From positions 62,001 through 126,000 of the IMG/VR virus record IMGVR_UViG_3300009103_000001: DNA of 64,000 bases. The stretch is one strand, 5' to 3'. The notes beneath the pieces are model-generated. The model saw nothing but the letters and a program-made list of their open reading frames with translations. It did not search any database and was not told where the DNA came from. The stretch's first letter is position 1; every line of letters starts with the position of its first letter. This stretch comes from a virus. The translations under genes and the position numbers were made by a program. Of the stretch, positions 1 through 64,000 are shown piece by piece.

Positions 1-258
1 AAGTTGTTTTTTAGCTCTAAGAATAGTTAACCTAGATGGCCTTTTATTTATATTTCTTTTCCTAAAACAAGCGAAAGGGTAATTAGATATCCAAATCGTA
101 GTATCACCTAATTTTGCGGTATGTTCACCAATATTACTAAAGGTATATTCATCTAATAACACATTAAATTCATCATCCCAATCTTTATCATATGGGTCAT
201 TCATTAACCAAAAATTAGGTCTGAATATAAATTGTAAGTTTCTAAAAAAATCTTTCAT
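1..258 (-). CDS. Hypothetical protein, 3' end cut by the window edge
   Basis: An open frame of 86 codons starts at an ATG at 256-258 and runs off the left edge, so the C-terminus is missing. The protein begins MKDFFRNLQFIFRPNFWLM and continues with an acidic, aromatic-rich stretch (DPYDKDWDDEFN) and a region with alternating hydrophobic residues (KLGDTTIWISNYPFA). It resembles small hypothetical proteins I associate with large phages, but I cannot assign a function. It is divergent from the gene at 313; the 54 bases between them hold a late-type promoter motif for the plus-strand gene only. Confidence 0.65.
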   Translation of the reverse strand, partial: MKDFFRNLQFIFRPNFWLMNDPYDKDWDDEFNVLLDEYTFSNIGEHTAKLGDTTIWISNYPFACFRKRNINKRPSRLTILRAKKQL

Positions 259-295
259 AATTATTAATTATAATAAAATATTTTTAAATCGTAAA

Positions 296-305
296 GATAT
301 TTATA
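296..305 (+). promoter_or_regulatory. Late-type promoter motif GATATTTATA
   Basis: The motif lies 7 bases before the ATG at 313. It belongs to a strand-specific (g/a/c)ATATTTAT(t/a) set found just upstream of many operon-first genes in this window. No Shine-Dalgarno sequence is present. Confidence 0.5.
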
Positions 306-312
306 TATAACT

Positions 313-861
313 ATGGATATAAGAAAAATCATAAAAGAGGAAATGGAATCTAAAAATATAGGATATGAAGATATTGTATATGAAGATGATAACCTAATAG
401 TTATATATCCAAAAACAAGGGAAGCTTCATGTAATTATGGTGAAGACACAAATTGGTGTACAGCAGCTGAAGGTGGACAATCTTTCCATGAATATAATGA
501 TAAAGGTAACTTATATTATCATATATGGAAATTTAAAATGCCTAATAATAAACAAAACTATCAAAAAATTGCTAGATTCATTGAATATGGTAAAGAATAT
601 GGTGAACTTGGTGATTTTTTCTTATTTGATGATAGTCAAGTGGATAAGTATGAAATATTATTTAATATTTTAAATGGTAAAAAATTAAAGGAGGGTGGTT
701 TTGAGTATCCAGCAGAGTTAAAACCATTAAATGATTCTTGGGAAAAAGCTTTTATTGCTGTTGATACACATTATGCAAAAAATGGTTTACACAAAACACC
801 AACATATACGGAACCCGATATAGAAGATTTATGGGATGACGATTATGAAGAATTTTTCTAG
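313..861 (+). CDS. Leader-tagged protein of the YGxxTxWC family
   Basis: 182 aa. The first residues, MDIRKIIKEE, form a short basic leader ending in an IKE site of the (I/L)xE type cut by T4-like prohead proteases. Residues 42-50 hold YGEDTNWCT, the signature shared with two other proteins in this window (starts at 1391 and, on the minus strand, 53158). In all three it is preceded by a 'VVI.PK/PL' strand (here LIVIYPKTREAS) and followed by an F-x2-Y-x-(K/E)-x-G/A-x-(L/F) segment. The C-terminus is acidic. The biochemical function of the family is unknown to me. I infer that this copy is a virion-packaged cargo protein expressed late from the motif at 296. Confidence 0.7.
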   Translation: MDIRKIIKEEMESKNIGYEDIVYEDDNLIVIYPKTREASCNYGEDTNWCTAAEGGQSFHEYNDKGNLYYHIWKFKMPNNKQNYQKIARFIEYGKEYGELGDFFLFDDSQVDKYEILFNILNGKKLKEGGFEYPAELKPLNDSWEKAFIAVDTHYAKNGLHKTPTYTEPDIEDLWDDDYEEFF

Positions 862-890
862 TGTAAATTGACTTTTATAGTCAATAACTT

Positions 891-900
891 ATATTTATAT
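891..900 (+). promoter_or_regulatory. Late-type promoter motif ATATTTATAT
   Basis: Same motif class as at 296, about 50 bases before the small reading frame at 951. The larger spacing makes it a weaker candidate. Confidence 0.35.
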
Positions 901-950
901 AGTAGACCAACCAATTAGGTACACACCTTAATCAATAATTAAAAATTATT

Positions 951-1070
951 ATGAGAAATTACGACCCAAACGATAAACCTTGCTTTGATGGTGATATTTA
1001 TGAAGATTTTATAGATGAAATCCCAGAAGAAGATATTTATTATAATATAGATGATTCTTTTGAATATTAA
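951..1070 (+). CDS. Small acidic hypothetical protein
   Basis: 39 aa (MRNYDPNDKPCFDGDIYEDF...), very acidic and tyrosine-rich. ATG at 951, TAA at 1068-1070. There is no recognisable domain. The reading frame continues open beyond the TAA to 1337 without any other stop, so this may be the front part of a longer gene now split by a stop codon. It could also simply be an independent short gene. The acidic, aromatic composition matches that of neighbouring tagged proteins, but the leader is absent. Confidence 0.4.
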   Translation: MRNYDPNDKPCFDGDIYEDFIDEIPEEDIYYNIDDSFEY

Positions 1071-1337
1071 AAAAACATAATCATAAGAGATATAAGACCA
1101 TATACTGATACTAAAGACCTAGAGGTAGGTAAAAGATATATTGCCTATGATATAGGTAATGATGAACTTCATGGTGAACCTTTTATTGTTTTAAAAAAAA
1201 ATGAAAGTATAGATAATATACAAATTCACATCAAATGGCTTAATATGAATAGAGGTACTATCATAACAGAAAAATCTATAGGAAATTGGGAACCAATATT
1301 TAGACCTAGTATGGAGTGGATGTGGTTCTATAGATAA
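1071..1337 (+). pseudogene. Open frame continuing in phase after a TAA; possible split gene
   Basis: Directly after the TAA of the 951 gene the same frame stays open for 88 codons and ends at TAA 1335-1337. The translation (...RPYTDTKDLEVGKRYIAYD, then a central region and ...PSMEWMWFYR at the end) looks protein-like: it has a 'VGKRYIAYDIG' beta-strand pattern and a hydrophobic C-terminus. It has no ATG near its 5' end; only ATA/ATC/ATT codons are available. Either the gene starts at a rare codon or the 951-1337 frame is one gene interrupted by a stop. Confidence 0.4.
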
Positions 1338-1359
1338 TTTAATTCACACAACTTTATTG

Positions 1360-1369
1360 GATATTTATT
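1360..1369 (+). promoter_or_regulatory. Late-type promoter motif GATATTTATT
   Basis: The motif lies 21 bases before the ATG at 1391. A second partial copy, ATATTTATTG at 1379-1388, sits immediately before the start codon. Confidence 0.5.
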
Positions 1370-1390
1370 ATTAATAATATATTTATTGAT

Positions 1391-2839
1391 ATGGATATTA
1401 AATTATTATTAGAAAGAATTATACTTACTGAAGGTAGGGTTGAGAATGCTAGAAAAAAATATCCTAATATACCAGATAAAATTTTTGATTATTACGTAGA
1501 TAATGACCCATCTGGTAATCAAAAGTACCTTAATTGGGTTTTAAAAACTATAACAGCTGATTGGGGTATTACACAAACATCACATTTTAGACAAAATCAT
1601 TCTGAGTTATTAGATAGTTTAACATTCTTCCATGAAAATAACCAAGCGTTTAATAAAAAAGATATAAATCATTATAAAAATTTAACTATGTTTTTCCAAA
1701 CCATTGCTGAGGTTAGGGAAAAGGTGAGACAAAAAAAGGAAGAAAAAAAGGCTAAAAAACAAAGAAACCTTGTTTATCAAGATAAGGATTGGGTTGTAAT
1801 ATCACCTAAATCACATTTAGCTTCTTGTGTTTATGGTTCTGGTACAAAATGGTGTGTTACAATGAAAGATTATTCACATCATTGGGATAGATATTCTAAA
1901 AACGCAACATTCTTTTTTATAATAGATAAAAATAAAGATGATTCGGATAACCTATATAAAGTCGCTTTTAGAAAAATAGGTAGAAGTGGTAAGGTTGAAT
2001 TATGGGACGCTAAAGATTACGAGTTTAGTGAAAATAAAACAGGTTTAGATTATTTAGAAAAGCTACCAAAAAAGATGTTAGAACTAATTGAAAAACATCA
2101 TAGAATATATTTCCCTGAGTCTGAAGGCCCACCAGAATGGATAGAAGATAAACCAAGAGCACAAGCTTTGTATAATCATACTGATGATGAAGATTTGATG
2201 GATACAGGGGATTTCAGATACGGAATACCAATATATGAAACTTCGGAAAATTATTATCAAGTTGCGAATGAACAAGAATTAGATGATGCTTTATGGGAGT
2301 ATTATGATGAATATGATGATTGGGATTTATTGGAGTATTATGATGAAGATGGTTATTACTTATCTTTAAGTGATGAAGAAGAGTTTATTAATGAAATGGT
2401 AGAAAGTCGTGTGGATAATATGGGTGATACAGAAATTCTTGAATATTCGGACAAATTGGACCAATATGAAGACGTTGAAGATGAATTAATAAAATTACAA
2501 GATAGTGAAGATTTTAGTGAAGAAGAAGAACAAAATCTCATAGATAAACAGGTAGAAATATTAGAATTAGCTAAAGAAAATGTTATTTTTGTGGAAACTG
2601 AACATTGGTTTGATTGTCTTGCTGATGGTGTTGTTGAATGTTTAGTAAACGACCATGGCCTTTATAGAAATGCATATGAGTTACATGATAGTGGTGTTAC
2701 AGATTTTGATAGAAGTGGTTTAATAGAAAATAGAGTTTATAATTCTTATGATTGGGATGAAGTTACTGGTGGTTATGGTTATGAAACGGCTGAGGATTTT
2801 AATGGTGAAACTTGGTATGTATATGAGATAGACTATTAA
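1391..2839 (+). CDS. Leader-tagged YGxxTxWC-family protein, long form
   Basis: 482 aa. The N-terminus MDIKLLLERIILTEGRVENA contains an (I/L)xE-type site (LTE|G at 12-14) after a short hydrophobic-basic leader. Residues 148-157 hold YGSGTKWCVT, preceded by DKDWVVISPKSHLAS and followed by RYSKNATFFFIIDK, matching the minus-strand protein that starts at 53158 over roughly 100 residues. The C-terminal half (about 240-482) is extremely acidic with many DE and YD pairs and has no counterpart in the other two family members. No enzymatic motif is recognised. I infer virion cargo from the leader and from the late-type promoter motif upstream. The stop overlaps the end of a small convergent gene. Confidence 0.7.
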   Translation: MDIKLLLERIILTEGRVENARKKYPNIPDKIFDYYVDNDPSGNQKYLNWVLKTITADWGITQTSHFRQNHSELLDSLTFFHENNQAFNKKDINHYKNLTMFFQTIAEVREKVRQKKEEKKAKKQRNLVYQDKDWVVISPKSHLASCVYGSGTKWCVTMKDYSHHWDRYSKNATFFFIIDKNKDDSDNLYKVAFRKIGRSGKVELWDAKDYEFSENKTGLDYLEKLPKKMLELIEKHHRIYFPESEGPPEWIEDKPRAQALYNHTDDEDLMDTGDFRYGIPIYETSENYYQVANEQELDDALWEYYDEYDDWDLLEYYDEDGYYLSLSDEEEFINEMVESRVDNMGDTEILEYSDKLDQYEDVEDELIKLQDSEDFSEEEEQNLIDKQVEILELAKENVIFVETEHWFDCLADGVVECLVNDHGLYRNAYELHDSGVTDFDRSGLIENRVYNSYDWDEVTGGYGYETAEDFNGETWYVYEIDY

Positions 2840-2970
2840 CCCATATTTTTAAGTTTATTTTCTAATTCAGTAATTTTTTCTAAATACCATTCTATAATTG
2901 TTTCATTATGGTGTAAACATACTTCTTTTTTATAATATTTAATATGTTCTATTATTTCTTCTTTTTCCAT
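2836..2970 (-). CDS. Small hypothetical protein (coiled-coil-like)
   Basis: 44 aa, start ATG at 2968-2970, stop at 2836-2838. The sequence (MEKEEIIEHIKYYKKEV...ENKLKNMG) is charged and likely helical. It is convergent with the gene ending at 2839 and overlaps it by 4 bases. There is no homology I recognise; the call rests on the start, the composition and the otherwise empty gap. Confidence 0.4.
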   Translation of the reverse strand: MEKEEIIEHIKYYKKEVCLHHNETIIEWYLEKITELENKLKNMG

Positions 2971-3026
2971 TTAAAAAAAATATAAAAGATAATTTAATTT
3001 GTAAATACTTTTATTATTATTATAAA

Positions 3027-3191
3027 ATGAAGACAATAGGTAAACATACCATAAAAGAGTTACAACCACATATTAAAGAAATTAGTGAACAATTTAATTT
3101 AAAACCATATAATGTTAAAGATTTTAAATTAATAAGAAAATTATTAGTACAACGGTATTATTCAATACCAATAATGGAGACTTATAATTAA
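3027..3191 (+). CDS. Small hypothetical protein upstream of the SET gene
   Basis: 54 aa, ATG at 3027, stop TAA 3189-3191. The TAA overlaps the ATG of the next gene by one base (TAATG), a coupling seen repeatedly in this genome, which supports the reading. The protein is basic and helical (MKTIGKHTIKELQPHIKEI...). The function is unknown. Confidence 0.55.
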   Translation: MKTIGKHTIKELQPHIKEISEQFNLKPYNVKDFKLIRKLLVQRYYSIPIMETYN

Positions 3192-3595
3192 TGAAACTTA
3201 TAAAACACAATGGTTTAAGAGTTAGTAAATCAAATGTACATGGTTTTGGTGTTTTCACTGATGTAGAGATAAAAAGTGGTGATTTGGTGGAACAATGTCC
3301 AACACACATATTATATGACACAAAAGTAGACTTAATACACCCTTCATTAAAAAGTTATGTGTATCAATTTACAATAGATGATAAACTAACACCAATAGTG
3401 CTTTTAGGGTGGGGTGGTATATATAACCATAGTGATGACCATAATTTAAATTATAAAGGAGAATATTTAATAGTCCAAGACGAAAATAAATTGGTTTTTA
3501 GTTTTTGGGCTAATAGAGATATTGAGGCCGGAGAAGAGTTATTTATTAATTATGGTAAAGAATATTTTAAGTATTTTAATATTAATAAAATTTAA
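3191..3595 (+). CDS. SET-domain protein (putative lysine methyltransferase)
   Basis: 134 aa, close to the minimal size of a free-standing viral SET domain. The diagnostic motifs are in order: GFGVF (18-22, cofactor-binding start of SET), YNHSDDHN (78-85, the NHS/D...N motif at the active site) and GEELFINYG (114-122, the terminal GEEL..NYG with the catalytic tyrosine). Established SET proteins transfer a methyl group from S-adenosylmethionine to lysine side chains. There is no pre- or post-SET cysteine cluster. The substrate is unknown; bacteria lack nucleosomes, so a host ribosomal, polymerase or virion protein is possible. It has no leader and is coupled to the small gene at 3027. Confidence 0.85.
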   Translation: MKLIKHNGLRVSKSNVHGFGVFTDVEIKSGDLVEQCPTHILYDTKVDLIHPSLKSYVYQFTIDDKLTPIVLLGWGGIYNHSDDHNLNYKGEYLIVQDENKLVFSFWANRDIEAGEELFINYGKEYFKYFNINKI

Positions 3596-3613
3596 AAGCT
3601 TATTTGCTTTTAG
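3593..3613 (+). terminator. Weak hairpin, possible terminator after the SET gene
   Basis: The stop of the SET gene is followed by AAAAGC-TTATTT-GCTTTT, a six-pair stem with a short T run. The next bases (TAGCTAGC..GCTGCTGCAGC) hold further small palindromes. Stem stability is low. Confidence 0.3.
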
Positions 3614-3710
3614 CTAGCTTGCTTTTGCTGCTGCAGCGCTTAAATATATATAATATAATAAAAAGCATAATAAATATATTTTTTTTTAATCCTACCTTAT
3701 ATGAATCCCA

Positions 3711-3720
3711 AATATTTATA
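3711..3720 (+). promoter_or_regulatory. Late-type promoter motif AATATTTATA
   Basis: The motif ends 6 bases before the ATG at 3727 and supports that start over an in-frame upstream start at 3604. Confidence 0.5.
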
Positions 3721-3726
3721 ATAAGA

Positions 3727-4728
3727 ATGAGAAATATTATAAAAAAAATATTAAAAGAAAGTTCAGATTTTGATTGGGTTAGGGATATTGAAGTTGAGAC
3801 TGATTTAACACCGTCACAAATTGTTCATAGATATGATTCTTTACCAAGTGAGATTGTTGGCCCAATGATTAGTAATGGTTTTTTTGATGTATACTATGAA
3901 GACGCTGCCGGAAAATATATTTTAAAAACTGATAGTTGGTGTGACTTTATACCATTATTTAAAAATATTGATAGTCGTTATGGGTATATGGGTAGAGGTT
4001 TAGCTGAAAGAATATTTTGTGATGATGAGGATTATTGGGAACCATATGATTCACATGATTTAGTTTATGATTGGATAAACCAAGTTTGGGATTTTGTTAC
4101 GCGAGATAAAACTTTATACAAATATATAGTAGAATGGATTAATGATAATCTTATTGGTGATGAAATGCATTTTGAGAGAAAAGAAACAACTTTAACAAAA
4201 GAAGATGTTCTTGATTGGTCTGCTGATTCTGATGTTTTGGGTGAAATGATTGATGAATTAGATGTTTTTGAAGATTTAAAACTTGAATTAACTTGGGCCT
4301 ATGGTTCAGCATATAATGTTGCGGCTAGAGATGGAATATATAACTCAGCTGTTGGAGCTGTAATGGATTTCTTTGGTAAAGGTGAGTGGGTACCCAAAGA
4401 AAAGACAGCGAAGTATACATTAAATTTTGACATCACAGATTTAATACAAGATGTTTTAGTGGAGGGAATAGAAAATTGTTGGGACCAATGTAGTAAATAT
4501 TGGAACCCAAAAAACAGAGATTTGGGGGACCAAACAGAAGAAGAAGCTTTTGAAGAGTGGTGTGAAGAATGTTGGGATTTCCCTTTTAGTGAGTTCGGTA
4601 ATTTTATTGATTTTTTTGAATTTTACTTGGATGATAGGGATGAATTATTAACTCCAAGGTTTGATGAATACCCAGATGATAGTAAGATATATCCTTATTT
4701 TGTAGAAGATGTGTATGATAGAATATGA
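3727..4728 (+). CDS. Leader-tagged virion-type protein with DFDW module
   Basis: 333 aa. I chose the ATG at 3727 because it follows the promoter motif and gives the leader MRNIIKKILKESSDFDWVRD, ending in LKE|S. The upstream in-frame start at 3604 lies in AT-rich non-coding-like sequence. After the cleavage site comes the (S/D)-x-DFDWV-x-DI motif seen in several tagged proteins here. The rest is acidic and tryptophan-rich (WINQVWDF, WCEECWDFPF), with no known domain. It overlaps the next gene by 4 bases (ATGA). I infer late expression and packaging; the activity is unknown. Confidence 0.7.
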   Translation: MRNIIKKILKESSDFDWVRDIEVETDLTPSQIVHRYDSLPSEIVGPMISNGFFDVYYEDAAGKYILKTDSWCDFIPLFKNIDSRYGYMGRGLAERIFCDDEDYWEPYDSHDLVYDWINQVWDFVTRDKTLYKYIVEWINDNLIGDEMHFERKETTLTKEDVLDWSADSDVLGEMIDELDVFEDLKLELTWAYGSAYNVAARDGIYNSAVGAVMDFFGKGEWVPKEKTAKYTLNFDITDLIQDVLVEGIENCWDQCSKYWNPKNRDLGDQTEEEAFEEWCEECWDFPFSEFGNFIDFFEFYLDDRDELLTPRFDEYPDDSKIYPYFVEDVYDRI

Positions 4729-6785
4729 GTAAAACTAAAATAAATAATAATGATTTTGAATGGGCCAAAGACATCCCATTAATTATGGATACTTGTGAAG
4801 CGTATGGTATATTAAAACCAGGTGATGAAATTATTATTGATGCGATAGATAATTGGGAGGATAACCCAAATCAATGGAATGATACTGATGAGATACAAAC
4901 CTTTTATAGTGTTAAAGCAAAGGTATTAGCTTTAGATGAGTGTAACAATATACATAGAAATAATGAAAGTAATGCTAATACAATTCTAGTATCAATAGAA
5001 GAGGATGGTTATTATGGGTTTGATGATTTATGGGTTGAAGATTTTGTTGGGACATTACCATCACAGTGTCAAAAAGATAATTGTATGTTTTTAATTTGTG
5101 ACACAAATGAGGAAGAATACCAAATAAAATTAATTGAACCATCGTTAAATGAGTCTGATGATTTTAAATGGGTTGATGGGATACCTAAAGATTATTACCC
5201 ACCAGACTTAGAGTCTGGACTTAAAGGTTTAGAAAAATGGGTGGGACAAGCTTATCAAATAGATGATGAGATAGGCCTTTCTGTTCAGGATGTAAAAGAA
5301 AATCCGAACAAAGAGAATATTCAAGATTTAATAAATGTTCTTAAACATTGGAAACCATATCATGATGGTGATGAAGTTTATTGGGCCGTGGAAGACCTTA
5401 TTTCTTCAATAAACCCATTTAGGTTTCAAGACTTAAATAATATGGGATTATTTGAATCTGATTTGGATTGGGTTAATAATACATCAAATAAGATACAGAA
5501 CACTGGTATTGGTCACGATGGACATATAATTTCTTTACAAGAAGTTTATTTCGATTTTTTAAGAACAATAGCTAAGGTTGAGGGTAATTATAACCCACGA
5601 CTTGAATCACACGCTACATTAGACACCAAATATACTAGAAAAGTAAGGGATTATTTAAATTTGAACAGTAGAGACTATCAAGGATTAGCACGTGAATTAC
5701 TTCGTATAGGTTTGGATGAAGCTTTTAAAATGTATTTTGATAATAAGCCACAATTAAGTGAATCTGATGAATTAAATTGGGTTAAGAGCACTGGTTTAGG
5801 TAAAGTAGATTTAAGAGATTGTAAACCTGGTGATATTTTAATCACTAGAAGTGGTAAAACTGTTGAGTATGTTGGCCCAACGGAAAAAGGTAATTATTAC
5901 GACCACGTAGTAAAATATAATGATGGCCATAGTTATGGTAGTAGGACACACGATGGTTATGTGTTTAGGAAAAATAGGCGAGATGATGATGAAGATATCA
6001 TTCATGTGTTAAAAGAATATAAAAAAACAATAACTGAGGCAGCAGGGATTTCATTTGAAGTGAGAAAATGGGGTGAAATTATCTATAATGAGATAATGAA
6101 TAACCCTGATGAGAAAAAAAGGTTAATCATTGATGGTTATGACCACCCTGAAGCGTTCAACGGATTCCCAATAGACTATGTTGTGATAGATTTTTACGAT
6201 AAATTAACGGGATATGGTCAAGAACATTCAGGATATGATAAAGATGGTAACTATGTTGTATTATTATACATACAACCGCAACTAATAAATAATGAATATA
6301 GAGGATATGATTTAAAATCGGCATTAAATCATGAAATGAAACATGCTTGGGAGGACTATCAAAGAGTATCAAAAGGTTATACTAATATTGAACAAACTAA
6401 AGAATCACAAGAGTTATATAATAAAGATTTCATACATTTAATGAGTGATGAAAATATTAAAGGGCCCATTAAAACAGTGTTAAAATATTTTTATTATTTA
6501 ACCAATTTAGAAAAAGGTCCTTATATGGAGAATGTTTATGATAGAAATCCGGCGTATGAAAATATGATTAGAAAAATTATATCTAAAGATTTTGAACAGT
6601 TTAAAGACCGTTTTGATTTAGATGTTAATTGGCATTTAGTAAATACAGCTTATGATATACCATTTGTAAAAAAATTTAAAACTCCATTAGATTTTATTGA
6701 CTATAGTTCTTCAGAACTTAAAAAAAGAGCAATTAAAGTTTTAAAAAAAATTAATAAAATGAAATACATACATGGAATGTTGTAA
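4725..6785 (+). CDS. Multi-module tagged polyprotein with metallopeptidase-like C-terminal domain
   Basis: 686 aa. It starts directly with the module motif (NNNDFEWAKDIP, 8-19) and contains four internal (I/L)xE sites: LNE|SDDFKWV (141-143), LFE|SDLDWV (242-244), LSE|SDELNWV (344-346) and ITE|AAG (436-438). The first three are each followed by an acidic pair and a tryptophan, so the protein reads as a chain of modules that a prohead protease could separate. The last module (439-686) contains HEMKH at 536-540 in a helix-like context (ALNHEMKHAWEDY), the HExxH zinc-binding signature of metallopeptidases. Modules 1 and 4 share a PGD beta-barrel-like start (LKPGDEIII, CKPGDILIT). It overlaps the previous gene by 4 bases. 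The catalytic assignment rests on one motif. Confidence 0.65.
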   Translation: MSKTKINNNDFEWAKDIPLIMDTCEAYGILKPGDEIIIDAIDNWEDNPNQWNDTDEIQTFYSVKAKVLALDECNNIHRNNESNANTILVSIEEDGYYGFDDLWVEDFVGTLPSQCQKDNCMFLICDTNEEEYQIKLIEPSLNESDDFKWVDGIPKDYYPPDLESGLKGLEKWVGQAYQIDDEIGLSVQDVKENPNKENIQDLINVLKHWKPYHDGDEVYWAVEDLISSINPFRFQDLNNMGLFESDLDWVNNTSNKIQNTGIGHDGHIISLQEVYFDFLRTIAKVEGNYNPRLESHATLDTKYTRKVRDYLNLNSRDYQGLARELLRIGLDEAFKMYFDNKPQLSESDELNWVKSTGLGKVDLRDCKPGDILITRSGKTVEYVGPTEKGNYYDHVVKYNDGHSYGSRTHDGYVFRKNRRDDDEDIIHVLKEYKKTITEAAGISFEVRKWGEIIYNEIMNNPDEKKRLIIDGYDHPEAFNGFPIDYVVIDFYDKLTGYGQEHSGYDKDGNYVVLLYIQPQLINNEYRGYDLKSALNHEMKHAWEDYQRVSKGYTNIEQTKESQELYNKDFIHLMSDENIKGPIKTVLKYFYYLTNLEKGPYMENVYDRNPAYENMIRKIISKDFEQFKDRFDLDVNWHLVNTAYDIPFVKKFKTPLDFIDYSSSELKKRAIKVLKKINKMKYIHGML

Positions 6786-6810
6786 TTGTAATATATTTTT
6801 ATTATATTTG
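6780..6810 (+). promoter_or_regulatory. Bacteroidetes-type vegetative promoter
   Basis: TTG at 6780-6782, 20 bases, then TATATTTG at 6803-6810 (consensus TAnnTTTG). The ATG of the CAP-domain gene follows at 6816. This is the promoter form used by the primary sigma factor of Bacteroidetes and differs from the late-type motif. Confidence 0.7.
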
Positions 6811-6815
6811 TAGTT

Positions 6816-7373
6816 ATGAAAAAAATACTTACAACAATATTAATTTTAATTAGTCTATTATCTATAGGACAAGATAAAGAGTTATTTGAATATGTGAATC
6901 AATACCGAATAGGTAATAATTTAAAACCATTAGAGTGGTCTGATAAATTAGTTAAAATATCTATAGGACAAAATAATAAGAATATTAAAGATAAATCTTT
7001 ATCACATAGTGTACATAATTCTTATGAAAATTGTTTATTAGGTTATACTATAGCCCCAACCAAAACTGAACATAAAGATTTCATTAAATTTGTTAAAAAA
7101 TATTTTAATTACAAATATAATGTAGACAAAGATATGTCAAATGAAGAATTAAATAGTTTAACTAGGATGTACATGATTTATATTTGGCATAATTCACCAA
7201 AACATAAGGAAAATATGTTAAAAAAAGATGTTAAACATTGTTCATCTGAAAGTTATATTGGTGATTTCGAAATTTTTAATGGTAAATTAAATGTTAATGG
7301 TAAAAGTTATACATATAAACAATTATCTACACACTATAAAGTAGAGTATTACGCCACAATGAATTTACAATGA
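6816..7373 (+). CDS. Secreted CAP/SCP-domain protein
   Basis: 185 aa. An N-terminal signal peptide (KKILTTILILISLLSIGQ, likely cut near residue 19) is typical of Flavobacteria. The mature part shows CAP/SCP features: FEYVNQYRIGNNLKPLEW near the N-terminus, a histidine (SLSHS), and WHNSPKHKENML, the 'W..S..H..N.L' motif of the family. CAP domains occur in extracytoplasmic bacterial proteins; their activities vary and the role here is unknown. It is driven by a host-type promoter, so it is probably made early and exported by the host. It is convergent with the OmpA-like gene, overlapping by 9 bases. Confidence 0.75.
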   Translation: MKKILTTILILISLLSIGQDKELFEYVNQYRIGNNLKPLEWSDKLVKISIGQNNKNIKDKSLSHSVHNSYENCLLGYTIAPTKTEHKDFIKFVKKYFNYKYNVDKDMSNEELNSLTRMYMIYIWHNSPKHKENMLKKDVKHCSSESYIGDFEIFNGKLNVNGKSYTYKQLSTHYKVEYYATMNLQ

Positions 7374-8390
7374 TGGTTCAAAAAAACAAGGTAGTTCCTT
7401 ACCCTTAACTTTCACTTTTTTACATTTAGGTTTTTTATGTGTTTTTTTAGTGAAAATACTTTTTCTATATTTATTATATTTTTTAGGTTTAAATGTTTGT
7501 TTTAGTTTAACCATTTCAACCTCATAGTTATACAACATAGAACCAGCTTCCATTTTTGTCTCAGCTGTAACTTCTAATAAAACACTTATTTTAACATACC
7601 TATATTCTTTAGTTTGTTCACGAGCCTCACTTTTTTCATTTCTCGACATATTTGGTCCATATATATTTGGCCCTTGGTTTGGTTTTGTAATCACATCAAC
7701 ATCATCTACATCAAAACTATCAACAATATTAACAACACTTTCAGCTCTAAGTTTAGCTAGTTCTTCATTACCCATACTTATAGGTTCTTTATCTGTAGAA
7801 GATTCAATAACAACTTTAGTTATTTCACCTTCTTCACTAAGTACATTGAAAATATCATTAATTTTACTTTTTGCGTATTCAGATAACTCATACCCACCCG
7901 TTTCAAAAATATTGTCAGTATCTAATTCAATAGAGTCCTCTAATACTATAATTGAATTTTTAGGTAAAAGTGTATCTTTAGTAACTTTTATGTCAGAAAC
8001 AGTGAAACCTTGTCTTTGTTTAGAAATTATACTATGGTCACTTTTAGTTTTATATGTTTCTATTTTTGCGTTTTCAAAATCTTTTTTACTAACAGATTTT
8101 AATTTTTCTAAATTTTCCCTATTCAACTCAATTTGAGCATCACTAAATAACTGATATAAATCCTCATCACCAGATTCTAATTTATTTTGTATTAACTCAG
8201 CCGCTTTTATATGTGACGAATCTATTGGTTGGGTTTGTGCTTTTATATCGGTCATTGAAGCTAAAGCTATTAATCCGGCTAAAGCCCATTCTTTAAACTC
8301 TTCCTCTAATATTTCTTCTTTTAATATTTCGTCACTTCTGTAGTTTATTACAGATTTAAGTTGACTCTCTTTTAGAATAATTCTTTTCAT
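7365..8390 (-). CDS. Leader-tagged OmpA-like (peptidoglycan-binding) protein
   Basis: 341 aa. The leader MKRIILKESQLKSV carries LKE|S (6-8), followed by further candidate sites (LKE, LEE) to about residue 30. Next comes a hydrophobic segment, EWALAGLIALASMTDIKAQ (34-52), resembling a signal peptide. Residues about 160-270 match an OmpA C-terminal fold: IFETGGYELSEYAKSKI, VVIESSTD and NEELAKLRAESVVNIV correspond to the F..G...L, I.G.TD and N..L...RA..V positions. The C-terminus is lysine- and cysteine-rich. OmpA-like domains bind diaminopimelate-peptidoglycan. A late-type promoter motif lies upstream. The combination suggests a packaged protein that acts in the periplasm after injection (inference). 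Confidence 0.7.
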   Translation of the reverse strand: MKRIILKESQLKSVINYRSDEILKEEILEEEFKEWALAGLIALASMTDIKAQTQPIDSSHIKAAELIQNKLESGDEDLYQLFSDAQIELNRENLEKLKSVSKKDFENAKIETYKTKSDHSIISKQRQGFTVSDIKVTKDTLLPKNSIIVLEDSIELDTDNIFETGGYELSEYAKSKINDIFNVLSEEGEITKVVIESSTDKEPISMGNEELAKLRAESVVNIVDSFDVDDVDVITKPNQGPNIYGPNMSRNEKSEAREQTKEYRYVKISVLLEVTAETKMEAGSMLYNYEVEMVKLKQTFKPKKYNKYRKSIFTKKTHKKPKCKKVKVKGKELPCFFEPSL

Positions 8391-8395
8391 ATAAT

Positions 8396-8403
8396 ATAAA
8401 TAT
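8396..8403 (-). promoter_or_regulatory. Late-type promoter motif, minus strand
   Basis: Read on the minus strand, AATATTTATATT lies just before the ATG of the OmpA-like gene. The neighbouring sequence is largely A and T. Confidence 0.45.
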
Positions 8404-8413
8404 TTATATTATA

Positions 8414-8563
8414 CTAAAAAAATGTGGTATTACATTCTTTTGTGCATTTAGTACAATATACACCACCGACATCTCTTTGTGATGGTGGAATACAATGTAC
8501 TTTTGCGTGACAACAAGAACTAACTACTTTAGATGTTTTTTTTCTTTTAATTCTTTTTCTCAT
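8414..8563 (-). CDS. Small zinc-ribbon-like protein
   Basis: 49 aa when started at the ATG at 8561-8563, which overlaps the stop of the upstream gene (ATGA). A start 14 codons earlier is possible but would overlap that gene by 46 bases. The sequence starts very basic (MRKRIKRKKTSK) and has two cysteine groups, SSCCHAKVHC and YCTKCTKEC, a likely zinc-binding ribbon. It may bind nucleic acid, but nothing proves this. It is the last gene of a small minus-strand operon. Confidence 0.6.
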   Translation of the reverse strand: MRKRIKRKKTSKVVSSCCHAKVHCIPPSQRDVGGVYCTKCTKECNTTFF

Positions 8564-8847
8564 TTCCTTTTTTTTAGGTAAGATAATTCGTTTTTTAGTT
8601 TCCAATAATTTTTTATTATTAATTCATTATTTTTATTTACAACATGATTAATATGTATCATAGTAATGGTTAATGAAATACTTAGTGAACACATACCACC
8701 AATAACCATAGTTTCAATATCAGATATATTAAAACCTAAATTATATAGTAATAAAAATATTATTGGGGTTATTACTTTTAAATATATAGAAAATCTAATT
8801 AAGATATTTTCTTTTATTTTTCTTATTATTTTTTTTATGAGTTTCAT
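8560..8847 (-). CDS. Small membrane protein with two predicted helices
   Basis: 95 aa. A basic N-terminus (MKLIKKIIRKIKEN) precedes a hydrophobic stretch (YLKVITPIIFLLLYNLGF, about 22-39) and a second one (MVIGGMCSLSISLTITMI, about 47-64); the C-terminus is basic. The size and topology would fit a holin or a membrane-acting early protein, but there is no family signature. ATG at 8845-8847. It is coupled to the downstream zinc-ribbon gene. Confidence 0.6.
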   Translation of the reverse strand: MKLIKKIIRKIKENILIRFSIYLKVITPIIFLLLYNLGFNISDIETMVIGGMCSLSISLTITMIHINHVVNKNNELIIKNYWKLKNELSYLKKRK

Positions 8848-8848
8848 T

Positions 8849-9079
8849 TTAAAAATTATGTTTATTTATTTTAAATTTTGTATTAAATGCTTTACTGTCT
8901 ATTAATTTATGAAAATCTTTTGTTGGGACTTCGACATTAACACCATTAATTAAACAAATAACAAAATTAGCACCAGGTAAGGACATTTCTAATGTGACAT
9001 CCCATTTCAATGCCTCACTTAAAAAAGCCTCACTATACCATAAATCATTTTGATATCTATACTTTATTATGTTATCCAT
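8849..9079 (-). CDS. Hypothetical protein
   Basis: 76 aa, ATG at 9077-9079, ending 1 base before the next gene downstream on the same strand. No domain is recognised. It has a beta-rich middle (WDVTLEMSLPGANFVICLI) and a basic C-terminus. It belongs to the minus-strand operon 9454-8414. Confidence 0.55.
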   Translation of the reverse strand: MDNIIKYRYQNDLWYSEAFLSEALKWDVTLEMSLPGANFVICLINGVNVEVPTKDFHKLIDSKAFNTKFKINKHNF

Positions 9080-9091
9080 AAGTTATGTCTG

Positions 9092-9454
9092 TTAACCACC
9101 ACCAATAGTAATGACTATACCCGAAACAAATATAATTGTACCTGAAACAATACACGCGTTTTTACCACTAAAATGTATACCTTTACCATTAAATGTTGAT
9201 GACCTAGTTAGTAGTCCAGCGGAAATAAATGTGGCACCACCAAGTAATAAAGCTGGACCAGTTTTTAAACCTGTATTATAATCTCTATAATATAATGGTT
9301 TAACTTTTGTTAATTTTAATTCTGGTTTGTAATATGTTGTATTAGTATTTAAACTAGCAAACAATAACCCACCATTATCTAATTCTATAGTAGTTTGTGA
9401 TTTTGTTATTAAAGCATTAATTATTAAAAATACTATTAATATAGTTTTTTTCAT
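9092..9454 (-). CDS. Exported or membrane hypothetical protein
   Basis: 120 aa. It starts with a signal peptide (KKTILIVFLIINALITKSQ, cut near residue 20) of the Flavobacteria type. The mature part has two small glycine- and alanine-rich hydrophobic segments (GPALLLGGATFISAGLL and ACIVSGTIIFVSGIVI), probably membrane-inserted. It is the first gene of the minus-strand operon. No late-type motif is seen upstream on this strand. The function is unknown. Confidence 0.6.
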   Translation of the reverse strand: MKKTILIVFLIINALITKSQTTIELDNGGLLFASLNTNTTYYKPELKLTKVKPLYYRDYNTGLKTGPALLLGGATFISAGLLTRSSTFNGKGIHFSGKNACIVSGTIIFVSGIVITIGGG

Positions 9455-9540
9455 ATTCTTAATGATAAGATTTTTTTATTGTATAATCAATAGTTACTAT
9501 TTTATAAATATATATTATTATTATATAAAGATTTAATTTT

Positions 9541-9846
9541 ATGGATATAATAAAAAATGGGTATTCAACAGAAGAGAAAATAGAATTTTTAAAAGGTATT
9601 TTTAAATTTTATCAACCAACTTTACACATAGTGGAACAAATAGCTTTATTAACTGTTTGGGAAGAGAGATGTGTAGAAGAGGAAGAGTATGAAATGGCTA
9701 AATTTGTTAAGGATATGATGAATTATATTCAAAAAAACCCAAATAAAGTACCACAAAGATTAACTGGATTAGAAAAAATCCCAATAAAGCTAACAATATT
9801 TGGTAAAATTAAAAAATGGTTTAAAAAGTTATTTAAAATTAAGTAA
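9541..9846 (+). CDS. Hypothetical protein, basic C-terminus
   Basis: 101 aa. It is predominantly helical (FLKGIFKFYQPTLHIVEQIALL) with a strongly basic tail (KIKKWFKKLFKIK). There is no recognised domain and no leader. It is divergent from the 9454 gene across 86 AT-rich bases in which I see neither a clear TAnnTTTG nor a canonical late motif. Confidence 0.6.
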   Translation: MDIIKNGYSTEEKIEFLKGIFKFYQPTLHIVEQIALLTVWEERCVEEEEYEMAKFVKDMMNYIQKNPNKVPQRLTGLEKIPIKLTIFGKIKKWFKKLFKIK

Positions 9847-9861
9847 TTTTAATATTTGTGT

Positions 9862-9871
9862 GATATTTATA
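9862..9871 (+). promoter_or_regulatory. Late-type promoter motif GATATTTATA
   Basis: The motif lies directly upstream (4 bases) of the ATG at 9876. Confidence 0.5.
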
Positions 9872-9875
9872 TAAT

Positions 9876-10298
9876 ATGAAAATAAAGAAAATAAATAAAA
9901 ATCTTATAAGGGAATACGTTAAAGACCAAGTCGGTGATGTTGAAGAAAGTAGAATAGATAAAGCTATACGTGAATATTTAATCGAAAGAGAAGAAGAGGT
10001 TTATAATGATATGGTTGAAGAAACTTTTTCTAAAAAAACTAAAGAAGCTTTAAGAGATATGTGGGATGCTTTAGAAGAAATGATTGGTGACTTAAATATT
10101 ATTACATTAAAAGAAGGTGACGTAACAATACCTAACCTTGATATAGATGGTATTGGGGGTGAGAACGGTGTTAAGGAATATATAAATGATAATATAATAA
10201 ACCCCTTAGAAAAAATCCAAGACGAGTTAATGTTTTTAAGTGATGACCCAGAAGACTCTATGGATAATCTGGAAGATTCTATAGATATTAGAGATTAA
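9876..10298 (+). CDS. Acidic helical protein, possibly leader-tagged
   Basis: 140 aa. The N-terminus MKIKKINKNLIREYVKDQ is basic and contains an (I/L)xE-type site (IRE) at residues 11-13, similar to but weaker than the clear leaders elsewhere. The rest is acidic and helical (REEEVYNDMVEETF, DMWDALEEMI), with an acidic end (DDPEDSMDNLEDS). The function is unknown. It is preceded by a late-type motif. Confidence 0.6.
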   Translation: MKIKKINKNLIREYVKDQVGDVEESRIDKAIREYLIEREEEVYNDMVEETFSKKTKEALRDMWDALEEMIGDLNIITLKEGDVTIPNLDIDGIGGENGVKEYINDNIINPLEKIQDELMFLSDDPEDSMDNLEDSIDIRD

Positions 10299-10320
10299 CT
10301 CTATAATTACTATATTAACT

Positions 10321-10330
10321 AATATTTATA
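10321..10330 (+). promoter_or_regulatory. Late-type promoter motif AATATTTATA
   Basis: The motif ends 6 bases before the ATG at 10337. Confidence 0.5.
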
Positions 10331-10336
10331 GGTAAT

Positions 10337-11524
10337 ATGGCAATTTTATCCAAAATCAGAAGAACAGTTGTAAAAGAAAATGATAATATTATATTATCTA
10401 AGAAACTACTAAAAGAGGTAGATGAAAGATATTATGATGTCGAAGAACATAGATTAAAATTAAATAATTTATGTGAAAGAGATATACAGTTAGGTAATAC
10501 TGAAAGTGTTTATTGTAGACTTTGGCAATTAACACAAAATCTCCCTAGTTCAATGGCTAATAGATTGGGGTCGGATTTAGATAGTATATATACTTTTTTA
10601 AGAAGTAATCTACAATTAGACAATAGAAGAAAATTTCATGGATTAATATCTAAAATATTAGACCATACCAATCCGGCCAACTCAATTAATATTGTTTCTG
10701 AATATCTTAAAAATACAGATGATTTGGATGAAATAAGAAGAAGTTTAGATTTATTTAGAGTTTCAGATGTAAATGAAGATGAGTTAGATGAATTTTTAAA
10801 AAAGGCTAAATTTAGTAGTTATACAAAATATGAAAAAAGTTTTGAAGGACAACATTTTAAAAGAGACCCAAAGTTTGTTAGGTTAAAATATAAAACTGAG
10901 GAAGATGATAAAAAAATACAAGACAGAATTTTAGATGTTTTAATGGGTAGACGAGAAATTAATGGTGTTGTTATAGAATTATACCAAAACATAATTAAAA
11001 ACTACACACCTGAAGAGATGTTAAAAGGTGACTTAACTTGTATTAAACCATTATATGATGATGCGGGTAATATAATTATAGGCATTAATGATATTGTTGA
11101 GGTTAAAAAGTTAGATTATCAAGGAGATAGTTATTTATCGGAATTTTTTGCTATATATAAAAATAAATTACCAAAAATAGCTTTTAGAAAAGAATATCAA
11201 TTGGTATATAATAAAATTATTGATGGTCTCTATTTATTATTCAAAAAAAAGGGTAGTAATATATTAGAAGATATTAAAAATAATTTTTCTGGTGTAATAT
11301 ATGACAATAATTTATTTATACCATCGAAAGATATTACTTTATATTGGAGTAATAGAGGTAGAAATGTTTGTAATAAAGACCATAGACTATCTATAAGATA
11401 TAAGATAGATGGTAAAAATTTTGTAGATGGATATGTTTATAATAAAAATAAAGATGTTTTAATTAATGAAAAACTTAAATTAACTATAAATGAAGACTTT
11501 ATAACTTGTGATATAGTAACATAA
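10337..11524 (+). CDS. Hypothetical protein, 395 aa
   Basis: The first half is helical and charged (residues 1-160, e.g. LDEIRRSLDLFRVSDVNEDEL). The second half looks beta-rich with basic patches (KIAFRKEYQLVYNKI, DITLYWSNRGRNVCN). I recognise no family. The N-terminus (AILSKIRRTVVKEND) holds VKE rather than a clean (I/L)xE site, so tagging is doubtful. It is preceded by a late-type motif, which suggests a virion or assembly protein. Confidence 0.6.
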   Translation: MAILSKIRRTVVKENDNIILSKKLLKEVDERYYDVEEHRLKLNNLCERDIQLGNTESVYCRLWQLTQNLPSSMANRLGSDLDSIYTFLRSNLQLDNRRKFHGLISKILDHTNPANSINIVSEYLKNTDDLDEIRRSLDLFRVSDVNEDELDEFLKKAKFSSYTKYEKSFEGQHFKRDPKFVRLKYKTEEDDKKIQDRILDVLMGRREINGVVIELYQNIIKNYTPEEMLKGDLTCIKPLYDDAGNIIIGINDIVEVKKLDYQGDSYLSEFFAIYKNKLPKIAFRKEYQLVYNKIIDGLYLLFKKKGSNILEDIKNNFSGVIYDNNLFIPSKDITLYWSNRGRNVCNKDHRLSIRYKIDGKNFVDGYVYNKNKDVLINEKLKLTINEDFITCDIVT

Positions 11525-11560
11525 TATTTACATTATATAATAAAATACCATCATTAATAA

Positions 11561-12373
11561 ATGAAAGTATTTTTCCAATCATCACTTCCTAGAGCTGGTT
11601 CAACCTTACTACAAAATATTATAGGCCAAAATCCAGATTTTTATGTCACACCCACATCTGGTGTTTTAGAATTACTTTATGCCGCTAGAAAAAATTATTC
11701 AGAATCACCAGAATTTAAAGCACAGGATTCTGAGATAATGAAAAGGGGTTGGTTATCTTTTTGTGAAAAGGGGTTATTGGGATTTTACGAAGGTATTACA
11801 GATAAACCTTACATTATAGATAAAAGTCGTGGGTGGGGTATTCATTATAATTTTTTGAATTCATTTCACCCAAACCCAAAAATTATCTGTATGGTTAGAG
11901 ATTTAAGAGATGTATTTACTTCAATGGAAAAAAATTTTAGAAAAAATCAACACTTAGATTATAAAATGACTAATCATAGTAAATTAGAAGGAACTACTAC
12001 AGAAAAACGAGCTGATATATGGGCCACAACACCACCAATAGGTTTATCAATTGAAAGAATTTATCAAATAATAAGAGAAGGTATAGATAAAAATATACTT
12101 TTTATAAGATATGAGGATTTAACAAGTACACCACAAAAGGAATTAAATAAAATATACGATTTTTTAGAAACACCAAGATTTGAACACGATTTTAATAATG
12201 TTAAACAAATAACAGTAGAAGATGATTCTGTTTATGGTGTTTTTGGTGACCATACAATAAAACAAAAAGTAGAACCGATACCAAGTCAGTCAAATATTAT
12301 TTTAGGTGAAAGATTATCAGAAAATATTAAAAATAATTATAAGTGGTTTTACGATTATTTTAATTACAGTTAA
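11561..12373 (+). CDS. Sulfotransferase-family protein
   Basis: 270 aa, a usual length for the family. The N-terminal SSLPRAGSTLLQN (7-19) is the 5'-phosphosulfate-binding loop and CMVRDLRDVFTSM (110-122) the 3'-phosphate-binding segment of PAPS-dependent sulfotransferases; FIRYEDLTSTP follows as in bacterial members. The family moves sulfate from PAPS to hydroxyl or amino groups of sugars, lipids or peptides. The gene lies directly upstream of the fibre cluster, so a role in decorating the phage surface or a host glycan is possible but not shown. A partial late-type motif (ATATTTAC, 11524-11531) precedes it. Confidence 0.85.
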   Translation: MKVFFQSSLPRAGSTLLQNIIGQNPDFYVTPTSGVLELLYAARKNYSESPEFKAQDSEIMKRGWLSFCEKGLLGFYEGITDKPYIIDKSRGWGIHYNFLNSFHPNPKIICMVRDLRDVFTSMEKNFRKNQHLDYKMTNHSKLEGTTTEKRADIWATTPPIGLSIERIYQIIREGIDKNILFIRYEDLTSTPQKELNKIYDFLETPRFEHDFNNVKQITVEDDSVYGVFGDHTIKQKVEPIPSQSNIILGERLSENIKNNYKWFYDYFNYS

Positions 12374-12390
12374 ATTCTTTTCCATTCAAG

Positions 12391-12400
12391 AATATTTATA
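12391..12400 (+). promoter_or_regulatory. Late-type promoter motif AATATTTATA
   Basis: The motif ends 15 bases before the ATG at 12416 and would drive the fibre gene. Confidence 0.5.
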
Positions 12401-12415
12401 TAAAAAAACTTTTAT

Positions 12416-15406
12416 ATGAGTATTTCGTGTCCATTAACATTAAGGTTAGTAAAAGGTAGTAAATTAACATTTGCTGAGTTAGATAATAATTTTATCTCAC
12501 TAAGAGATTGTATATATAGTATTGATAATTTAGACACATTTGTTACCGGAGGAACTTTTAACCCAACAACAAACACTATTATTTTTAGTGGTAATACAGG
12601 TTTCCCTTCTTTTAGTGTTGATGTTTCGGCTTTAAACGATGGTTATTGGACTGCGGGTACTGGTACAAGTGCGGTAAAACTTATTAATAGTAGTAGTAGT
12701 GCTGGAGGTAATTATAGTGTTGCGGAAGGATTCCAAACATCGGCAAACGCTCATTATTCACACGCTGAAGGTATTGGTACGGCGGCTGGTGGTGAAGCTT
12801 CACATGCTGAAGGTAGAAATACAACGGCAAGTGGTTTATATTCTCACGCAGAAAATAATACTACACAAGCTATAGGTAATAATTCACATGCTGAAGGTTA
12901 TTTAACAATTGCTAGTGGTATTCGCTCACATGCAGAAGGTGCAGAAACTGTCGCTAGTGGTAACACTTCACACGCAGAAGGTAGGTTAACAATAGCGGGT
13001 GGTGACTATTCACACGCTGAAGGTGCTGGTTCACTTGCTATACCTAATAGAGCAAGTGGTTTTGCTTCTCATGCAGAAGGTTCAGAAACAACAGCTAGTG
13101 GATATTATTCACACGCAGAAGGTAGTAGTACTGTTAGTAGTTATTACGGTTCACATGCAGAAGGTGGTTTTACCACGGCTAGTGGATTATACGCACACGC
13201 AGAGGGACATGGAAATGTTGCTAGTGGTGAGGCTTCACATGCAGAAGGTGGTAAAGGACCAAGTCTTGGGACTGGTAATATAGCTAGTGGAAACGCTTCA
13301 CACGTAGAAGGCGGATATGTCCAAGGTGGTAGACCAACAGCAGAACAAGCGACATCAGCAACTACTTGGTCATCCCATGCAGAAGGTGTTGGAACTTTAT
13401 CTAGTGGTAGAGGTTCTCACGCTGAAGGTGGTGGAACAACAGCTAGTGGAGATTATTCACACGCAGAAGGTGATGGTACAATGGCTATTGGGGATGAGTC
13501 TCATGCGGAAGGACAAGGAACTACCGCTAGTGGTCTACAATCACACGCAGAAGGTGCTGGTACAAGTGCGACTAAAGCACAAGCACACGCAGAAGGTTCT
13601 ACTACTACGGCTAGTGGTATTGCTTCACATTCAGAAGGTAGGTTAACAACAGCTAGTGGATATTATTCACACGCAGAGGGTTGGGAAACTAAAGCTACGG
13701 CTTTTGCCGCTCATGCAGAAGGTAGGGGTAGTATAGCTGATGGTATATGTGCTCACGCAGAAGGTGGTGCATATACTGGTAAATACTTAGCAACATCAGC
13801 AACCACTTGGTCCGCACACGCAGAGGGTTATGGTACGTTAGCTTCAGGTGGTTTGTCACACGCAGAAGGTCATCAAACAAAGGCTAGTGGGGAATTTTCT
13901 CACGCTGAAGGTGATGGTACACTAGCTAGTAATAAAGCCTCACACGCTGAAGGTCATAACACCACAGCCAGTGGATATTATGACCACGCGGAAGGTGATG
14001 GTACTACTGCAAGTGGTTTTTATGGTTCTCACGCAGAAGGTTATTTAACAACCTCAAGTGGTGGTTATGGTTCACATTCTGAAGGAAATAGTACCTTAGC
14101 GAGTGGTGAAGCTGCTCACGCGGAGGGTAACAATACGGTCGCTAGTGGAAGTCCTTCTCACGCGGAAGGTAGTAATACCAGAGCGACTGGTCAAGAATCA
14201 CACGCGGAAGGTTATGGTAATACAGCAAGTGGTAGAGCTTCACACGCTGAGGGGGGTGTATGGTTTAATGGTAAAACAGAAGTTGTCGCCGGAACTTCAG
14301 CAACAACATATTCAGCACATGCTGAAGGTTATAATACTTTAGCTAGTGGTATTGCGTCACATACTGAAGGTTATGGTACAATTGCTAGTGGTAATTACTC
14401 TCACGCTGAAGGAGCAAATACAATAGCGAGTGGTTTATATTCTCACGCTGAAGGCGGTACCCTATTGGGTGACATTAATAGAGCAATTGGTGTTTCTTCA
14501 CATGTAGAAGGTGGTAGTATTGGTGGAAGTGGTGATGCCACATCCGCAACAACATTTTCAGCACACGCAGAAGGAGTAGGAACTTTAGCCAGCGGAATGG
14601 GTTCTCACGCACAAAATCGTAATACAACTGCTAGTGGTGATTATTCTCACGCAGAAGGATTTAGTACAACTGCTAGTGGTATTAATGCTCACGCTGAGGG
14701 TAGTGTAACTATAGCTGAAGGAAGTCATTCTCACGCAGAAGGATTTAATACAAAGTCTATTGGGTTGGCCTCACATGCTGGAGGACAAACCTCAATAGCT
14801 TCAGGTTCAACTTCTTTTGTTCATTCAATAAATTCAGTAGTAGTTGGTGATTATTCTGCAATTCTTGGTGGTTCTGGTAATACAATAAGTAATAATGTAT
14901 TGAGAAGTGTTATATTAGGTGGTTCAAACATCACAGGAACAACAAATGATACAGTTTATTTACCAAATGTAGATTTATGTAAGTTTGGTGGAACATTATA
15001 CACCTCATCAATATCTGGGTGTTCACCGGTTACAATAAGTGATGTAGAGTTAAGTGGTAATTTAACATATTCTAATAATACTAAAGTAAGTACTACAGGA
15101 AATACCGTACCAAATATTGTAGGTAAATCCATATGGACAATAGCTATAACATCAGCGGACGATGAAACAATATTGGCCAATGGTAGTGATGGACAAAGAT
15201 TAGTCATATATACAATAAGTACAGTAGAAAGTGGGGCAATAGTAGTTACACCAACAACGCCTAATGGTTTTGTTACTTTTACCTTAAGTGCTAGTTATAT
15301 CCCACTTGAACAAGTAGGTTCAGCATCTATAGAGTTAATCTATGATAGTAATTATGGTTGGTCTGTACTGGGTGGTCACGGATATACATTAACTACAACA
15401 CTTTAA
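12416..15406 (+). CDS. Large tail fibre/adhesin with SHAEG (Hep/Hag) repeats
   Basis: 996 aa. The N-terminus (LVKGSKLTFAELDNNFISL) resembles the attachment regions of phage fibre proteins. From about residue 95 to 800 it is built of dozens of ~14-residue repeats of the form (T/N)xASGxxSHAEGxx(T), the Hep/Hag repeat of trimeric YadA-type heads, expected to fold as a trimeric left-handed beta-roll. Irregular insertions containing ATSATT(W/Y/F)S(A/S)HAEG recur about five times and may be loops. The last 200 residues include a CKFGG...GCSPVTI segment related to the Cys connectors in the fibres at 16650 and 21246, and a beta-rich tip. The likely role is receptor binding at the tail. Confidence 0.8.
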   Translation: MSISCPLTLRLVKGSKLTFAELDNNFISLRDCIYSIDNLDTFVTGGTFNPTTNTIIFSGNTGFPSFSVDVSALNDGYWTAGTGTSAVKLINSSSSAGGNYSVAEGFQTSANAHYSHAEGIGTAAGGEASHAEGRNTTASGLYSHAENNTTQAIGNNSHAEGYLTIASGIRSHAEGAETVASGNTSHAEGRLTIAGGDYSHAEGAGSLAIPNRASGFASHAEGSETTASGYYSHAEGSSTVSSYYGSHAEGGFTTASGLYAHAEGHGNVASGEASHAEGGKGPSLGTGNIASGNASHVEGGYVQGGRPTAEQATSATTWSSHAEGVGTLSSGRGSHAEGGGTTASGDYSHAEGDGTMAIGDESHAEGQGTTASGLQSHAEGAGTSATKAQAHAEGSTTTASGIASHSEGRLTTASGYYSHAEGWETKATAFAAHAEGRGSIADGICAHAEGGAYTGKYLATSATTWSAHAEGYGTLASGGLSHAEGHQTKASGEFSHAEGDGTLASNKASHAEGHNTTASGYYDHAEGDGTTASGFYGSHAEGYLTTSSGGYGSHSEGNSTLASGEAAHAEGNNTVASGSPSHAEGSNTRATGQESHAEGYGNTASGRASHAEGGVWFNGKTEVVAGTSATTYSAHAEGYNTLASGIASHTEGYGTIASGNYSHAEGANTIASGLYSHAEGGTLLGDINRAIGVSSHVEGGSIGGSGDATSATTFSAHAEGVGTLASGMGSHAQNRNTTASGDYSHAEGFSTTASGINAHAEGSVTIAEGSHSHAEGFNTKSIGLASHAGGQTSIASGSTSFVHSINSVVVGDYSAILGGSGNTISNNVLRSVILGGSNITGTTNDTVYLPNVDLCKFGGTLYTSSISGCSPVTISDVELSGNLTYSNNTKVSTTGNTVPNIVGKSIWTIAITSADDETILANGSDGQRLVIYTISTVESGAIVVTPTTPNGFVTFTLSASYIPLEQVGSASIELIYDSNYGWSVLGGHGYTLTTTL
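12700..14820 (+). repeat. Tandem coding repeats encoding SHAEG motifs
   Basis: Repeats of about 42 bases or multiples encode xASGxxSHAEG. They differ at many synonymous positions (cacgcagaagg, catgctgaagg, cacgcggaagg), so selection acts on the protein while unequal recombination remains possible. Confidence 0.8.
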
Positions 15407-15464
15407 CATCACACCAACTAATTAATATTTAATATATCATAATTAAACATTTAATAGTATCTTA

Positions 15465-15474
15465 GATATTTATT
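15465..15474 (+). promoter_or_regulatory. Late-type promoter motif GATATTTATT
   Basis: The motif ends 14 bases before the ATG at 15489. Confidence 0.5.
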
Positions 15475-15488
15475 AATAAAACAATATT

Positions 15489-16634
15489 ATGTCTTTAGTT
15501 ATAACAGATGCAGAAAAAGAAAAATTATTTAGACAAGTAAAACATAGGTTAGGTGCACCTATTAGAAAAGTTGAATTAGAAGATGAAATGTTTTGTACTT
15601 TATTGGAGATTTCAATAGAAGACCATTCAGCTTTTATTAATGAATGGTTAATCGAAGCTCAGTGGACATCAATATATGGGACTGATATTACAACAACAGA
15701 TTTAGCACAGGCTTTAACGGTTAGAGGTATGGAATATGAGGATTCATTTACATACGCATATTCAAAAATTGTTGGGTTACAAGCTCGTGGACCTTGGGAA
15801 CTTAAAAAAGATTATGTAACAGTACAAAAAGGACAACAAGTTTATGAAATACCAGCAGGTAGAGAGATAAATGAAGTATTATGGATTTCACCACCTACTA
15901 TAGATAATGCTTTATTTTCTACATATGGTTTTGGTGATTATGGTTACGGTGGTGGCTATGGACAAGTACCTTTCGGTGGTGGAGGTGGAGGTTATGGTTA
16001 TGGTGGTTTTTATTTATCACCCGCTTACGATATATTATCAAGAGACGCAGATTATGACTTAAAACAGAGAATAATATCTAGTGATTTAGTTTATAAAATA
16101 ACAGCAGGACCTAATGGTACAAAATTATTACATTTAATACCACCACCAGGTTCTAGAATTAGTTTTGGTTTAGCTGGTCTAACAACTGGTATTGATGTAA
16201 CTGGTAGTAAGGTTTGGTACCATTATTATGAAACAACATCTGAAGAAGAAAGACAAAGATGTCTTAATGAAAATAAAGATATTATTAAATTACCTAGTGA
16301 TGTTCCAGTTGATATTGTTAATTTTAGTGAATTAAATAACCCATCTAAACAATGGGTAAGAGATTATTTTACAGCTATGTGTAAAGAAACTTTAGGTAGA
16401 GTTAGGGGTAAATTTGGTGGTAGTTTAGGTATTACAGACGCAGAAGTAACAATGGATTATGATTCATTATTATCTGAAGCTAAAGAAGATAAAACAGCTC
16501 TGTGGGAAAGACTTAAAGAGAGATTAGAAAGGTTGATGCCAGATAAGATGTTAGAAAGAAAAGCTCTTGAGGCTGAAAATCTTAATAAGTCATTACAATA
16601 TCGACCACTTGGTCATCATTGGAATGTTATATAA
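15489..16634 (+). CDS. Probable neck/head-tail structural protein
   Basis: 381 aa. The N-terminal part (AEKEKLFRQVKHRLGAPIRK, then an acidic helix and KIVGLQARGPWELKKDYV) and the phrase VYEIPAGREINEVLWISPP resemble a conserved structural protein of T4-type marine phages, placed by memory in the neck region. The glycine/tyrosine-rich loop at about 145-175 (YGYGGGYGQVPFGGGGGGYG) and the C-terminal WVRDYFTAMCKETLGRVRGK are consistent with that group. The exact T4 equivalent (gp13/gp14 class) is uncertain. It sits between two fibre genes and carries its own late-type motif. Confidence 0.6.
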   Translation: MSLVITDAEKEKLFRQVKHRLGAPIRKVELEDEMFCTLLEISIEDHSAFINEWLIEAQWTSIYGTDITTTDLAQALTVRGMEYEDSFTYAYSKIVGLQARGPWELKKDYVTVQKGQQVYEIPAGREINEVLWISPPTIDNALFSTYGFGDYGYGGGYGQVPFGGGGGGYGYGGFYLSPAYDILSRDADYDLKQRIISSDLVYKITAGPNGTKLLHLIPPPGSRISFGLAGLTTGIDVTGSKVWYHYYETTSEEERQRCLNENKDIIKLPSDVPVDIVNFSELNNPSKQWVRDYFTAMCKETLGRVRGKFGGSLGITDAEVTMDYDSLLSEAKEDKTALWERLKERLERLMPDKMLERKALEAENLNKSLQYRPLGHHWNVI

Positions 16635-16649
16635 AAAAATTATTAATAG

Positions 16650-19469
16650 ATGTCATTTTTTCAGGCTAGACCTCAATTTGAAGACAGACAAATAGTACAA
16701 TATAGTAATCAAAGTATAACACTTTCAGGTACTAGTATAATTAATTCTACTGTATTAGATTTTACTGGAACAACTACTGCTGAAACATCAGTAAATATTG
16801 CCGGACTTCAAGGTTATTTAAATGGTACTAGATTATCTGGTCTAAAAATTAAACCACCATTTCTAAGGATGAGTGCCTCTACTGGTACAACAACGGTTGA
16901 TGTTACAGGTTATGTATTAAAATCTATAACACCAGATGGTTCAGTAGAATGGTCACCAATTAGTGGGGTTAGTTGGTCGGTATCGGCTTGTACATCACCA
17001 TTATATGTTACTAATATAGTTGCGTGTCCAACATCGGCGGGGACAATAACAATTACCGCGGGTGAACTACATGTTGATGGTGGTATAAAAATAACTGATG
17101 GTACAGAACAATCTGGTTATGTGTTAACAACAGACTCTAGTGGTAACGCTACTTGGCAATATAATGCAACAGGATTTTCAGGTAATACATCTGCTACATG
17201 TATTTCGGATTTATGGGTGACAAATGTTCATGGTTGTTCACCAATAACGGTACACGATAGTGTACAATCTTTAGGCTCTGAAGCAACAGGAACAACTTCA
17301 TTTGCTTTTGGTAGTTCAGTTAAAGCACACGGTAATTATTCACACGCAGAGGGTATAGGTGGCTTAGCTAGTGGTGATTATTCACATATTCAAAATGCTG
17401 GAGCATTAGCTAGTGGTGATTTTTCACACGCAGAAGGATTTGAAACAGAAGCTACAGCACATGCGGCACACGCTGAGGGTAGTGCAACTCAAGCTAATGG
17501 ATTTGCTTCACACGCTGAAGGTTCTTCTAATGCGGCCACAGGTAACACCGCACATGTTGAGGGTACTAATAATCAGGCATTTGGGGATTATTCACATGCA
17601 GAGGGTAGGGAAAATAAAGCATATGGTGACACATCACATGTTGAAGGTAGACTTAATTTAGCTAGTGGTGATTATTCACACGCAGGAGGAGCAGTAAATA
17701 CAGCTAGTGGTAATTATTCACACGTAATTGGTGTTGGTAATATAACTAGTGGTCTAGTGGCATACGCAGAAGGTAGACTAAATAGAGCGACTGGAGATTA
17801 TTCCCACGCTGAAGGTTATGGTAATACAGCAAGTGGAAATTATTCACACGTAAGTGGTGGACATAATGGAATAAAATTTGGGGGTGTTTCTGCTACTACA
17901 TTTTCATCTAGAGCATATGGTTATAGTACATTAGCTTCAGGTATATTATCTTACGCTAGTGGTTGGCAAACTATAGCCTCAGGTGAGGTGTCTTTCGTAC
18001 ATTCAAGTGCTTCTACATTGTCTGGTAATAATAGTGCTATTTTAGGTGGTAGTGGTATTGTCGGTAGTACATCCGACACTGTGTATGTACCAAATTTAAA
18101 TGTTAGAAACGATTATATTTTACATTCCGATAGTGTATTAGAAATGTCAGAAATATCTAATATATCTCCAGCTTTTAAAGGTTCTTATACGGAATTTGAT
18201 TGGACTGGGATTACAACAAATATAATATCAAATAATAATCCAGGTGGTAGTTCTGGAATATTAATAGGGGAATTTAGTGATTACCCAACAACAAAAAATC
18301 ACGGATTTTTAACTTATTATGGTAGTGGATACACAAGAAGTGGTTCACCAACAACTGGAACAGATTTTTACAGAAATAAATTTGTATTAAAAGGCTCAGA
18401 TAGTATTGACGGAATGGTCATCAACCCAATTAACAATAATAATTCAGCAAAATTATGGTGGGAAATTGATGATAATTCTGTTATGATGTTAATGGGTGAT
18501 GGAGCCACAAAAGGTAATCTTGGAATAGCATTAAATCCAAATGGTGATGAAGAACCAACCGCTAATTTTCAAATCGGTGGTACGGGTACAACAGGTGACT
18601 TTAAATATATTGACGGAAATCAACAAAGTGGTTATGTTTTAACCTCAGATGCTGATGGATTAGCTAGTTGGCAACCATCTTCTGGTGGTTTTTCTGGTAA
18701 TACATCGGCAACATGTATAAGTGATATATATGTAACAAATGTACATTCTTGTTCACCTTTAAATATAAACCCATTAGATGAGGGTAATGTTTATTTTGGT
18801 AGTACAAGTGGTGTTACAGTAGATATTACAAATACAAGATTAGGTGTAGGAACCAATTCACCACAAAATAAATTACATATTAAAGGAACGGGTATATCAT
18901 CATACCCATCGATTGATAGTAATAGTGTCGCAATATTTGAAAATAACCCTGAAACAACAATAACTCTTTTATCAGATAATGCTAGAAATTCTAAAATTGA
19001 ATTTGGTGATGAGCTAAGTGTTAAAGGTAGGATTATTTATGACAACTTGAATAACCAAATGATTTTTGTTACAAGTGGTAAAACAGGTGATAATGCAATA
19101 ACTATATCACAGGACAATGATGTTTCAATAGGTGGTTCATTAATAACATCGGGTAGTATTATAAGAAACACTAGGGATTTAAGTATAACCATCCCTACGG
19201 CTTTTCTACTTACATCATCTGATGATATAATATTTTTAACCACTTCTAGTGGGGGTGATATAGTTTTACCAGAAGCGGGCAGTTTAAATAATGGTAGGGT
19301 CATTGAAATAATAAGAGTAAGTGGTACAAACGCTATAAGAGTTGGTGATAATACAGCGAACGTGAACGGTACAGCGTCTCCAGGTATATCGCTATCATCT
19401 ACACTATATTCTAAAAATACTTTTACTTGTGATGGTAGTAATTGGTTCTATCAAACATCATCACCTTAA
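16650..19469 (+). CDS. Second tail fibre with Hep/Hag repeats and Cys connectors
   Basis: 939 aa. It has three kinds of region: beta-rich N-terminal sequence; a SHAEG repeat block (about 205-450, again with ASGxYSHAEG units); and a C-terminal part rich in G, S, T and N. Two copies of a connector with the pattern SGNTSATCISDxxVTNVHxCSPxxxx (about residues 178-202 and 684-708) flank the middle, and a related GYVLT(T/S)D..G..(T/S)WQ motif appears twice before them. This suggests a fibre shaft assembled from duplicated modules. It starts 15 bases after the neck-like gene. It is likely a long trimeric fibre or a baseplate-attached adhesin. Confidence 0.75.
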   Translation: MSFFQARPQFEDRQIVQYSNQSITLSGTSIINSTVLDFTGTTTAETSVNIAGLQGYLNGTRLSGLKIKPPFLRMSASTGTTTVDVTGYVLKSITPDGSVEWSPISGVSWSVSACTSPLYVTNIVACPTSAGTITITAGELHVDGGIKITDGTEQSGYVLTTDSSGNATWQYNATGFSGNTSATCISDLWVTNVHGCSPITVHDSVQSLGSEATGTTSFAFGSSVKAHGNYSHAEGIGGLASGDYSHIQNAGALASGDFSHAEGFETEATAHAAHAEGSATQANGFASHAEGSSNAATGNTAHVEGTNNQAFGDYSHAEGRENKAYGDTSHVEGRLNLASGDYSHAGGAVNTASGNYSHVIGVGNITSGLVAYAEGRLNRATGDYSHAEGYGNTASGNYSHVSGGHNGIKFGGVSATTFSSRAYGYSTLASGILSYASGWQTIASGEVSFVHSSASTLSGNNSAILGGSGIVGSTSDTVYVPNLNVRNDYILHSDSVLEMSEISNISPAFKGSYTEFDWTGITTNIISNNNPGGSSGILIGEFSDYPTTKNHGFLTYYGSGYTRSGSPTTGTDFYRNKFVLKGSDSIDGMVINPINNNNSAKLWWEIDDNSVMMLMGDGATKGNLGIALNPNGDEEPTANFQIGGTGTTGDFKYIDGNQQSGYVLTSDADGLASWQPSSGGFSGNTSATCISDIYVTNVHSCSPLNINPLDEGNVYFGSTSGVTVDITNTRLGVGTNSPQNKLHIKGTGISSYPSIDSNSVAIFENNPETTITLLSDNARNSKIEFGDELSVKGRIIYDNLNNQMIFVTSGKTGDNAITISQDNDVSIGGSLITSGSIIRNTRDLSITIPTAFLLTSSDDIIFLTTSSGGDIVLPEAGSLNNGRVIEIIRVSGTNAIRVGDNTANVNGTASPGISLSSTLYSKNTFTCDGSNWFYQTSSP
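17300..18050 (+). repeat. Coding SHAEG repeat block in the second fibre
   Basis: The block holds units of about 14 codons with the same ASGxYSHAEG pattern as the 12416 gene, more degenerate toward the end (SHAGG, SHVIG, SHVSG). Confidence 0.75.
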
Positions 19470-19480
19470 TAATATTAACC

Positions 19481-21229
19481 ATGGGAATTAGCAATTATTA
19501 TTTTAACAATATCGATGGTTCTTTGATTAATGATGATTATTGGGACTTCCATATAACCTCAGATGACCAAGGACAATGTTTATTCTATGCTTCTTCGTGT
19601 CAAGACACATCTTGTGATTATTCAATAGTGACAGATGATTTGGTTTTATGGTTTGATATTAACCAAAGTGGTACAACAACTGATGGTACATCATTAACAT
19701 CTTTAACAGAGTGGGATGGTACAACAATTAAACCTTCTTCTGGTTTTACATTATGTGATTTTGGTTTAACAGGTGTTGATAATGGAAGGTATGATAGATT
19801 ATCAGGTCTTACCGTTACAATAACGTCAGCTGATACCAAAGTTGTATTATATCCAGTAACGGGATATACAATAAATTCTGCAACTGCGACTGCCGCAACA
19901 AAGGGTATATATGATTATCCATGGGATTATATAACTGGTACCACCACTACAAGTAGAGAATGTGTTGTTGGTGATACAGTATGTTTAAATGGGGGGTTCT
20001 ATCAAGGATATTTTAAATTAGATTTCTTGGAACCAAACCCTATAGAAGAAACTATAACCGCAACTACAAACAATAATTGTAGTACATCAAGTAGTAGCGT
20101 AACAAAAGAATTGGTTCCCGGTGATTCAAATGCAATGATATATGATTTAATGCCAACAGAGTATGAAAATGGTTGGTCAATGGAGACTTGGATTAAATGG
20201 GATAATTCAACTTGTTCTGGTGATACTGGTACAACATTAAACGATGTTTATACCGGTAATACTGGGTTTTTCTTTTATATAGGAACAAGAGCTGAAAATA
20301 AATTTAGAAATGTATTTTCTGGTGAAACAGGTTTATATACTTGTAATGGAAAAGTACCATTATCACCAGACAAACAAGTAGATGTAAACACAGGTGGACA
20401 AACTTGGTTTACTACTAGTAGTTATAGATTTGCGTGTGATAACAGTAGTTGTGTTTGTCCCACAACTGGTAGTACAAATACTGGTACAACAGTATTAGAA
20501 TATTGTGACCAACTATCTGAAAACGCTTTAGGATTCAGAATTAAACCTGATGGTAAAATAGGTTATAGAAAAATGTCTGTAACTGGAGCTTGTTTTAATA
20601 ATGAATTTAGAATGACCGGTACAACAATGGAGGAAGGATATTCGGATAATTCTGTTATACTTTCAGGTGATTCTTGGATGCATATTGTAGTTACTTATAC
20701 CCAAGGTGATGGGTATAGAAATAGTTTACCCGCAGGAACATTAAAATTTTGGGTTAATGGTAGGGTCATATATAGAGTTAAGAATTTTATAGGATTACAG
20801 TTAAGAGCATTAAATGAATGGAGTTCAAAACAATTAGGTGTACCATTTAATATAACGTGGGGTGGTGGAACACAAGGATTGGTTGAATCACAAACATTTG
20901 GTGGACCAGACCCAGCAGATAGAGGGTTACAACTTGAGAAGTATTTTGCTGGTTCATTTTTAGGAGAACTATCACAATTAAGATTTTATGAAAAACCACT
21001 TAATCTATTAGAAATAAGAAATAATTTCTTTGTTGATTGTAACCGTTATTGTATAAGAGAAACGTTTGGTGGGGCACAAATTATACAACCAACATCAAAT
21101 TTATGTGGTGATTGTAAATCTGGGACACCTGCAACATATTTATTATATGATAATGATTGTTTTATCGTAACAGAAAAAGGCGATAAAATAACAACAGAAC
21201 ATTTTAGACCATGTCCACCAGCATGTTAA
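19481..21229 (+). CDS. LamG/concanavalin-like tail protein
   Basis: 582 aa from the ATG at 19481 (11 bases after the previous stop). An in-frame start at 19442 would overlap the previous gene and gives a meaningless extension. After a cysteine-containing N-terminal part comes a jelly-roll domain typical of LamG/concanavalin-like folds: NGWSMETWIKWD (strand), SWMHIVVTYT, GTLKFWVNGRVIYRVKNF and FLGELSQLRFYEKPL, ending in LLEIRNNF. Such domains bind carbohydrate or build virion decorations. Many cysteine pairs are present (SCQDTSCD, CNRYC, CGDCKSG). It is probably a receptor-binding or tail-surface protein in the fibre cluster. Confidence 0.7.
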   Translation: MGISNYYFNNIDGSLINDDYWDFHITSDDQGQCLFYASSCQDTSCDYSIVTDDLVLWFDINQSGTTTDGTSLTSLTEWDGTTIKPSSGFTLCDFGLTGVDNGRYDRLSGLTVTITSADTKVVLYPVTGYTINSATATAATKGIYDYPWDYITGTTTTSRECVVGDTVCLNGGFYQGYFKLDFLEPNPIEETITATTNNNCSTSSSSVTKELVPGDSNAMIYDLMPTEYENGWSMETWIKWDNSTCSGDTGTTLNDVYTGNTGFFFYIGTRAENKFRNVFSGETGLYTCNGKVPLSPDKQVDVNTGGQTWFTTSSYRFACDNSSCVCPTTGSTNTGTTVLEYCDQLSENALGFRIKPDGKIGYRKMSVTGACFNNEFRMTGTTMEEGYSDNSVILSGDSWMHIVVTYTQGDGYRNSLPAGTLKFWVNGRVIYRVKNFIGLQLRALNEWSSKQLGVPFNITWGGGTQGLVESQTFGGPDPADRGLQLEKYFAGSFLGELSQLRFYEKPLNLLEIRNNFFVDCNRYCIRETFGGAQIIQPTSNLCGDCKSGTPATYLLYDNDCFIVTEKGDKITTEHFRPCPPAC

Positions 21230-21245
21230 ATAAAATAATATAACT

Positions 21246-22109
21246 ATGGCGAATAAAAGAATAGACCAATTACCAAAAAATACTAACGCGTTAAAAGACT
21301 CGGATTTAATACCTATATGGGATGTTGTTAATAGTAAAACTGAAAGTGTATCTTTAGGTTCTTTATCTAGTTTTATAGATACGGCAACATTTACTGGTAA
21401 TACAGAAGCTACTTGTATATCTAATTTATATGTTAGTAATCTTTTCCCTTGTTCACCATTAACAATTTACGGTAATGTTGTTATACCTTCAGGTATAACG
21501 GTAGGTGGTACCATTACATGGTCTGGTGGTAGTGGACATAGTGGTCACGGAGTGACCATTACACCACAAGGTATTACCATAACTGGTAGTACAAGTGGTG
21601 GTACAGGTACAACAAGTACTACAATAACAAGTAGTGGTATTAATACACCTGGTTTAACTACACCTAATATATCTACGTCAGGTATAACAGTAGGTGGTAC
21701 CATTACATGGTCTGGTGGTAGTGGACATAGTGGTCACGGAGTGACCATTACACCACAAGGTATGTCAATAACTAGTAGTGGTAGCACTATAATAATTTCT
21801 AACTCAGGTATATTAAATAATACTAGATTTTTAGGTAATACTGGTGGTACTATAACTATAAATGATTATTTTATAATAATTAACGGAAATGGTAGTCCAA
21901 CATGGACACTACCTAATTCACCTAATAATGGTAAAGAATTTTTATTTCGTAGAAACGATACAAATATAGGTACTTGCACTATTCAAACTTCTGGTAGTGA
22001 TGAAATTTTAGAATTAAATACTGGTACAGTTAGTACATCTATAACATTAATAAATGGTGAATCAAAAAAAGTTATTTACCATGATGCCATATGGTATGAA
22101 GTAATATAA
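21246..22109 (+). CDS. Short fibre protein with duplicated beta module
   Basis: 287 aa. The N-terminus (MANKRIDQLPKNTNALKDSDLIPIWD) is of the kind that anchors phage fibres. It holds one Cys connector (GNTEATCISNLYVSNLFPCSP, shared with the 16650 fibre) and two near-identical copies of GITVGGTITWSGGSGHSGHG separated by an STT-rich spacer. The C-terminus is a small beta domain (FLFRRNDTNIGTCTIQTSG). It lies 16 bases after the LamG gene, in the same transcription unit. It is likely a fibre or fibre-tip component. Confidence 0.7.
   Translation: MANKRIDQLPKNTNALKDSDLIPIWDVVNSKTESVSLGSLSSFIDTATFTGNTEATCISNLYVSNLFPCSPLTIYGNVVIPSGITVGGTITWSGGSGHSGHGVTITPQGITITGSTSGGTGTTSTTITSSGINTPGLTTPNISTSGITVGGTITWSGGSGHSGHGVTITPQGMSITSSGSTIIISNSGILNNTRFLGNTGGTITINDYFIIINGNGSPTWTLPNSPNNGKEFLFRRNDTNIGTCTIQTSGSDEILELNTGTVSTSITLINGESKKVIYHDAIWYEVI
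21491..21574 (+). repeat. 84-bp direct repeat, copy 1
   Basis: The copy is identical to 21680-21763 except for one base (acGgtagg versus acAgtagg). It encodes the ITVGGTITWSGGSGHSGHG module. Such near-identity at silent positions indicates recent duplication, unlike the old SHAEG repeats. Confidence 0.85.
21680..21763 (+). repeat. 84-bp direct repeat, copy 2
   Basis: This is the second copy of the module starting at 21491, with a single substitution. Confidence 0.85.
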
Positions 22110-22118
22110 TTAAATAAT

Positions 22119-22511
22119 ATGGGACAAAACTTTTTTATACGTAAAAATTCAGAATTACCAATATTAAAAATGAAAGTTATTAATGATGGTAGAAGTGATT
22201 ATAAAAAGATTTTTGATAATCTAGAGAATGCTGCAGTGACATTTTCAATGGTCGATTCTGAAACAGGTAAACCAAAAGTATTTAATAAACAAGCTTTTAT
22301 AATACCAGTAATAAAAGATATATGTAAAGAAGATGAAGAATACTATATTGGGTATAAATTTAGTGAAAGAGAAGTTAATAGAGTGGGAACATATAAAGCT
22401 GAATTTAAAATAGATTTTTTAGATGATGGGTGTTCATTAATTGTACCAATAAGAGAAGATTTATTTGTTAATGTAACAGATAGTTTCACTAACTCAAAAA
22501 TAGTTTGTTAA
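22119..22511 (+). CDS. Probable baseplate or tail structural protein, beta-rich
   Basis: 130 aa. A beta-sandwich-like pattern (AAVTFSMVDSETGKPKVFNK, YYIGYKFSEREVNRVGTYKA, EFKIDFLDDGCSLIVPI, LFVNVTDSF) resembles N-terminal domains of phage baseplate upper proteins and their Ig-like relatives. No precise family can be assigned by eye. It ends in TAATG overlap with the sigma-factor gene, so the two are translationally coupled. Confidence 0.55.
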   Translation: MGQNFFIRKNSELPILKMKVINDGRSDYKKIFDNLENAAVTFSMVDSETGKPKVFNKQAFIIPVIKDICKEDEEYYIGYKFSEREVNRVGTYKAEFKIDFLDDGCSLIVPIREDLFVNVTDSFTNSKIVC

Positions 22512-23050
22512 TGGAAAAATTAATTAAAAAAATATTAAAAGAAGAATTATTAAAAGAAAACTTAAGGTTTGATGATATCTATAGTGAGTTATGGGATAAG
22601 ATGTTATATAGTGTTTGTATGAAGTACACTAATGATATTAATGTAGCACAGGATTATTGTCAAAATGGTTTTATGAAAGTATATAATAATCTTCATACAT
22701 ATAAAAATACTGGTTCTTTAGAAGGTTGGGTTAGAAGAATTATTAATAACTCAATGATAGATGATTTTAGAAAAAAGAAAAATCAACCAACTGCACAAAC
22801 AATAGATGAACCGGATTGGGGACGTATAGATTCAGGGTATGATGATGAAGAATACAGTGAAGATGATAGGATGCACTATGTTAAACAAGCTATAACAAAT
22901 CTAAGCCCATCAAACAGAGAAGCTTTTGAATTATACTTGGATGGTTATAAACATGAAGAAATCGCTGATATGTTGGGCATTAGTGTTGTGGCCTCTAAAT
23001 CAAGGGTTTTTAAAGCTAAAAGAGAAATTAGGAAATTAATTAATCTCTAA
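22511..23050 (+). CDS. ECF-type RNA polymerase sigma factor with virion leader
   Basis: 179 aa from the ATG at 22511 (TAATG overlap with the previous stop). Region 2 spans about 31-90 (MLYSVCMKYTNDINVAQDYC, MKVYNNLHTYKNTGSLEGWV, RRIINNSMIDDFRKKK), an acidic linker covers 98-120, and region 4 lies at 126-178 (LSPSNREAFELYLDGYKHEE, IADMLGISVVASKSRVFKAK), the two-domain layout of ECF sigma factors. Uniquely it begins MEKLIKKILKEELLKEN, the same leader as the cargo-like proteins, with LKE|E at 9-11. I infer that it is packaged, trimmed and injected to redirect host RNA polymerase; promoter specificity is unknown. It overlaps the convergent glucosaminidase gene by 11 bases. Confidence 0.85.
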   Translation: MEKLIKKILKEELLKENLRFDDIYSELWDKMLYSVCMKYTNDINVAQDYCQNGFMKVYNNLHTYKNTGSLEGWVRRIINNSMIDDFRKKKNQPTAQTIDEPDWGRIDSGYDDEEYSEDDRMHYVKQAITNLSPSNREAFELYLDGYKHEEIADMLGISVVASKSRVFKAKREIRKLINL

Positions 23051-23669
23051 ATGGGTAAGTGACCATTAATTCTGGATATTTTTTTTGTGTTTCAGATAAA
23101 ATTTTATGTATAGAACTATAAGTACCTTCAGCATATACATTTTTTAAATATTTTAAATATTCTTCTCTTGTTTTAATTTTTCTTGTGTAAGAATTTTGCC
23201 ATAAAGCATAATCAATAACACTCATTTCCCAAGAGTTAAAAACAGCGTGATTATGTTGCTCACCCAAATTAGTTGTAGACCTTGAATTAGCAACTTTCAT
23301 ACCAAATAGATTATTATTTTCAATAAAAATTAAACTTTTAAAATTACCCGTTTCATATCTAGCTTGAGAAAACACTATATCGGGAAATTTAACATTTAAT
23401 TTTAATAGGTAATCTACTAATTTTTTTTCAGTAAAAACATTTAATGTATCAATTAGTACTATCTCTTTTTCATAACTAATATCATTTTTAAATATATTAA
23501 CTAAATTATCATTATTACTACCTAAAATATAACCTATTTGTATTAATATAAAAATAATAGATATTGGTAATATTGTTAGGTAACAAAATTGTCTAAATAA
23601 TGTTGTAAATATTGGTACAAACAACATTTCCTCATCATCATATTTATATAATTTTTTAAACATACTCAA
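23040..23669 (-). CDS. Membrane-anchored glucosaminidase-type endolysin
   Basis: 209 aa. One hydrophobic helix at about 29-50 (YLTILPISIIFILIQIGYIL) anchors a C-terminal domain of the glucosaminidase family (FlgJ/LytD type): FPDIVFSQARYETGNF with the expected catalytic Glu106, then NNLFGMK, AVFNSWEMSVIDYALWQ and EEYLKYLKNVYAEGTYSS. Such enzymes cut the N-acetylglucosaminyl bond of peptidoglycan. The N-terminal anchor resembles a signal-anchor endolysin. A host-type promoter and the ClpC terminator lie immediately upstream. Confidence 0.8.
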   Translation of the reverse strand: MSMFKKLYKYDDEEMLFVPIFTTLFRQFCYLTILPISIIFILIQIGYILGSNNDNLVNIFKNDISYEKEIVLIDTLNVFTEKKLVDYLLKLNVKFPDIVFSQARYETGNFKSLIFIENNNLFGMKVANSRSTTNLGEQHNHAVFNSWEMSVIDYALWQNSYTRKIKTREEYLKYLKNVYAEGTYSSIHKILSETQKKYPELMVTYPFRD

Positions 23670-23698
23670 ATATAAAAAAAATCCCCTTTATTATCAAA
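23667..23698 (-). promoter_or_regulatory. Bacteroidetes-type promoter for the glucosaminidase gene
   Basis: Read on the minus strand: TTTG at 23698-23695, 20 bases, then TATATTTG at 23674-23667, 4 bases before the ATG. The element overlaps the terminator of the upstream clpC gene. Confidence 0.65.
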
Positions 23699-23709
23699 TA
23701 AAGAGGATT
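23674..23709 (-). terminator. Rho-independent terminator after clpC
   Basis: Read on the minus strand: AATCCTCTTTA, loop, TAAAGGGGATT (10 of 11 pairs) and a run of T, 20 bases after the clpC stop. Confidence 0.75.
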
Positions 23710-23728
23710 CAAATTAATAGAAAAAACA

Positions 23729-26206
23729 CTATTTTTTTGGTTTTTTAATTGTTACGGAAACTTTATTTTTAGTAAAGCTAACAACAATTGTATCACCTTC
23801 TTTTAATTCACCATCTAACATTTTTTCAGCTATTGGGTCTTCAACATATCGTTGAATAGCTCTATTTAATGGTCTAGCTCCGTATTTCTCATCATAACCT
23901 TTTTCTGTTAAATAGGCTTTCATTTTTGGTGTAACAGTTAGATTGTAACCTAACTCTAACATTCTATCTTTAAGTTCTTTTATAGGTAAATCTACAATTT
24001 TCTTAATTTCTTCTTTATTTAAAGATTTAAAAATTATAATATCATCTAAACGATTTAAAAATTCTGGTGAGAATGTTTTTTTAACAGAGTCTTCAATTAC
24101 CCCATCTCTAATCTCTTCAAGATTATCTATTTTAGCTTTAGTACCAAAACCAACACCAGTACCAAAATCTTGTAATTTTCTAGCTCCAATATTAGATGTC
24201 ATAATTATTAAAGTATTTCTGAAATCAACTTTACGACCTAAACCATCAGTTAAGTGCCCTTCATCAAATACTTGTAATAAAACATTAAATACATCTGTGT
24301 GAGCCTTTTCTATTTCATCTAATAATATTAAAGAATATGGTTTTCTTCTAACTTTTTCAGTTAGTTGGCCACCTTCCTCATAACCAACGTAACCTGGAGG
24401 TGCACCAACTAATTTAGACACAGAATGTTTTTCCATATATTCAGACATATCAACTCTAATAACCGAATCTTCTGAACCATAAACAATTTCAGATAAAACT
24501 TTAGCTAAATGTGTTTTACCAACACCAGTAGGACCTAAAAATATAAAAGAACCAATTGGTTTATCATGGTTTTTAATACCCATTCTATTTCTTCTAATAG
24601 CTTTAGATATTTGTTCCACAGCCCCATCTTGACCTATAACTCTAGATATTATATCACTAGACATATTCTTAAGTTTTTCTAAGTCAGTTTGTGTGACTTT
24701 ATTTACTGGTATACCTGTGACCATAGAAACAACTTTTGCGACATCTTCTTCTGTTATTGTTTTTCTAACAGAATTAAGGTTTTCATTCCATTCTTGTGTG
24801 GCATCATCCAATTCTTTTTTCAACCTTCTTTCTTCATCACGAAGTTTTGCGGCTTCTTCATATCTTTGTGCCCTAACCACATCTTTCTTCTTCTCGTCAA
24901 CCTCATTAATTTTTTCTTCTAAATCAGTAACATTTTTAGGTGGTTGTACGTGTACTTGAGCTCTAGCACCAACCTCATCTAATATATCGATAGATTTGTC
25001 TGGTTGTTCTCTATCTGTAATATATCTATCAGCCATTTTCACACAAGCTTTAATTGATTCATCGTCATAAATAACTTTATGATGGTCTTCATACTTATCT
25101 TTAATATTTTCAAGAATAACCAAAGTATTTTCAGTACTTGGTGGTTCAATCATAACTTGTTGAAATCTACGTGTTAAAGCACCATCCTTTTCAAAGTTTT
25201 CACGAAACTCATCTAATGTAGTTGCCCCAATACATTGTATTTCACCCCTAGCTAAAGCTGGTTTCAATATATTTGAAGCGTCTAAAGAACCAGATGCATT
25301 ACCAGCACCAACCATAGTATGTATTTCATCAACAAAAAGTATAACATCATCAGTTTTACTAAGTTCTTGTAAAATACCTTTTAATCGTTCTTCAAATTGA
25401 CCCCTATATTTGGTACCAGCAACTAATAAAGCCATATCCAAAGTTACAAGTCTCATATCATAAAGAATTCTAGGACATTTTCTTTGGGCGATTTTTAAAG
25501 CCAAACCTTCTGCAATAGCTGTTTTACCAACACCAGGTTCACCAATTAAGATTGGGTTATTCTTTTTACGTCTACTTAGTATTTGAGAAACACGTTCTAT
25601 TTCGTCTTCTCTTCCGACAATTGGGTCTATTGCCCCATTCTCAGCCAATTTAGTAATATCCCTACCAAAATTATCTAATATTGGAGTATTACTATTTGAG
25701 TCATTTTTCTTTAACCCTCCGGTATTTTTTTCTTCTTCCATACCACTAAACATTCTATTCATAATTGTGTCATTTTTAATTTCTATTAATATACTTTTAA
25801 AATTCTTATAAGTCAAACCTTGATTATTTAAAACTTTAGTACCACCAAACTCTCTATATTTTAATATTGACAACATAACATGTTCAGTGCCAACATATTC
25901 ATCATTTAATTTGTCAGACTCCATTTCAGCAACATTTAATACTAATTTAGAGTTTTTACTTAATGGTATTAATTTTTTTTTAATTCTAGGTTTTCTAATT
26001 TTTAACCTCATATAACTATCTAATTTAGAGAATAAATCATCAATATCAAATCCCATAGATAGTATAACCTCAACCACGTTATTATCATAGTCACTAAGCA
26101 AAGCCAATAATATATGTTCGGGGTCAATATCATTACCCCCTAATCTTATGGATTCCTTAAATGACCTTTTTAATATTTCTTTAATTTTTGGGTCTGTTGG
26201 TTTCAC
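23729..26206 (-). CDS. clpC: ClpC-type AAA+ unfoldase
   Basis: 825 aa, full length for ClpC. It has a double Clp-N repeat (1-145), Walker A1 GEPGVGKT (222-229), Walker B FVDEIH (291-296), a short middle domain with a UVR-like helix pair ([18 protein letters not shown], 449-466), Walker A2 GPTGVGKT (558-565), and a VGF loop (685-687) in the position where ClpC/ClpA/ClpX dock ClpP. No ClpP gene is visible here, so it probably feeds host ClpP. The start is GTG at 26204-26206; no in-frame ATG exists nearby. ClpC in a phage is unusual; it was probably acquired from a Bacteroidota host. It could remodel host proteins or degrade defence factors (inference). Confidence 0.93.
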
Positions 26207-26294
26207 AGTACAAGTATAATTATAAATAATTAATTCGACAAGTTATTTAGTTTTTTTTATTCATTAACTATATTTAATATTAAATTTAATTAAA

Positions 26295-26510
26295 ATGTAT
26301 AAAAAGTTAACAATAGTTTTTAAAAATAACCCAAATTCAGTAGATGAGTTTGATGGTGGCACTTATACTGTTACGTATGAAAATACTAGTATTGTTGTTA
26401 GTGGTGATTATTTAGTTTTAACCACACAAGAACAAGATGAAAAGGGTGATGGTTATGTTCAAGGAAAAATACACCATCTTAAAGAGGTTTTAAGTTATAG
26501 AGGTCAATAA
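26295..26510 (+). CDS. Small hypothetical protein
   Basis: 71 aa, beta-rich (KLTIVFKNNP, GTYTVTYENTSIVVSGDYLV). Its stop overlaps the ATG of the KTSC gene (TAATG). It is divergent from clpC. I see no recognised family; it is likely an early cytoplasmic protein. Confidence 0.6.
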   Translation: MYKKLTIVFKNNPNSVDEFDGGTYTVTYENTSIVVSGDYLVLTTQEQDEKGDGYVQGKIHHLKEVLSYRGQ

Positions 26511-26812
26511 TGGCAGTAATAGAAAAAACAGAAAGAGATGATGGTGTTATAGAATGTTTAATAGATTCTTCTAACATACTTAAATCTGAGTATAAAGAAT
26601 CTAATAACACATTAATATTAACATTTAAGGCTGGAACTAGATATGAATATAAAGGTATTTTAAATAGAGATTATGTCAGGTTTGAAATGACAGAAAGCCA
26701 AGGTAGTGTTTTCAATAAGACAATGAGGAAGTATGAATATGAGAAATTAGAAAGTACTGACGCTTCATTAATTAAAGAACGTATAGAAGAAATTAAAAAA
26801 GAAAGAAATTAA
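26510..26812 (+). CDS. KTSC-domain protein
   Basis: 100 aa. Residues about 18-75 match the KTSC domain: IDSSNILKSEYKESNNTLIL, then TFKAGTRYEYKGIL and SQGSVFNKTM. KTSC proteins are small domains common in phages and bacteria, sometimes linked to RNA or tRNA-ligase-like proteins, with no settled function. The C-terminus is a charged helix. It is convergent with the leader-tagged gene at 27138, overlapping by 4 bases. Confidence 0.75.
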   Translation: MAVIEKTERDDGVIECLIDSSNILKSEYKESNNTLILTFKAGTRYEYKGILNRDYVRFEMTESQGSVFNKTMRKYEYEKLESTDASLIKERIEEIKKERN

Positions 26813-27138
26813 TTTTTACTATAAGAAACAACATCATAAATACTAAGACAAGGTTGTTCACCTTCAAATTCACTTTTAGCTTTAAACACAAAAACAGGAC
26901 CTTCTGTATGTACAATATAAGTTAAGTCATTATTATCACTATAACCTAAGAATTTTATAGTGACATTTTCAAAACCAAAAGATTTTAATTTTTTAATAAC
27001 TAAAGATTTTATAGATTCACCAGTACATTGTATTTCAGATAATATATCAGCAATTTCTACCGCAGTAATTTCATTCATACGATTTTCTAGTAGTTTTTTA
27101 AACTGACCTTCCTTTAATATTATAGTTTTATTTTTCAT
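26809..27138 (-). CDS. Leader-tagged small protein
   Basis: 109 aa from the ATG at 27136-27138 (an in-frame TTG six bases earlier is less likely). The N-terminus MKNKTIILKEGQFKKLLENR closely resembles that of the OmpA-like protein (RIILKESQLKSV), with LKE|G as the candidate cut site. The payload is a small mixed alpha/beta domain (FENVTIKFLGYSDNNDLTYI...VFVFKAKSEF). A late-type motif lies upstream. The function is unknown. Confidence 0.6.
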   Translation of the reverse strand: MKNKTIILKEGQFKKLLENRMNEITAVEIADILSEIQCTGESIKSLVIKKLKSFGFENVTIKFLGYSDNNDLTYIVHTEGPVFVFKAKSEFEGEQPCLSIYDVVSYSKN

Positions 27139-27160
27139 TACCAAACCTAAATTGTTTTTT

Positions 27161-27170
27161 AATAAATATC
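27161..27170 (-). promoter_or_regulatory. Late-type promoter motif, minus strand
   Basis: Read on the minus strand, GATATTTATT lies 22 bases before the ATG at 27138. Confidence 0.45.
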
Positions 27171-27173
27171 TGA

Positions 27174-27758
27174 TTAGTTTTCATAATCTTCGTCATATTC
27201 CCTAGGGTCAAAACCAGATTGTCTTTTTTCGTATTCCTCAGTGTCTAATTCAGCTTCATACGCTCTACCATCCTCAAAACCTTTATTATATATTTTTTCT
27301 AATTTATTTTCTACTTCTTTTTCTTCACAATCCTCATACCCTTTTTCATGGCCAGCGTCATAACCTTCTTCATACCCAATATCCTTAGCTTCATCAATTT
27401 CATCCTCACAATCATATCTTGCATCTCGGCCCCCATCATGAAAACCCTCATTATAACCTTGTTGTTCACCCTCTTCCCAACCTTCTTGTTGTCCTTTTTG
27501 TCTACCATTGTCATAAATCTCTTCAGAAAAATTATATAAAACATTAGTCATTTCATCTAGTTTATCAACATCTAAACCTAAATTATAAATAAAGTCTACA
27601 AGTTTATATGTGCGGTTTTCTGGGTCATGAATATAATAATCCCAATCCTGTAAATCACTTAAGTCATTAGCAATATCAGTTTTAGAGGCCGGTTCAATAT
27701 CTCCAACCCAATCAAAATCATTATCTTCCTTTAATATTTTCTTAATTAAATCTTTCAT
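27174..27758 (-). CDS. Leader-tagged DFDW protein with glycine-tyrosine repeats
   Basis: 194 aa from the ATG at 27758 (another ATG lies two codons upstream). The leader MKDLIKKILKEDNDFDWVGD has LKE|D followed by the DFDWV motif. From about residue 90 it carries a run of short repeats with spaced G and Y/E (WEEGEQQGYNEGFHDG, GYEEGYDAGHEKGYED), likely an extended helix. It is acidic overall. It starts opposite the nucleotidyltransferase gene with both late-type motifs in the gap. I infer virion cargo. Confidence 0.65.
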   Translation of the reverse strand: MKDLIKKILKEDNDFDWVGDIEPASKTDIANDLSDLQDWDYYIHDPENRTYKLVDFIYNLGLDVDKLDEMTNVLYNFSEEIYDNGRQKGQQEGWEEGEQQGYNEGFHDGGRDARYDCEDEIDEAKDIGYEEGYDAGHEKGYEDCEEKEVENKLEKIYNKGFEDGRAYEAELDTEEYEKRQSGFDPREYDEDYEN

Positions 27759-27766
27759 TATCATTT

Positions 27767-27776
27767 AATAAATATC
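27767..27776 (-). promoter_or_regulatory. Late-type promoter motif, minus strand
   Basis: Read on the minus strand, GATATTTATT lies 8 bases before the ATG at 27758. It stands back to back with the plus-strand copy at 27779. Confidence 0.5.
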
Positions 27777-27778
27777 AA

Positions 27779-27788
27779 GATATTTATG
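27779..27788 (+). promoter_or_regulatory. Late-type promoter motif GATATTTATG
   Basis: The motif overlaps the first ATG (27786) of the nucleotidyltransferase gene, so the true start may be the ATG at 27792. Confidence 0.45.
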
Positions 27789-28583
27789 AATATGGATTTA
27801 AACGAGAAAGAAATTGAACAAGCCAATAGAACTATAGATTTATCTGGCTTTAAAATGCAAGATGACCTTAATCCTAAGATTTGGGACAAGGAACAAAATA
27901 TGAAATCTGATGTTAGAAAAACACTTTTAAAAATCGCTGATGATTATTTTGAATCTTTGGAAATACCTGGTGTTGATATAGAAGATGTTACAATGACAGG
28001 TAGTTTAGCTAATTATAATTGGTCAAAATATTCTGATATAGATTTACATATATTAATAGATTATGAAGAGATGCCAATGGATGAAACTTTAATTGAAGAT
28101 TTTCTTAAATCAAAAAGTTCTAATTGGAATAAAGAACATGATATTAAGGTTTATGGTTTTGATGTCGAATTATATGTACAAGATATCGAAGAAGAACATA
28201 CATCAACAGGCGTTTATTCTATATTAAAAAATGAATGGGTAATTAAACCAGAAAAAAAGAAGATATCAATTAATGATAAAACTATAAAGAATAAAGCTAA
28301 TCGATTAATGGATATGATTGATAGTGTATATGAAGATATGGAAGAAGAGGAAGATTATGATAAAATAGTTAATCTTGCACAAAAAATACAGGATAAAATA
28401 AAAAAAATGCGCCAATGTGGGTTAGAAGAAGGTGGTGAATGGTCTGTAGAAAATATTGTATTTAAAGTATTGAGAAGAAATGGTATGTTAGATAGGTTGG
28501 GTGATATAAAAACTGTGGCTTATGATAAATCTATGACATTGGAATCAATTAATGGGTTTAATGATAAATTTAAACAAATTTAA
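27786..28583 (+). CDS. Nucleotidyltransferase-superfamily protein
   Basis: 265 aa (263 if started at 27792). Residues 71-87, TGSLANYNWSKYSDIDL, contain the GS...DxD signature of the polymerase-beta-like nucleotidyltransferase fold (G72, S73, D84, D86), with a candidate third acid in DVELYVQD. Members of the superfamily transfer nucleotides to RNA, proteins or antibiotics; large phages often carry such a gene of unknown target. The C-terminal half is helical (EDYDKIVNLAQKIQDKIKKM). There is no leader. It is divergent from the tagged 27758 gene. Confidence 0.75.
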   Translation: MNMDLNEKEIEQANRTIDLSGFKMQDDLNPKIWDKEQNMKSDVRKTLLKIADDYFESLEIPGVDIEDVTMTGSLANYNWSKYSDIDLHILIDYEEMPMDETLIEDFLKSKSSNWNKEHDIKVYGFDVELYVQDIEEEHTSTGVYSILKNEWVIKPEKKKISINDKTIKNKANRLMDMIDSVYEDMEEEEDYDKIVNLAQKIQDKIKKMRQCGLEEGGEWSVENIVFKVLRRNGMLDRLGDIKTVAYDKSMTLESINGFNDKFKQI

Positions 28584-28584
28584 A

Positions 28585-28594
28585 CATATTTATT
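28585..28594 (+). promoter_or_regulatory. Late-type promoter motif CATATTTATT
   Basis: The motif ends 14 bases before the ATG at 28609. Confidence 0.5.
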
Positions 28595-28608
28595 AATAAA
28601 AAGAAATT

Positions 28609-28899
28609 ATGGACAGTTATTACATAGTAGATACACCAGCAACAGCTATTTATTCAGCTAACACATACTATTCGATTTATGTTGATGCGGGAGTCACATT
28701 AGTATATAAAGGTGTTACGTTCCCTGGACCCACAAGTGGACCAATAATAGTAAATTTAACAGTAAATGGACCAACTGATATTGCTGGTAGTGACGCTACT
28801 ATAATTCTAATGGGCAAGAAAAAACCACAAGCATTTGCACCAGGACCTCCAGGTCAAGGTGGTATGAATACTGATGGTACTTGGAATATAAAGGGGTAA
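28609..28899 (+). CDS. Small beta-rich virion-type protein
   Basis: 96 aa, beta-rich with a proline- and glycine-rich C-terminus (AFAPGPPGQGGMNTDG). The composition is similar to that of small tail or head decoration proteins, but no family is recognised. It is preceded by a late-type motif and followed after 15 bases by the acidic virion-type gene. Confidence 0.55.
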   Translation: MDSYYIVDTPATAIYSANTYYSIYVDAGVTLVYKGVTFPGPTSGPIIVNLTVNGPTDIAGSDATIILMGKKKPQAFAPGPPGQGGMNTDGTWNIKG

Positions 28900-28914
28900 A
28901 ATAAAAATATTACA

Positions 28915-30720
28915 ATGAGAGATAAAACCTTAAAAAGAATGTTAAAATTGGCTGATATAAAGCCAATTATTAAAGAAAGTAAAAAAGCCCTACTTTCATC
29001 AATGGAAATTGTTAAAGAGGCGGTGGATGGTAATACTTACGCTATTGTCAGAGAAAATAAAAGATATTTTATAAAATCGGCTGAAACTAAAGAAAATTTA
29101 CAAGAATCTGATTTCGATTATATTGGTGGCATACAAAATAAGACTAAAAAATCTTTTAGTTCTTTTAGTGATGCAACAAAACATTTAAACTTAATGTTTG
29201 AAGAAATTAATAATCATTCAGATGTTGATAATATTAATATTTTAGAGTCTGATTTATTGGGTGAAAAAAAATATGTTTTAAAATTACCAAAACCAAAAAT
29301 AGAGGAAGTGCCAGAAACACCAAGTGACGAAGAGTTTGGAACTGAAGAAGGTGGTGAAGAAGACTTTGATTTTGGAACTGAAGAAGGTGGTGAAGAAGAC
29401 TTTGATTTTGGAACTGAAGGTGAAGGAGATTTTGATTTTGACGCTGAAGGTGGTGAAGGAGAAGGAGATTTTGATTTTGACGCTGAAGGTGGTGAAGGAG
29501 AAGGAGATTTTGATTTTGACGCTGAGGGTGAAGAAGAGGTTAGTGATGAGGTAGAAGTGAATGACGAACTTGAGGGTAGTTCTATAAAAGATATACAGAG
29601 TACCACTGGCACATTAGGCCAACAATTAAGAGATACTGAAGATTTATCTTCTGATATACAAAAATGGGTAGCAAAATCTGTTTTATCAGCGTTAGATTTA
29701 GATAATATGGACTCAAAAGATAAAAAAGATATTATAAATACAGTGGAAGCTGGTGGTGATAGTTCTGATGAAGTAGAGGTTGAAAAAACAGAGTTTGATT
29801 TTGACGCTGAATTAGAAGAAAGTTCTGATGAGTTAGGTCTTAATGTTACAACAACTAACGAACCAGATGTACAAACATGGAAAACACCACAAGGAAGTGA
29901 GTCAGGTGGTTTAACAGAGCCTTGGGAATCGGAGGATAAAGGTTATGATGAGGATAACCCTGATATAGGTGGTGATGAGGATGAAGAAATTGCTGAACCA
30001 GGTAAAACGGGGGAAGATTTATTAATATTAGATGATGATGTAATAAATGATGACCCATATGATTTACCTAATGCTGAAGCAGAAGCATTATATGGACCAA
30101 ATACATATCCCGAATATAGTAGAGACCCAGCTTATAGAGCAAAAAAACAAGCAGATAAAGATATAACAACACATTATTATAAATCGGCACCTCCAGGTTT
30201 TGAATTAGACCCATCAGAAGATTGGAGGAAACATAAATTACCTTACGATACAAAATTTTTAGATGAGGATGATGATGTTTGGTATAGTGAAATGGAAGAC
30301 GCTGGAATATTAGCTCCATCAACTTATGAAGATGAGTTAGGTTTACCACCAGCAACAAAAGATTCAGATGAAACAGAATATGATTGGTCAAATGCTGATG
30401 ATAAATTTGTTGGTGAGCCTATTGACAGTGTTGGAGATTTTGACGAAATTTTGGATGAAGAACAAATTGATGAAGATATGGAATTTTATGATGATATAAT
30501 AATGGCACCACAACCACAAAGAGCACCAGAAGAAGAACCGGCACAACCACAAGTTGACCCAGGTGTACCAGAAAAAGAACCACCAAGTAAGAGACCGTCA
30601 AGACAACCATTTACCCCACCCCCACATATTACCCCAGGTGAGGAACCAGGACCTAAAGCTAAATGGGATAAGAGGGATAGGGATATGATGTATAGAGATA
30701 TTGACGTAGAGTTCGAATAA
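28915..30720 (+). CDS. Acidic tagged virion-type protein with DFDF repeats
   Basis: 601 aa. The N-terminus (TLKRMLKLADIKPIIKESKK) has IKE|S at 19-21 and a second site LQE|SDFDYIGG at 62-64, both of the prohead-protease type. Residues about 135-210 are tandem acidic repeats (EEGGEEDFDFGTEEGG, EGDFDFDAEGGEGEGDFDF). The C-terminal third is proline-rich (PPPHITPGEEPGPKAK). The low-complexity acidic middle resembles prohead core proteins, which are heavily processed during maturation. It is likely an internal head component. It is followed by 30722 after one base. Confidence 0.65.
   Translation: MRDKTLKRMLKLADIKPIIKESKKALLSSMEIVKEAVDGNTYAIVRENKRYFIKSAETKENLQESDFDYIGGIQNKTKKSFSSFSDATKHLNLMFEEINNHSDVDNINILESDLLGEKKYVLKLPKPKIEEVPETPSDEEFGTEEGGEEDFDFGTEEGGEEDFDFGTEGEGDFDFDAEGGEGEGDFDFDAEGGEGEGDFDFDAEGEEEVSDEVEVNDELEGSSIKDIQSTTGTLGQQLRDTEDLSSDIQKWVAKSVLSALDLDNMDSKDKKDIINTVEAGGDSSDEVEVEKTEFDFDAELEESSDELGLNVTTTNEPDVQTWKTPQGSESGGLTEPWESEDKGYDEDNPDIGGDEDEEIAEPGKTGEDLLILDDDVINDDPYDLPNAEAEALYGPNTYPEYSRDPAYRAKKQADKDITTHYYKSAPPGFELDPSEDWRKHKLPYDTKFLDEDDDVWYSEMEDAGILAPSTYEDELGLPPATKDSDETEYDWSNADDKFVGEPIDSVGDFDEILDEEQIDEDMEFYDDIIMAPQPQRAPEEEPAQPQVDPGVPEKEPPSKRPSRQPFTPPPHITPGEEPGPKAKWDKRDRDMMYRDIDVEFE
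29320..29540 (+). repeat. Acidic coding repeats (DFDF/GGEE)
   Basis: The region holds tandem units of 33-45 bases encoding EGGEEDFDFGTE and then EGGEGEGDFDFDA. Adjacent copies are nearly identical at the DNA level. Confidence 0.75.
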
Positions 30721-30721
30721 A

Positions 30722-31180
30722 ATGAAAACACAAGAAAATAATTATTCACATTTCGGAATAAAAGACGAAGACCAAGTAGCATATGCGGAGGCTATGGGTA
30801 AAGACCCCAATACCTTTAAGGTAGAATCAAGAAAGCAAGCGAAACTAGACGGTTATTATATTGGTGACAGGTTGTTAGAAGGTATAGACTTTATATTCAC
30901 AGTTAACGATGATGGGACTCTATCTGTAGAAACCCCTAAAGAATCACAGAGTTATATGGATAATCTAAACGAAGAAAAGTGGTTGAGAATGGCATTAGAT
31001 TATGCTAAAAGTAGAGACTTTTTCGAAGGGTTGGATGGGTTGGAAGACATAAACCTGGTAATGACTAATGGTGACTATAACTTTGAAGCATTAACACTTC
31101 CTTCCCCAACAGTTCATGGAAAAGTGAATTTAAATGATAAATTAAGGGAAGAAGTTAAAAGATTTAATGATTTAATTTAA
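30722..31180 (+). CDS. Hypothetical protein, 152 aa
   Basis: It starts one base after the previous stop. The sequence is acidic with aromatic residues (DYAKSRDFFEGLDGLEDINL). No domain is recognised. Position and size suggest a head-related or assembly protein. A strong terminator follows. Confidence 0.6.
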   Translation: MKTQENNYSHFGIKDEDQVAYAEAMGKDPNTFKVESRKQAKLDGYYIGDRLLEGIDFIFTVNDDGTLSVETPKESQSYMDNLNEEKWLRMALDYAKSRDFFEGLDGLEDINLVMTNGDYNFEALTLPSPTVHGKVNLNDKLREEVKRFNDLI

Positions 31181-31187
31181 AATAAAA

Positions 31188-31217
31188 AACACGAAAAGTT
31201 AATTCGTGTTTTTTTTA
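31188..31217 (+). terminator. Rho-independent terminator
   Basis: AACACGAA, loop, TTCGTGTT, then a run of eight T, 8 bases after the stop of the 30722 gene. Confidence 0.85.
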
Positions 31218-31230
31218 TGCAATAATATTA

Positions 31231-31240
31231 ATATTTATTA
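31231..31240 (+). promoter_or_regulatory. Late-type promoter motif ATATTTATTA
   Basis: The motif lies between the terminator and the ATG at 31243, 2 bases before the start codon. Confidence 0.5.
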
Positions 31241-31242
31241 AT

Positions 31243-31659
31243 ATGGAAGAATTATATTTAATATATATTAATAAGATTGGTACCACATTTAAAGGTGAAC
31301 ATATGTTTGAATTTTTATTTTCAAACTCCACAACATGGGAATGGGATGAGGGTTGGTATGAATCATCAGTAATTACAGACACAACAGATTTATCACCAGA
31401 CCCATCAGTAGTTAAAATGATAGGTTCATTAAAAACAAACGAATTAGATTTAGATTTAGTGCAAGAATCGGGTGTATTTGATATTTATAACGCAGTTGAG
31501 GATATTATTGCGTTAGGATGGCAGAAATTAAATGAGGATGATGACCCAGATATTGAAAGAATTGTATTTAAATTTGGCGAAAAAAAAGAATTAGTAGAGT
31601 CTAAATTATATATAATGGATTTAGCCTTACAATATAAGGAAAATAAAGTAATTAGATAA
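31243..31659 (+). CDS. Hypothetical protein coupled to the 31659 gene
   Basis: 138 aa. It resembles small conserved proteins found beside terminase genes in T4-type phages: FEFLFSNSTTWEWDEGWYES near the start, then SLKTNELDLDLVQ and GWQKLNED. No family can be named. The stop overlaps the next ATG (TAATG). Confidence 0.55.
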   Translation: MEELYLIYINKIGTTFKGEHMFEFLFSNSTTWEWDEGWYESSVITDTTDLSPDPSVVKMIGSLKTNELDLDLVQESGVFDIYNAVEDIIALGWQKLNEDDDPDIERIVFKFGEKKELVESKLYIMDLALQYKENKVIR

Positions 31660-33521
31660 TGAAAAGATTAGAAGATAAAAATAAAGACTTGGATTGGGTT
31701 AAAGATACTGAACCACACACAATAGATAAACTTAGTAATAAAATAAAACATGACGGACCAATGACCATTGATGATGTCATATCTTTTTTAAATAAAGAAG
31801 ACCCTATTTTAAAAGATGAACCTTATTATCCTGATGAACAAAATGAATCAGAAAATGGTGATGAAAGATATCTTTTACAAGATGATGAAAATGTTGATGA
31901 GACTATAACGGTAGGGGAAGATGACCCTGACGCTGAAAGAACAGCAAGTGAGATTAAAAAAAGGGATAAAGATAAAACGGTACGATATACCAATAAAGAA
32001 GGTGATGTTGTTACAGTTGAAAATAAAATTATAACATCAGAGTCTTTTAAAAAAATAGTTAAAAATTACGGTAAAATATCATTGTCGGAGTCAGATATTA
32101 TGAGTATACTTGAAGAAACTCAGAATCCAATTATGTCAAAATCTGAGATAGTAGAATCAATACAAAAAAATTTAATATCTGAAGCAAATATGAATGATAA
32201 TGTAAGAAGAAAATTTGAATCTGGTGAACATGATTACTCAGACCACCTAGAAAGAGAGTTAACTAAAAATATATCTGATGATGTGTTTCGTGAAATACAA
32301 CAAAAAATTAGAGAGAAGGTCGGTAACGATAATGTAACACTTGAAGACGCACAAAGATTATTAGGTACATCACTAATTGAGGCGGCTAAAAAAGAATATG
32401 AATATGGGATTGAAAATTTGGAGAGAAAAGCTGTTGAAATGATTAGACAACAATTTAATATGCCAGCAGACGCTGTTGATGTTGACGCAACAATTACTGG
32501 ATTAAATCCACGTATGGTTATTGGTAGAGAAGTATCACCACAAGAAGCTGAACAATTGACTAGACAAACAGGTTTTAAGGTTGGTTCAGTAGATAAGGGA
32601 CAAATTAAACATCAAAGAGGTAATACACCAAAACCACAAAATATCTCAGATGAAGAAGTTAAGGATGAGATAACAAGAAGACGTTTTACTAACGCTCTTA
32701 TGCATGGGGCAGCTCGAAAATCACAAAACCTACACTTTATGGATGATGAATTGTCTCAAAACGTACCAGATTTATCTAGAAATTATGGTAATATTATGGC
32801 CGCAAATGATTTTAACTATTGGATATTAGATGATGAAACAATAAAAAATGAAGGTAGGAGTGGTGTACACGCAGGAAATGTTAGAATTGACCTTTCTGGT
32901 GATAAACCAAAAATAATAGCACAAGGTATTGTATTTCCAATATTATTACATGAATTAGCGAAAGGTGTTATGGAATTAATGTCATTACATTCTTTACCAC
33001 AAGATAGAAATTTAAGACAACATGTTTTAGATAATACAGACCATTTAGAGGCTGAAACAAACGATATACGATTAGGTCAACATATTTGGACTAAGATAGT
33101 TGAAAACATACCAGTGGATAATCAAGAAGTAATATCATTAACATTTAATTATTTACAACAATTACCAACAAATGATTTTAATAGTTTAATAAAAGACTTA
33201 CTTAATAATAGGGAAGAGGCTAAAAATAGAATTGAAAATATGGCTAATGAAGCGTTGGAACAATTAAGGGATGAAGCTTATAAAGATAGCACTAGTGGTT
33301 ATGAGGATAGTCCAATAGAGGATGATGATAGTGATGTTTTAACACCACCTGAACCTGAAGGTAGAGAAGTTACACCAGAACCAGAAATTGAAGATGTACC
33401 GAAAGAACCTGATTATTCTAGTATGAATAAAAGACAATTAGAGTTAGCTATTGACGCGGCTTTAGATGATGGTAATATGGATTTGGTTAGAAAAATTGGT
33501 TCTTATCTTAGTCAAAAATAA
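31659..33521 (+). CDS. Large virion-type protein with several prohead-protease-like sites
   Basis: 620 aa. It begins with the module motif (KDLDWVKDTEPH) but without the basic leader. Candidate sites include LSE|SD (in KISLSESDIM) and ISE|A (LISEANMNDN). A helical middle (DVFREIQQKIREKVG) precedes a conserved-looking segment, GIVFPILLHELAKGVMELMS, which contains HELxK but lacks the second His of HExxH, so I do not call it a protease. The C-terminus is acidic and proline-rich. It lies just upstream of the terminase. It is likely a processed head protein of unknown role. Confidence 0.6.
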   Translation: MKRLEDKNKDLDWVKDTEPHTIDKLSNKIKHDGPMTIDDVISFLNKEDPILKDEPYYPDEQNESENGDERYLLQDDENVDETITVGEDDPDAERTASEIKKRDKDKTVRYTNKEGDVVTVENKIITSESFKKIVKNYGKISLSESDIMSILEETQNPIMSKSEIVESIQKNLISEANMNDNVRRKFESGEHDYSDHLERELTKNISDDVFREIQQKIREKVGNDNVTLEDAQRLLGTSLIEAAKKEYEYGIENLERKAVEMIRQQFNMPADAVDVDATITGLNPRMVIGREVSPQEAEQLTRQTGFKVGSVDKGQIKHQRGNTPKPQNISDEEVKDEITRRRFTNALMHGAARKSQNLHFMDDELSQNVPDLSRNYGNIMAANDFNYWILDDETIKNEGRSGVHAGNVRIDLSGDKPKIIAQGIVFPILLHELAKGVMELMSLHSLPQDRNLRQHVLDNTDHLEAETNDIRLGQHIWTKIVENIPVDNQEVISLTFNYLQQLPTNDFNSLIKDLLNNREEAKNRIENMANEALEQLRDEAYKDSTSGYEDSPIEDDDSDVLTPPEPEGREVTPEPEIEDVPKEPDYSSMNKRQLELAIDAALDDGNMDLVRKIGSYLSQK

Positions 33522-33540
33522 ATTAATTTTAATAATCTTT

Positions 33541-33563
33541 AAACCCGCTATTGCGGGTTTTTT
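33541..33563 (+). terminator. Rho-independent terminator
   Basis: AAACCCGC, loop TATT, GCGGGTTT, then T-rich sequence, upstream of the terminase gene. Confidence 0.85.
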
Positions 33564-33573
33564 TATGCCTAAA

Positions 33574-33583
33574 GATATTTATA
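33574..33583 (+). promoter_or_regulatory. Late-type promoter motif GATATTTATA
   Basis: The motif lies 11 bases before the terminase ATG (33595) and directly after a terminator, as expected for a new transcription unit. Confidence 0.55.
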
Positions 33584-33594
33584 GATAAAACTCT

Positions 33595-35385
33595 ATGAAT
33601 AAGGCTCAGATGTTATATGAAATAGGTAAATGTATAAAAGACCCAATTTATGCAATAGAAACTTATCTAGAAACAGAAGATAGAACACAAGGTGGTTTTG
33701 TTCCATTTAAACTTTTTCCCAAACAAAAAGAATTAGTTAAATCTTACATAGATAATGACCACAATATAGTTATGAAACCACGACAAGCTGGGATAACAAC
33801 AACCACAGCAGCATATCTAGCTATAGTAACAGCATTATCCTCCAATAAAAGTACACAAAAAATTCTTATTGCAGCTAATAAACAAGAAACAGCAAAAGAA
33901 TTTCTAAAGAAAATAAAAGATTTTACAAAACAATTACCACAGTGGATGGATGTTTATCGTAACACTAACTCTACTGATTGGTTTGATACGGAAAAAAATT
34001 CATCTTCCCACTATAAATTATGGAATGGTAGTGAAGTTAAAGCTGTTGCATCATCTAAAGATGCCTTAAGGGGTTATACACCATCTGTTGTTGTTGTGGA
34101 TGAGGCAGCATTTATTGAGGGTAATAAAGGAGAAGAATTTTATACTGCCGCTCAACCATCATTATCTACAGGAGGTCGTTCAATATTAATTTCAACACCT
34201 AATGGTTATGACCCACTTTATCATAAAGCCTATGCCAACGCTAAATCAGGTGATAATAATTTCAATATAATAGAAATGCGTTGGTATGAAGACCCACGAT
34301 ACAATAAAGGTATGACTTGGGTTAAAAAAGAAAGAAATAAAGATGGTGAAGAAACTATACAAACAAAAGAAGATTTTAATAAAGAAAATTGGGATGATTT
34401 AATCAAAGATAATTGGGAACCAACGTCAGATTGGTTTGAAAATATGTGTGCACAACTTAATCACAATCCAAGGTCAATAGCACAAGAATTACTTTGTTCG
34501 TTTTTAGGTTCTGGTGATAACGTAATAGATGAAAAGTATGTTGAGAGACAAAAAAAGGATAATGTAGTAGACCCAATTAGAAAAGAATGGTTAGATGGTA
34601 ACATGTGGATTTGGGAAGACCCAATAAAAGACCACCAATATATATTAGCGGCCGACCCATCATCAGGTTCTTCAGATGACTTTGCTGGTATTTGTATATG
34701 GGATTACACAACTGGATATCAAGTAGCTGAGTATCATGGTAAAGTTGCTCCAGATGTATTAGGTGAGATATGTAAATATTATGGTGAATCTTATAACGCT
34801 TTTGTTGTAGTAGATATTACTGGTGGTTGGGGAGCTTCAGTAATATTAAAATTAATTGAGTTAGGTTATTCTAAAAAATTATTATATTATGACATTACAG
34901 TTGGTATTGACGCTGTTGAAAATAATAAATCACTACAGAAATTTATGAATAAAGGTAAATTACCTGGACTTAATTTTCAAAAAAATAGAGGACAAATAAC
35001 CACAAAACTAGAAGAATTTATTAGATTAGATTCTTTTAAAGTTAGGTCTATTAGAGCAATAAACGAAATGGACACATTTGTTTTTATAAACGGTAGAGCT
35101 GACCATATGAAAGGTTATCATGATGACTTATTAATGTCAATAGGTATGTGTTGTTTTGTTGGTGAGACATCATTTAAAAATTTAGAAAAATCTAAAGGAC
35201 AAGCTAAAGCAATGGTTAGTAGTTGGGCAATTACAACAACAACAAGTGAGGATATTGGTGTTTTGGATGATGTTATGAATGGTTTTATTGTTAATGAAAT
35301 TAATGAAAATAAACAAACCGTTCAAAATACAAAAGAATATTCTTGGTTATTTGGTGGTTTACCTGGATTTAAAAAAAATAAATAA
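33595..35385 (+). CDS. Terminase large subunit, T4 gp17-like
   Basis: 596 aa, near the length of T4 gp17 (610). The ATPase half shows KPRQAGITT (61-69, the Walker A variant of viral terminases), VVVVDEAA (165-172, Walker B with catalytic Glu) and LISTPNG (198-204, coupling motif). The RNase H-like nuclease half has LAADPSSGSSDDFAG with D354, AFVVVDITGG with D406 and YHDDLL with D510, the three acidic residues expected to bind metal. It packages DNA into proheads through the portal. It overlaps the next small gene by one base. The small subunit is not identified in this window. Confidence 0.95.
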   Translation: MNKAQMLYEIGKCIKDPIYAIETYLETEDRTQGGFVPFKLFPKQKELVKSYIDNDHNIVMKPRQAGITTTTAAYLAIVTALSSNKSTQKILIAANKQETAKEFLKKIKDFTKQLPQWMDVYRNTNSTDWFDTEKNSSSHYKLWNGSEVKAVASSKDALRGYTPSVVVVDEAAFIEGNKGEEFYTAAQPSLSTGGRSILISTPNGYDPLYHKAYANAKSGDNNFNIIEMRWYEDPRYNKGMTWVKKERNKDGEETIQTKEDFNKENWDDLIKDNWEPTSDWFENMCAQLNHNPRSIAQELLCSFLGSGDNVIDEKYVERQKKDNVVDPIRKEWLDGNMWIWEDPIKDHQYILAADPSSGSSDDFAGICIWDYTTGYQVAEYHGKVAPDVLGEICKYYGESYNAFVVVDITGGWGASVILKLIELGYSKKLLYYDITVGIDAVENNKSLQKFMNKGKLPGLNFQKNRGQITTKLEEFIRLDSFKVRSIRAINEMDTFVFINGRADHMKGYHDDLLMSIGMCCFVGETSFKNLEKSKGQAKAMVSSWAITTTTSEDIGVLDDVMNGFIVNEINENKQTVQNTKEYSWLFGGLPGFKKNK

Positions 35386-35624
35386 TGGCAAAAATATACT
35401 CAAATAAAGCTTTTAGACGACAATGTGCTGTTAGGAAAGGTGGGGGACCAACTTATAATAGATTTTGTCCACCTAAAGATAGGGGTAATGATAATTTGGT
35501 CACAAAAAAACCAGAAAAAAATAGTTGTTCTGGCCCTTATGACAATCTAGTTAGTTATGTATTTGAAATAGACTTATCAAATGGTAGTCATTTAGCATAT
35601 GTTGATTGTGATTATGTAGAATAA
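35385..35624 (+). CDS. Small cysteine-containing hypothetical protein
   Basis: 79 aa, coupled to the terminase by TAATG. It has a basic N-terminus (KAFRRQCAVRKGGG) and three further cysteines. No family is recognised. It may be a minor head protein or a chaperone of DNA packaging, which is only a positional guess. Confidence 0.55.
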   Translation: MAKIYSNKAFRRQCAVRKGGGPTYNRFCPPKDRGNDNLVTKKPEKNSCSGPYDNLVSYVFEIDLSNGSHLAYVDCDYVE

Positions 35625-35674
35625 TTATTTTTAATGTTCACATTAAATAAAGATAAGTTATTGTTATTAGTGTA

Positions 35675-35684
35675 GATATTTATA
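35675..35684 (+). promoter_or_regulatory. Late-type promoter motif GATATTTATA
   Basis: The motif ends 13 bases before the portal ATG at 35698. Confidence 0.55.
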
Positions 35685-35697
35685 TTAAAATATTTTT

Positions 35698-37575
35698 ATG
35701 GAAGAAAATAAAAATTTAACAGTTTATCAAAAATTATTTTACTTATTTGGACAAGCGGGTGGACCGAAAACGAATGCGGATTATAATAAGTATACTTTAA
35801 ATAATAAGGATTTAATTGTTACTAAATCTAAAGAAGATTTTCAAAAAGAAAAATTACAACTACAACAACAAAAATATTTAGAAGGTCAATGGGCCAGAGT
35901 TGATAGTGAATTATACCAAAAATCAATATTTTATGAAACATCTAGAGTGGCTTCATATATGGATTATGAATCTATGGAGTTTACACCTGAAATATCAGTA
36001 GCTTTAGATATAATGTCTGAAGAAAGTTGTACGTTAAGTGAACAAGGACAAATATTATCTATTTATTCTGATTCTTCTAGAATCAAAAAAGTTTTACAAG
36101 ATTTATTTTATAATGTATTAGATATACACTCTAATTTACCTATGTGGACAAGAAATACTTGTAAATATGGTGATAATTTTGTTTTTCTAAAAATAGATTA
36201 TAAAGATGGTATTATAGGGGCAAGTCAATTAACAAATATAGAAGTTAGTAGAAGTGAAACAGGAACATTCCCATTCCAAGAACCAACGGTACAAGAAGCT
36301 GAAAATGACGTTAAAAAGAAACAAGTTAAATTTTATTGGAAAAATAAAAATATGGAATTTAATCCATGGGAAGTAGCACATTTTAGATTATTAGGTGATG
36401 ATAGAAAATTACCTTATGGTACTTCTGTGTTAGAAAAAGTTAGAAGAATATGGAAACAACTTCTTTTAGCTGAAGATGCTATGTTAGTTTATCGTGTTAC
36501 AAGAGCACCAGAAAGAAGAGTATTTAAAGTTTATGTTGGTAATATAGATGATGATGATGTTGAAGCTTATGTACAAAAAGTAGCGAATAAATTTAAAAGA
36601 GTACAAACAACAGATAATCAAACTGGTCAGGTAGATATTAGATATAATACTTTAGCCGTAGACCAAGATTATTTTGTTCCTGTAAGAGACCCAAATGCGT
36701 CAATGCCTATTGAGACTTTAGCTGGAGCTCAAAACTTAGACCAAATTGCTGATATACAATTTATACAAAGAAAATTAGTTACAGCACTAAGAGTACCTAA
36801 AACTTTTTTAGGTTTTGAAGAACCTGTTGGTGAAGGTAAAAATTTAGCTTTGATGGACATTAGATTCGCTAGAACTATTAATAGAATTCAACAAGCTATG
36901 ATACAAGAATTAAATAAAATAGCTATTATACATCTATATATTTTAGGGTTTCATGATGAATTAAATGATTTTAAATTATCACTTAATAACCCATCAACAC
37001 AGGGTGAGATGTTAAAGGTTGAACAATGGAAAGAAAAAGTTCTTTTATATAAAGATTTAGTTGCCGGAGTTGATGGTGGTATAGCGCCAACATCACACAC
37101 ATGGGCTAAGAAAAATATATTTAATTGGTCTTCAGATGAAATAAAAGAAGATTTAGAACAACAAAGACTAGAGAGAGCGGCTTCAGCGGAATTAGAACAA
37201 ACACCGAACATAATTAAAAATACTGGATTTTTTAAGAAGGTTGATAAACTATATGGAGAATTACCGATGGACCAAGGTGAAGAGACTGAAGAAGGCGAAG
37301 GTACTGAAGAAGGTTTTGGTGGTGGTGATTTAGGTGGAGGCTTTGGAGGTGGAGGCTTCGGAGGCGGTGAAGATTTCGGTGGTGGTGAAGAAGGTGGCTT
37401 TGGTGAAGAAGGTGGCTTTGGTGAAGAAGGTGGCTTTGGTGAAAGTTTTAGGGGAGACGAAAAAACTATAGAGAAGTTACTATTAGAAGGTAAGAAAAAA
37501 AATGAAGATATTTTTATGATGACAGAGGGTATTGAAGACCTTATAAACAAGAATAAAGATACAGAACAAGAATAA
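35698..37575 (+). CDS. Portal protein, T4 gp20-like
   Basis: 625 aa. The central part matches T4-type portals: QKSIFYETSRVASYMDYESM, then EFTPEISVALDIMSEES, a conserved FRLLGDDRKLPYGTSVLE, ILQ-type helices (RRIWKQLLLAEDAMLVYRVT), RAPERRVF, LAGAQNLDQIADIQFIQRKL and LRVPKTFLGFEE, followed by the long helices of the crown. The C-terminal 100 residues contain a glycine-rich repeat (GGGFGGGGFGGGEDFGGG) absent from T4 gp20, then a helical end. The portal forms the dodecameric DNA gate and nucleates head assembly. Confidence 0.92.
   Translation: MEENKNLTVYQKLFYLFGQAGGPKTNADYNKYTLNNKDLIVTKSKEDFQKEKLQLQQQKYLEGQWARVDSELYQKSIFYETSRVASYMDYESMEFTPEISVALDIMSEESCTLSEQGQILSIYSDSSRIKKVLQDLFYNVLDIHSNLPMWTRNTCKYGDNFVFLKIDYKDGIIGASQLTNIEVSRSETGTFPFQEPTVQEAENDVKKKQVKFYWKNKNMEFNPWEVAHFRLLGDDRKLPYGTSVLEKVRRIWKQLLLAEDAMLVYRVTRAPERRVFKVYVGNIDDDDVEAYVQKVANKFKRVQTTDNQTGQVDIRYNTLAVDQDYFVPVRDPNASMPIETLAGAQNLDQIADIQFIQRKLVTALRVPKTFLGFEEPVGEGKNLALMDIRFARTINRIQQAMIQELNKIAIIHLYILGFHDELNDFKLSLNNPSTQGEMLKVEQWKEKVLLYKDLVAGVDGGIAPTSHTWAKKNIFNWSSDEIKEDLEQQRLERAASAELEQTPNIIKNTGFFKKVDKLYGELPMDQGEETEEGEGTEEGFGGGDLGGGFGGGGFGGGEDFGGGEEGGFGEEGGFGEEGGFGESFRGDEKTIEKLLLEGKKKNEDIFMMTEGIEDLINKNKDTEQE
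37290..37450 (+). repeat. Glycine-rich coding repeats in the portal C-terminus
   Basis: The region encodes GGG(F/D) and EEGGFG units, including three almost identical 18-base copies near 37391-37440. Confidence 0.7.
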
Positions 37576-37610
37576 TTATTGAAGCACTTATCATTTTCGG
37601 CATATTTATT

Positions 37611-37620
37611 TTAAAAATAA
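37611..37620 (+). promoter_or_regulatory. Late-type promoter motif CATATTTATT
   Basis: The motif ends 4 bases before the ATG at 37625. Confidence 0.45.
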
Positions 37621-37624
37621 TATT

Positions 37625-38407
37625 ATGAATTTTGGTACTGTTAAGAATATATTTGTTGAAAAACTTATAGAATCCCATATTTCTGGTGAAAAAACAGGTA
37701 AAAACTTATATAAAAAGTTTTTAAAAACACTTAATGAAAGTGAAACATTAAAGACAGCTTTTGTTGTTTATAAGAATATTGAAAGTAATACAATTAGTGA
37801 TAAATTTGAGGCAAACCATTATTTAAAAGAAAATTTATCGTTAATTAATAATTTTACAGGAAAAAAATCATTAGTAGAAGAAACTAAAAAATTAATAGCA
37901 ATTTTAAAAGAAAATGATATTAATTTAGATGTTAAATCTAATAACTTACACGAATCTTTAGAAATACTTTTAACTAAAACTAGTAGTTTAAAAACCATAA
38001 ACAAATTACACGAATCTAGAATAAATGTTATAGATTGGTTAATTTCTAATAAAGATAGGGAAGAAAAAAGTGATTATGTTAGGGAAAATATAAATCCTAA
38101 GAAATTTTTAGATATAGCAACAAATAAATTTAATGAAAGATATTCAGAATTAACTGAAGAAGAAAAAAATATTTTAAAGGTACTTAAAGAATCTGACGAT
38201 AGTAGTTTAAAAAATATGGTTTTAAAACTAGTTAAAGATAACATTAACATTATAAATGAAAATTTGGATAAGTATTCAAATAATATGGATGTTAAAGGTA
38301 AGTTATTAGAAACTAAAGATAGGGTTTACAGAATGGTTGATAGTGATGATGATTTAGGTAATAAAATTTTAAAATTATATGATTTAAAAAATAGTATTAA
38401 TGGGTAA
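37625..38407 (+). CDS. Probable prohead core protein
   Basis: 260 aa, directly after the portal, where T4 has core genes 67 and 68. It is charged and helical and contains many (I/L)xE sites, several followed by S or N: LNE|S (36-38), LKE|N twice, LHE|S twice, LKE|S and INE|N. Core proteins of T4 are cut into small peptides by gp21 during maturation, and this density of sites fits that fate. It shows no direct sequence match to gp67/68 that I can see. It overlaps the holin-like gene by 8 bases. Confidence 0.6.
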   Translation: MNFGTVKNIFVEKLIESHISGEKTGKNLYKKFLKTLNESETLKTAFVVYKNIESNTISDKFEANHYLKENLSLINNFTGKKSLVEETKKLIAILKENDINLDVKSNNLHESLEILLTKTSSLKTINKLHESRINVIDWLISNKDREEKSDYVRENINPKKFLDIATNKFNERYSELTEEEKNILKVLKESDDSSLKNMVLKLVKDNINIINENLDKYSNNMDVKGKLLETKDRVYRMVDSDDDLGNKILKLYDLKNSING

Positions 38408-38915
38408 GATGTTTGGGTTTATTTTGGAGAATTTTGGGTTCAACTGTAAATATGAGTTTATGGGTTCAATGGTACACACACAAGTACTAGCTTTAACATT
38501 ACCTATAGCCGGCATTAGTTCAATAATTGAATCGTACTTTGGTTTACAGGGTTTAACAGTCCTATCTTTTGTGTTACTAATAACACTTGAACTTATATCG
38601 GGTATATGTGCGTCTAAGGTAAATAAAGAAAAAATCTCTTCTAGAAGGTTTAGTAGGTTTGGTTTTAAATTATTTGTATGGGTCACATTATTATTTATTT
38701 TAAATAGTTTAAGATTGGAATATTCCACATACGATACAACAATAGGTAAAACATCTTATTTATTATTTAATTGGTTACATAGTACAGTTTTTATTTATGT
38801 TAATTTAGAATATCTAATATCAGTTTTAGAAAATTTAGGGGTTATATCTGGTAAGAAAAAAGGTACATTAATTTCAGCAATTAAAAATAAACTAAAAAAC
38901 ATTCTTAAAAATTAA
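38400..38915 (+). CDS. Holin-family membrane protein
   Basis: 171 aa with about three hydrophobic helices (VLALTLPIAGISSIIESYFG; LTVLSFVLLITLELISGICA; FKLFVWVTLLFILNSLR). The second helix followed by SKVNKEKISSRRFSRFG resembles the 'D.(I/L)(T/S)G...A....E..SR....G' pattern of the Holin_4 (toxin secretion/phage lysis) family. Such proteins permeabilise the inner membrane so that endolysin can act. The basic C-terminus would face the cytoplasm. The location inside the head module, away from the glucosaminidase, is unusual. Confidence 0.6.
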   Translation: MGKMFGFILENFGFNCKYEFMGSMVHTQVLALTLPIAGISSIIESYFGLQGLTVLSFVLLITLELISGICASKVNKEKISSRRFSRFGFKLFVWVTLLFILNSLRLEYSTYDTTIGKTSYLLFNWLHSTVFIYVNLEYLISVLENLGVISGKKKGTLISAIKNKLKNILKN

Positions 38916-38945
38916 TGAATAAAAAATAAATCAAATGTTTTTATA

Positions 38946-39239
38946 ATGGGAGTATTTAAAGATATGTTAAAAGAAAGAGGAAAATGGTCACAAGGTAGAA
39001 TATATCTACTAGTATCAGTTATAGTATATTACATCACATTAGCTGTTCTTATGTTTGCTGGTATAAAAACTTCTAAAGAGGGAGAAGGTTTAGATATGGA
39101 TAAATTTGAAATCATTATTGAGGCACTTAAATACGCTATGGTGTTATTTGGTGGTTATGTATTTGGTGGTAAATTTATGGAAGTAATTAAAGTTATTGGG
39201 GGCAAGAAAGAAGAGCCTCCTAAAAAGGAAATATTATAA
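38946..39239 (+). CDS. Small two-helix membrane protein, possible second holin
   Basis: 97 aa with two hydrophobic segments (IYLLVSVIVYYITLAVLMFAG, about 20-40; ALKYAMVLFGGYVFGGKFM, about 62-80) and a charged C-terminus (GGKKEEPPKKE). The size and topology fit class II holins. It follows the holin-like gene after 30 bases, ahead of a terminator. The assignment is by topology only. Confidence 0.55.
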   Translation: MGVFKDMLKERGKWSQGRIYLLVSVIVYYITLAVLMFAGIKTSKEGEGLDMDKFEIIIEALKYAMVLFGGYVFGGKFMEVIKVIGGKKEEPPKKEIL

Positions 39240-39245
39240 ATGAAT

Positions 39246-39277
39246 AAAAGCCTCCAAATTTAGGGGGCTTTTTTTTG
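39246..39277 (+). terminator. Rho-independent terminator
   Basis: AAAGCCTCC, loop, GGGGGCTTT, then a T run, 6 bases after the 38946 gene and ahead of glutamine synthetase. Confidence 0.85.
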
Positions 39278-39329
39278 TTAATAACATTTAGTATACTTAA
39301 GTAAATAACAATTAATAAAAAAATAATAA

Positions 39330-40460
39330 ATGAAAAAAGTTTTTTTAGAATACGTTTGGTTGGACGGAAATCAACCACAACAATTAAGAAGTAAAACTAA
39401 AGTTGTAAAACCTGAAGATATTAGAAAATATACTGATTCGGGGGTTATAAACCCCGAATATTCGGGATTTATTTGGGATTTACCTAAATGGTCTTTTGAT
39501 GGTAGTTCAACAAAACAGGCTAAAGCTGGAAAGGGGGAAAACACTGATTGTGTTTTAAAACCTGTATTTTCTTGTGATGACCCATTTAGAGGTGATTATC
39601 ATTACATTGTCCTTTGTGAGGTTTTAAATCCAGACGGAACCTTACACCCAACAAATAAAAGAGGTGAGTTAAGGGAGTTTATGGAAAAAAATAAAATAAC
39701 GGACTCTAAAGTTAGTTTAGAAAAAGCCAATTGGTTTGGTTGGGAACAAGAATATACTTTAACCACAAAACCGAATTTTAAAGAAGGTGAAGGATTACCA
39801 CTTGGGTTCAGACCTAATGAAGAACCTAGACCACAAGGAGATTATTATTGTGGTGTTGGAGCAGATAATATCACAGGTAGAAGAATTGTGGAAGAACATT
39901 TAGAAAAATGTGTTGAAGCTGGTTTGGATATCTCAGGTATTAACGCGGAAGTTATGTTAGGGCAATGGGAATACCAAATTGGACCTGTAACATCTCTTGA
40001 AGGGTCGGACCAATTATGGGTTTCTAGATATATTCTACAACGAGTGGCCGAAGAAAATGGTGTTAAAATATCATTTCACCCAAAACCAAAAACTGGTGAT
40101 TGGAATGGTTCAGGATGTCATGTCAATTTCTCAACCCCTGAAATGAGAAAAGAAGACGGTATTAAATTAATTAAAGATACAATGGCTAAATTAACACTTA
40201 CTCATGATGAACATATTAAAGTATATGGTTTATATAATGAAAAACGTATGACAGGTGAACATGAAACTTCTAGTATAAACGATTTTAGTTATGGTTATAG
40301 TACAAGAGATACTAGTATCAGAATTCCAGCACAGTCAATAATTGATGGTAAGGGTTATTTTGAAGACCGAAGACCCGCTTCTAATTGTGACCCATACAGT
40401 GTAGCATTACGTATGTTAAAAACTGTATATAACACTGTGAATGAAACAGTAGAAGTTTAA
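39330..40460 (+). CDS. Glutamine synthetase, type II (eukaryote-like)
   Basis: 376 aa, the length of type II (GSII) enzymes and much shorter than bacterial GSI. All family motifs are intact: FDGSST (56-61), WFGWEQEYTL (135-144, metal-binding Glu), CGVGADN (174-180), GINAEVMLGQWEYQIGP (203-219), PKPKTGDWNGSGCHVNFS (251-268, ATP and ammonium sites), NEKRMTGEHE (303-312), RIP (331-333) and EDRRPASN (345-352). It makes glutamine from glutamate, ammonia and ATP. It is flanked by terminators on both sides, like an inserted moron. I see neither a canonical host promoter nor a late motif upstream. It is probably an auxiliary metabolic gene supplying nitrogen for nucleotide synthesis. Confidence 0.95.
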   Translation: MKKVFLEYVWLDGNQPQQLRSKTKVVKPEDIRKYTDSGVINPEYSGFIWDLPKWSFDGSSTKQAKAGKGENTDCVLKPVFSCDDPFRGDYHYIVLCEVLNPDGTLHPTNKRGELREFMEKNKITDSKVSLEKANWFGWEQEYTLTTKPNFKEGEGLPLGFRPNEEPRPQGDYYCGVGADNITGRRIVEEHLEKCVEAGLDISGINAEVMLGQWEYQIGPVTSLEGSDQLWVSRYILQRVAEENGVKISFHPKPKTGDWNGSGCHVNFSTPEMRKEDGIKLIKDTMAKLTLTHDEHIKVYGLYNEKRMTGEHETSSINDFSYGYSTRDTSIRIPAQSIIDGKGYFEDRRPASNCDPYSVALRMLKTVYNTVNETVEV

Positions 40461-40470
40461 ATTTTTAATA

Positions 40471-40911
40471 ATGAAAAGAGGTAAAGAAGTGAAGATTAAC
40501 ACACCATATCAATATAATATCATTTCTGGAACGGTTGACAATAAAAACCCAAAATCAGTTTATATACAAATATCAGCTTGGGGTAAACCGAAAATTTATA
40601 ATGAATTTTATGATTATGATAATATATTAAAATTTAAATCTAAAAAAGTAAAAAGAAAGTTATTTGAAGTTCTAGACAATGAACATTTCCATAAAAATAA
40701 ATCTATAGTAGATTTTAATATGGCTTCGTCTGGGATTAAAAAAGATAAAAGGAGTTTTATGTCAGTAGAAATGACATTGTTTAAAAAAGAACCTTTATTA
40801 CCTGTAAATTCAAATGAATTACAACCAATATTAGGTATAATATCTGAAAAAATAATAACGGATGTTTTTGAAAAGGATGAAGATTTTAAGTTTTTTAAGA
40901 AAAAAAGCTAA
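40471..40911 (+). CDS. Hypothetical protein with possible frameshifted C-terminus
   Basis: 146 aa, starting 10 bases after glutamine synthetase and probably co-transcribed. It has an alpha/beta pattern (NPKSVYIQISAWGKPKIYNE) and a basic C-terminus. It ends at TAA 40909-40911 directly after an A7 run (40900-40906). In the +1 frame the reading continues for 24 codons (AKKISKKEFNNKKQWLEGDG..) to TAA 40979-40981, just before a terminator, which suggests either a frameshift mutation or recoding. No family is recognised. Confidence 0.6.
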   Translation: MKRGKEVKINTPYQYNIISGTVDNKNPKSVYIQISAWGKPKIYNEFYDYDNILKFKSKKVKRKLFEVLDNEHFHKNKSIVDFNMASSGIKKDKRSFMSVEMTLFKKEPLLPVNSNELQPILGIISEKIITDVFEKDEDFKFFKKKS

Positions 40912-40980
40912 AAAGATTAGTAAAAAAGAATTTAATAATAAAAAACAATGGTTAGAAGGTGATGGGCCTCAAACAGACTA

Positions 40981-41006
40981 AAAGGGACAATAATGTCCCT
41001 TTTTTA
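40981..41006 (+). terminator. Terminator, possibly bidirectional
   Basis: AAAGGGACA, loop ATAA, TGTCCCTTT, then T-rich sequence. It ends the glutamine synthetase operon and overlaps the end of the convergent minus-strand gene. Confidence 0.8.
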
Positions 41007-41543
41007 TTTACCAACAGATACAGTGTAAAATGATTGTTTATATTTCATAAAACACTCACCATTTTCATCACTAACACAAATAACGTATGGACCAAAAGTT
41101 TTAACAGTCCCATTGCCGTAATAAGTGGATAATCTTTCAGTTAAACCAAACACTTGTTCATCGTGTCTTCTAACATAATCATACCCTATAGAACCTCTAG
41201 TAGTAAAAACAGTATAACTTTTATTATCATCACTTCTACCAATATAAACCTTAGCTTTAGTGTATATGTAATTACCTTGTTTATAAGATTCTATTTTTAT
41301 GTCTTTAACATTCCAATTACCAAACATTTGTGAAAGTTGTTTACTAACTCTTTCTTCTAAATCATCAGTTAATCTTTTAGAACCTAATACACCATGAACC
41401 AAATCCCAATCTGTATTATCAGTAGGTTGTTTACCTTCAATAGTAACAACGTAATGGTTTTTTTCAGTATATGTATGATGTAAGTTTTGTGAGAAAACGA
41501 CACTAACCATAAAGATTAGTATGATTGTTAATATATTTTTCAT
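41004..41543 (-). CDS. Exported hypothetical protein
   Basis: 179 aa. A signal peptide (KNILTIILIFMVSVVFSQ, cut after FSQ) of the Flavobacteria kind starts it. The mature part has no recognised domain; it is beta-rich with histidines near the start (HHTYTEKNHYVV) and an aromatic C-terminus (MKYKQSFYTVSV). It is the second gene of a minus-strand operon with the host-type promoter at 42214. It overlaps the upstream gene by 4 bases. It would act in the periplasm or at the cell surface. Confidence 0.65.
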   Translation of the reverse strand: MKNILTIILIFMVSVVFSQNLHHTYTEKNHYVVTIEGKQPTDNTDWDLVHGVLGSKRLTDDLEERVSKQLSQMFGNWNVKDIKIESYKQGNYIYTKAKVYIGRSDDNKSYTVFTTRGSIGYDYVRRHDEQVFGLTERLSTYYGNGTVKTFGPYVICVSDENGECFMKYKQSFYTVSVGK

Positions 41544-42172
41544 TTTACTTGTGGATTTTTAAGTTGTACAGTTGGTTGAATTTCTTCTAATAGGAGTTCA
41601 TAAGAAACATCCATATCATTAGCTAATTTATAAAGTTGGTCGATGGTACCTTTTTTAATTGAATATTTAGCTATTGCTTCAATTAGGTTTTCTTTATCAT
41701 CAGCAGAAATATCTTCACAATTTTCAATTAAACCCGCGATTGTTTCTTGATTTCTTTCCAAAACATTGACGTTGAATTTATATTCGACCTCTTCATTTAC
41801 AATATCTTCACCGTAGGTTTTTATTAGATATTCAGCTCTTTCAGCATCTATCTTTTTATAAGAATCTTGTACAATAACCATCACTCTACCACCTTGGTCA
41901 GAAGTTAAGTTAAAAGATGATTCTCTTTTACCCGTTTTTTCTAATATAGCAATAAATTCTTCAACACCAATTTCTTTTATGGTTGATTCAGCTGAAGCTA
42001 ATTCTGACTTAATTGTTGCCATTTCCTTTTTTAATGTAGCTAGTTTAGCCAATTTTAAATGAAACAGAGCCATTTCTTCTTCTTTTAGTTTTGGTGTTAC
42101 CATCTGTTTTTCAACAGTTTTTGATTTAGTTGTTTTGGCTTTTGATTTAGCCTTTGAGAACATATTTGCCAT
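41540..42172 (-). CDS. Hypothetical protein with helical core
   Basis: 210 aa. A basic, serine- and threonine-rich N-terminus (MANMFSKAKSKAKTTKSKT) is followed by a long coiled-coil-like helix (LFHLKLAKLATLKKEMATIK) and a mixed domain (NLTSDQGGRVMVIVQDSYKK, about 85-140). Similar proteins occur in phages of Bacteroidetes in my recollection, but the function is unknown. It is the first gene of the operon driven by the host-type promoter upstream. Confidence 0.6.
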   Translation of the reverse strand: MANMFSKAKSKAKTTKSKTVEKQMVTPKLKEEEMALFHLKLAKLATLKKEMATIKSELASAESTIKEIGVEEFIAILEKTGKRESSFNLTSDQGGRVMVIVQDSYKKIDAERAEYLIKTYGEDIVNEEVEYKFNVNVLERNQETIAGLIENCEDISADDKENLIEAIAKYSIKKGTIDQLYKLANDMDVSYELLLEEIQPTVQLKNPQVK

Positions 42173-42213
42173 AGTAATAAATGTTTTAAGTGATTTTTAA
42201 ATAATTAATTGAA

Positions 42214-42243
42214 CAAATATAATAATATTATTTTTATTGGCAA
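42214..42243 (-). promoter_or_regulatory. Bacteroidetes-type promoter for the 42172-41004 operon
   Basis: Read on the minus strand: TTG at 42243-42241, 19 bases, TATATTTG at 42221-42214. Its position argues against a TTG start at 42209 for the divergent protease gene. Confidence 0.7.
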
Positions 42244-42263
42244 TGGAATAAGTGAATTTATTG

Positions 42264-42273
42264 CATATTTATT
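42264..42273 (+). promoter_or_regulatory. Late-type promoter motif CATATTTATT
   Basis: The motif ends 16 bases before the protease ATG at 42290 and supports that start. Confidence 0.5.
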
Positions 42274-42289
42274 AAGAAAAGTATTAAAT

Positions 42290-43018
42290 ATGAAAATATT
42301 AAAACCAGGAGATGAGGGATATGGTTATATCATTGAGTATGATGCCGGATTTATTTCACCATCATTAACATGTAAAGACGGTGTGTGTTCTAATTCTAAT
42401 TTGATTAAAGAATTTAAATCTGGTTTAAATTTCGGATTAGATGGGGAGTTACCAGATAAAATAGAATTATACGCTGTTCTTCAAAAATGGGGTGTGGAGA
42501 ATAAAAATGGTAGAGTATATACAGAAGAAATTTTAAAAAGAGAGGCAAAAAGATACCAAGAATTTATAGATATGGGTACATCACTCGGTGAATTGAATCA
42601 CCCAGAATCATCAATTATTGATGCTGACCGTGTATCACATAGAGTTACAGAAATATGGTGGGAAGGTAGAACATTAATGGGCAAAATCGAATTAGACACA
42701 ACACCAGGTTATTTAAGTGGTGGTGTGATTAGTTCTGTTGGTGATAAAGTTCTTAATATGATTAGAAAGGGATGGACTGTTGGCATATCTTCTAGAGGTG
42801 TCGGTTCGTTAAAACAAGAAGGTGGTAAAAATGTTGTTCAAGACGATTTCGAATTAATATGTTGGGATATTGTAACATCACCATCTACACCAGGTTCTTG
42901 GATATCGATAAGTCAACAAGATTTGACACCATATACAGAATCAGTTAAAAAAAATAATAATTTATTATCCGAAGAAGAACATACATTATTGAATAATTTA
43001 AATAAATTTTTATTATGA
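42290..43018 (+). CDS. Prohead maturation protease, T4 gp21-like
   Basis: 242 aa from the ATG at 42290. A TTG at 42209 in the same frame would run through the divergent promoter and is rejected. The family motifs are clear: GELNHPES (100-107, catalytic His104), ADRVSHRVTEIWWEGRTLMG, a GISSRGVGSL segment with the nucleophilic serine (about 167-168), and DFELICWDIVTSPSTPGS. The T4 enzyme cuts scaffold, capsid and internal proteins after (L/I)xE during head maturation. The stop codon overlaps the ATG of the first tagged gene (ATGA, 43015), coupling protease and cargo-like genes. Confidence 0.9.
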   Translation: MKILKPGDEGYGYIIEYDAGFISPSLTCKDGVCSNSNLIKEFKSGLNFGLDGELPDKIELYAVLQKWGVENKNGRVYTEEILKREAKRYQEFIDMGTSLGELNHPESSIIDADRVSHRVTEIWWEGRTLMGKIELDTTPGYLSGGVISSVGDKVLNMIRKGWTVGISSRGVGSLKQEGGKNVVQDDFELICWDIVTSPSTPGSWISISQQDLTPYTESVKKNNNLLSEEEHTLLNNLNKFLL

Positions 43019-43296
43019 AAAAAATAATTAAATTAAACGAAAACGATATAGGGAACTTGGTTAAGAAAATAATCAAGGAAGATAGAACTGATTTTGAAAA
43101 AGTTTATATAATAGTTAATAGAGAAATACACGGTTATGAGGCGGTAGAGAATGTATATAAGACGTTGGAAGATGCGGTAAAAGATGATGTATTTGACAGA
43201 TACGAACAAACGCCAGAAATACTAAACGACCCAAATGATGGGGGGTTATATGGTATGAGTGAAACATTTTATATATTACCTTATAAAGTAAATTAA
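43015..43296 (+). CDS. Class-A leader-tagged small protein
   Basis: 93 aa. It starts MKKIIKLNENDIGNLVKKII and then KE|DRTD: the long ('class A') leader found in seven proteins here. The payload of about 70 residues (VYIIVNREIHGYEAVENVYK...) has no recognised family and looks alpha/beta. The start overlaps the protease stop, the closest genetic link between protease and a tagged gene. It is expected to be packaged and trimmed after residue 22 (inference). Confidence 0.7.
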   Translation: MKKIIKLNENDIGNLVKKIIKEDRTDFEKVYIIVNREIHGYEAVENVYKTLEDAVKDDVFDRYEQTPEILNDPNDGGLYGMSETFYILPYKVN

Positions 43297-43313
43297 AAAT
43301 AATTTTTATTATA

Positions 43314-43634
43314 ATGAAAAGAATTGAAAAACAAAAGAGACGGTTAATTGAAGAAGCTAATAAAAGGGTTCTAAAGGAATCCGCTGAATTGACTGAATTA
43401 CACGATGATGTATTATACTTAACACCTGAATACCGTTTGACTGGTAATAGGGGTGAGGGTGTTCGTGTTTATGAAGAAATAATGGATACTGTTAATTCAT
43501 ATGGTATAGAACCATCTGATGAGGCTAAAGCTTTAATTAAAAGACTTGAATACGACCTTAGTGCTTTAGAGGGTTTCGATGAAAGAGTGGTAAAATTATA
43601 TGAATCTTTAAGTGGAATAAATATTAATGAATAA
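43314..43634 (+). CDS. Leader-tagged small protein (variant leader)
   Basis: 106 aa. The N-terminus RIEKQKRRLIEEANKRVLKE differs from class A but is basic and helical and ends with LKE|S at 20-22 after a further candidate IEE. The payload is helical and acidic (EVYEEI-like segments and DEAKALIKRLEYDLSALEGF). No domain is recognised. It lies 17 bases after the previous tagged gene, in the same unit. Confidence 0.65.
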   Translation: MKRIEKQKRRLIEEANKRVLKESAELTELHDDVLYLTPEYRLTGNRGEGVRVYEEIMDTVNSYGIEPSDEAKALIKRLEYDLSALEGFDERVVKLYESLSGININE

Positions 43635-43641
43635 AATAATT

Positions 43642-43980
43642 ATGAAAAAAATAATTAAATTAAACGAAAACGATATAGAAAATTTGGTTAAGAAAATAAT
43701 CAAGGAAGAGGGTGAAGAGTATAGAAGTAAAGACCCAGACCAATTGGATATGTTTGATGGCACAGTTAAAGATAGGGAATTAGAACAAGAATATAAAGAA
43801 TGGGAAGAAGAGGATGATAAAATGACAGATATATATAATGATATTTATGACACACTTGAACCGGTATTGAATAATATTCTTGATAAGTATGGAGAAGATT
43901 TTGATTTAATCGCCAATGATGACATGATTCAAAACATAGTAGAGGATTGGATGTATCCAGATGGAGGTGATGAAGATTAA
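43642..43980 (+). CDS. Class-A leader-tagged acidic protein
   Basis: 112 aa from the ATG at 43642; an in-frame ATG five codons upstream would overlap the previous gene and shift the leader. It starts MKKIIKLNENDIENLVKKII followed by KE|EGEE. The payload is highly acidic and helical (WEEEDDKMTDIYNDIYDTLE). The leader DNA is nearly identical to that of 43015 and 44011, while the payload DNA is unrelated. Confidence 0.65.
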   Translation: MKKIIKLNENDIENLVKKIIKEEGEEYRSKDPDQLDMFDGTVKDRELEQEYKEWEEEDDKMTDIYNDIYDTLEPVLNNILDKYGEDFDLIANDDMIQNIVEDWMYPDGGDED

Positions 43981-43989
43981 AAGGATAAT

Positions 43990-43999
43990 AATATTTATA
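43990..43999 (+). promoter_or_regulatory. Late-type promoter motif AATATTTATA
   Basis: The motif ends 11 bases before the ATG at 44011, inside the tagged gene cluster. Confidence 0.5.
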
Positions 44000-44010
44000 A
44001 TAAAATAATC

Positions 44011-45156
44011 ATGAAAAAAATAATTAAATTAAACGAAAACGATATAGAGAATTTAGTTAAAAAAATAATCAAGGAAGATAGGTTACAAGAATTAGATAAA
44101 TTAACTTATGATAGTGCAGCTGAAAAAGCTTCAGAAAGAGGTATACCCGCTTTATCTGATAGATTTAGAAAACATGGACAAGAACATGGTCTAGGAAAGG
44201 AAAAAGAACAATTCACTTTAGTGATTGACCATAGCAGTCTTGGAGAAAGGGAATATACTTATAAAGTTGAGTCTGTGGAGGAAATGGAAGATGGTAAAAC
44301 TTTAAAAATAAAATTAGTTGACATAGATAACCCACAAAATGTTCATACATATACAGGAAGTATTCGACTCACCAACCCAAACAAAAACAGTAGGTCACTT
44401 AAACGTGGGGATTATAAACTAATTTTATATTTTAGAGATAATTATTATACTTTAGCTAAAACAAGAAAAGATGCTAAAAATTTATTAAATATGTTAATTA
44501 AAAATATGGGTGGTAAACACATGTTCCACCCACTAAAAAATATAGACCCTAGAACTTTAACTCTTGGGTATTCAAATTTTGGTGAAAATATTAAAAGAAG
44601 AAAAACACTTAGTGAAGATAGAACTGATTATGAGATGAGTGGTGCTAGAAGTCGTAAAGACTATGTCTCTAATCCAAGAGAAAGAGATATTACTGGAATG
44701 TTCGGTAAATATTCTGAAGATGTACCACCAATGGTAATTAGATACATGAGAAAAAATCCTGAAGCTATTGTAAAAAGATTATATAAAATATATGGTGATA
44801 AAATATATGATTATATACCACAACAAGTAGATATGGATTTAGTTAGAAATAACCCGAATGATGCCGATTTAGGGGCACAAGTTAGAAGTCGTTTTAATTC
44901 TGAAAATATTAATGAATGTGGTGAAGGGGGTTATATGACAGAAGATGGTTGTGTTGATTATGTCGAGGAAAATAGAAGACCTAGAAGAATATCTGAATCA
45001 AACGGTAAAGGTTGTGCTGATACAGAAAAAGGTTGTATTAGAAAAAGAAAAAGTGGTTGGGTAATATTAAATAATAAAAAAGGTGGTGTTTGGAGAAAAT
45101 GTTCTAGTAGAAAAAACTGTGAAGAACAATTAGATGCATATCACGCAAATCAATAA
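44011..45156 (+). CDS. Class-A leader-tagged multi-module protein
   Basis: 381 aa. After the class-A leader (IIKE|D, 19-22) there are internal sites LSE|DRTDYE (200-202), INE|CGEGG (300-302) and ISE|SNGKG (327-329). The EDRTD after the 200 site repeats the sequence after the leader of 43015. The last module (330-381) is a small cysteine-rich domain, KGCADTEKGC...GGVWRKCSSRKNCEEQL, possibly disulfide- or metal-stabilised. The first module contains two beta-strand-rich stretches (FTLVIDHSSLGEREYTYKVE). It reads as a cleavable chain of at least three parts. Activities are unknown. Confidence 0.7.
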   Translation: MKKIIKLNENDIENLVKKIIKEDRLQELDKLTYDSAAEKASERGIPALSDRFRKHGQEHGLGKEKEQFTLVIDHSSLGEREYTYKVESVEEMEDGKTLKIKLVDIDNPQNVHTYTGSIRLTNPNKNSRSLKRGDYKLILYFRDNYYTLAKTRKDAKNLLNMLIKNMGGKHMFHPLKNIDPRTLTLGYSNFGENIKRRKTLSEDRTDYEMSGARSRKDYVSNPRERDITGMFGKYSEDVPPMVIRYMRKNPEAIVKRLYKIYGDKIYDYIPQQVDMDLVRNNPNDADLGAQVRSRFNSENINECGEGGYMTEDGCVDYVEENRRPRRISESNGKGCADTEKGCIRKRKSGWVILNNKKGGVWRKCSSRKNCEEQLDAYHANQ

Positions 45157-45158
45157 TC

Positions 45159-45464
45159 ATGAAAGTTAAAAATATGTTATACGCGGGTCTTGGTATGGGT
45201 ACAATGGTATCTAAGAAGACTTATGAAGCTTATGAAAATTTTGTAAAAAGTGGTAAGGAGTTGGACCCAACAGTAAGTTCTACTATTGATGATTTTTTTA
45301 GTGATTTGGAAAATCAAAAAAAAGAAGTTAGAAATAGAGTTGAGGAAATTTTTAGTTTAACAGCGGATAAATTAGGGTACATCAAATTAAATGAGTATGA
45401 AAATTTATTAAAAAGAATAAAAACTTTAGAAGCTGAGTTAGCACAAGAAAAAAATAAAAAATGA
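45159..45464 (+). CDS. Coiled-coil protein without leader
   Basis: 101 aa: a short hydrophobic N-terminus (MLYAGLGMGTMVSKKTYEAY) then a long helix (FFSDLENQKKEVRNRVEEIF, LLKRIKTLEAELAQEK), resembling phasin-like coiled coils. It lies 2 bases after the 44011 gene and overlaps the next gene by 4 bases (ATGA). It is the one untagged member of this run. Confidence 0.55.
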   Translation: MKVKNMLYAGLGMGTMVSKKTYEAYENFVKSGKELDPTVSSTIDDFFSDLENQKKEVRNRVEEIFSLTADKLGYIKLNEYENLLKRIKTLEAELAQEKNKK

Positions 45465-45805
45465 AAAAAAGAATTGTAAAACTAAACGAAAACGATATTG
45501 AAAGACTCGTTAATAGAATTATAAAAGAAGATGAAAAAGTATCATCTTCACAACTTAAACAAAAAATGAAACAAACTAGTATGGATACTGGTAGTTTAGG
45601 TTTAACACCAAAAGAAAGAGAAGTCTTTAGTACAGCAATAGATATGTTAAAAGATTTTTTCGCACAACAAGGAAATCAGGCAACAGGTAAAGCTTTAAGT
45701 TTATTTAATAGATTTAAGGATAGTTTAAAAGATGTTAAAGCTGAACCAATTAAATCACCAGAAGAGGAACAAAATACTGGTACAGATGAATTCGCGGACC
45801 AATAA
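45461..45805 (+). CDS. Class-A leader-tagged helical protein
   Basis: 114 aa. The leader KKRIVKLNENDIERLVNRII, then KE|DEKV, is a more diverged class-A leader. The payload is helical and amphipathic (KEREVFSTAIDMLKDFFAQQ), with an acidic C-terminus. Its stop overlaps the next ATG (TAATG). The function is unknown. Confidence 0.65.
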   Translation: MKKRIVKLNENDIERLVNRIIKEDEKVSSSQLKQKMKQTSMDTGSLGLTPKEREVFSTAIDMLKDFFAQQGNQATGKALSLFNRFKDSLKDVKAEPIKSPEEEQNTGTDEFADQ

Positions 45806-46296
45806 TGGGATTAATTCGTAAAATAATAAAAGAAGAACTTCTTAAGGAAGTTGGGGGATATGATGACCCAACTATAATGGCTCAACATTCTGGTGCAACA
45901 TTACGTTCACTAATAGAAGTATTGTCTGGTATGTTAGAGGCTATTAAAAGATTAGCTCAAAAAATATCAAAAGGCGGGTTAGATAAATTTAAAGGTAGAG
46001 ACGTATTATTTAATTTATCTGACATAATAAATGAAGGATTAAGATTAACAGGTTTATTAATAAAAGATTTCACAGAAGATGATATTATATTTGAAGGTAA
46101 AAAGTTTATTGAAAAAATGAATGAGTTTAAAAGAAAGATTAGACTTTTATCTAATCTTGGTTCAAGTTATACAGAAAAAGACTATAATGAGAAAATATTA
46201 GAATTGATATTTAAATTGGAACCGACAATAAACAGTTATGGTAATAGTTTAAATGATGTTAATAAAAGATTCATGGATAGGTTCGATATGATATAA
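45805..46296 (+). CDS. Class-B leader-tagged helical protein
   Basis: 163 aa. It starts GLIRKIIKEELLKEVGG, the short ('class B') leader also seen on the ECF sigma factor (LIKKILKEELLKEN), with IKE|E at 7-9. The payload is a bundle of helices (LRSLIEVLSGMLEAIKRLAQ, DIINEGLRLTGLLIKDF). No family is recognised. It is the last gene of the first tagged run, upstream of the scaffold and capsid genes. Confidence 0.65.
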   Translation: MGLIRKIIKEELLKEVGGYDDPTIMAQHSGATLRSLIEVLSGMLEAIKRLAQKISKGGLDKFKGRDVLFNLSDIINEGLRLTGLLIKDFTEDDIIFEGKKFIEKMNEFKRKIRLLSNLGSSYTEKDYNEKILELIFKLEPTINSYGNSLNDVNKRFMDRFDMI

Positions 46297-46376
46297 TAAT
46301 TTTAATTAACTATTCACAAATAAACATATATTAAATAAAATTGTATTAATAATTAATCAAAAAAAAGTTTTAAAAA

Positions 46377-46610
46377 ATGAGTGATATAATAGTAAAATAT
46401 TTTTTAGTAAAAGTAGAATTTGATTCTATAAATGAGAACACGGGAAAACCAAAGAAAATAAAAACACAATATCTTGTTGATGCAATGACTTGTACAGAAG
46501 CTGAAGCAAGAACAAACATTTATTTAAAAGAATCTGTGTTAGACTATGAGATTGTATCGGCAGTTAAAAGTCCAATAGAAGACGTTATAAGAGTAGCGGT
46601 TCCGGCTTAG
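46377..46610 (+). CDS. DUF4494-like protein
   Basis: 77 aa. The pattern KYFLVKVEFDSINENTGKPK...KTQYLVDAMTCTEAEARTNI followed by a beta hairpin (YEIVSAVKSP) fits a small family typical of Bacteroidetes and their phages that I know as DUF4494; the identification is by memory. The function is unknown. The gene stands alone between an 80-base gap and a strong terminator. Confidence 0.6.
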   Translation: MSDIIVKYFLVKVEFDSINENTGKPKKIKTQYLVDAMTCTEAEARTNIYLKESVLDYEIVSAVKSPIEDVIRVAVPA

Positions 46611-46634
46611 ATAAAAAAACAAAAATACTACTTT

Positions 46635-46672
46635 AACACGAAATGTCTAATTGATGTTTCGTGTTTTTTTAT
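46635..46672 (+). terminator. Rho-independent terminator
   Basis: AACACGAAA, loop, TTTCGTGTT, then a T run, ahead of the scaffold/capsid unit. Confidence 0.85.
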
Positions 46673-46753
46673 GCTTAAAAATTTTATTCTATAAAAAAAA
46701 TATAATTAAAATAAACTAAAATAAAGTTTTTTTAACTTTTTCCACATTTAATA

Positions 46754-46763
46754 CATATTTATT
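46754..46763 (+). promoter_or_regulatory. Late-type promoter motif CATATTTATT
   Basis: The motif lies 60 bases before the scaffold ATG (46824), giving a longer leader than elsewhere, as might suit a highly expressed capsid unit. Confidence 0.5.
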
Positions 46764-46823
46764 AGAAAACTCTAAGTGCTTTAGGGTTTTTTAATAATAT
46801 TATATAATAAAAAATAAAAAAAA

Positions 46824-48029
46824 ATGGCAGAGAACAGAAAGTCTATCATCGATGAGGCTCTCTTAGAAAGCGAACAAATTGAAAAAGCTTTCGAAGCTAA
46901 TGCAAAAGAAATACTGACTCAAACTATGAGTTCAGAAATTGAAGAAATGGTAAAGGAATCTTTAGAAGGTTCAAGTAGCTTAACAGAAGACGAAGATGAA
47001 GAAATGTTAGATTTACCTGATATGGGTGATGATGACGAAGATGCCGTCGCTGTTGCTGGTGACGTAGAAGACCTAGAAGACATGGGAATGGAACTAGGCG
47101 ACCTTGAAGGTCTAGAAGACCTTGAAGGGGATGATAACGAAGGACTTGATATCGAAATGATTGATTTGACAGACGCTGACGACACTGAAGTTGTTAGAGT
47201 TTTCAAAAAAATGGGACCAGACGATGAAATCGAAGTGGTTCAAGATGGTGGAAATATTGATATTAAGGATAATGAAACTGGCGCAGAATATAGAGTAGAA
47301 CTTGGTGGTGAAGGTGAAGACCTTGAAGACCTTGAAGGTGATGAAATTGAAATGGAAGACTTAGAAGACGTAGACGTTGAAGGTGATGAAATTGAAATGG
47401 AAGACCTAGAAGGTGATGACACTGAAGGTGAAGAAATTATTTATCAAGTAGAACTTGATGATGAAGATGACACCGTTGAAGAAGCTAGCAGAACATTAGG
47501 TAAGGGAAGTAAAAACTACCCTAAACGTAAAGGTTTACCAAAACCTATAGCTAGTGGAGCTAAGAATGAGTCAATAAAACCAAAGTTCTTAAAAATGATG
47601 AATGAAAATAAAGTTCTAAAAACTGATATCGAAAAAGTTGAATCTGAAAATAAAGAGTTAAAAGAAGACTATAATAAAATGGTTGACGCTCTTAAACAGT
47701 TCAGACAAAAACTTAATGAGGTTGCTGTGTTTAACAGTAACTTAACTTATACAGTTAGATTATTTACCGAACACTCAACTACTAAAGATGAGAAAGTTGA
47801 TGTAATCAAGAGATTTGATGAAGCTAAAACTCTTAAAGAATCTAAAGCTACTTATAAAAATTTAGTTAAAGAAATATCTAAGACAAAGGCTCCAATTAAA
47901 GAATCTATTGAGGAAAAAATTAACGAAACAAAATCTAGTGGTTCAGCACAGGTAACTGAATCTAAAGTTTATGTACACCCAGAGTTAGAAAAAATGAAAA
48001 ACTTATGGGAATATGAGTACAAAAACTAA
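46824..48029 (+). CDS. Prohead core scaffold, T4 gp22-like
   Basis: 401 aa, directly upstream of the major capsid gene as gene 22 is in T4. It has a helical N-terminus, an extremely acidic middle (about 55-225) with EDLEGDEIEMEDLE-type repeats, and a helical C-terminal half containing FNSNLTYTVRLFTEHSTTKD, a segment typical of scaffolds in T4-like marine phages. It has several (I/L)xE sites (LNE|V, LKE|S, IKE|S, INE|T) for degradation during maturation. Codon use differs from its neighbours: more GAC and CTT, as expected for high expression. Confidence 0.85.
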   Translation: MAENRKSIIDEALLESEQIEKAFEANAKEILTQTMSSEIEEMVKESLEGSSSLTEDEDEEMLDLPDMGDDDEDAVAVAGDVEDLEDMGMELGDLEGLEDLEGDDNEGLDIEMIDLTDADDTEVVRVFKKMGPDDEIEVVQDGGNIDIKDNETGAEYRVELGGEGEDLEDLEGDEIEMEDLEDVDVEGDEIEMEDLEGDDTEGEEIIYQVELDDEDDTVEEASRTLGKGSKNYPKRKGLPKPIASGAKNESIKPKFLKMMNENKVLKTDIEKVESENKELKEDYNKMVDALKQFRQKLNEVAVFNSNLTYTVRLFTEHSTTKDEKVDVIKRFDEAKTLKESKATYKNLVKEISKTKAPIKESIEEKINETKSSGSAQVTESKVYVHPELEKMKNLWEYEYKN

Positions 48030-48064
48030 TAATAATAAAATTAAATTAAAAAACCAAAATTAAA

Positions 48065-49888
48065 ATGGGATATTTATTAAAATCTGGTGAGGTTGGAAAT
48101 ATCGGACTTAAGCATCAAAAAGCTATCCGTGAAGCAACCGTAAACAAGTGGAATGACCTAGGATTTCTTGAAGGTTTAGATGGGCATGTTAAAGAAAACA
48201 TCGCTCTTCTTTACGAGAACCAAGCGTCAACACTTATTAATGAGACAACAGATACGGCTGGTGGAGCATCAACTGGTTCTTTTGAAACAGTAGTTTTTCC
48301 AATCGTAAGGCGTGTTTTCTCAAAATTGTTAGCAAACGACATCGTTTCTGTTCAAGCATTAAATTTACCAATAGGTAAACTTTTCTATTTCGTACCAAAA
48401 GTATCGGATAGAGTTGAGAGTACATCTCCATCTTTTGCTGGTGGAGCATCTGGTGCTACTGCATCACATGGAGCACCAATAATCTGTCACTGTAACACAA
48501 CAGACTGTAATCCTACGACTTACTCTGAATGTGCTAAAAATATGTATGATAGATTTTATGATGACGGAATGTGGGACCAATCAAAAGGTCAAATAATGTT
48601 ACACGTTGATAACGGTACTATGGTAGTGTTTACTGCTTGTACTGACGCAACACTTGGTGTTCCTCATGAATTCATTGGTGGTGTTACTGCACAAGCTGGT
48701 GACGGTTCTGTTAGAAGTCAAATTGTACAAATTTGTAACTTTAGTACAGCTGGAGCTGGTAGACTTTTAGGTCCTGATGGAAATGAAATGGATACTGAAT
48801 CTTTCTTAGCATCAATTGCTGTTACACCTACTGGTACTTTAGTTGATAAAGATGGTTTAACAATTGCTGAGGCTGGTGACCAATTACCAGTTAGAGTTGT
48901 TACACAAAAATATGGTAGAGGTATCGTTTCTTATGGTGATATTTGTGACGCTGAAGGATGTATATTCTTAGAAGTTGATTTAACTCACCCAGTATGTGTA
49001 GAATGTGGTGATGGTACTTTCGATGGTTATATCGGAGCAGCATCTGGAACAACAGCTATTGTATCTGGTGTAGGTTCTAGTGACTTAGGAGGTGTAAACC
49101 TAGCAGTTACTTGGAGGTCTTACCAAGACCTTGAAGAAGAGTGTGAAATGGGAGAAGTATCTTTCGAACTTGATTCTGTTACAGTATCGGTTACTGAAAG
49201 AAAATTAAGAGCTACTTGGACTCCTGAATTAGCACAAGATGTGTCAGCGTTCCATAACATTGATGCAGAAGCTGAATTAACAGCATTACTTTCTGAACAA
49301 GTTGCAGCAGAAATCGACAGGGAAATCCTTAGAGATTTAAGAACTGGGGCGGCTTGGACATTAAGATGGGATTATAACGGATGGAAAAGGTTACCAAATA
49401 ACAACGGTTACACTCAAAAAGATTGGAACCAAACGTTGATTACAGCGGTTAACCAAATTTCAGCTCAAATCCATAAGTCTACTCTTAGGGGTGGTGCTAA
49501 CTTCGTAGTTGTATCTTCTGAGGTATCAGCCATTATGGATGACCTTGAATACTTCCACGTATCTAACGCAGCTCCAGAACAAGACCAATACAATATGGGT
49601 ATTGAAAGAGCTGGTTCTCTTGGTGGACGTTACACTGTATACCGTGACCCTTACGCTCCAGCACACTCGGTGTTAGTTGGACACAAAGGTAAATCACTAT
49701 TGGATACTGGGTATATTTACGCTCCGTATGTACCATTACAGTTAACTCCAACAATGTACAATCCATTTAACTTTGTACCTATCAAAGGTATAATGACGCG
49801 TTACGCGAAAAAGATGGTTAATAACAGGTTCTACGGACATATCCGTGTGGACGGTTTACGTACATTTGATGTTAGAGAATTGAGATAA
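48065..49888 (+). CDS. Major capsid protein, T4 gp23-like
   Basis: 607 aa, 35 bases after the scaffold gene and before a terminator. The N-terminal propeptide (GLKHQKAIREATVNKWNDLG, GFLEGLDGHVKENIALLYEN) ends at INE|TTDTAGG, cut after E60, close to the T4 gp23 cut after E65. Next is the conserved VVFPIVRRVFSKLLANDIVS and VQALNLPIGKLFYF, and later the C-terminal MYNPFNFVPIKGIMTRYAKK. An inserted region at about 120-360 carries several cysteines (CHCNTTDC). It forms the head shell. Coding sequence is GC-richer at third positions than in most neighbours. Confidence 0.95.
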   Translation: MGYLLKSGEVGNIGLKHQKAIREATVNKWNDLGFLEGLDGHVKENIALLYENQASTLINETTDTAGGASTGSFETVVFPIVRRVFSKLLANDIVSVQALNLPIGKLFYFVPKVSDRVESTSPSFAGGASGATASHGAPIICHCNTTDCNPTTYSECAKNMYDRFYDDGMWDQSKGQIMLHVDNGTMVVFTACTDATLGVPHEFIGGVTAQAGDGSVRSQIVQICNFSTAGAGRLLGPDGNEMDTESFLASIAVTPTGTLVDKDGLTIAEAGDQLPVRVVTQKYGRGIVSYGDICDAEGCIFLEVDLTHPVCVECGDGTFDGYIGAASGTTAIVSGVGSSDLGGVNLAVTWRSYQDLEEECEMGEVSFELDSVTVSVTERKLRATWTPELAQDVSAFHNIDAEAELTALLSEQVAAEIDREILRDLRTGAAWTLRWDYNGWKRLPNNNGYTQKDWNQTLITAVNQISAQIHKSTLRGGANFVVVSSEVSAIMDDLEYFHVSNAAPEQDQYNMGIERAGSLGGRYTVYRDPYAPAHSVLVGHKGKSLLDTGYIYAPYVPLQLTPTMYNPFNFVPIKGIMTRYAKKMVNNRFYGHIRVDGLRTFDVRELR

Positions 49889-49910
49889 GAATCTTAATAT
49901 ATAACAAACT

Positions 49911-49938
49911 AAAGGAGGAACATATGTTCCTCCTTTTT
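49911..49938 (+). terminator. Rho-independent terminator after the capsid gene
   Basis: AAAGGAGGAACA, loop TA, TGTTCCTCCTTT, then a T run: a 12-pair perfect stem. The AGGAGG here is part of the hairpin, not a ribosome site. Confidence 0.9.
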
Positions 49939-49950
49939 TTATGCACTAAA

Positions 49951-49960
49951 CTATTTATAA
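49951..49960 (+). promoter_or_regulatory. Late-type promoter motif CTATTTATAA
   Basis: The motif lies 12 bases before the ATG at 49973, between terminator and gene. Confidence 0.4.
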
Positions 49961-49972
49961 TAAAACAATAAA

Positions 49973-50140
49973 ATGCCGTATAAAGTAAAAGGTAAATGTG
50001 TTTATAATGCCAATACTGATGAGAAAGTAGGTTGTACTAAGGGTTCAGTCAAAAAATATCTTGCCGCATTAAATGCTAATGTGGATGAAAATATTATTAA
50101 AAAAGTTGTACAGGAAACCTTTAAAAGGGTTGGCATTTAA
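49973..50140 (+). CDS. Small conserved-type phage protein
   Basis: 55 aa: MPYKVKGKCVYNANTDEKVG, then CTKGSVKKYLAALNAN and a basic helical end. The start pattern (PYKVKG..V....) is seen in small phage proteins of unknown function. It has its own promoter motif after the capsid terminator. There is no leader, although residues 39-47 form a helix with IIKKVVQE. Confidence 0.55.
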   Translation: MPYKVKGKCVYNANTDEKVGCTKGSVKKYLAALNANVDENIIKKVVQETFKRVGI

Positions 50141-50142
50141 TT

Positions 50143-50283
50143 TTATAAAAATAAAATACGTGAAACAGTTTTTTTTATTTTTTTCTTGATACGTATTCTT
50201 CTTATACGTGAAACTCTATTTTCAATTTCGAATAACTTACTTATGTTATCGTTAATTTCTATTATTTCTTTTCTTTTTTTCAT
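50143..50283 (-). CDS. Small basic hypothetical protein
   Basis: 46 aa, ATG at 50281-50283, stop at 50143-50145. The sequence is very basic (RVSRIRRIRIKKKIKKTVSR). It is convergent with the 49973 gene. There is no promoter motif of either class on this strand, and the only support is the open frame and its composition, so it may be spurious. Confidence 0.3.
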   Translation of the reverse strand: MKKRKEIIEINDNISKLFEIENRVSRIRRIRIKKKIKKTVSRILFL

Positions 50284-50346
50284 AATGCATTAAGTATTAA
50301 ATATCAAATAATTCTCAAAAGTATCAAAAATTTAATAATAAAACAA

Positions 50347-50356
50347 GATATTTATA
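50347..50356 (+). promoter_or_regulatory. Late-type promoter motif GATATTTATA
   Basis: The motif ends 12 bases before the ATG at 50369, the start of the second tagged run. Confidence 0.55.
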
Positions 50357-50368
50357 AAAAAGATTTTA

Positions 50369-50803
50369 ATGAAAATTAAAAAAATCATAAAAACTATTTT
50401 GGAATCAGAATTTGACTGGGTTAAAGATTCTGTTTTACATTTTTGGGATATGAATAAAAAATATGTTGTGGATGTTTCAAAGTTAGAAAGATACCCACCA
50501 ATGAGTCTTTCACCAACTTCTGATAGGTATACAGATATATTTATATCAGATATTATAGATTATGGTAAAGAAATAGGGTATGATATAACGGATTTAGGTA
50601 GTACAGCTGATATACAACAACGAGTGCAAGGTTCTTATACCGTTCCTCATGATGTATGTTATATATATTTTAATCCAAACAAATTTGTAGAGTGGGATAT
50701 GTGTGGTATAGACGACCCAACTTGGGATGGTGAATATGAGTTAATGGATGCGGAGAGTTTTATTTATTATATGGAGAATAATTTTATTAAGAATGAACAT
50801 TAA
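50369..50803 (+). CDS. Leader-tagged DFDW-type protein
   Basis: 144 aa. The leader MKIKKIIKTILESEFDWVKD has ILE|S at 10-12 followed by the EFDWVKD module motif. The payload (residues 13-144) is acidic and aromatic with YTDIFISDIIDYGKEIGYD and a C-terminal helix. No domain is recognised. It overlaps the next gene by 11 bases. Confidence 0.65.
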   Translation: MKIKKIIKTILESEFDWVKDSVLHFWDMNKKYVVDVSKLERYPPMSLSPTSDRYTDIFISDIIDYGKEIGYDITDLGSTADIQQRVQGSYTVPHDVCYIYFNPNKFVEWDMCGIDDPTWDGEYELMDAESFIYYMENNFIKNEH

Positions 50804-51842
50804 AAAAATTATAAGAGAAGAGTTGGACGATTTTGATTGGGCTAGGGATGATATCTACTTTTCAATAGACTATATTCTAGGTAAACAGATGTATTTTAGG
50901 CATAGTAATATAAATGAACTTGAAAGAGAATATAAAGCTTATAACAATGACAGAATACAACAAATACCAAAAAATAAAATAGTCTTAGGTAATATTAAGT
51001 GGACTAGTATGTTTACGGCAAATTATGTTAAAAATAATATAGCACACATCTATTTACAAGACAGCACTAGTTTACAATATTCAGTGGATATGGTTGAATT
51101 TTATGTAAATAGTGGTATATGGGCTTTAGAGGATGATAATGGTAATATTATTAATGATTTCTCTGGCCAATATTTAAAAGAATCAGAGTTGGATTGGATT
51201 CAAAAATCTGAACCAGATAGAAAAGATATTAGAAGTTTCAATAAAGAAAGGTATAAAACCACTCTTAATTATAATAATGCTGAAATAGGGGATAAATTTA
51301 TCCCACCTGGTAGTCATATGGTATGGACCGTTGATGATAAAGAATTTTGGCGTGGCAAATGGGGTAATGACGAAAATGGAGACCCTGAATATTATAGATA
51401 TTTTATTATATGGATAAAAAATGAGAGGGGTGACCTCAAAAGAAAGTATTATAATAAAACGAATAAATTATTTCCAGGTACTTATAGACCTTGGAGAAAA
51501 ATAGTTGACTCTAATATTAATGAATCGAAAGAGTTTGATTGGGCAAAAGAAATTAAACCTGAAATGACTGCTGAAGCTGTACCACTATATTATAATAAAC
51601 CTCTTTTTTGGTATCATCGGGGTGAACCTAGGCAATGTTGGGGGATGCCTACCATTTATTGGTTATCAAAAAGTTATGTCACTGAAAGGGGTGAAAATAT
51701 ATCTTTATTATGTTATGATGACGGATGTGATGTAGAATCAAAAATTGAATGTAGTGCATTTTATGACTATACAATTGCTAATATGTTTAATGAGGGGACA
51801 CTTAGATTTCAATCACAGTTAAGTGATATTGAACCAACTTAA
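50793..51842 (+). CDS. Leader-tagged three-module protein
   Basis: 349 aa from the ATG at 50793. The frame is open further upstream but the extension (IIWRIILL) is an out-of-frame reading of the previous gene. The leader MNIKKIIREELDDFDWARDD has IRE|E at 7-9. Two internal sites, LKE|SELDWIQ (128-130) and INE|SKEFDWAKE (242-244), each begin a new module with the same (D/E)-x-DW motif. Module 2 has a PPGSHMVWTVDD beta-barrel-like segment. It is the clearest small example of the cleavable chain design seen at 4725. Confidence 0.7.
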   Translation: MNIKKIIREELDDFDWARDDIYFSIDYILGKQMYFRHSNINELEREYKAYNNDRIQQIPKNKIVLGNIKWTSMFTANYVKNNIAHIYLQDSTSLQYSVDMVEFYVNSGIWALEDDNGNIINDFSGQYLKESELDWIQKSEPDRKDIRSFNKERYKTTLNYNNAEIGDKFIPPGSHMVWTVDDKEFWRGKWGNDENGDPEYYRYFIIWIKNERGDLKRKYYNKTNKLFPGTYRPWRKIVDSNINESKEFDWAKEIKPEMTAEAVPLYYNKPLFWYHRGEPRQCWGMPTIYWLSKSYVTERGENISLLCYDDGCDVESKIECSAFYDYTIANMFNEGTLRFQSQLSDIEPT

Positions 51843-52205
51843 AAAACGTTTCCAGAGTGGTTTAGTTTTACCATATGATGTTTCGTATAAGGGAACCCAT
51901 TGTTCACCATTCCATGTAACTAAATGACCACTATCTTCATCAAATTTAACTCTGCCTTGATAATTAGGTAATTCAGCACTACCGGTTACAGTTAAATTAG
52001 ATATAGTAGTTTGTAGGTCATTTACTGTAATAGCCATACCACCATCGTTACCATTAATAAAAAGAGTGTTAGTTTGGTTAGGTTCCTCGAAGGGAATTTG
52101 AATTTGGCCGTTTTCAATAAAACCTCTTTGTCTAAGTGAAGTACCTATCACAACTTTAGCTTTACCACTTTTAAAATCGTGTTTTGCTATTATTTTTTTA
52201 AACAT
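51819..52205 (-). CDS. Probable tail or head decoration protein
   Basis: 128 aa, beta-rich: IENGQIQIPFEEPNQTNTLF, GGMAITVNDLQTTISNLTVT, then KFDEDSGHLVTWNGEQWVPL, a pattern frequent at the tips of fibre and decoration proteins. It is convergent with the tagged 50793 gene, overlapping by 24 bases. A bidirectional terminator separates it from the gene upstream. No family can be named. Confidence 0.55.
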   Translation of the reverse strand: MFKKIIAKHDFKSGKAKVVIGTSLRQRGFIENGQIQIPFEEPNQTNTLFINGNDGGMAITVNDLQTTISNLTVTGSAELPNYQGRVKFDEDSGHLVTWNGEQWVPLYETSYGKTKPLWKRFLSWFNIT

Positions 52206-52225
52206 ATATTAATTATAATGATAGC

Positions 52226-52256
52226 AAAAAAAAAGGGAAGATTACTTCCCTTTTTT
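52226..52256. terminator. Bidirectional terminator
   Basis: AAAAAAAAGGGAAG, loop, CTTCCCTTTTTT. It has a run of A on one side and T on the other, so it can end transcription in either direction; it follows the small gene ending at 52242. Confidence 0.8.
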
Positions 52257-52421
52257 ATAAACATCTAAATAAGATACCCCATATTTTCTGAGTTTCTCAC
52301 CCAAAGTGGCGTCATGAGGGTTTTCCTTGATTTCTTTAATAAAATGTTCTATAACATCCGAATAAAGTAAAACCAGTTCGTCTATATTAGATGTCGACCT
52401 TATTTTTTCTTTAAACGTCAT
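52242..52421 (-). CDS. Small hypothetical protein coupled to a YGxxTxWC gene
   Basis: 59 aa, ATG at 52419-52421 overlapping the stop of the upstream gene (ATGA), stop at 52242-52244. The sequence is helical (LVLLYSDVIEHFIKEIKENP, then DATLGEKLRKYGVSYLDVYK). It is part of the same minus-strand unit as the 53158 gene. The coupling supports it as real; the function is unknown. Confidence 0.65.
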   Translation of the reverse strand: MTFKEKIRSTSNIDELVLLYSDVIEHFIKEIKENPHDATLGEKLRKYGVSYLDVYKKGK

Positions 52422-53158
52422 TCTCTTATGCCTTTATTTTTAGCTACAACCATATTAGGTTCACCTTTTTCCATTTTTTCAGTTATGATATCCATAATTT
52501 CTGGTTTTACCATTCTATATACTTTTAGGGTATCAGTAACATTGAATTGTTTATCTTGAACATCCCAAATAGTCATACCATCTTTCTTATTTTTATCATT
52601 GTGGAAAGCCATTTTTGAGAAAACATTAGTTCTACAATCTTTATCTTTAACGGTTTTGTCTATTAAGAAAACTAAAACACCATTTTCAGTATATTGTTTG
52701 AAATAACGCCCATAGTTGTGGTCCTCACTTGATACACACCATTTTGTAGCTTTACCATACATGTTTGAACTACGTGTGGTAAGTGGTAAAATAACGACCC
52801 ATCTATCATCTTCATAAAGAACTTCTGTTTCCTTATTTTTAACTTCAGAACGAGTAATTTTTTCTTTGGCGAATTTAACAGCCTCTATAATGTCTTGGTT
52901 TGACTCATAAGAATATATGTCTTTATTTTCCAAAAGATTTCTTTCAGATAAATCTTCAAAATCTTTTATAACTTCAAACATTTCTTTAAAGGTTTCATTA
53001 TTAAGCTCATTATGAATCCAATCAACCCAATCCTTAGTTTGTTTAATCATGAAAGGTAAATATTTATTAGACTTTGTAGGGTCATTTTCAGATAAAACTT
53101 CTATTACATCAATAGAGTAAGTTGGGTGTTGTGCTTTAAGGTCTCTTTTTTTCGCCAT
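52418..53158 (-). CDS. YGxxTxWC-family protein without leader
   Basis: 246 aa. It aligns with the middle of the 1391 protein: YLPFMIKQTKDWVDWI near the start, DDRWVVILPLTTRSSNMYGK (115-134), ATKWCVSSEDH with the WC at 140-141, and YFKQYTENGVLVFLIDKTVK. Unlike the two tagged copies it begins MAKKRDLKAQHPTY, with no (I/L)xE leader, and it is driven by a host-type promoter. It is therefore probably made in the infected cell early, while the tagged relatives arrive with the virion. The function is unknown. Confidence 0.75.
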   Translation of the reverse strand: MAKKRDLKAQHPTYSIDVIEVLSENDPTKSNKYLPFMIKQTKDWVDWIHNELNNETFKEMFEVIKDFEDLSERNLLENKDIYSYESNQDIIEAVKFAKEKITRSEVKNKETEVLYEDDRWVVILPLTTRSSNMYGKATKWCVSSEDHNYGRYFKQYTENGVLVFLIDKTVKDKDCRTNVFSKMAFHNDKNKKDGMTIWDVQDKQFNVTDTLKVYRMVKPEIMDIITEKMEKGEPNMVVAKNKGIRE

Positions 53159-53191
53159 TTGTATTATTTTTTTTTAGGTTTAAAACTTTAA

Positions 53192-53222
53192 CAAAGATAA
53201 TAATTTTTTTTAAACTATCAAA
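53192..53222 (-). promoter_or_regulatory. Bacteroidetes-type promoter for the 53158 operon
   Basis: Read on the minus strand: TTTG at 53222-53219, 19 bases, TATCTTTG at 53199-53192; the ATG follows 34 bases later. Confidence 0.75.
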
Positions 53223-53261
53223 CTATTTTATATTTTTTTTCGATTTTTCTCTAATTATTTT

Positions 53262-53284
53262 CCATATTGCTTAAGACAATATGG
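53262..53284. promoter_or_regulatory. Perfect inverted repeat in the divergent intergenic region
   Basis: CCATATTG, 7-base spacer, CAATATGG. It lies between the divergent host-type promoter and the late-type motif and has no T run, so it may be an operator rather than a terminator. Confidence 0.35.
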
Positions 53285-53332
53285 TTAATTACTTTATTCT
53301 TCAAATATAGACCAATTTTTTTAATTTAACAA

Positions 53333-53342
53333 GATATTTATT
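53333..53342 (+). promoter_or_regulatory. Late-type promoter motif GATATTTATT
   Basis: The motif ends 17 bases before the ATG at 53360. Confidence 0.55.
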
Positions 53343-53359
53343 AAAAAAGATAATTTAAC

Positions 53360-53764
53360 ATGAAAAAGAAAGTAATTAAATTAAACGAAAACGATATAGA
53401 AAATTTGGTTAAGAAAATAATCAAAGAAGAAGATAAGGAAAAAGTGACAACTTTAACCAGACATCCAGCTTATCCAATTATAGATGAATTGGAAATGACT
53501 TTGGATGAGTTAAAAACAAAATTTAAAAGAGATATCGCAAATAGTGTTTCTGGAGCAGATGGATATCATAGTGAGATAGATACATTCGTGTCAAATTTTA
53601 ATAAATTTATTGGGAAAGTTTCTGATTTGAAAAGTAAGATAAATGACCATCAAATAGCGTCAAAAAAGAAACAAGAGTCAAACGCTCAAATGCAAGAAAG
53701 AAAAAGAGCTCATTGGGATAGAAAAGAAAAAGCTAGAAATGAGGGTAGTAAATACTCATATTAA
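53360..53764 (+). CDS. Class-A leader-tagged helical protein
   Basis: 134 aa. The leader MKKKVIKLNENDIENLVKKI, then IKE|EDKE, has DNA almost identical to the copies 10 kb away (43642 gene). The payload is a long charged helix with basic and Q/E-rich ends (KSKINDHQIASKKKQESNAQ, RKRAHWDRKEKARNEG). It could bind DNA or RNA by charge, but no family is recognised. It ends inside the upstream part of the next frame. Confidence 0.65.
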   Translation: MKKKVIKLNENDIENLVKKIIKEEDKEKVTTLTRHPAYPIIDELEMTLDELKTKFKRDIANSVSGADGYHSEIDTFVSNFNKFIGKVSDLKSKINDHQIASKKKQESNAQMQERKRAHWDRKEKARNEGSKYSY

Positions 53765-53777
53765 AGACGTTAAATCT

Positions 53778-54113
53778 GTGAAAAAGAAAATAATCAAATT
53801 AAACGAAAGTGATATTCAACGTATTGTTAAAAGAATAATAAGTGAAAATAGTGGAATGGATTTTTACTTAGAAGAACTTGGGGAGTTTGCCAATAACTTA
53901 GAATGGAATGATATATATGATGATGATGAGGACCTTAGAGATTATGATGTACATCAAGTAGAGGAAATAATACAACAAGCCAATGATGACGAATCCCTAA
54001 GTGATAATGAGTGGGATATCATTAGTGAATTTGGGCAAGCTATAATTAATAAGTTAACTGGCGAAAGTGGTGAAGAGGATTATCCGACAGACCAGAGAGA
54101 GTATTGGTCATAA
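53778..54113 (+). CDS. Class-A leader-tagged acidic protein, GTG start
   Basis: 111 aa when started at the GTG at 53778, which gives exactly the leader KKKIIKLNESDIQRIVKRII followed by SE|NSG (ISE cut site). An in-frame ATG at 53739 would add 13 residues, overlap the previous gene and bury the leader. The payload is very acidic (DIYDDDEDLRDYDVHQVEEI). The function is unknown. Confidence 0.65.
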   Translation: MKKKIIKLNESDIQRIVKRIISENSGMDFYLEELGEFANNLEWNDIYDDDEDLRDYDVHQVEEIIQQANDDESLSDNEWDIISEFGQAIINKLTGESGEEDYPTDQREYWS

Positions 54114-54134
54114 CCTTTATATATATAAACACAT

Positions 54135-54431
54135 ATGAAAAAGAAAATAATCAAATTAAACGAAAAGGATATCGAAAGATTGGTAGAAAAAATCATTAAA
54201 GAAGAAAATGATATGTTAATGGGTGAAGACTCAGAAGGTGAAGAAACCTATAATTATGACCAAGATTTACATCATGATTCTGAAGAATTACATGATTTAG
54301 AACATAAACATGGTAGTAAAAGACATATCCGTAATTTAAAAAAGGATATGGATTATGATGAAAAAAGAGGTGTAGGTAAAAATGATAAGTGGAGAAGAGA
54401 AAGAGGTACCCACTTTAATAGAAGAAGTTAG
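54135..54431 (+). CDS. Class-A leader-tagged charged protein
   Basis: 98 aa. The leader KKKIIKLNEKDIERLVEKII, then KE|ENDM. The payload is histidine- and acid-rich in the middle (YDQDLHHDSEELHDLEHKH) and basic at the end (KNDKWRRERGTHFNRRS). The stop TAG overlaps a GTG start of the next gene by one base. It is possibly metal- or nucleic-acid-binding by composition only. Confidence 0.65.
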   Translation: MKKKIIKLNEKDIERLVEKIIKEENDMLMGEDSEGEETYNYDQDLHHDSEELHDLEHKHGSKRHIRNLKKDMDYDEKRGVGKNDKWRRERGTHFNRRS

Positions 54432-54616
54432 TGAATAGACAAGATAAAATACAAAACATACTTAAAGCCAATAAAAGGTTATTAAAAGAAGACCATGAAA
54501 GTACCGATAAAGGTAAGATTGATTATATAAAAGGTGCTTTAGAAAATTTATCATCTGAGGATTTGGATAAGATTTATTTGTCAGTTGAAGAGTATGACCC
54601 AGAATATGAAAAATGA
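54431..54616 (+). CDS. Leader-tagged mini-protein, GTG start
   Basis: 61 aa, GTG at 54431 overlapping the previous stop (TAGTG). The N-terminus MNRQDKIQNILKANKRLLKE ends in LKE|D at 18-20, leaving a payload of only 41 residues, acidic and helical (IDYIKGALENLSSEDLDKIY). It overlaps the following gene by 4 bases (ATGA). Confidence 0.6.
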   Translation: MNRQDKIQNILKANKRLLKEDHESTDKGKIDYIKGALENLSSEDLDKIYLSVEEYDPEYEK

Positions 54617-55800
54617 GAAGGTTTGATAAAAATAAAAATATATTAGAAGCCAACTTAAGATTAGAAAGAGAATTTATTACCAGTAAATCTCTTTTATTAA
54701 GCACTACAACAAGTAATACATTTATTGAATCTTGTTTAAATAGCCAATATTTTAACGAAGATGAAAAATCTTTTATACTAGAAACAGTATTACCAAATCA
54801 AAAATTAATACAAGAAGGTGGTTGGGATTGGATTAAAGATAATATAATAGAACCCACAAAAAATGCCATAAAAAAAGGTGTAGATAAAGCAAAATCTTTT
54901 TACACTAAAATAAAAGAACTTATTTCTAATATTGGTAAATTTTTAAAAGAAATATGGTCATATATTATAAAGTTTGGTGAATGGTTGTGGGATAAGGTTT
55001 TTGGTATAGTTAAAAATAAAATTAATAAAAATAAAGCTAAGATTGAAAAAAAGTTAGAGGAATTTAAAAATTTACCACCACAAGAAAGAGACACAGAAAT
55101 AGAACAGTTAATCCAAACTGGAGAATTTTGGAAGGATAAGTCTGGTATTAGCACTATTTTAGGTACTTTTAATAGTGATGTTGAGGGCTCAATAAATAAA
55201 ATGAATTCTGGTAGTGAAGCTATAATGGAATATTGGTCACCTGAAGTTATAGACTTTTTTGGTAAAAGTAAAAAAATTCTAAAAGAAGGTAGTAGTAAAG
55301 CAATGAAAGTAGTGGAGTGGGTTGTTCAGGCTGTTAGTTGGGTTATAAAAATACCTCAAAAAGCTTTAGAATGGATTTTTAGTAAAGCGGCCCAAGGTAT
55401 ATTAATACTTTCTAGTATTGCAACTGAAAAGTTTGGTGGTCCTGGTCCATTCAAATTCCCAAATTTAAGTCATCTTATTGGAGCAACTTTACTTACTATA
55501 GCTGAGTCAATAGTTTTTTCACACACAGTTTTTCATACACATTTTAAAGGTAATTTTATTACAGATGTGATTGTAGGTTGGGAACATATCATGGAAGAGG
55601 TTTTAGGAAAAATCGCTGGTAGTTTTGTTAAACCACTTGTTGCAATCATATCGGGTATTGGTATTGTTTTAGGTATAATGGAGATGATTTTTGCTATTCA
55701 ACACATAAGAAAAGAAAAAGACTTATCACAATACGATAAAAAAGATTTAAATCAAGATGGTAAGGGTGATAGTTTCGATGAAAAATTAGCTACTAGTTAA
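54613..55800 (+). CDS. Leader-tagged protein with hydrophobic C-terminal helices
   Basis: 395 aa. The leader MRRFDKNKNILEANLRLERE resembles that of the preceding gene. Further sites are IQE|GGWDWIKDN (66-68, with the DW motif) and LKE|GSSK. After a charged helical middle, the C-terminal 170 residues contain several long hydrophobic stretches: VVEWVVQAVSWVIKIPQKAL, AAQGILILSSIA, LIGATLLTIAESIVF, and FVKPLVAIISGIGIVLGIME. If packaged, it could insert in the host membrane during DNA entry (inference). It ends back to back with a convergent tail gene. Confidence 0.65.
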   Translation: MRRFDKNKNILEANLRLEREFITSKSLLLSTTTSNTFIESCLNSQYFNEDEKSFILETVLPNQKLIQEGGWDWIKDNIIEPTKNAIKKGVDKAKSFYTKIKELISNIGKFLKEIWSYIIKFGEWLWDKVFGIVKNKINKNKAKIEKKLEEFKNLPPQERDTEIEQLIQTGEFWKDKSGISTILGTFNSDVEGSINKMNSGSEAIMEYWSPEVIDFFGKSKKILKEGSSKAMKVVEWVVQAVSWVIKIPQKALEWIFSKAAQGILILSSIATEKFGGPGPFKFPNLSHLIGATLLTIAESIVFSHTVFHTHFKGNFITDVIVGWEHIMEEVLGKIAGSFVKPLVAIISGIGIVLGIMEMIFAIQHIRKEKDLSQYDKKDLNQDGKGDSFDEKLATS

Positions 55801-57303
55801 TTAACACCAATCTTTTTCAGAAACAATTTCAAATTGTATAATATCGTGATAAGTTCTAATCTGACTACCAGATTCTAATTTAAATTCAATATAATAATCA
55901 TTAGGTATAAACCACGAAGTATCAATTAAGAAATAATTACTATCTTCAGTTCTATTAACTTCTTTCCAATCAATATATTCTATTTGAGTCTCACCCTCTT
56001 TAATATAAATTCTATAATATATTTTATCTATTAGTTGATAGTGTGTTGTATATGGTATAAAAGCTTGTATACCAACTCTTCTTGTATCACCACGTTTTAT
56101 TTTTTCTTTACGTTTAATACCGTCAAAAGAAAAATGGTAGTCATATATTGATATGTTATGGTCATTACCAACGCCTTGGCCACTTTTATCGGCAGAACCT
56201 ATATTATAATAAGAATCACTATCTTTAACAATAAATTCTAATTCAACATCACCTAAATCTTTACCGTTAATAATAACATTATTCCAAACATCTCTAAACA
56301 TTATATTACCACAATACCCACTAATAGGGTTATCACTTACATTTAAATTAATATAGTAAACACCAGTTGTTGTTTGGTTTATTTCAGAAGAAGTAAATGT
56401 TTGATAGGTATTATCATTTTGGTCATATACTGTAACACCCGAAATAATTGCATTAACACGTTCTCCACCCGCATTAACGTATAAGTAGAGTCTGTTATCC
56501 TTATCCAGGTAGAACTCACACCTATCGTCTTTAATTAGGTCATTATAGACAGTTTCCATATATGGTTCATATACTGTTTGTGTGTCTCTTGTAAAAAACC
56601 CAACATAACACATATCATCTTGTAAAGCAGTTTCTAAACTATAACTAAAAGCTATACCCATATTACAGTTTGTAACACCACTACTAATTAACCCATTAAC
56701 ATAATCAGAAACATCAACACAAAAATTTTCATCCCCATGGTCAAAATGTTGGGTGCCTTTAATAAGATTTATTGTAGTACCAGTATACCCAGTTGTAGAA
56801 CCAGAGTACCACATTGATGGGTTAGTGTATACACCATTTTGTGACCAATTAACATTACTTTGTCTTTCTTCCCAATTAGCCGGACCTTCACAATATGCTT
56901 GGTCACCTAACTGACAAGTTAATGCTTTAACCTCAACATAATCATAACCATCACCTTCGTCCCAAACTTCTGGAACTTCAAATAATATTAAGTCAAAACC
57001 AGTAGCTCTTTTAATTTCACCACAAGAACTACTTACTTTTTTACAATATGTTTCTTTATCAAAACAAGAAGTATTAGTTATGTTTATTTTATGGGTCATA
57101 CCAGTTAAACTATATTCTTTAGTATCAACCCTATCAATTAACTCTGTTAAATCTAGATTAAATATATATCTAGAATATTTTAAATCATCTAATTTTGTAG
57201 AACCCCCATGGAAAATTTCGGCAATTGGGTTCCTACCTGTATTTACACAAGAGTTTCTAACTAATACAGTATCTTTATTAAAATATGTTCTGAGTATACT
57301 CAT
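55801..57303 (-). CDS. Baseplate/tail structural protein, 500 aa
   Basis: Long beta-rich protein with many cysteines in the first half (NTSCFDKETYCKKVSSSCGE, KALTCQLGDQAYC). Later regions have Ig-like or carbohydrate-binding-like strands (YLYVNAGGERVNAIISGVTV, YYINLNVSDNPISGYCGN) and a C-terminal pattern common in tail proteins (KIYYRIYIKEGETQIEYIDW). It is the last gene of the minus-strand baseplate unit and has its own late-type motif. No family can be named; location and composition suggest a tail or baseplate component. Confidence 0.6.
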   Translation of the reverse strand: MSILRTYFNKDTVLVRNSCVNTGRNPIAEIFHGGSTKLDDLKYSRYIFNLDLTELIDRVDTKEYSLTGMTHKINITNTSCFDKETYCKKVSSSCGEIKRATGFDLILFEVPEVWDEGDGYDYVEVKALTCQLGDQAYCEGPANWEERQSNVNWSQNGVYTNPSMWYSGSTTGYTGTTINLIKGTQHFDHGDENFCVDVSDYVNGLISSGVTNCNMGIAFSYSLETALQDDMCYVGFFTRDTQTVYEPYMETVYNDLIKDDRCEFYLDKDNRLYLYVNAGGERVNAIISGVTVYDQNDNTYQTFTSSEINQTTTGVYYINLNVSDNPISGYCGNIMFRDVWNNVIINGKDLGDVELEFIVKDSDSYYNIGSADKSGQGVGNDHNISIYDYHFSFDGIKRKEKIKRGDTRRVGIQAFIPYTTHYQLIDKIYYRIYIKEGETQIEYIDWKEVNRTEDSNYFLIDTSWFIPNDYYIEFKLESGSQIRTYHDIIQFEIVSEKDWC

Positions 57304-57317
57304 TAAAATTGTTTATT

Positions 57318-57327
57318 AATAAATATC
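57318..57327 (-). promoter_or_regulatory. Late-type promoter motif, minus strand
   Basis: Read on the minus strand, GATATTTATT lies 14 bases before the ATG at 57303. Confidence 0.5.
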
Positions 57328-57346
57328 TTAAAATATTGTAATATAA

Positions 57347-58699
57347 TTAAAACTCAGGAATTTCATTTAATGTTGGTATTTTAACAAATTGGTATTGCTG
57401 TATTTTATTCTCGTTAATAAAATTTAAAAAATTATTCATTAATACACCGTACGCCCCAACTAAGTTATTATCCGTACCTTTAAGTTCAGTAACTAAAGAG
57501 GCGTCTATAATATTTTCTATCATAAAAGAAACTTCAGATATTCCATTATTAGATAATTTTTTAGCTTTAATATTATAAAACGGTTGTTTTAATTCATCAC
57601 CCCTAACTATTGCTGGGTCATTAGTAATTATATTTTTATCAATTTTAGATAATATATTTGATGAGTTATTTAATATATCACCACCAGCAAAAATATTACT
57701 ACTATTTAACTTAGGTAATTCAGTTAACATCCAATTCTGTAATTCTATGTATGATGGTATTGCAGGATTTTGTTGTACATTATGATATGGGTGTGTATGT
57801 GTTTTAACCCAGTTAAATAATTTATTTATAAAATCTTTTAGTATGTCACCATATACTAGTGGGTGTAAAGATTGTTCTAAATTAACTTGTTCTTCTTCAG
57901 ATATTTCTGGTTTAACAATACTTGAATTATCATCTCTACCTATTAAAAATATTTTATTAGCGACAGCATTTATATCTGTTCTAGTTTCTTTAGAGTTATT
58001 AATAGACTCTTGGTTAAAAAATGATAAGTTAGAAAAATTAGGTACTGTTTTAACATCACCTAAACTACTTGGGTTTATAGTTCTTAATTGTAAATAAGCT
58101 GGATTTTTTTTATTTTTAACATCTGGTTTATCTGGAGAAAATTTAGCTACTCTAATTAAAATTTCAGAATTTTTAAATATTATATCTGAGTTATTTCTAC
58201 CTTGAATAGCTATTTCATCTTTTTTTGGGTATACAGGCATAATACTGTCTTGTAACCCAGGTATTTTATCTATAGATTTTTTAAATGGTAAACCTGGGCC
58301 AGGTGGAAATAACCCACTTGGATATAAACTACCATCTTTTAAATCTTGTTTTTGTGCTATTATTGGACCTATATATTCTCTATCAATACCGTTAGTATCG
58401 TCTAAATTAAAAAATATAACTTTAACTTGTTCTTGGGGTTTGGGTACAATATTTAAATGTAATGGTAAAAATGGTTTACATATAAATAAGTCTTTTTTTT
58501 GTACTTTTTTACCACTTTCACCCAAATATTTATCAGTACTTTCAATTAAAACTTTTATTCTACCCGCGCCATTTGGGTCATCCCAATCTTGAACAGTTCC
58601 TATATGTATTATTTTAGAACCTAATTGAGCATCTTTAGGAGAATTACCTGAACCACCTTTAGAACCAAATGGACCTAATGAATAATTTCTTGTTGCCAT
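57347..58699 (-). CDS. Baseplate spike/hub protein with gp5-type OB-fold
   Basis: 450 aa. Residues about 30-125 form an OB-fold like that of the T4 gp5 N-terminus: HIGTVQDWDDPNGAGRIKVL, then FICKPFLPLHLNIVPKPQEQ, VKVIFFNLDDTNGIDREYIG and PIIAQK. The following part has PVYPKKDEIAIQGRNNSDII and EILIRVAKF, typical of a spike stalk start, and later a THTHPYH segment. No lysozyme domain is present. Its T4 counterpart pierces the host outer membrane. It is upstream of the 57303 gene in the same direction. There is no (I/L)xE leader. Confidence 0.7.
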   Translation of the reverse strand: MATRNYSLGPFGSKGGSGNSPKDAQLGSKIIHIGTVQDWDDPNGAGRIKVLIESTDKYLGESGKKVQKKDLFICKPFLPLHLNIVPKPQEQVKVIFFNLDDTNGIDREYIGPIIAQKQDLKDGSLYPSGLFPPGPGLPFKKSIDKIPGLQDSIMPVYPKKDEIAIQGRNNSDIIFKNSEILIRVAKFSPDKPDVKNKKNPAYLQLRTINPSSLGDVKTVPNFSNLSFFNQESINNSKETRTDINAVANKIFLIGRDDNSSIVKPEISEEEQVNLEQSLHPLVYGDILKDFINKLFNWVKTHTHPYHNVQQNPAIPSYIELQNWMLTELPKLNSSNIFAGGDILNNSSNILSKIDKNIITNDPAIVRGDELKQPFYNIKAKKLSNNGISEVSFMIENIIDASLVTELKGTDNNLVGAYGVLMNNFLNFINENKIQQYQFVKIPTLNEIPEF

Positions 58700-58703
58700 A
58701 TTA

Positions 58704-58886
58704 CTATATTTCTATACCTCTATCTTTTAATTCTTTAATAACTATACTATAGTTTTCTTTTATATTACTCCAATGGTTAGATTTTTTTAATAATTCTAAT
58801 CTAACAAATTCATAATCTTCTCTTAGTTTTACTTTAAGTTCTAAAAGTTCCTTATTACTTTTTTTATTTATATCTTTAATTTTCAT
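58704..58886 (-). CDS. Small coiled-coil protein of the baseplate unit
   Basis: 60 aa, highly charged and helical (KELLELKVKLREDYEFVRLE). The ATG overlaps the stop of the upstream gene by one base (TAATG) and the stop lies 4 bases before the next gene. The function is unknown; the tight packing supports it as real. Confidence 0.55.
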   Translation of the reverse strand: MKIKDINKKSNKELLELKVKLREDYEFVRLELLKKSNHWSNIKENYSIVIKELKDRGIEI

Positions 58887-59329
58887 TAATATATTTGTCC
58901 TTGTCCCGCTGGAATACCTAATATTGTACCGAAAACTTGTATTGGGCCTCCCGCATTACCACCTGTAGCTTGAATTTGTGAACCAGGTCTTATACCAACA
59001 TCAATTCTAGCTTCTGTTGTTAAGGCTTTTACTATTTCTTCCATCCTTATCTTTTCCATAATTTCGTCTGGAGCAACATCTCCACCAACTAAGGGGCCAA
59101 CAGGTAGTCCAGCCTCACTTTTTCTTTGTATTATTCTAGCTGCTATTTTATCTGGTGATAAACCTGGTTTATTTTTTCCAGTAAAAGCTATAATTTGTGG
59201 GGGTACTGATTGGTTTGGTATATTTGGTAATCTAAATAAATTTAATAATTCATTTAATATTGATTTTGAACTTTTAAAGTTAACCTTACCAAACTCTTCT
59301 GATTGTTTACATTTTACTTTATTACTCAT
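58886..59329 (-). CDS. Baseplate-associated protein
   Basis: 147 aa. A helical N-terminus leads to conserved-looking GLPVGPLVGGDVAPDEIMEK and RIDVGIRPGSQIQATGGNAG, then GPIQVFGTILGIPAGQG. This resembles small structural proteins next to baseplate spike genes in T4-type phages, but I cannot name the counterpart. It is coupled to the small gene downstream and lies 15 bases after the larger 60907 gene. Confidence 0.55.
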   Translation of the reverse strand: MSNKVKCKQSEEFGKVNFKSSKSILNELLNLFRLPNIPNQSVPPQIIAFTGKNKPGLSPDKIAARIIQRKSEAGLPVGPLVGGDVAPDEIMEKIRMEEIVKALTTEARIDVGIRPGSQIQATGGNAGGPIQVFGTILGIPAGQGQIY

Positions 59330-59344
59330 CTTATTATTTTTTTT

Positions 59345-60907
59345 TTAAACGTTATTAGTTACTTTTGGTGCTGGTAATTTTTCCATTGTACCATCTTTAA
59401 CTCCAGCTTTTTTTATAGTATAACTAACTATGATTTCTTTAATTTTTTTAATAGCTTTAGCAATTATTATTAAAGCTTGTTTTTGTATTAATTTAATTAT
59501 TTCTCTTTTTAATATTTTAAAAACAATTTCTGTTAAAGCGGCTAAAGCCTCTCTACCAATATATTCAAAAAATATAGGATTAGATTTTATAAATTCTGAA
59601 CTTTTTGTTGGTAAATTATTTAAACTACTAGCTCCATTAACCATAGAATTTGATAATTGATAGAAACACATAACTTTTGGTGTTAATATTGTCATATTCA
59701 TTATAGTTTTTGGTATTGAGGTTATTAAATCCTCCATTATTTTTTTCTGAGCTGATTCACTATTTTCAGGACCAACTTCTGTAGCTATTTGTGTACCAAC
59801 ACTTTTAAGTATATTATCTATGTTTTTTGTAATTTCTATATCATTACTCAAGTCAGTTAAAACTAAACCATTGATTGTTGTGTTAGTAGTACTCACTATC
59901 CCACACCCAACATCTAAATCATTAATACCATTTTTTCTTTGTCTTGCAGCATTTTCTATTTCAAAAATTTCATCATTTGAGAAAGAGAAAAAACTATTAT
60001 CAAAAACAATATCGTCTTCACACGGGTCAGTATTAAGAATATTATCTAACATTTTATTAGATAATTGTTCATCGGTTAATTCATCTAAACTTTTACCTAA
60101 TTCAGCGTCTAAATTACCAAAGACAGTATTAAGCATATTAGCCATAAAATTTTTTTTATCAAAAATTTCTAAACTATCAACAAAATCTCTAGAAAATTCA
60201 TTATATGTTTTATTATTATAATTACTGTTTATTTGTAGATTGATTTGGGCTGGTGCAATGAATTGTAAATCTAAGAGGTCACCATTAGGTCCAGACCAAG
60301 TTTCTACATTACCAGGGGTTTGTATAGTATTATATAAAAACCTATTAAAATCTTTAGATGGTTCACCATACATAAATGACGATAATGACGAATCTGGGTC
60401 ACTTTTCAACATACTACTAAAATCTACAGTTTGTAAATCTAAAAAAATGCTATTATTTTGTGGTAAAGTAAAATTTGACCCACATACAATAGATTCTTTT
60501 GTCCCAACCAGAATAGCGTCTTTAACAATATTAATTAATCTTGGATAAAATGTGGTTAAAACTTCTTTTAAGATGTCAGGCATCCCACTATTATTTATAG
60601 TTCTAGGGACTGCTGATTTTAAGTTACCTATATTTGGTTTTTTAGGTAGATTAAAGTTACCTTTATCAACCTTACTTAATGATTTTTTCTTTTTTTTTAT
60701 TTTTTTACCCTTTTCATTACTTTCATTATTTTCTTCTTTAGTCATACCTAAAGTTTCTAATAAAAAAGGTAATATATTTTTTTTCTTATCTTTTACACTA
60801 TCAATAGAGGATGTTTTTCCACCTGGAGGTAATTTAGGTAAATCAATAATAGTTTTATTTATACCGAGTTCAGCAATTATATTTTCCTTGTCTTGTATAA
60901 AACCCAT
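59345..60907 (-). CDS. Large baseplate/virion protein, 520 aa
   Basis: The N-terminal 95 residues are low-complexity and lysine-rich (KEENNESNEKGKKIKKKKKS). The central part (about 100-420) is mixed with conserved-looking segments (MPDILKEVLTTFYPRLINIV, DLLDLQFIAPAQINLQIN). The C-terminus has a long amphipathic helix (IVFKILKREIIKLIQKQALI). The size and the place between the spike gene and the late sigma factor fit a baseplate wedge or hub protein. Its ATG overlaps the upstream stop by one base. Confidence 0.55.
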   Translation of the reverse strand: MGFIQDKENIIAELGINKTIIDLPKLPPGGKTSSIDSVKDKKKNILPFLLETLGMTKEENNESNEKGKKIKKKKKSLSKVDKGNFNLPKKPNIGNLKSAVPRTINNSGMPDILKEVLTTFYPRLINIVKDAILVGTKESIVCGSNFTLPQNNSIFLDLQTVDFSSMLKSDPDSSLSSFMYGEPSKDFNRFLYNTIQTPGNVETWSGPNGDLLDLQFIAPAQINLQINSNYNNKTYNEFSRDFVDSLEIFDKKNFMANMLNTVFGNLDAELGKSLDELTDEQLSNKMLDNILNTDPCEDDIVFDNSFFSFSNDEIFEIENAARQRKNGINDLDVGCGIVSTTNTTINGLVLTDLSNDIEITKNIDNILKSVGTQIATEVGPENSESAQKKIMEDLITSIPKTIMNMTILTPKVMCFYQLSNSMVNGASSLNNLPTKSSEFIKSNPIFFEYIGREALAALTEIVFKILKREIIKLIQKQALIIIAKAIKKIKEIIVSYTIKKAGVKDGTMEKLPAPKVTNNV

Positions 60908-61260
60908 TATTTATCATCTTTTTTATCAAATAATTCTCTTAATAGGTCCATGTCTTCTGGATTTAAACTATCATTGTTGATATCATTAATCACATCACCT
61001 TTAAACACTAACTGACTCATTAGTTTTATTAATGATAATTTTTTATCTATAGTACTATCAATTAATTTTAATAAATCTGTATTAGCTTTATTTAAGTTAA
61101 CTAGGTCATGCATATCTTCTATGTCAACCTTTTTTTTATTTTCGTTAACTTGTCTAATAGCGGTACTTCTTTGTTCCACTAACTCATTATAAGCTTCTTG
61201 AGCCATACCCAAAAAACTATCTGTAGTGATTTTAACTTGTTTTTTTCTTGGTCGTGCCAT
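60907..61260 (-). CDS. Small helical protein of the baseplate unit
   Basis: 117 aa. A basic start (MARPRKKQVKITTDSF) precedes coiled-coil helices (MAQEAYNELVEQRSTAIRQV, LVNLNKANTDLLKLIDSTI) and an acidic end. A late-type motif lies 13 bases upstream, so it opens the baseplate transcription unit. It might be an assembly chaperone; a small terminase subunit is also possible by size and charge, but nothing confirms it. Confidence 0.5.
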   Translation of the reverse strand: MARPRKKQVKITTDSFLGMAQEAYNELVEQRSTAIRQVNENKKKVDIEDMHDLVNLNKANTDLLKLIDSTIDKKLSLIKLMSQLVFKGDVINDINNDSLNPEDMDLLRELFDKKDDK

Positions 61261-61273
61261 AATCTTTTTTATA

Positions 61274-61283
61274 AATAAATATC
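61274..61283 (-). promoter_or_regulatory. Late-type promoter motif, minus strand
   Basis: Read on the minus strand, GATATTTATT lies 13 bases before the ATG at 61260. Confidence 0.55.
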
Positions 61284-61296
61284 TATTATGACGATT

Positions 61297-62079
61297 TTAA
61301 AAAGTTTCTTCTTTAAGTATTGTATATATTATTTTATATCTTTTCATGGCATTTCTAATGTCTTTTGTTGATAATGCCGTTAATTCTCGCATATAATATA
61401 ATATAAGGTTTTTATTAAACTTATTTTTACCAGGGACATTATCATCGTCAAATAAATTTTCCCAACCATCTAGTATAGATACAAGCGCTTTACCTACTTT
61501 CTTTTCATTTTCATTTAAAACTTTTTCAGACATTTCGTCTTTAATGGAATTAGATATTTTTCCAATAAACTCATTTAAATTAATGTTACCATCATCTATT
61601 GTATATTGTAAATCATCTATTTTTTCGACATCGGGTATTACGTCATCAAAATTATAATTTTGTTTAAGTCTTTTATCTTCTTTTATTAATTTACCTAAAA
61701 GATAATGTTTAACTACTGTACCATAATAAGAATAAGATTTTTTGTTTTTATCTGGTTTAAATTTATGAAATTTTACATGTAAAAAACTAAGAGTATCAGC
61801 ATGTAAATCTTCATACTCCATAGTTTTAGAATATAGTTTATACCTCCTTATTATACTTTCAACCATTTTATTTAATGGTGCTCTAAGTTTTTTAGAATAT
61901 AATTTATTTCTAAGTAAATCATCCTCTGTAGTTCCAGTCCATCTATACCCATCTTGTGTATTTGGGTCTTCTACTAATCCTCCAAGCTTTAAATATTTTT
62001 GTACAGCTTCTTCCTCTTCAGGACCAAAGTAAGGTTTTTTAGTTGGTTTTCTCCCCCTTCTCTTTGGTTTTTGTTCCAT
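61297..62079 (-). CDS. Late-transcription sigma factor, T4 gp55-like
   Basis: 260 aa. A basic N-terminus (EQKPKRRGRKPTKKPYF) precedes a region-2-like core: LRAPLNKMVESIIRRYKLYS, YEDLHADTLSFLHVKFHKFK, PDKNKKSYSYYGTVVKHYLL, the order and pattern of T4 gp55 ('F...KG..AFSY......'). The C-terminal third is helical and could hold the clamp-contact end, but I see no obvious clamp motif. T4 gp55 directs host RNA polymerase to TATAAATA. Here the candidate element is ATATTTAT. It sits directly upstream of the baseplate genes and after two glycosyltransferases. Confidence 0.75.
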   Translation of the reverse strand: MEQKPKRRGRKPTKKPYFGPEEEEAVQKYLKLGGLVEDPNTQDGYRWTGTTEDDLLRNKLYSKKLRAPLNKMVESIIRRYKLYSKTMEYEDLHADTLSFLHVKFHKFKPDKNKKSYSYYGTVVKHYLLGKLIKEDKRLKQNYNFDDVIPDVEKIDDLQYTIDDGNINLNEFIGKISNSIKDEMSEKVLNENEKKVGKALVSILDGWENLFDDDNVPGKNKFNKNLILYYMRELTALSTKDIRNAMKRYKIIYTILKEETF

Positions 62080-62892
62080 TTATACGTTTTCTTCTTGCAT
62101 ATATTTTATTCCCCTATCTTGTTTAAAATAACATTCTTTTTTAGCCGTATTAAACCAAAATCTAGCCTCTAAGGGGTCGATTTTTTCTTCACCATTATAA
62201 TAATTAAAAAATAATGAATTTGGTCTCATATTTATTTTTTTATAACCAATCTTAGGTATGGTCATAATTTTTTTATCATAATATGTCATCCTTAAAAAGA
62301 ATTCATAAATGAATTGTAGTTTAATACTAGGTTTCAAACCACTAATAGATTCAAAAGCTTCTTTTTTGTATATACCACCAGAAAATTGGAAGTTTGGAAA
62401 ATTTAGTAATGAATCATTATCTAAGAAACCATGTCTATCTGAAAAATCTTTAGCCCAAACAGGTTCGTTTGTAAAATGTAAAAACTTACCTTCAACATTA
62501 GCGTCTAACACTATAGGTAAAAATACATCTACATCATCATAGTGTTCAACATATTTATTAAAACTATCAAACCATATTTTAGAATATTCATCATCAACTT
62601 CTAAAACAGAAAACCATTCTGTTTCGATTTTTGTTACACCGAAATTAATTTGTGAACAAAAATCAGTTTCACCATCATTTTCTACTATATCTAAAATATT
62701 TTTTATTTTTTCATCAAAATCAAATTCATTGATTATATTTTTAGCATCACCATCTTTTGGTACAACTAATAAAAGTTTTTTAGGTAATACTTTTTGTTCC
62801 CTAATACTACCAATAGCTTTAGCGAAATAATCTTTTTCATCTTCGTTTATTCTGTGTATTGGTATTATAACTGTTAAATCGTTTTTACTCAT
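62080..62892 (-). CDS. Glycosyltransferase, family-2-like (GT-A)
   Basis: 270 aa. The N-terminus NDLTVIIPIHRINEDEKDYF with EQKVLPKKLLLVV, and EWFSVLEVDDEYSK holding an acidic DxD-like pair, fit a GT-A fold; GGIYKKEAFESISGLKPSIK is the usual second-half 'SGG..R...F...GGF' segment. It would transfer sugar from a nucleotide-sugar. The downstream sigma gene starts 1 base after its stop. Likely targets are the phage DNA, capsid or host glycans; unknown. Confidence 0.7.
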   Translation of the reverse strand: MSKNDLTVIIPIHRINEDEKDYFAKAIGSIREQKVLPKKLLLVVPKDGDAKNIINEFDFDEKIKNILDIVENDGETDFCSQINFGVTKIETEWFSVLEVDDEYSKIWFDSFNKYVEHYDDVDVFLPIVLDANVEGKFLHFTNEPVWAKDFSDRHGFLDNDSLLNFPNFQFSGGIYKKEAFESISGLKPSIKLQFIYEFFLRMTYYDKKIMTIPKIGYKKINMRPNSLFFNYYNGEEKIDPLEARFWFNTAKKECYFKQDRGIKYMQEENV

Positions 62893-62899
62893 TTTATAT

Positions 62900-63979
62900 T
62901 TATTTTTGTTCTATTATTTCAGTTTCATTAAATTTCTCTAAACTAAGAGTAAATTCTTTAATAATTTTATTCCTTAAATTATCATAATATTCTTTAATAT
63001 TATTTTTTTGATTTTCTTCTGTGTAAGGCTCAACTGTTTTTTCCATTTCATCGTAAAGTTCTTTAGGTTCTAAATCTTCTAACCAAGCTTGAAAGTAATT
63101 ACCTAAAATATCTGTTATATTATTAACATTATTGGTCCACATACCATTTTTGTCTTCCATCCATTCTGGTACTAGATTAGGAACTTTACCTATAACTGGG
63201 ACACCACATTTCATTGATTCTAATGGAAATGTACCAAAACCTGATACATCATCAACCCAAATAGAAACACACGATTCAGATAAGTTTTTAGCAAATTTTT
63301 CTCTTGGCATTCCTCTTAAATCTCTAAAAGTAACCCATTTTAGGTGTGGGTATCTTATATAAAAACTTTTAAATATTTTAACAGTATCTCTTTGGTCTCT
63401 AGTAAAAATAGTTACGATAGGTTTTTTTGGTTTTTCATCCTTTTTAAAATATTCTGGTATAGATAATTTTACTATACCAACCTCCATATTAGGATTACCA
63501 AATAAACTTTCTACATATTCTTTTTGTTTATCAGAAGTTGTAATAACATCTCTAACATTATAATCAGCCCAAGTTTTACCTGGTTCTAACATTTCTAATA
63601 TATAATCATATGATTGTGACATAATCATTTTTCTACAAGGTAATTGTTTAATTTGTTCTAATATATTAGCAAAAATTTCTGGTACTATAACAACGTCAGA
63701 ACCACTAACTTTTAGTTGTTGTGATTCAATGGATAGGTGTGGTAGATTTGAATATTCTTCACCTAACCAAGTTACAACACTTGTATAATCATTTTTTTCA
63801 TGTAAAACATATGCTTTATATCCCAATTCATTTAACACTTTTACGTGTTCATATATGTTAGCCACACCGGCTGTGGGATTACCTTTAGTGTCCATAGTGA
63901 AAAAATATAAACCAAATTCTTTTTTTTCTAATTTAGATATATTTTCTTCAATTCTAGCTTTTATTTCATGTTGTTCCAT
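62900..63979 (-). CDS. Glycosyltransferase, GT-B type
   Basis: 359 aa. The N-terminal domain has FGLYFFTMDTKGNPTAGVAN and IYEHVKVLNELGYKAYVLHE, a Rossmann-like start. The C-terminal domain shows the donor site of GT4-like enzymes: FAKNLSESCVSIWVDDVSGF, then GTFPLESMKCGVPVIGKVPN with the E-x7-type acid (PLESM) and P-V-I-G. It is 7 bases upstream of the GT-A gene, so the two probably act together. The acceptor is unknown. Confidence 0.75.
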   Translation of the reverse strand: MEQHEIKARIEENISKLEKKEFGLYFFTMDTKGNPTAGVANIYEHVKVLNELGYKAYVLHEKNDYTSVVTWLGEEYSNLPHLSIESQQLKVSGSDVVIVPEIFANILEQIKQLPCRKMIMSQSYDYILEMLEPGKTWADYNVRDVITTSDKQKEYVESLFGNPNMEVGIVKLSIPEYFKKDEKPKKPIVTIFTRDQRDTVKIFKSFYIRYPHLKWVTFRDLRGMPREKFAKNLSESCVSIWVDDVSGFGTFPLESMKCGVPVIGKVPNLVPEWMEDKNGMWTNNVNNITDILGNYFQAWLEDLEPKELYDEMEKTVEPYTEENQKNNIKEYYDNLRNKIIKEFTLSLEKFNETEIIEQK

Positions 63980-64000
63980 ATTTATTTTTTTAATATAAGT

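What the first reader, a model, noticed from the sequence alone, without database searches (positions are those of the whole stretch)
42290..55800. A modular virion cargo system: shared N-terminal leaders ending in a prohead-protease site
Seen: about twenty otherwise unrelated proteins start with one of two leader types. Class A (core KLNENDIxxLVxxIIKE) is on the genes starting at 43015, 43642, 44011, 45461, 53360, 53778 and 54135. Class B (LIKKILKE-like) is on 313, 3727, 22511, 27758(-), 45805, 50369, 50793 and, in variant form, 1391, 8390(-), 27138(-), 28915, 43314, 54431 and 54613. All end in (I/L)xE. Known: in T4 the gp21 protease removes capsid-targeting N-termini from internal proteins after (L/I)xE. 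The gp21-like gene here is translationally coupled (ATGA) to the first tagged gene, and tagged genes flank scaffold and capsid genes. Inference: these proteins are packed in the head, trimmed and injected. The scale and sequence uniformity of the leader go well beyond T4's few internal proteins.
Basis: partly seen in the sequence, partly recalled or inferred. Interest (0 to 1): 0.93.

Follow-up and report, generated by a model that had tools for sequence, protein, structure and literature searches.

The report
Phage cargo tags and cleavable polyproteins
This uncultured T4-like virus of bacteria puts a few interchangeable short tags on about fifty unrelated proteins, and strings some of them together between copies of the cut site its capsid protease is expected to use, which suggests a large stock of proteins loaded into the virus head, trimmed there and probably injected into the host.

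Summary
The window is part of a 210-kb T4-like phage contig with an S77 (gp21-type) prohead protease and a Gp23 capsid protein. At least 40 of 281 ORFs carry an N-terminal leader ending in (I/L)xE. Leader patterns match 44 of 820 start-like residues near ORF starts and 0 of 1439 later ones.

Five new tests support trimming by the head protease.
1. Homologous cargos carry different leader classes, and homology resumes at the predicted cut (LLKE|VGGYDD, IITE|VGGYDD); sigma-factor and HPAYP cargos swap too.
2. About 80 internal junctions of the form (L/I)NE|S...DFDW separate modules in multidomain ORFs, and module homology ends cluster there.
3. The capsid protein's predicted maturation site is (I/L)(N/T/S)E|(T/S/A) in 37 of 37 relatives.
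4. Mature tagged proteins avoid [IL]xE (0.74 relative to untagged ORFs).
5. Leader-bearing contigs usually carry S77 (18/21 versus 8/19 controls), and the class A leader is almost absent from 85,462 bacterial and archaeal genomes.

Packaging and trimming are therefore well supported by sequence. Injection is inferred, and no virion proteomics exists. Novel beyond T4: scale, interchangeable leaders, cleavable cargo polyproteins, a tagged ECF sigma factor.

The parts
42290..43018 (+). S77 (T4 gp21-type) prohead protease; predicted triad H104, S168, D193
   Evidence: PF03420 4e-25, PHROG 207 1e-41; aligned to T4 gp21 5JBL 2.9e-16; residues located
43015..43296 (+). Class A leader (43015-43080, ends IIKE) plus cargo; overlaps the protease stop codon as ATGA
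43314..43634 (+). Class D leader cargo (MKRIEKQKRRLIEEANKRVLKE)
43642..43980 (+). Class A leader cargo
44011..45156 (+). Class A leader plus a multi-module body; candidate internal sites LSE (44608-44616), INE (44908-44916), ISE (44989-44997)
   Evidence: The EMSGARS module is stand-alone behind a leader in L018, L020 and L021; site coordinates
45461..45805 (+). Class A leader cargo
45805..46296 (+). Class B leader (ends LLKE at 45849) on the GGYDD..MA.HAG cargo; homologs carry class A or class C-like leaders
   Evidence: leader swap at the cut site
46824..48029 (+). Probable scaffold (gp22 position, very acidic); assigned by position only
   Evidence: no family match; lies between the protease and the capsid gene
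48065..49888 (+). Gp23-type major capsid protein; predicted maturation site INE|T at 48236-48244 (after residue 60)
   Evidence: PF07068 4.6e-71; site (I/L)(N/T/S)E|(T/S/A) in 37 of 37 relatives
50369..50803 (+). Class B leader plus KKYVVDVS..SPTS module; the similar module is internal in polyproteins of L188, L189 and L190
   Evidence: read from the sequences
50793..51842 (+). Class B leader plus three-module polyprotein; sites LKE (51174-51182) and INE (51516-51524)
53360..53764 (+). Class A leader on the HPAYP cargo; homologs in L020 and L223 carry class D instead
53778..54113 (+). Class A leader cargo (ends IISE)
54135..54431 (+). Class A leader cargo
54431..54616 (+). Class D leader cargo
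54613..55800 (+). Class D leader cargo, 395 aa
313..861 (+). Class B leader cargo with a TNWCTA motif (PHROG 28193 / 17056)
1391..2839 (+). Loose class B variant leader; weak PcfJ-like match
   Evidence: below Pfam cut-off
3727..4728 (+). Class B leader cargo with DFDW motif
4725..6785 (+). Polyprotein without a basic leader (686 aa); sites LNE (5145-5153), LFE (5448-5456), LSE (5754-5762); last module has an invariant HExxH
   Evidence: relatives L188, L189, L190
22511..23050 (+). Class B leader on an ECF sigma factor
   Evidence: Sigma70_r2 7e-14, r4_2 5e-13; PDB ECF sigma matches; homolog L170_8466 has a class C leader
27174..27758 (-). Class B leader cargo with DFDW motif
26809..27138 (-). 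Class C leader cargo
7365..8390 (-). Class C leader on a protein with an OmpA domain
   Evidence: OmpA PF00691 9.7e-8

Best explanation
This T4-like phage has a large capsid-cargo programme. Interchangeable N-terminal leaders (a short amphipathic basic helix ending in (I/L)xE; [quoted passage not shown] Many cargos are also joined into polyproteins in which the targeting helix is absent and only the cut site remains between modules ((L/I)NE|S, followed by a DFDWVKD-like motif), so one leader could carry several proteins that are separated inside the head. The mature proteins are probably co-packaged with DNA and delivered at infection. Supported here by sequence: the leaders, their interchangeability at the cut, internal sites at module borders, the matching capsid site, avoidance of the site in mature bodies, and association with S77. 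Inferred: physical packaging, cleavage and injection.
For: S77 protease and Gp23 capsid in the locus. Leaders at gene starts only; 414 tagged proteins fall in 231 unrelated clusters. Leader swaps: GGYDD cargo with B (LLKE|VGGYDD), A (IITE|, IINE|VGGYDD) and diverged leaders; HPAYP cargo A versus D; sigma factor B versus C. Internal junctions: 17 versus 1.1 expected in shuffles of this genome; 80 of 101 internal FDW cores across loci have an upstream site, P2 mostly N, P1' S in 63 of 80; homology ends lie within 10 aa of a junction in 148 of 363 cases versus 42 expected, maximum 56 in 200. Capsid site has the same form, and the related giant-phage protease gp245 also prefers Ser at P1' (PMC10052503). 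[IL]xE is avoided in tagged bodies: ratio 0.74 (bootstrap 0.68-0.80); E is the most depleted of 17 [IL].X, and M.E, I.E, L.E the most depleted of 19 X.E; seen in each class and in polyprotein modules. Co-occurrence with S77: 18 of 21, and the other 3 lack Gp23 too, versus 8 of 19 controls. Class A leader in at least 352 viral stretches versus 3 in cellular genomes.
Against: No virion proteomics exists; no cultured relative of the cargos was found in 50,697 phage records, and Flavobacterium phage immuto, with a related head, lacks A and B leaders. Two control contigs (G035, G039) have leader A-like genes but no recognised S77, S78 or PHROG 207 protease. Several cargos in relatives resemble endolysins or peptidoglycan-binding proteins. 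[IL]xE avoidance is strong for class A and weaker for B and C. Leader and junction patterns were defined after seeing the data, and ORFs were called mechanically.
Confidence: 0.85

Rival explanations
1. The leaders are capsid-targeting and cleaved, but internal junctions are uncut linkers: the multidomain ORFs stay whole as polyvalent-type proteins, and (L/I)NES is a relic of gene fusion.
For: Multidomain injected proteins that stay whole are known (N4 virion RNA polymerase, conjugative ArdC and TraC1 in PMC5512222). Fusion of adjacent tagged genes would leave such junctions; L187 keeps a leader-like NIIREELDDFDW internally.
Against: The basic helix is generally lost at internal junctions while (I/L)xE|S is kept. 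The junction consensus matches the capsid site, and modules alternate between stand-alone tagged and internal forms.
Confidence: 0.2
2. The leader is a docking helix for another phage structure (replication compartment, membrane or tail assembly), and (I/L)xE is simply part of the helix.
For: Amphipathic basic helices are generic, and some cargos look lysin-like.
Against: Leader swaps break at the predicted bond, mature bodies avoid exactly [ILM]xE, tagged genes flank the head genes, and the leader tracks with S77. Hsp70, terminase, portal, sheath, Clp ATPase and GDP-mannose dehydratase genes lack leaders.
Confidence: 0.08
3. The shared N-termini come from DNA-level processes (repeats or recombination hotspots) without protein function.
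For: Tandem paralogs with near-identical leaders exist (L197).
Against: Synonymous differences exceed non-synonymous ones (84 versus 67); about 190 class A proteins come from diverse phages, with conservation in frame and at start codons.
Confidence: 0.01

Closest known systems
T4 internal head proteins (IPI, IPII, IPIII, Alt) with a capsid-targeting sequence (CTS) cut by gp21
   Same: Conserved short N-terminal leader on otherwise diverse proteins, S77 protease, Gp23 capsid; T-even internal proteins are described as highly diverse with only a conserved CTS (PMC3012670; PMC9958956). Known from general knowledge: gp21 cuts after (L/I)xE.
   Different: Dozens of cargos instead of a few; four interchangeable leader classes; cargo polyproteins with internal cut sites; a retained DFDW motif after the cut; no sequence match to T4 internal proteins was seen.
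phiKZ and SPN3US ejection proteins cut by S80 protease gp175 / gp245
   Same: Many head proteins, propeptides removed after AxE with Ser preferred at P1' (PMC10052503; PMC5694885).
   Different: Few substrates (nine), long individual propeptides, no shared portable leader; all gp245 sites reported there remove N-terminal propeptides, apart from its own C-terminal self-cleavage.
Polyvalent proteins of phages and conjugative elements (Iyer et al. 2017)
   Same: Multidomain invasion proteins with shuffled domains; an HExxH module recurs here.
   Different: There, processing is attributed to embedded zincin-like peptidases (PMC5512222); here the module borders carry capsid-protease-type sites. The fold of the HExxH module was not recognised.

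Membership tests
Peptidase family S77 (T4 gp21) | Profile match and catalytic His/Ser/Asp | tested here: met
   PF03420 4e-25; alignment to 5JBL, with Ser and Asp aligned and His104 at the position where the 5JBL chain has Ala
T4-type CTS internal head proteins | Shared N-terminal leader on unrelated proteins ending in the protease site | tested here: met
T4-type CTS internal head proteins | Same cut-site specificity as the capsid protein's maturation site | tested here: met
   predicted sites only
T4-type CTS internal head proteins | Sequence homology to T4 internal proteins or their CTS | not tested
   no direct comparison was run; Pfam and PHROG scans gave no such match
T4-type CTS internal head proteins | Protein present in the virion with the leader removed | not testable with these tools
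   needs virion mass spectrometry
T4-type CTS internal head proteins | Delivery into the host cell | not testable with these tools
   needs a translocation assay
Polyvalent proteins (Iyer 2017) | Several unrelated domains in one polypeptide, shuffled between elements | tested here: met
Polyvalent proteins (Iyer 2017) | Zincin-like peptidase domain | tested here: inconclusive
   Invariant HExxH but no Pfam match and no fold match (model pLDDT 64)

The most novel reading that the evidence does not exclude
The phage packs polyproteins: a head-targeted precursor carries up to about eight different effector modules (L190, 1253 aa) separated by capsid-protease sites, and the prohead protease cuts it into separate proteins inside the capsid before DNA entry. 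Modules move between stand-alone tagged genes and polyproteins, and the cargo includes an ECF sigma factor that could reprogram the host RNA polymerase from the first moment of infection.
Probability: 0.6. Interest if true: 0.92.

Novelty: new variant of a known kind. Interest (0 to 1): 0.83.

Why it matters
If true, the leader and junction rules are a sequence-only predictor of head-packaged, probably injected, proteins. In the loci fetched here alone they name 414 tagged proteins in 231 unrelated clusters, almost all of unknown function. Cargo polyproteins cut by a capsid protease would be a new way for tailed phages to deliver many proteins at once, and portable natural leaders could be useful for loading proteins into phage heads. 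A head-packaged sigma factor would make the timing of early transcription takeover directly testable.

Tried and rejected
Short-peptide tblastn of class A leaders against cultured phages found nothing, or only a chance hit inside a Synechococcus phage protein at E = 2; masking of low-complexity sequence may contribute. Flavobacterium phage immuto was tested as a possible source of virion proteomics but has no A or B leaders, and no paper reporting its virion proteome was found. Fold search of the HExxH module gave no match. The three-module model was confident only for residues 20-122, so it supports the leader and first junction lying outside a compact domain but no more. Literature searches found no description of these leaders or of cargo polyproteins cut by a prohead protease; subscription papers and preprints are not in that library. 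A DNA-repeat origin was rejected on codon differences. S78-type protease was sought in leader contigs lacking S77 and not found.
Full report
WHAT IS THERE. The window is C1:62001-126000 of a 210,157-bp virus record. The finding's region holds an S77 prohead protease (42290-43018; PF03420 4e-25, PHROG 207 1e-41, T4 gp21 structure 5JBL 2.9e-16) and a Gp23-type capsid gene (48065-49888; 4.6e-71). Upstream lie a T4-type terminase (33595) and a gp20 portal (35698; PF07230 4.8e-74). So this is a T4-like head module. The protease stop overlaps the first tagged gene as ATGA.

THE LEADERS ARE REAL AND MORE NUMEROUS THAN REPORTED. Strict patterns find 40 tagged ORFs among 281 (7 A, 27 B, 4 C, 2 D), and about ten more are evident by eye. 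Patterns match at 44 of 820 start-like residues in the first 60 aa of ORFs and at none of 1439 later ones. In relatives the counts are 868 of 18,111 versus 6 of 33,320 (start codons and Met residues partly counted twice in both arms). Class A occurs seven times, all in the finding's region; class B dominates elsewhere and continues into a second motif, D-F-D-W-V-K-D. Class A codons vary synonymously (84 synonymous versus 67 non-synonymous differences), so selection acts on the peptide.

LEADER SWAPS BREAK AT THE PREDICTED CUT. The cargo at window 45805 (GGYDD..MA.HAG) has homologs with class B leaders (LLKE|VGGYDD), class A leaders (IITE|VGGYDD in L030, IINE|VGGYDD in L035) and diverged leaders (IIEQ|AAGYDD in L139, IAEA|VSGYDD in L170); homology begins immediately after the site. 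The HPAYP cargo (window 53360) has class A here and class D in L020 and L223. The ECF sigma factor at window 22511 (class B) has a homolog with a class C leader in L170. The four leader classes therefore appear equivalent. The 414 tagged proteins from all loci fall into 231 clusters of unrelated bodies.

INTERNAL SITES: CARGO POLYPROTEINS. The junction motif recurs inside ORFs: 17 internal matches in this genome against 1.1 in shuffles (maximum 6 of 200). Over all loci, 101 internal FDW cores were found and 80 have (I/L/V/M)xE within 8 residues upstream; aligned on E, the consensus is (L/I)-N-E|S-D-(D/E)-(F/L)-D-W-(I/V), with Ser at P1' in 63 of 80. Window 4725-6785 has three such sites and window 50793-51842 has two. 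Relatives L188, L189 and L190 are 947, 921 and 1253 aa ORFs made of about six to eight modules separated this way. The KKYVVDVS module is stand-alone and tagged at window 50369 but internal in those three (read); the stand-alone gene at C1:48816 matches internal modules of C1:42173 and C1:44058. The EMSGARS module follows LSE|D inside window 44011 but follows a leader in L018, L020 and L021. Ends of homology blocks fall within 10 aa of a junction in 148 of 363 cases, against 42 expected (maximum 56 of 200). Internal junctions keep the cut site but generally not the basic helix, which separates 'targeting' from 'cutting' by natural variation.

THE SITE MATCHES THE CAPSID'S OWN. The predicted maturation site of the capsid protein is (I/L)(N/T/S)E|(T/S/A) at about residue 60 in 37 of 37 relatives, in the same place as T4 gp23's cut after residue 65 (general knowledge). 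The S80 relative gp245 of SPN3US also prefers Ser at P1' (PMC10052503).

AN INDEPENDENT FOOTPRINT OF THE PROTEASE. Proteins that sit beside an active protease should avoid its site. The bodies of 385 tagged proteins (leader removed, junction-bearing ones left out) have [IL]xE at 0.91 of expectation, against 1.23 in 1786 untagged ORFs from the same contigs; the ratio is 0.74 (bootstrap 95% 0.68-0.80). Of 17 [IL].X motifs E is the most depleted, and of 19 X.E motifs M.E, I.E and L.E are the three most depleted. Class A is at 0.76, B 1.01, C 0.97, polyprotein modules 0.93, one-per-cluster 0.90; [VF].E is not depleted. Differences in helix content could contribute, but [IL].K, [IL].Q and [IL].R show no such effect.

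DISTRIBUTION. A class A profile finds at least 352 stretches in viral contigs (limit reached) and 3 in 85,462 bacterial and archaeal genomes. Two of the three are short contigs of one MAG that also holds an S77 gene on another contig, so probably binned phage DNA; the third lies near the end of a Bacteroidales contig beside chromosomal genes. Of 21 large contigs found by the leader, 18 carry S77, and the other three lack Gp23 as well, so they look like fragments; of 19 large contigs found by thymidylate synthase, 8 carry S77. Two of those 19 (G035, G039) have weaker leader A-like genes and no recognised protease: an open exception.

CARGO. Most bodies have no family. In this phage the best is the ECF sigma factor (Sigma70_r2 7e-14, r4_2 5e-13). 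A second sigma-like gene at C1:28305 is untagged. Cargos in relatives include peptidoglycan-binding and lysozyme-like proteins, an M23 peptidase, a CCA-adding-enzyme-like protein, an SprT-like protein and a sigma factor. Untagged controls include Hsp70, terminase, portal, sheath, Clp ATPase and GDP-mannose dehydratase.

MECHANISM. Most likely the leaders bind the scaffold core, carry cargo into the prohead, and the protease removes them and cuts polyproteins into modules before DNA entry; delivery follows at infection. The first steps parallel the T4 CTS system. Packaging, cutting and injection have not been measured for this phage group. The DFDW motif remains on the mature N-terminus; it may be prime-side recognition or a second sorting signal, and I cannot tell which.

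VERDICT. What goes beyond known systems is the scale, the interchangeable leaders and, above all, cargo polyproteins carrying capsid-protease sites.

Noticed in passing
window 22511-23050 (+) and C1:28305-28907 (outside the window): Two sigma-like genes: one leader-tagged ECF sigma, one untagged and weaker. A possible injected-early versus made-in-cell pair.
   Followed up: partly
window 7365-8390 (-): Class C leader on a protein with an OmpA domain; just after the leader there is a hydrophobic, signal-peptide-like stretch (WALAGLIALASM).
   Followed up: no
window 313-861, 1391-2839, 52418-53158(-): PcfJ-like / TNWCTA-motif proteins, two tagged and one untagged next to the capsid genes.
   Followed up: no
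window 5763-6782; C1:19554-21026; L188-L190: C-terminal module with an invariant HExxH (NHEMKHAW) and no Pfam or PDB fold match; possibly a new zincin-like peptidase.
   Followed up: partly
L197:2165-5612: Tandem array of five near-identical class B cargo paralogs (IDNFDWVN..ETPLSWLI).
   Followed up: no
window 42290-43018 (C-terminus): The protease itself has LLSE|E about 15 residues from its end, a candidate self-cleavage site of the kind reported for SPN3US gp245.
   Followed up: no
L182, L184 (MAG contigs): LTESDLHRIVKESV-type leaders next to class B-like leaders on short contigs of a MAG that also holds an S77 protease: likely phage DNA binned into a bacterial genome.
   Followed up: partly
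L304, L305 (records G035, G039): Phages with leader A-like and C-like genes but no recognised S77 or S78 protease and only partial Gp23 matches.
   Followed up: partly
C1:126-146 kb (outside the window): Long run of glycosyltransferase, epimerase and dehydratase-like genes on the minus strand, none tagged (only the GDP-mannose dehydratase was confirmed by Pfam).
   Followed up: no
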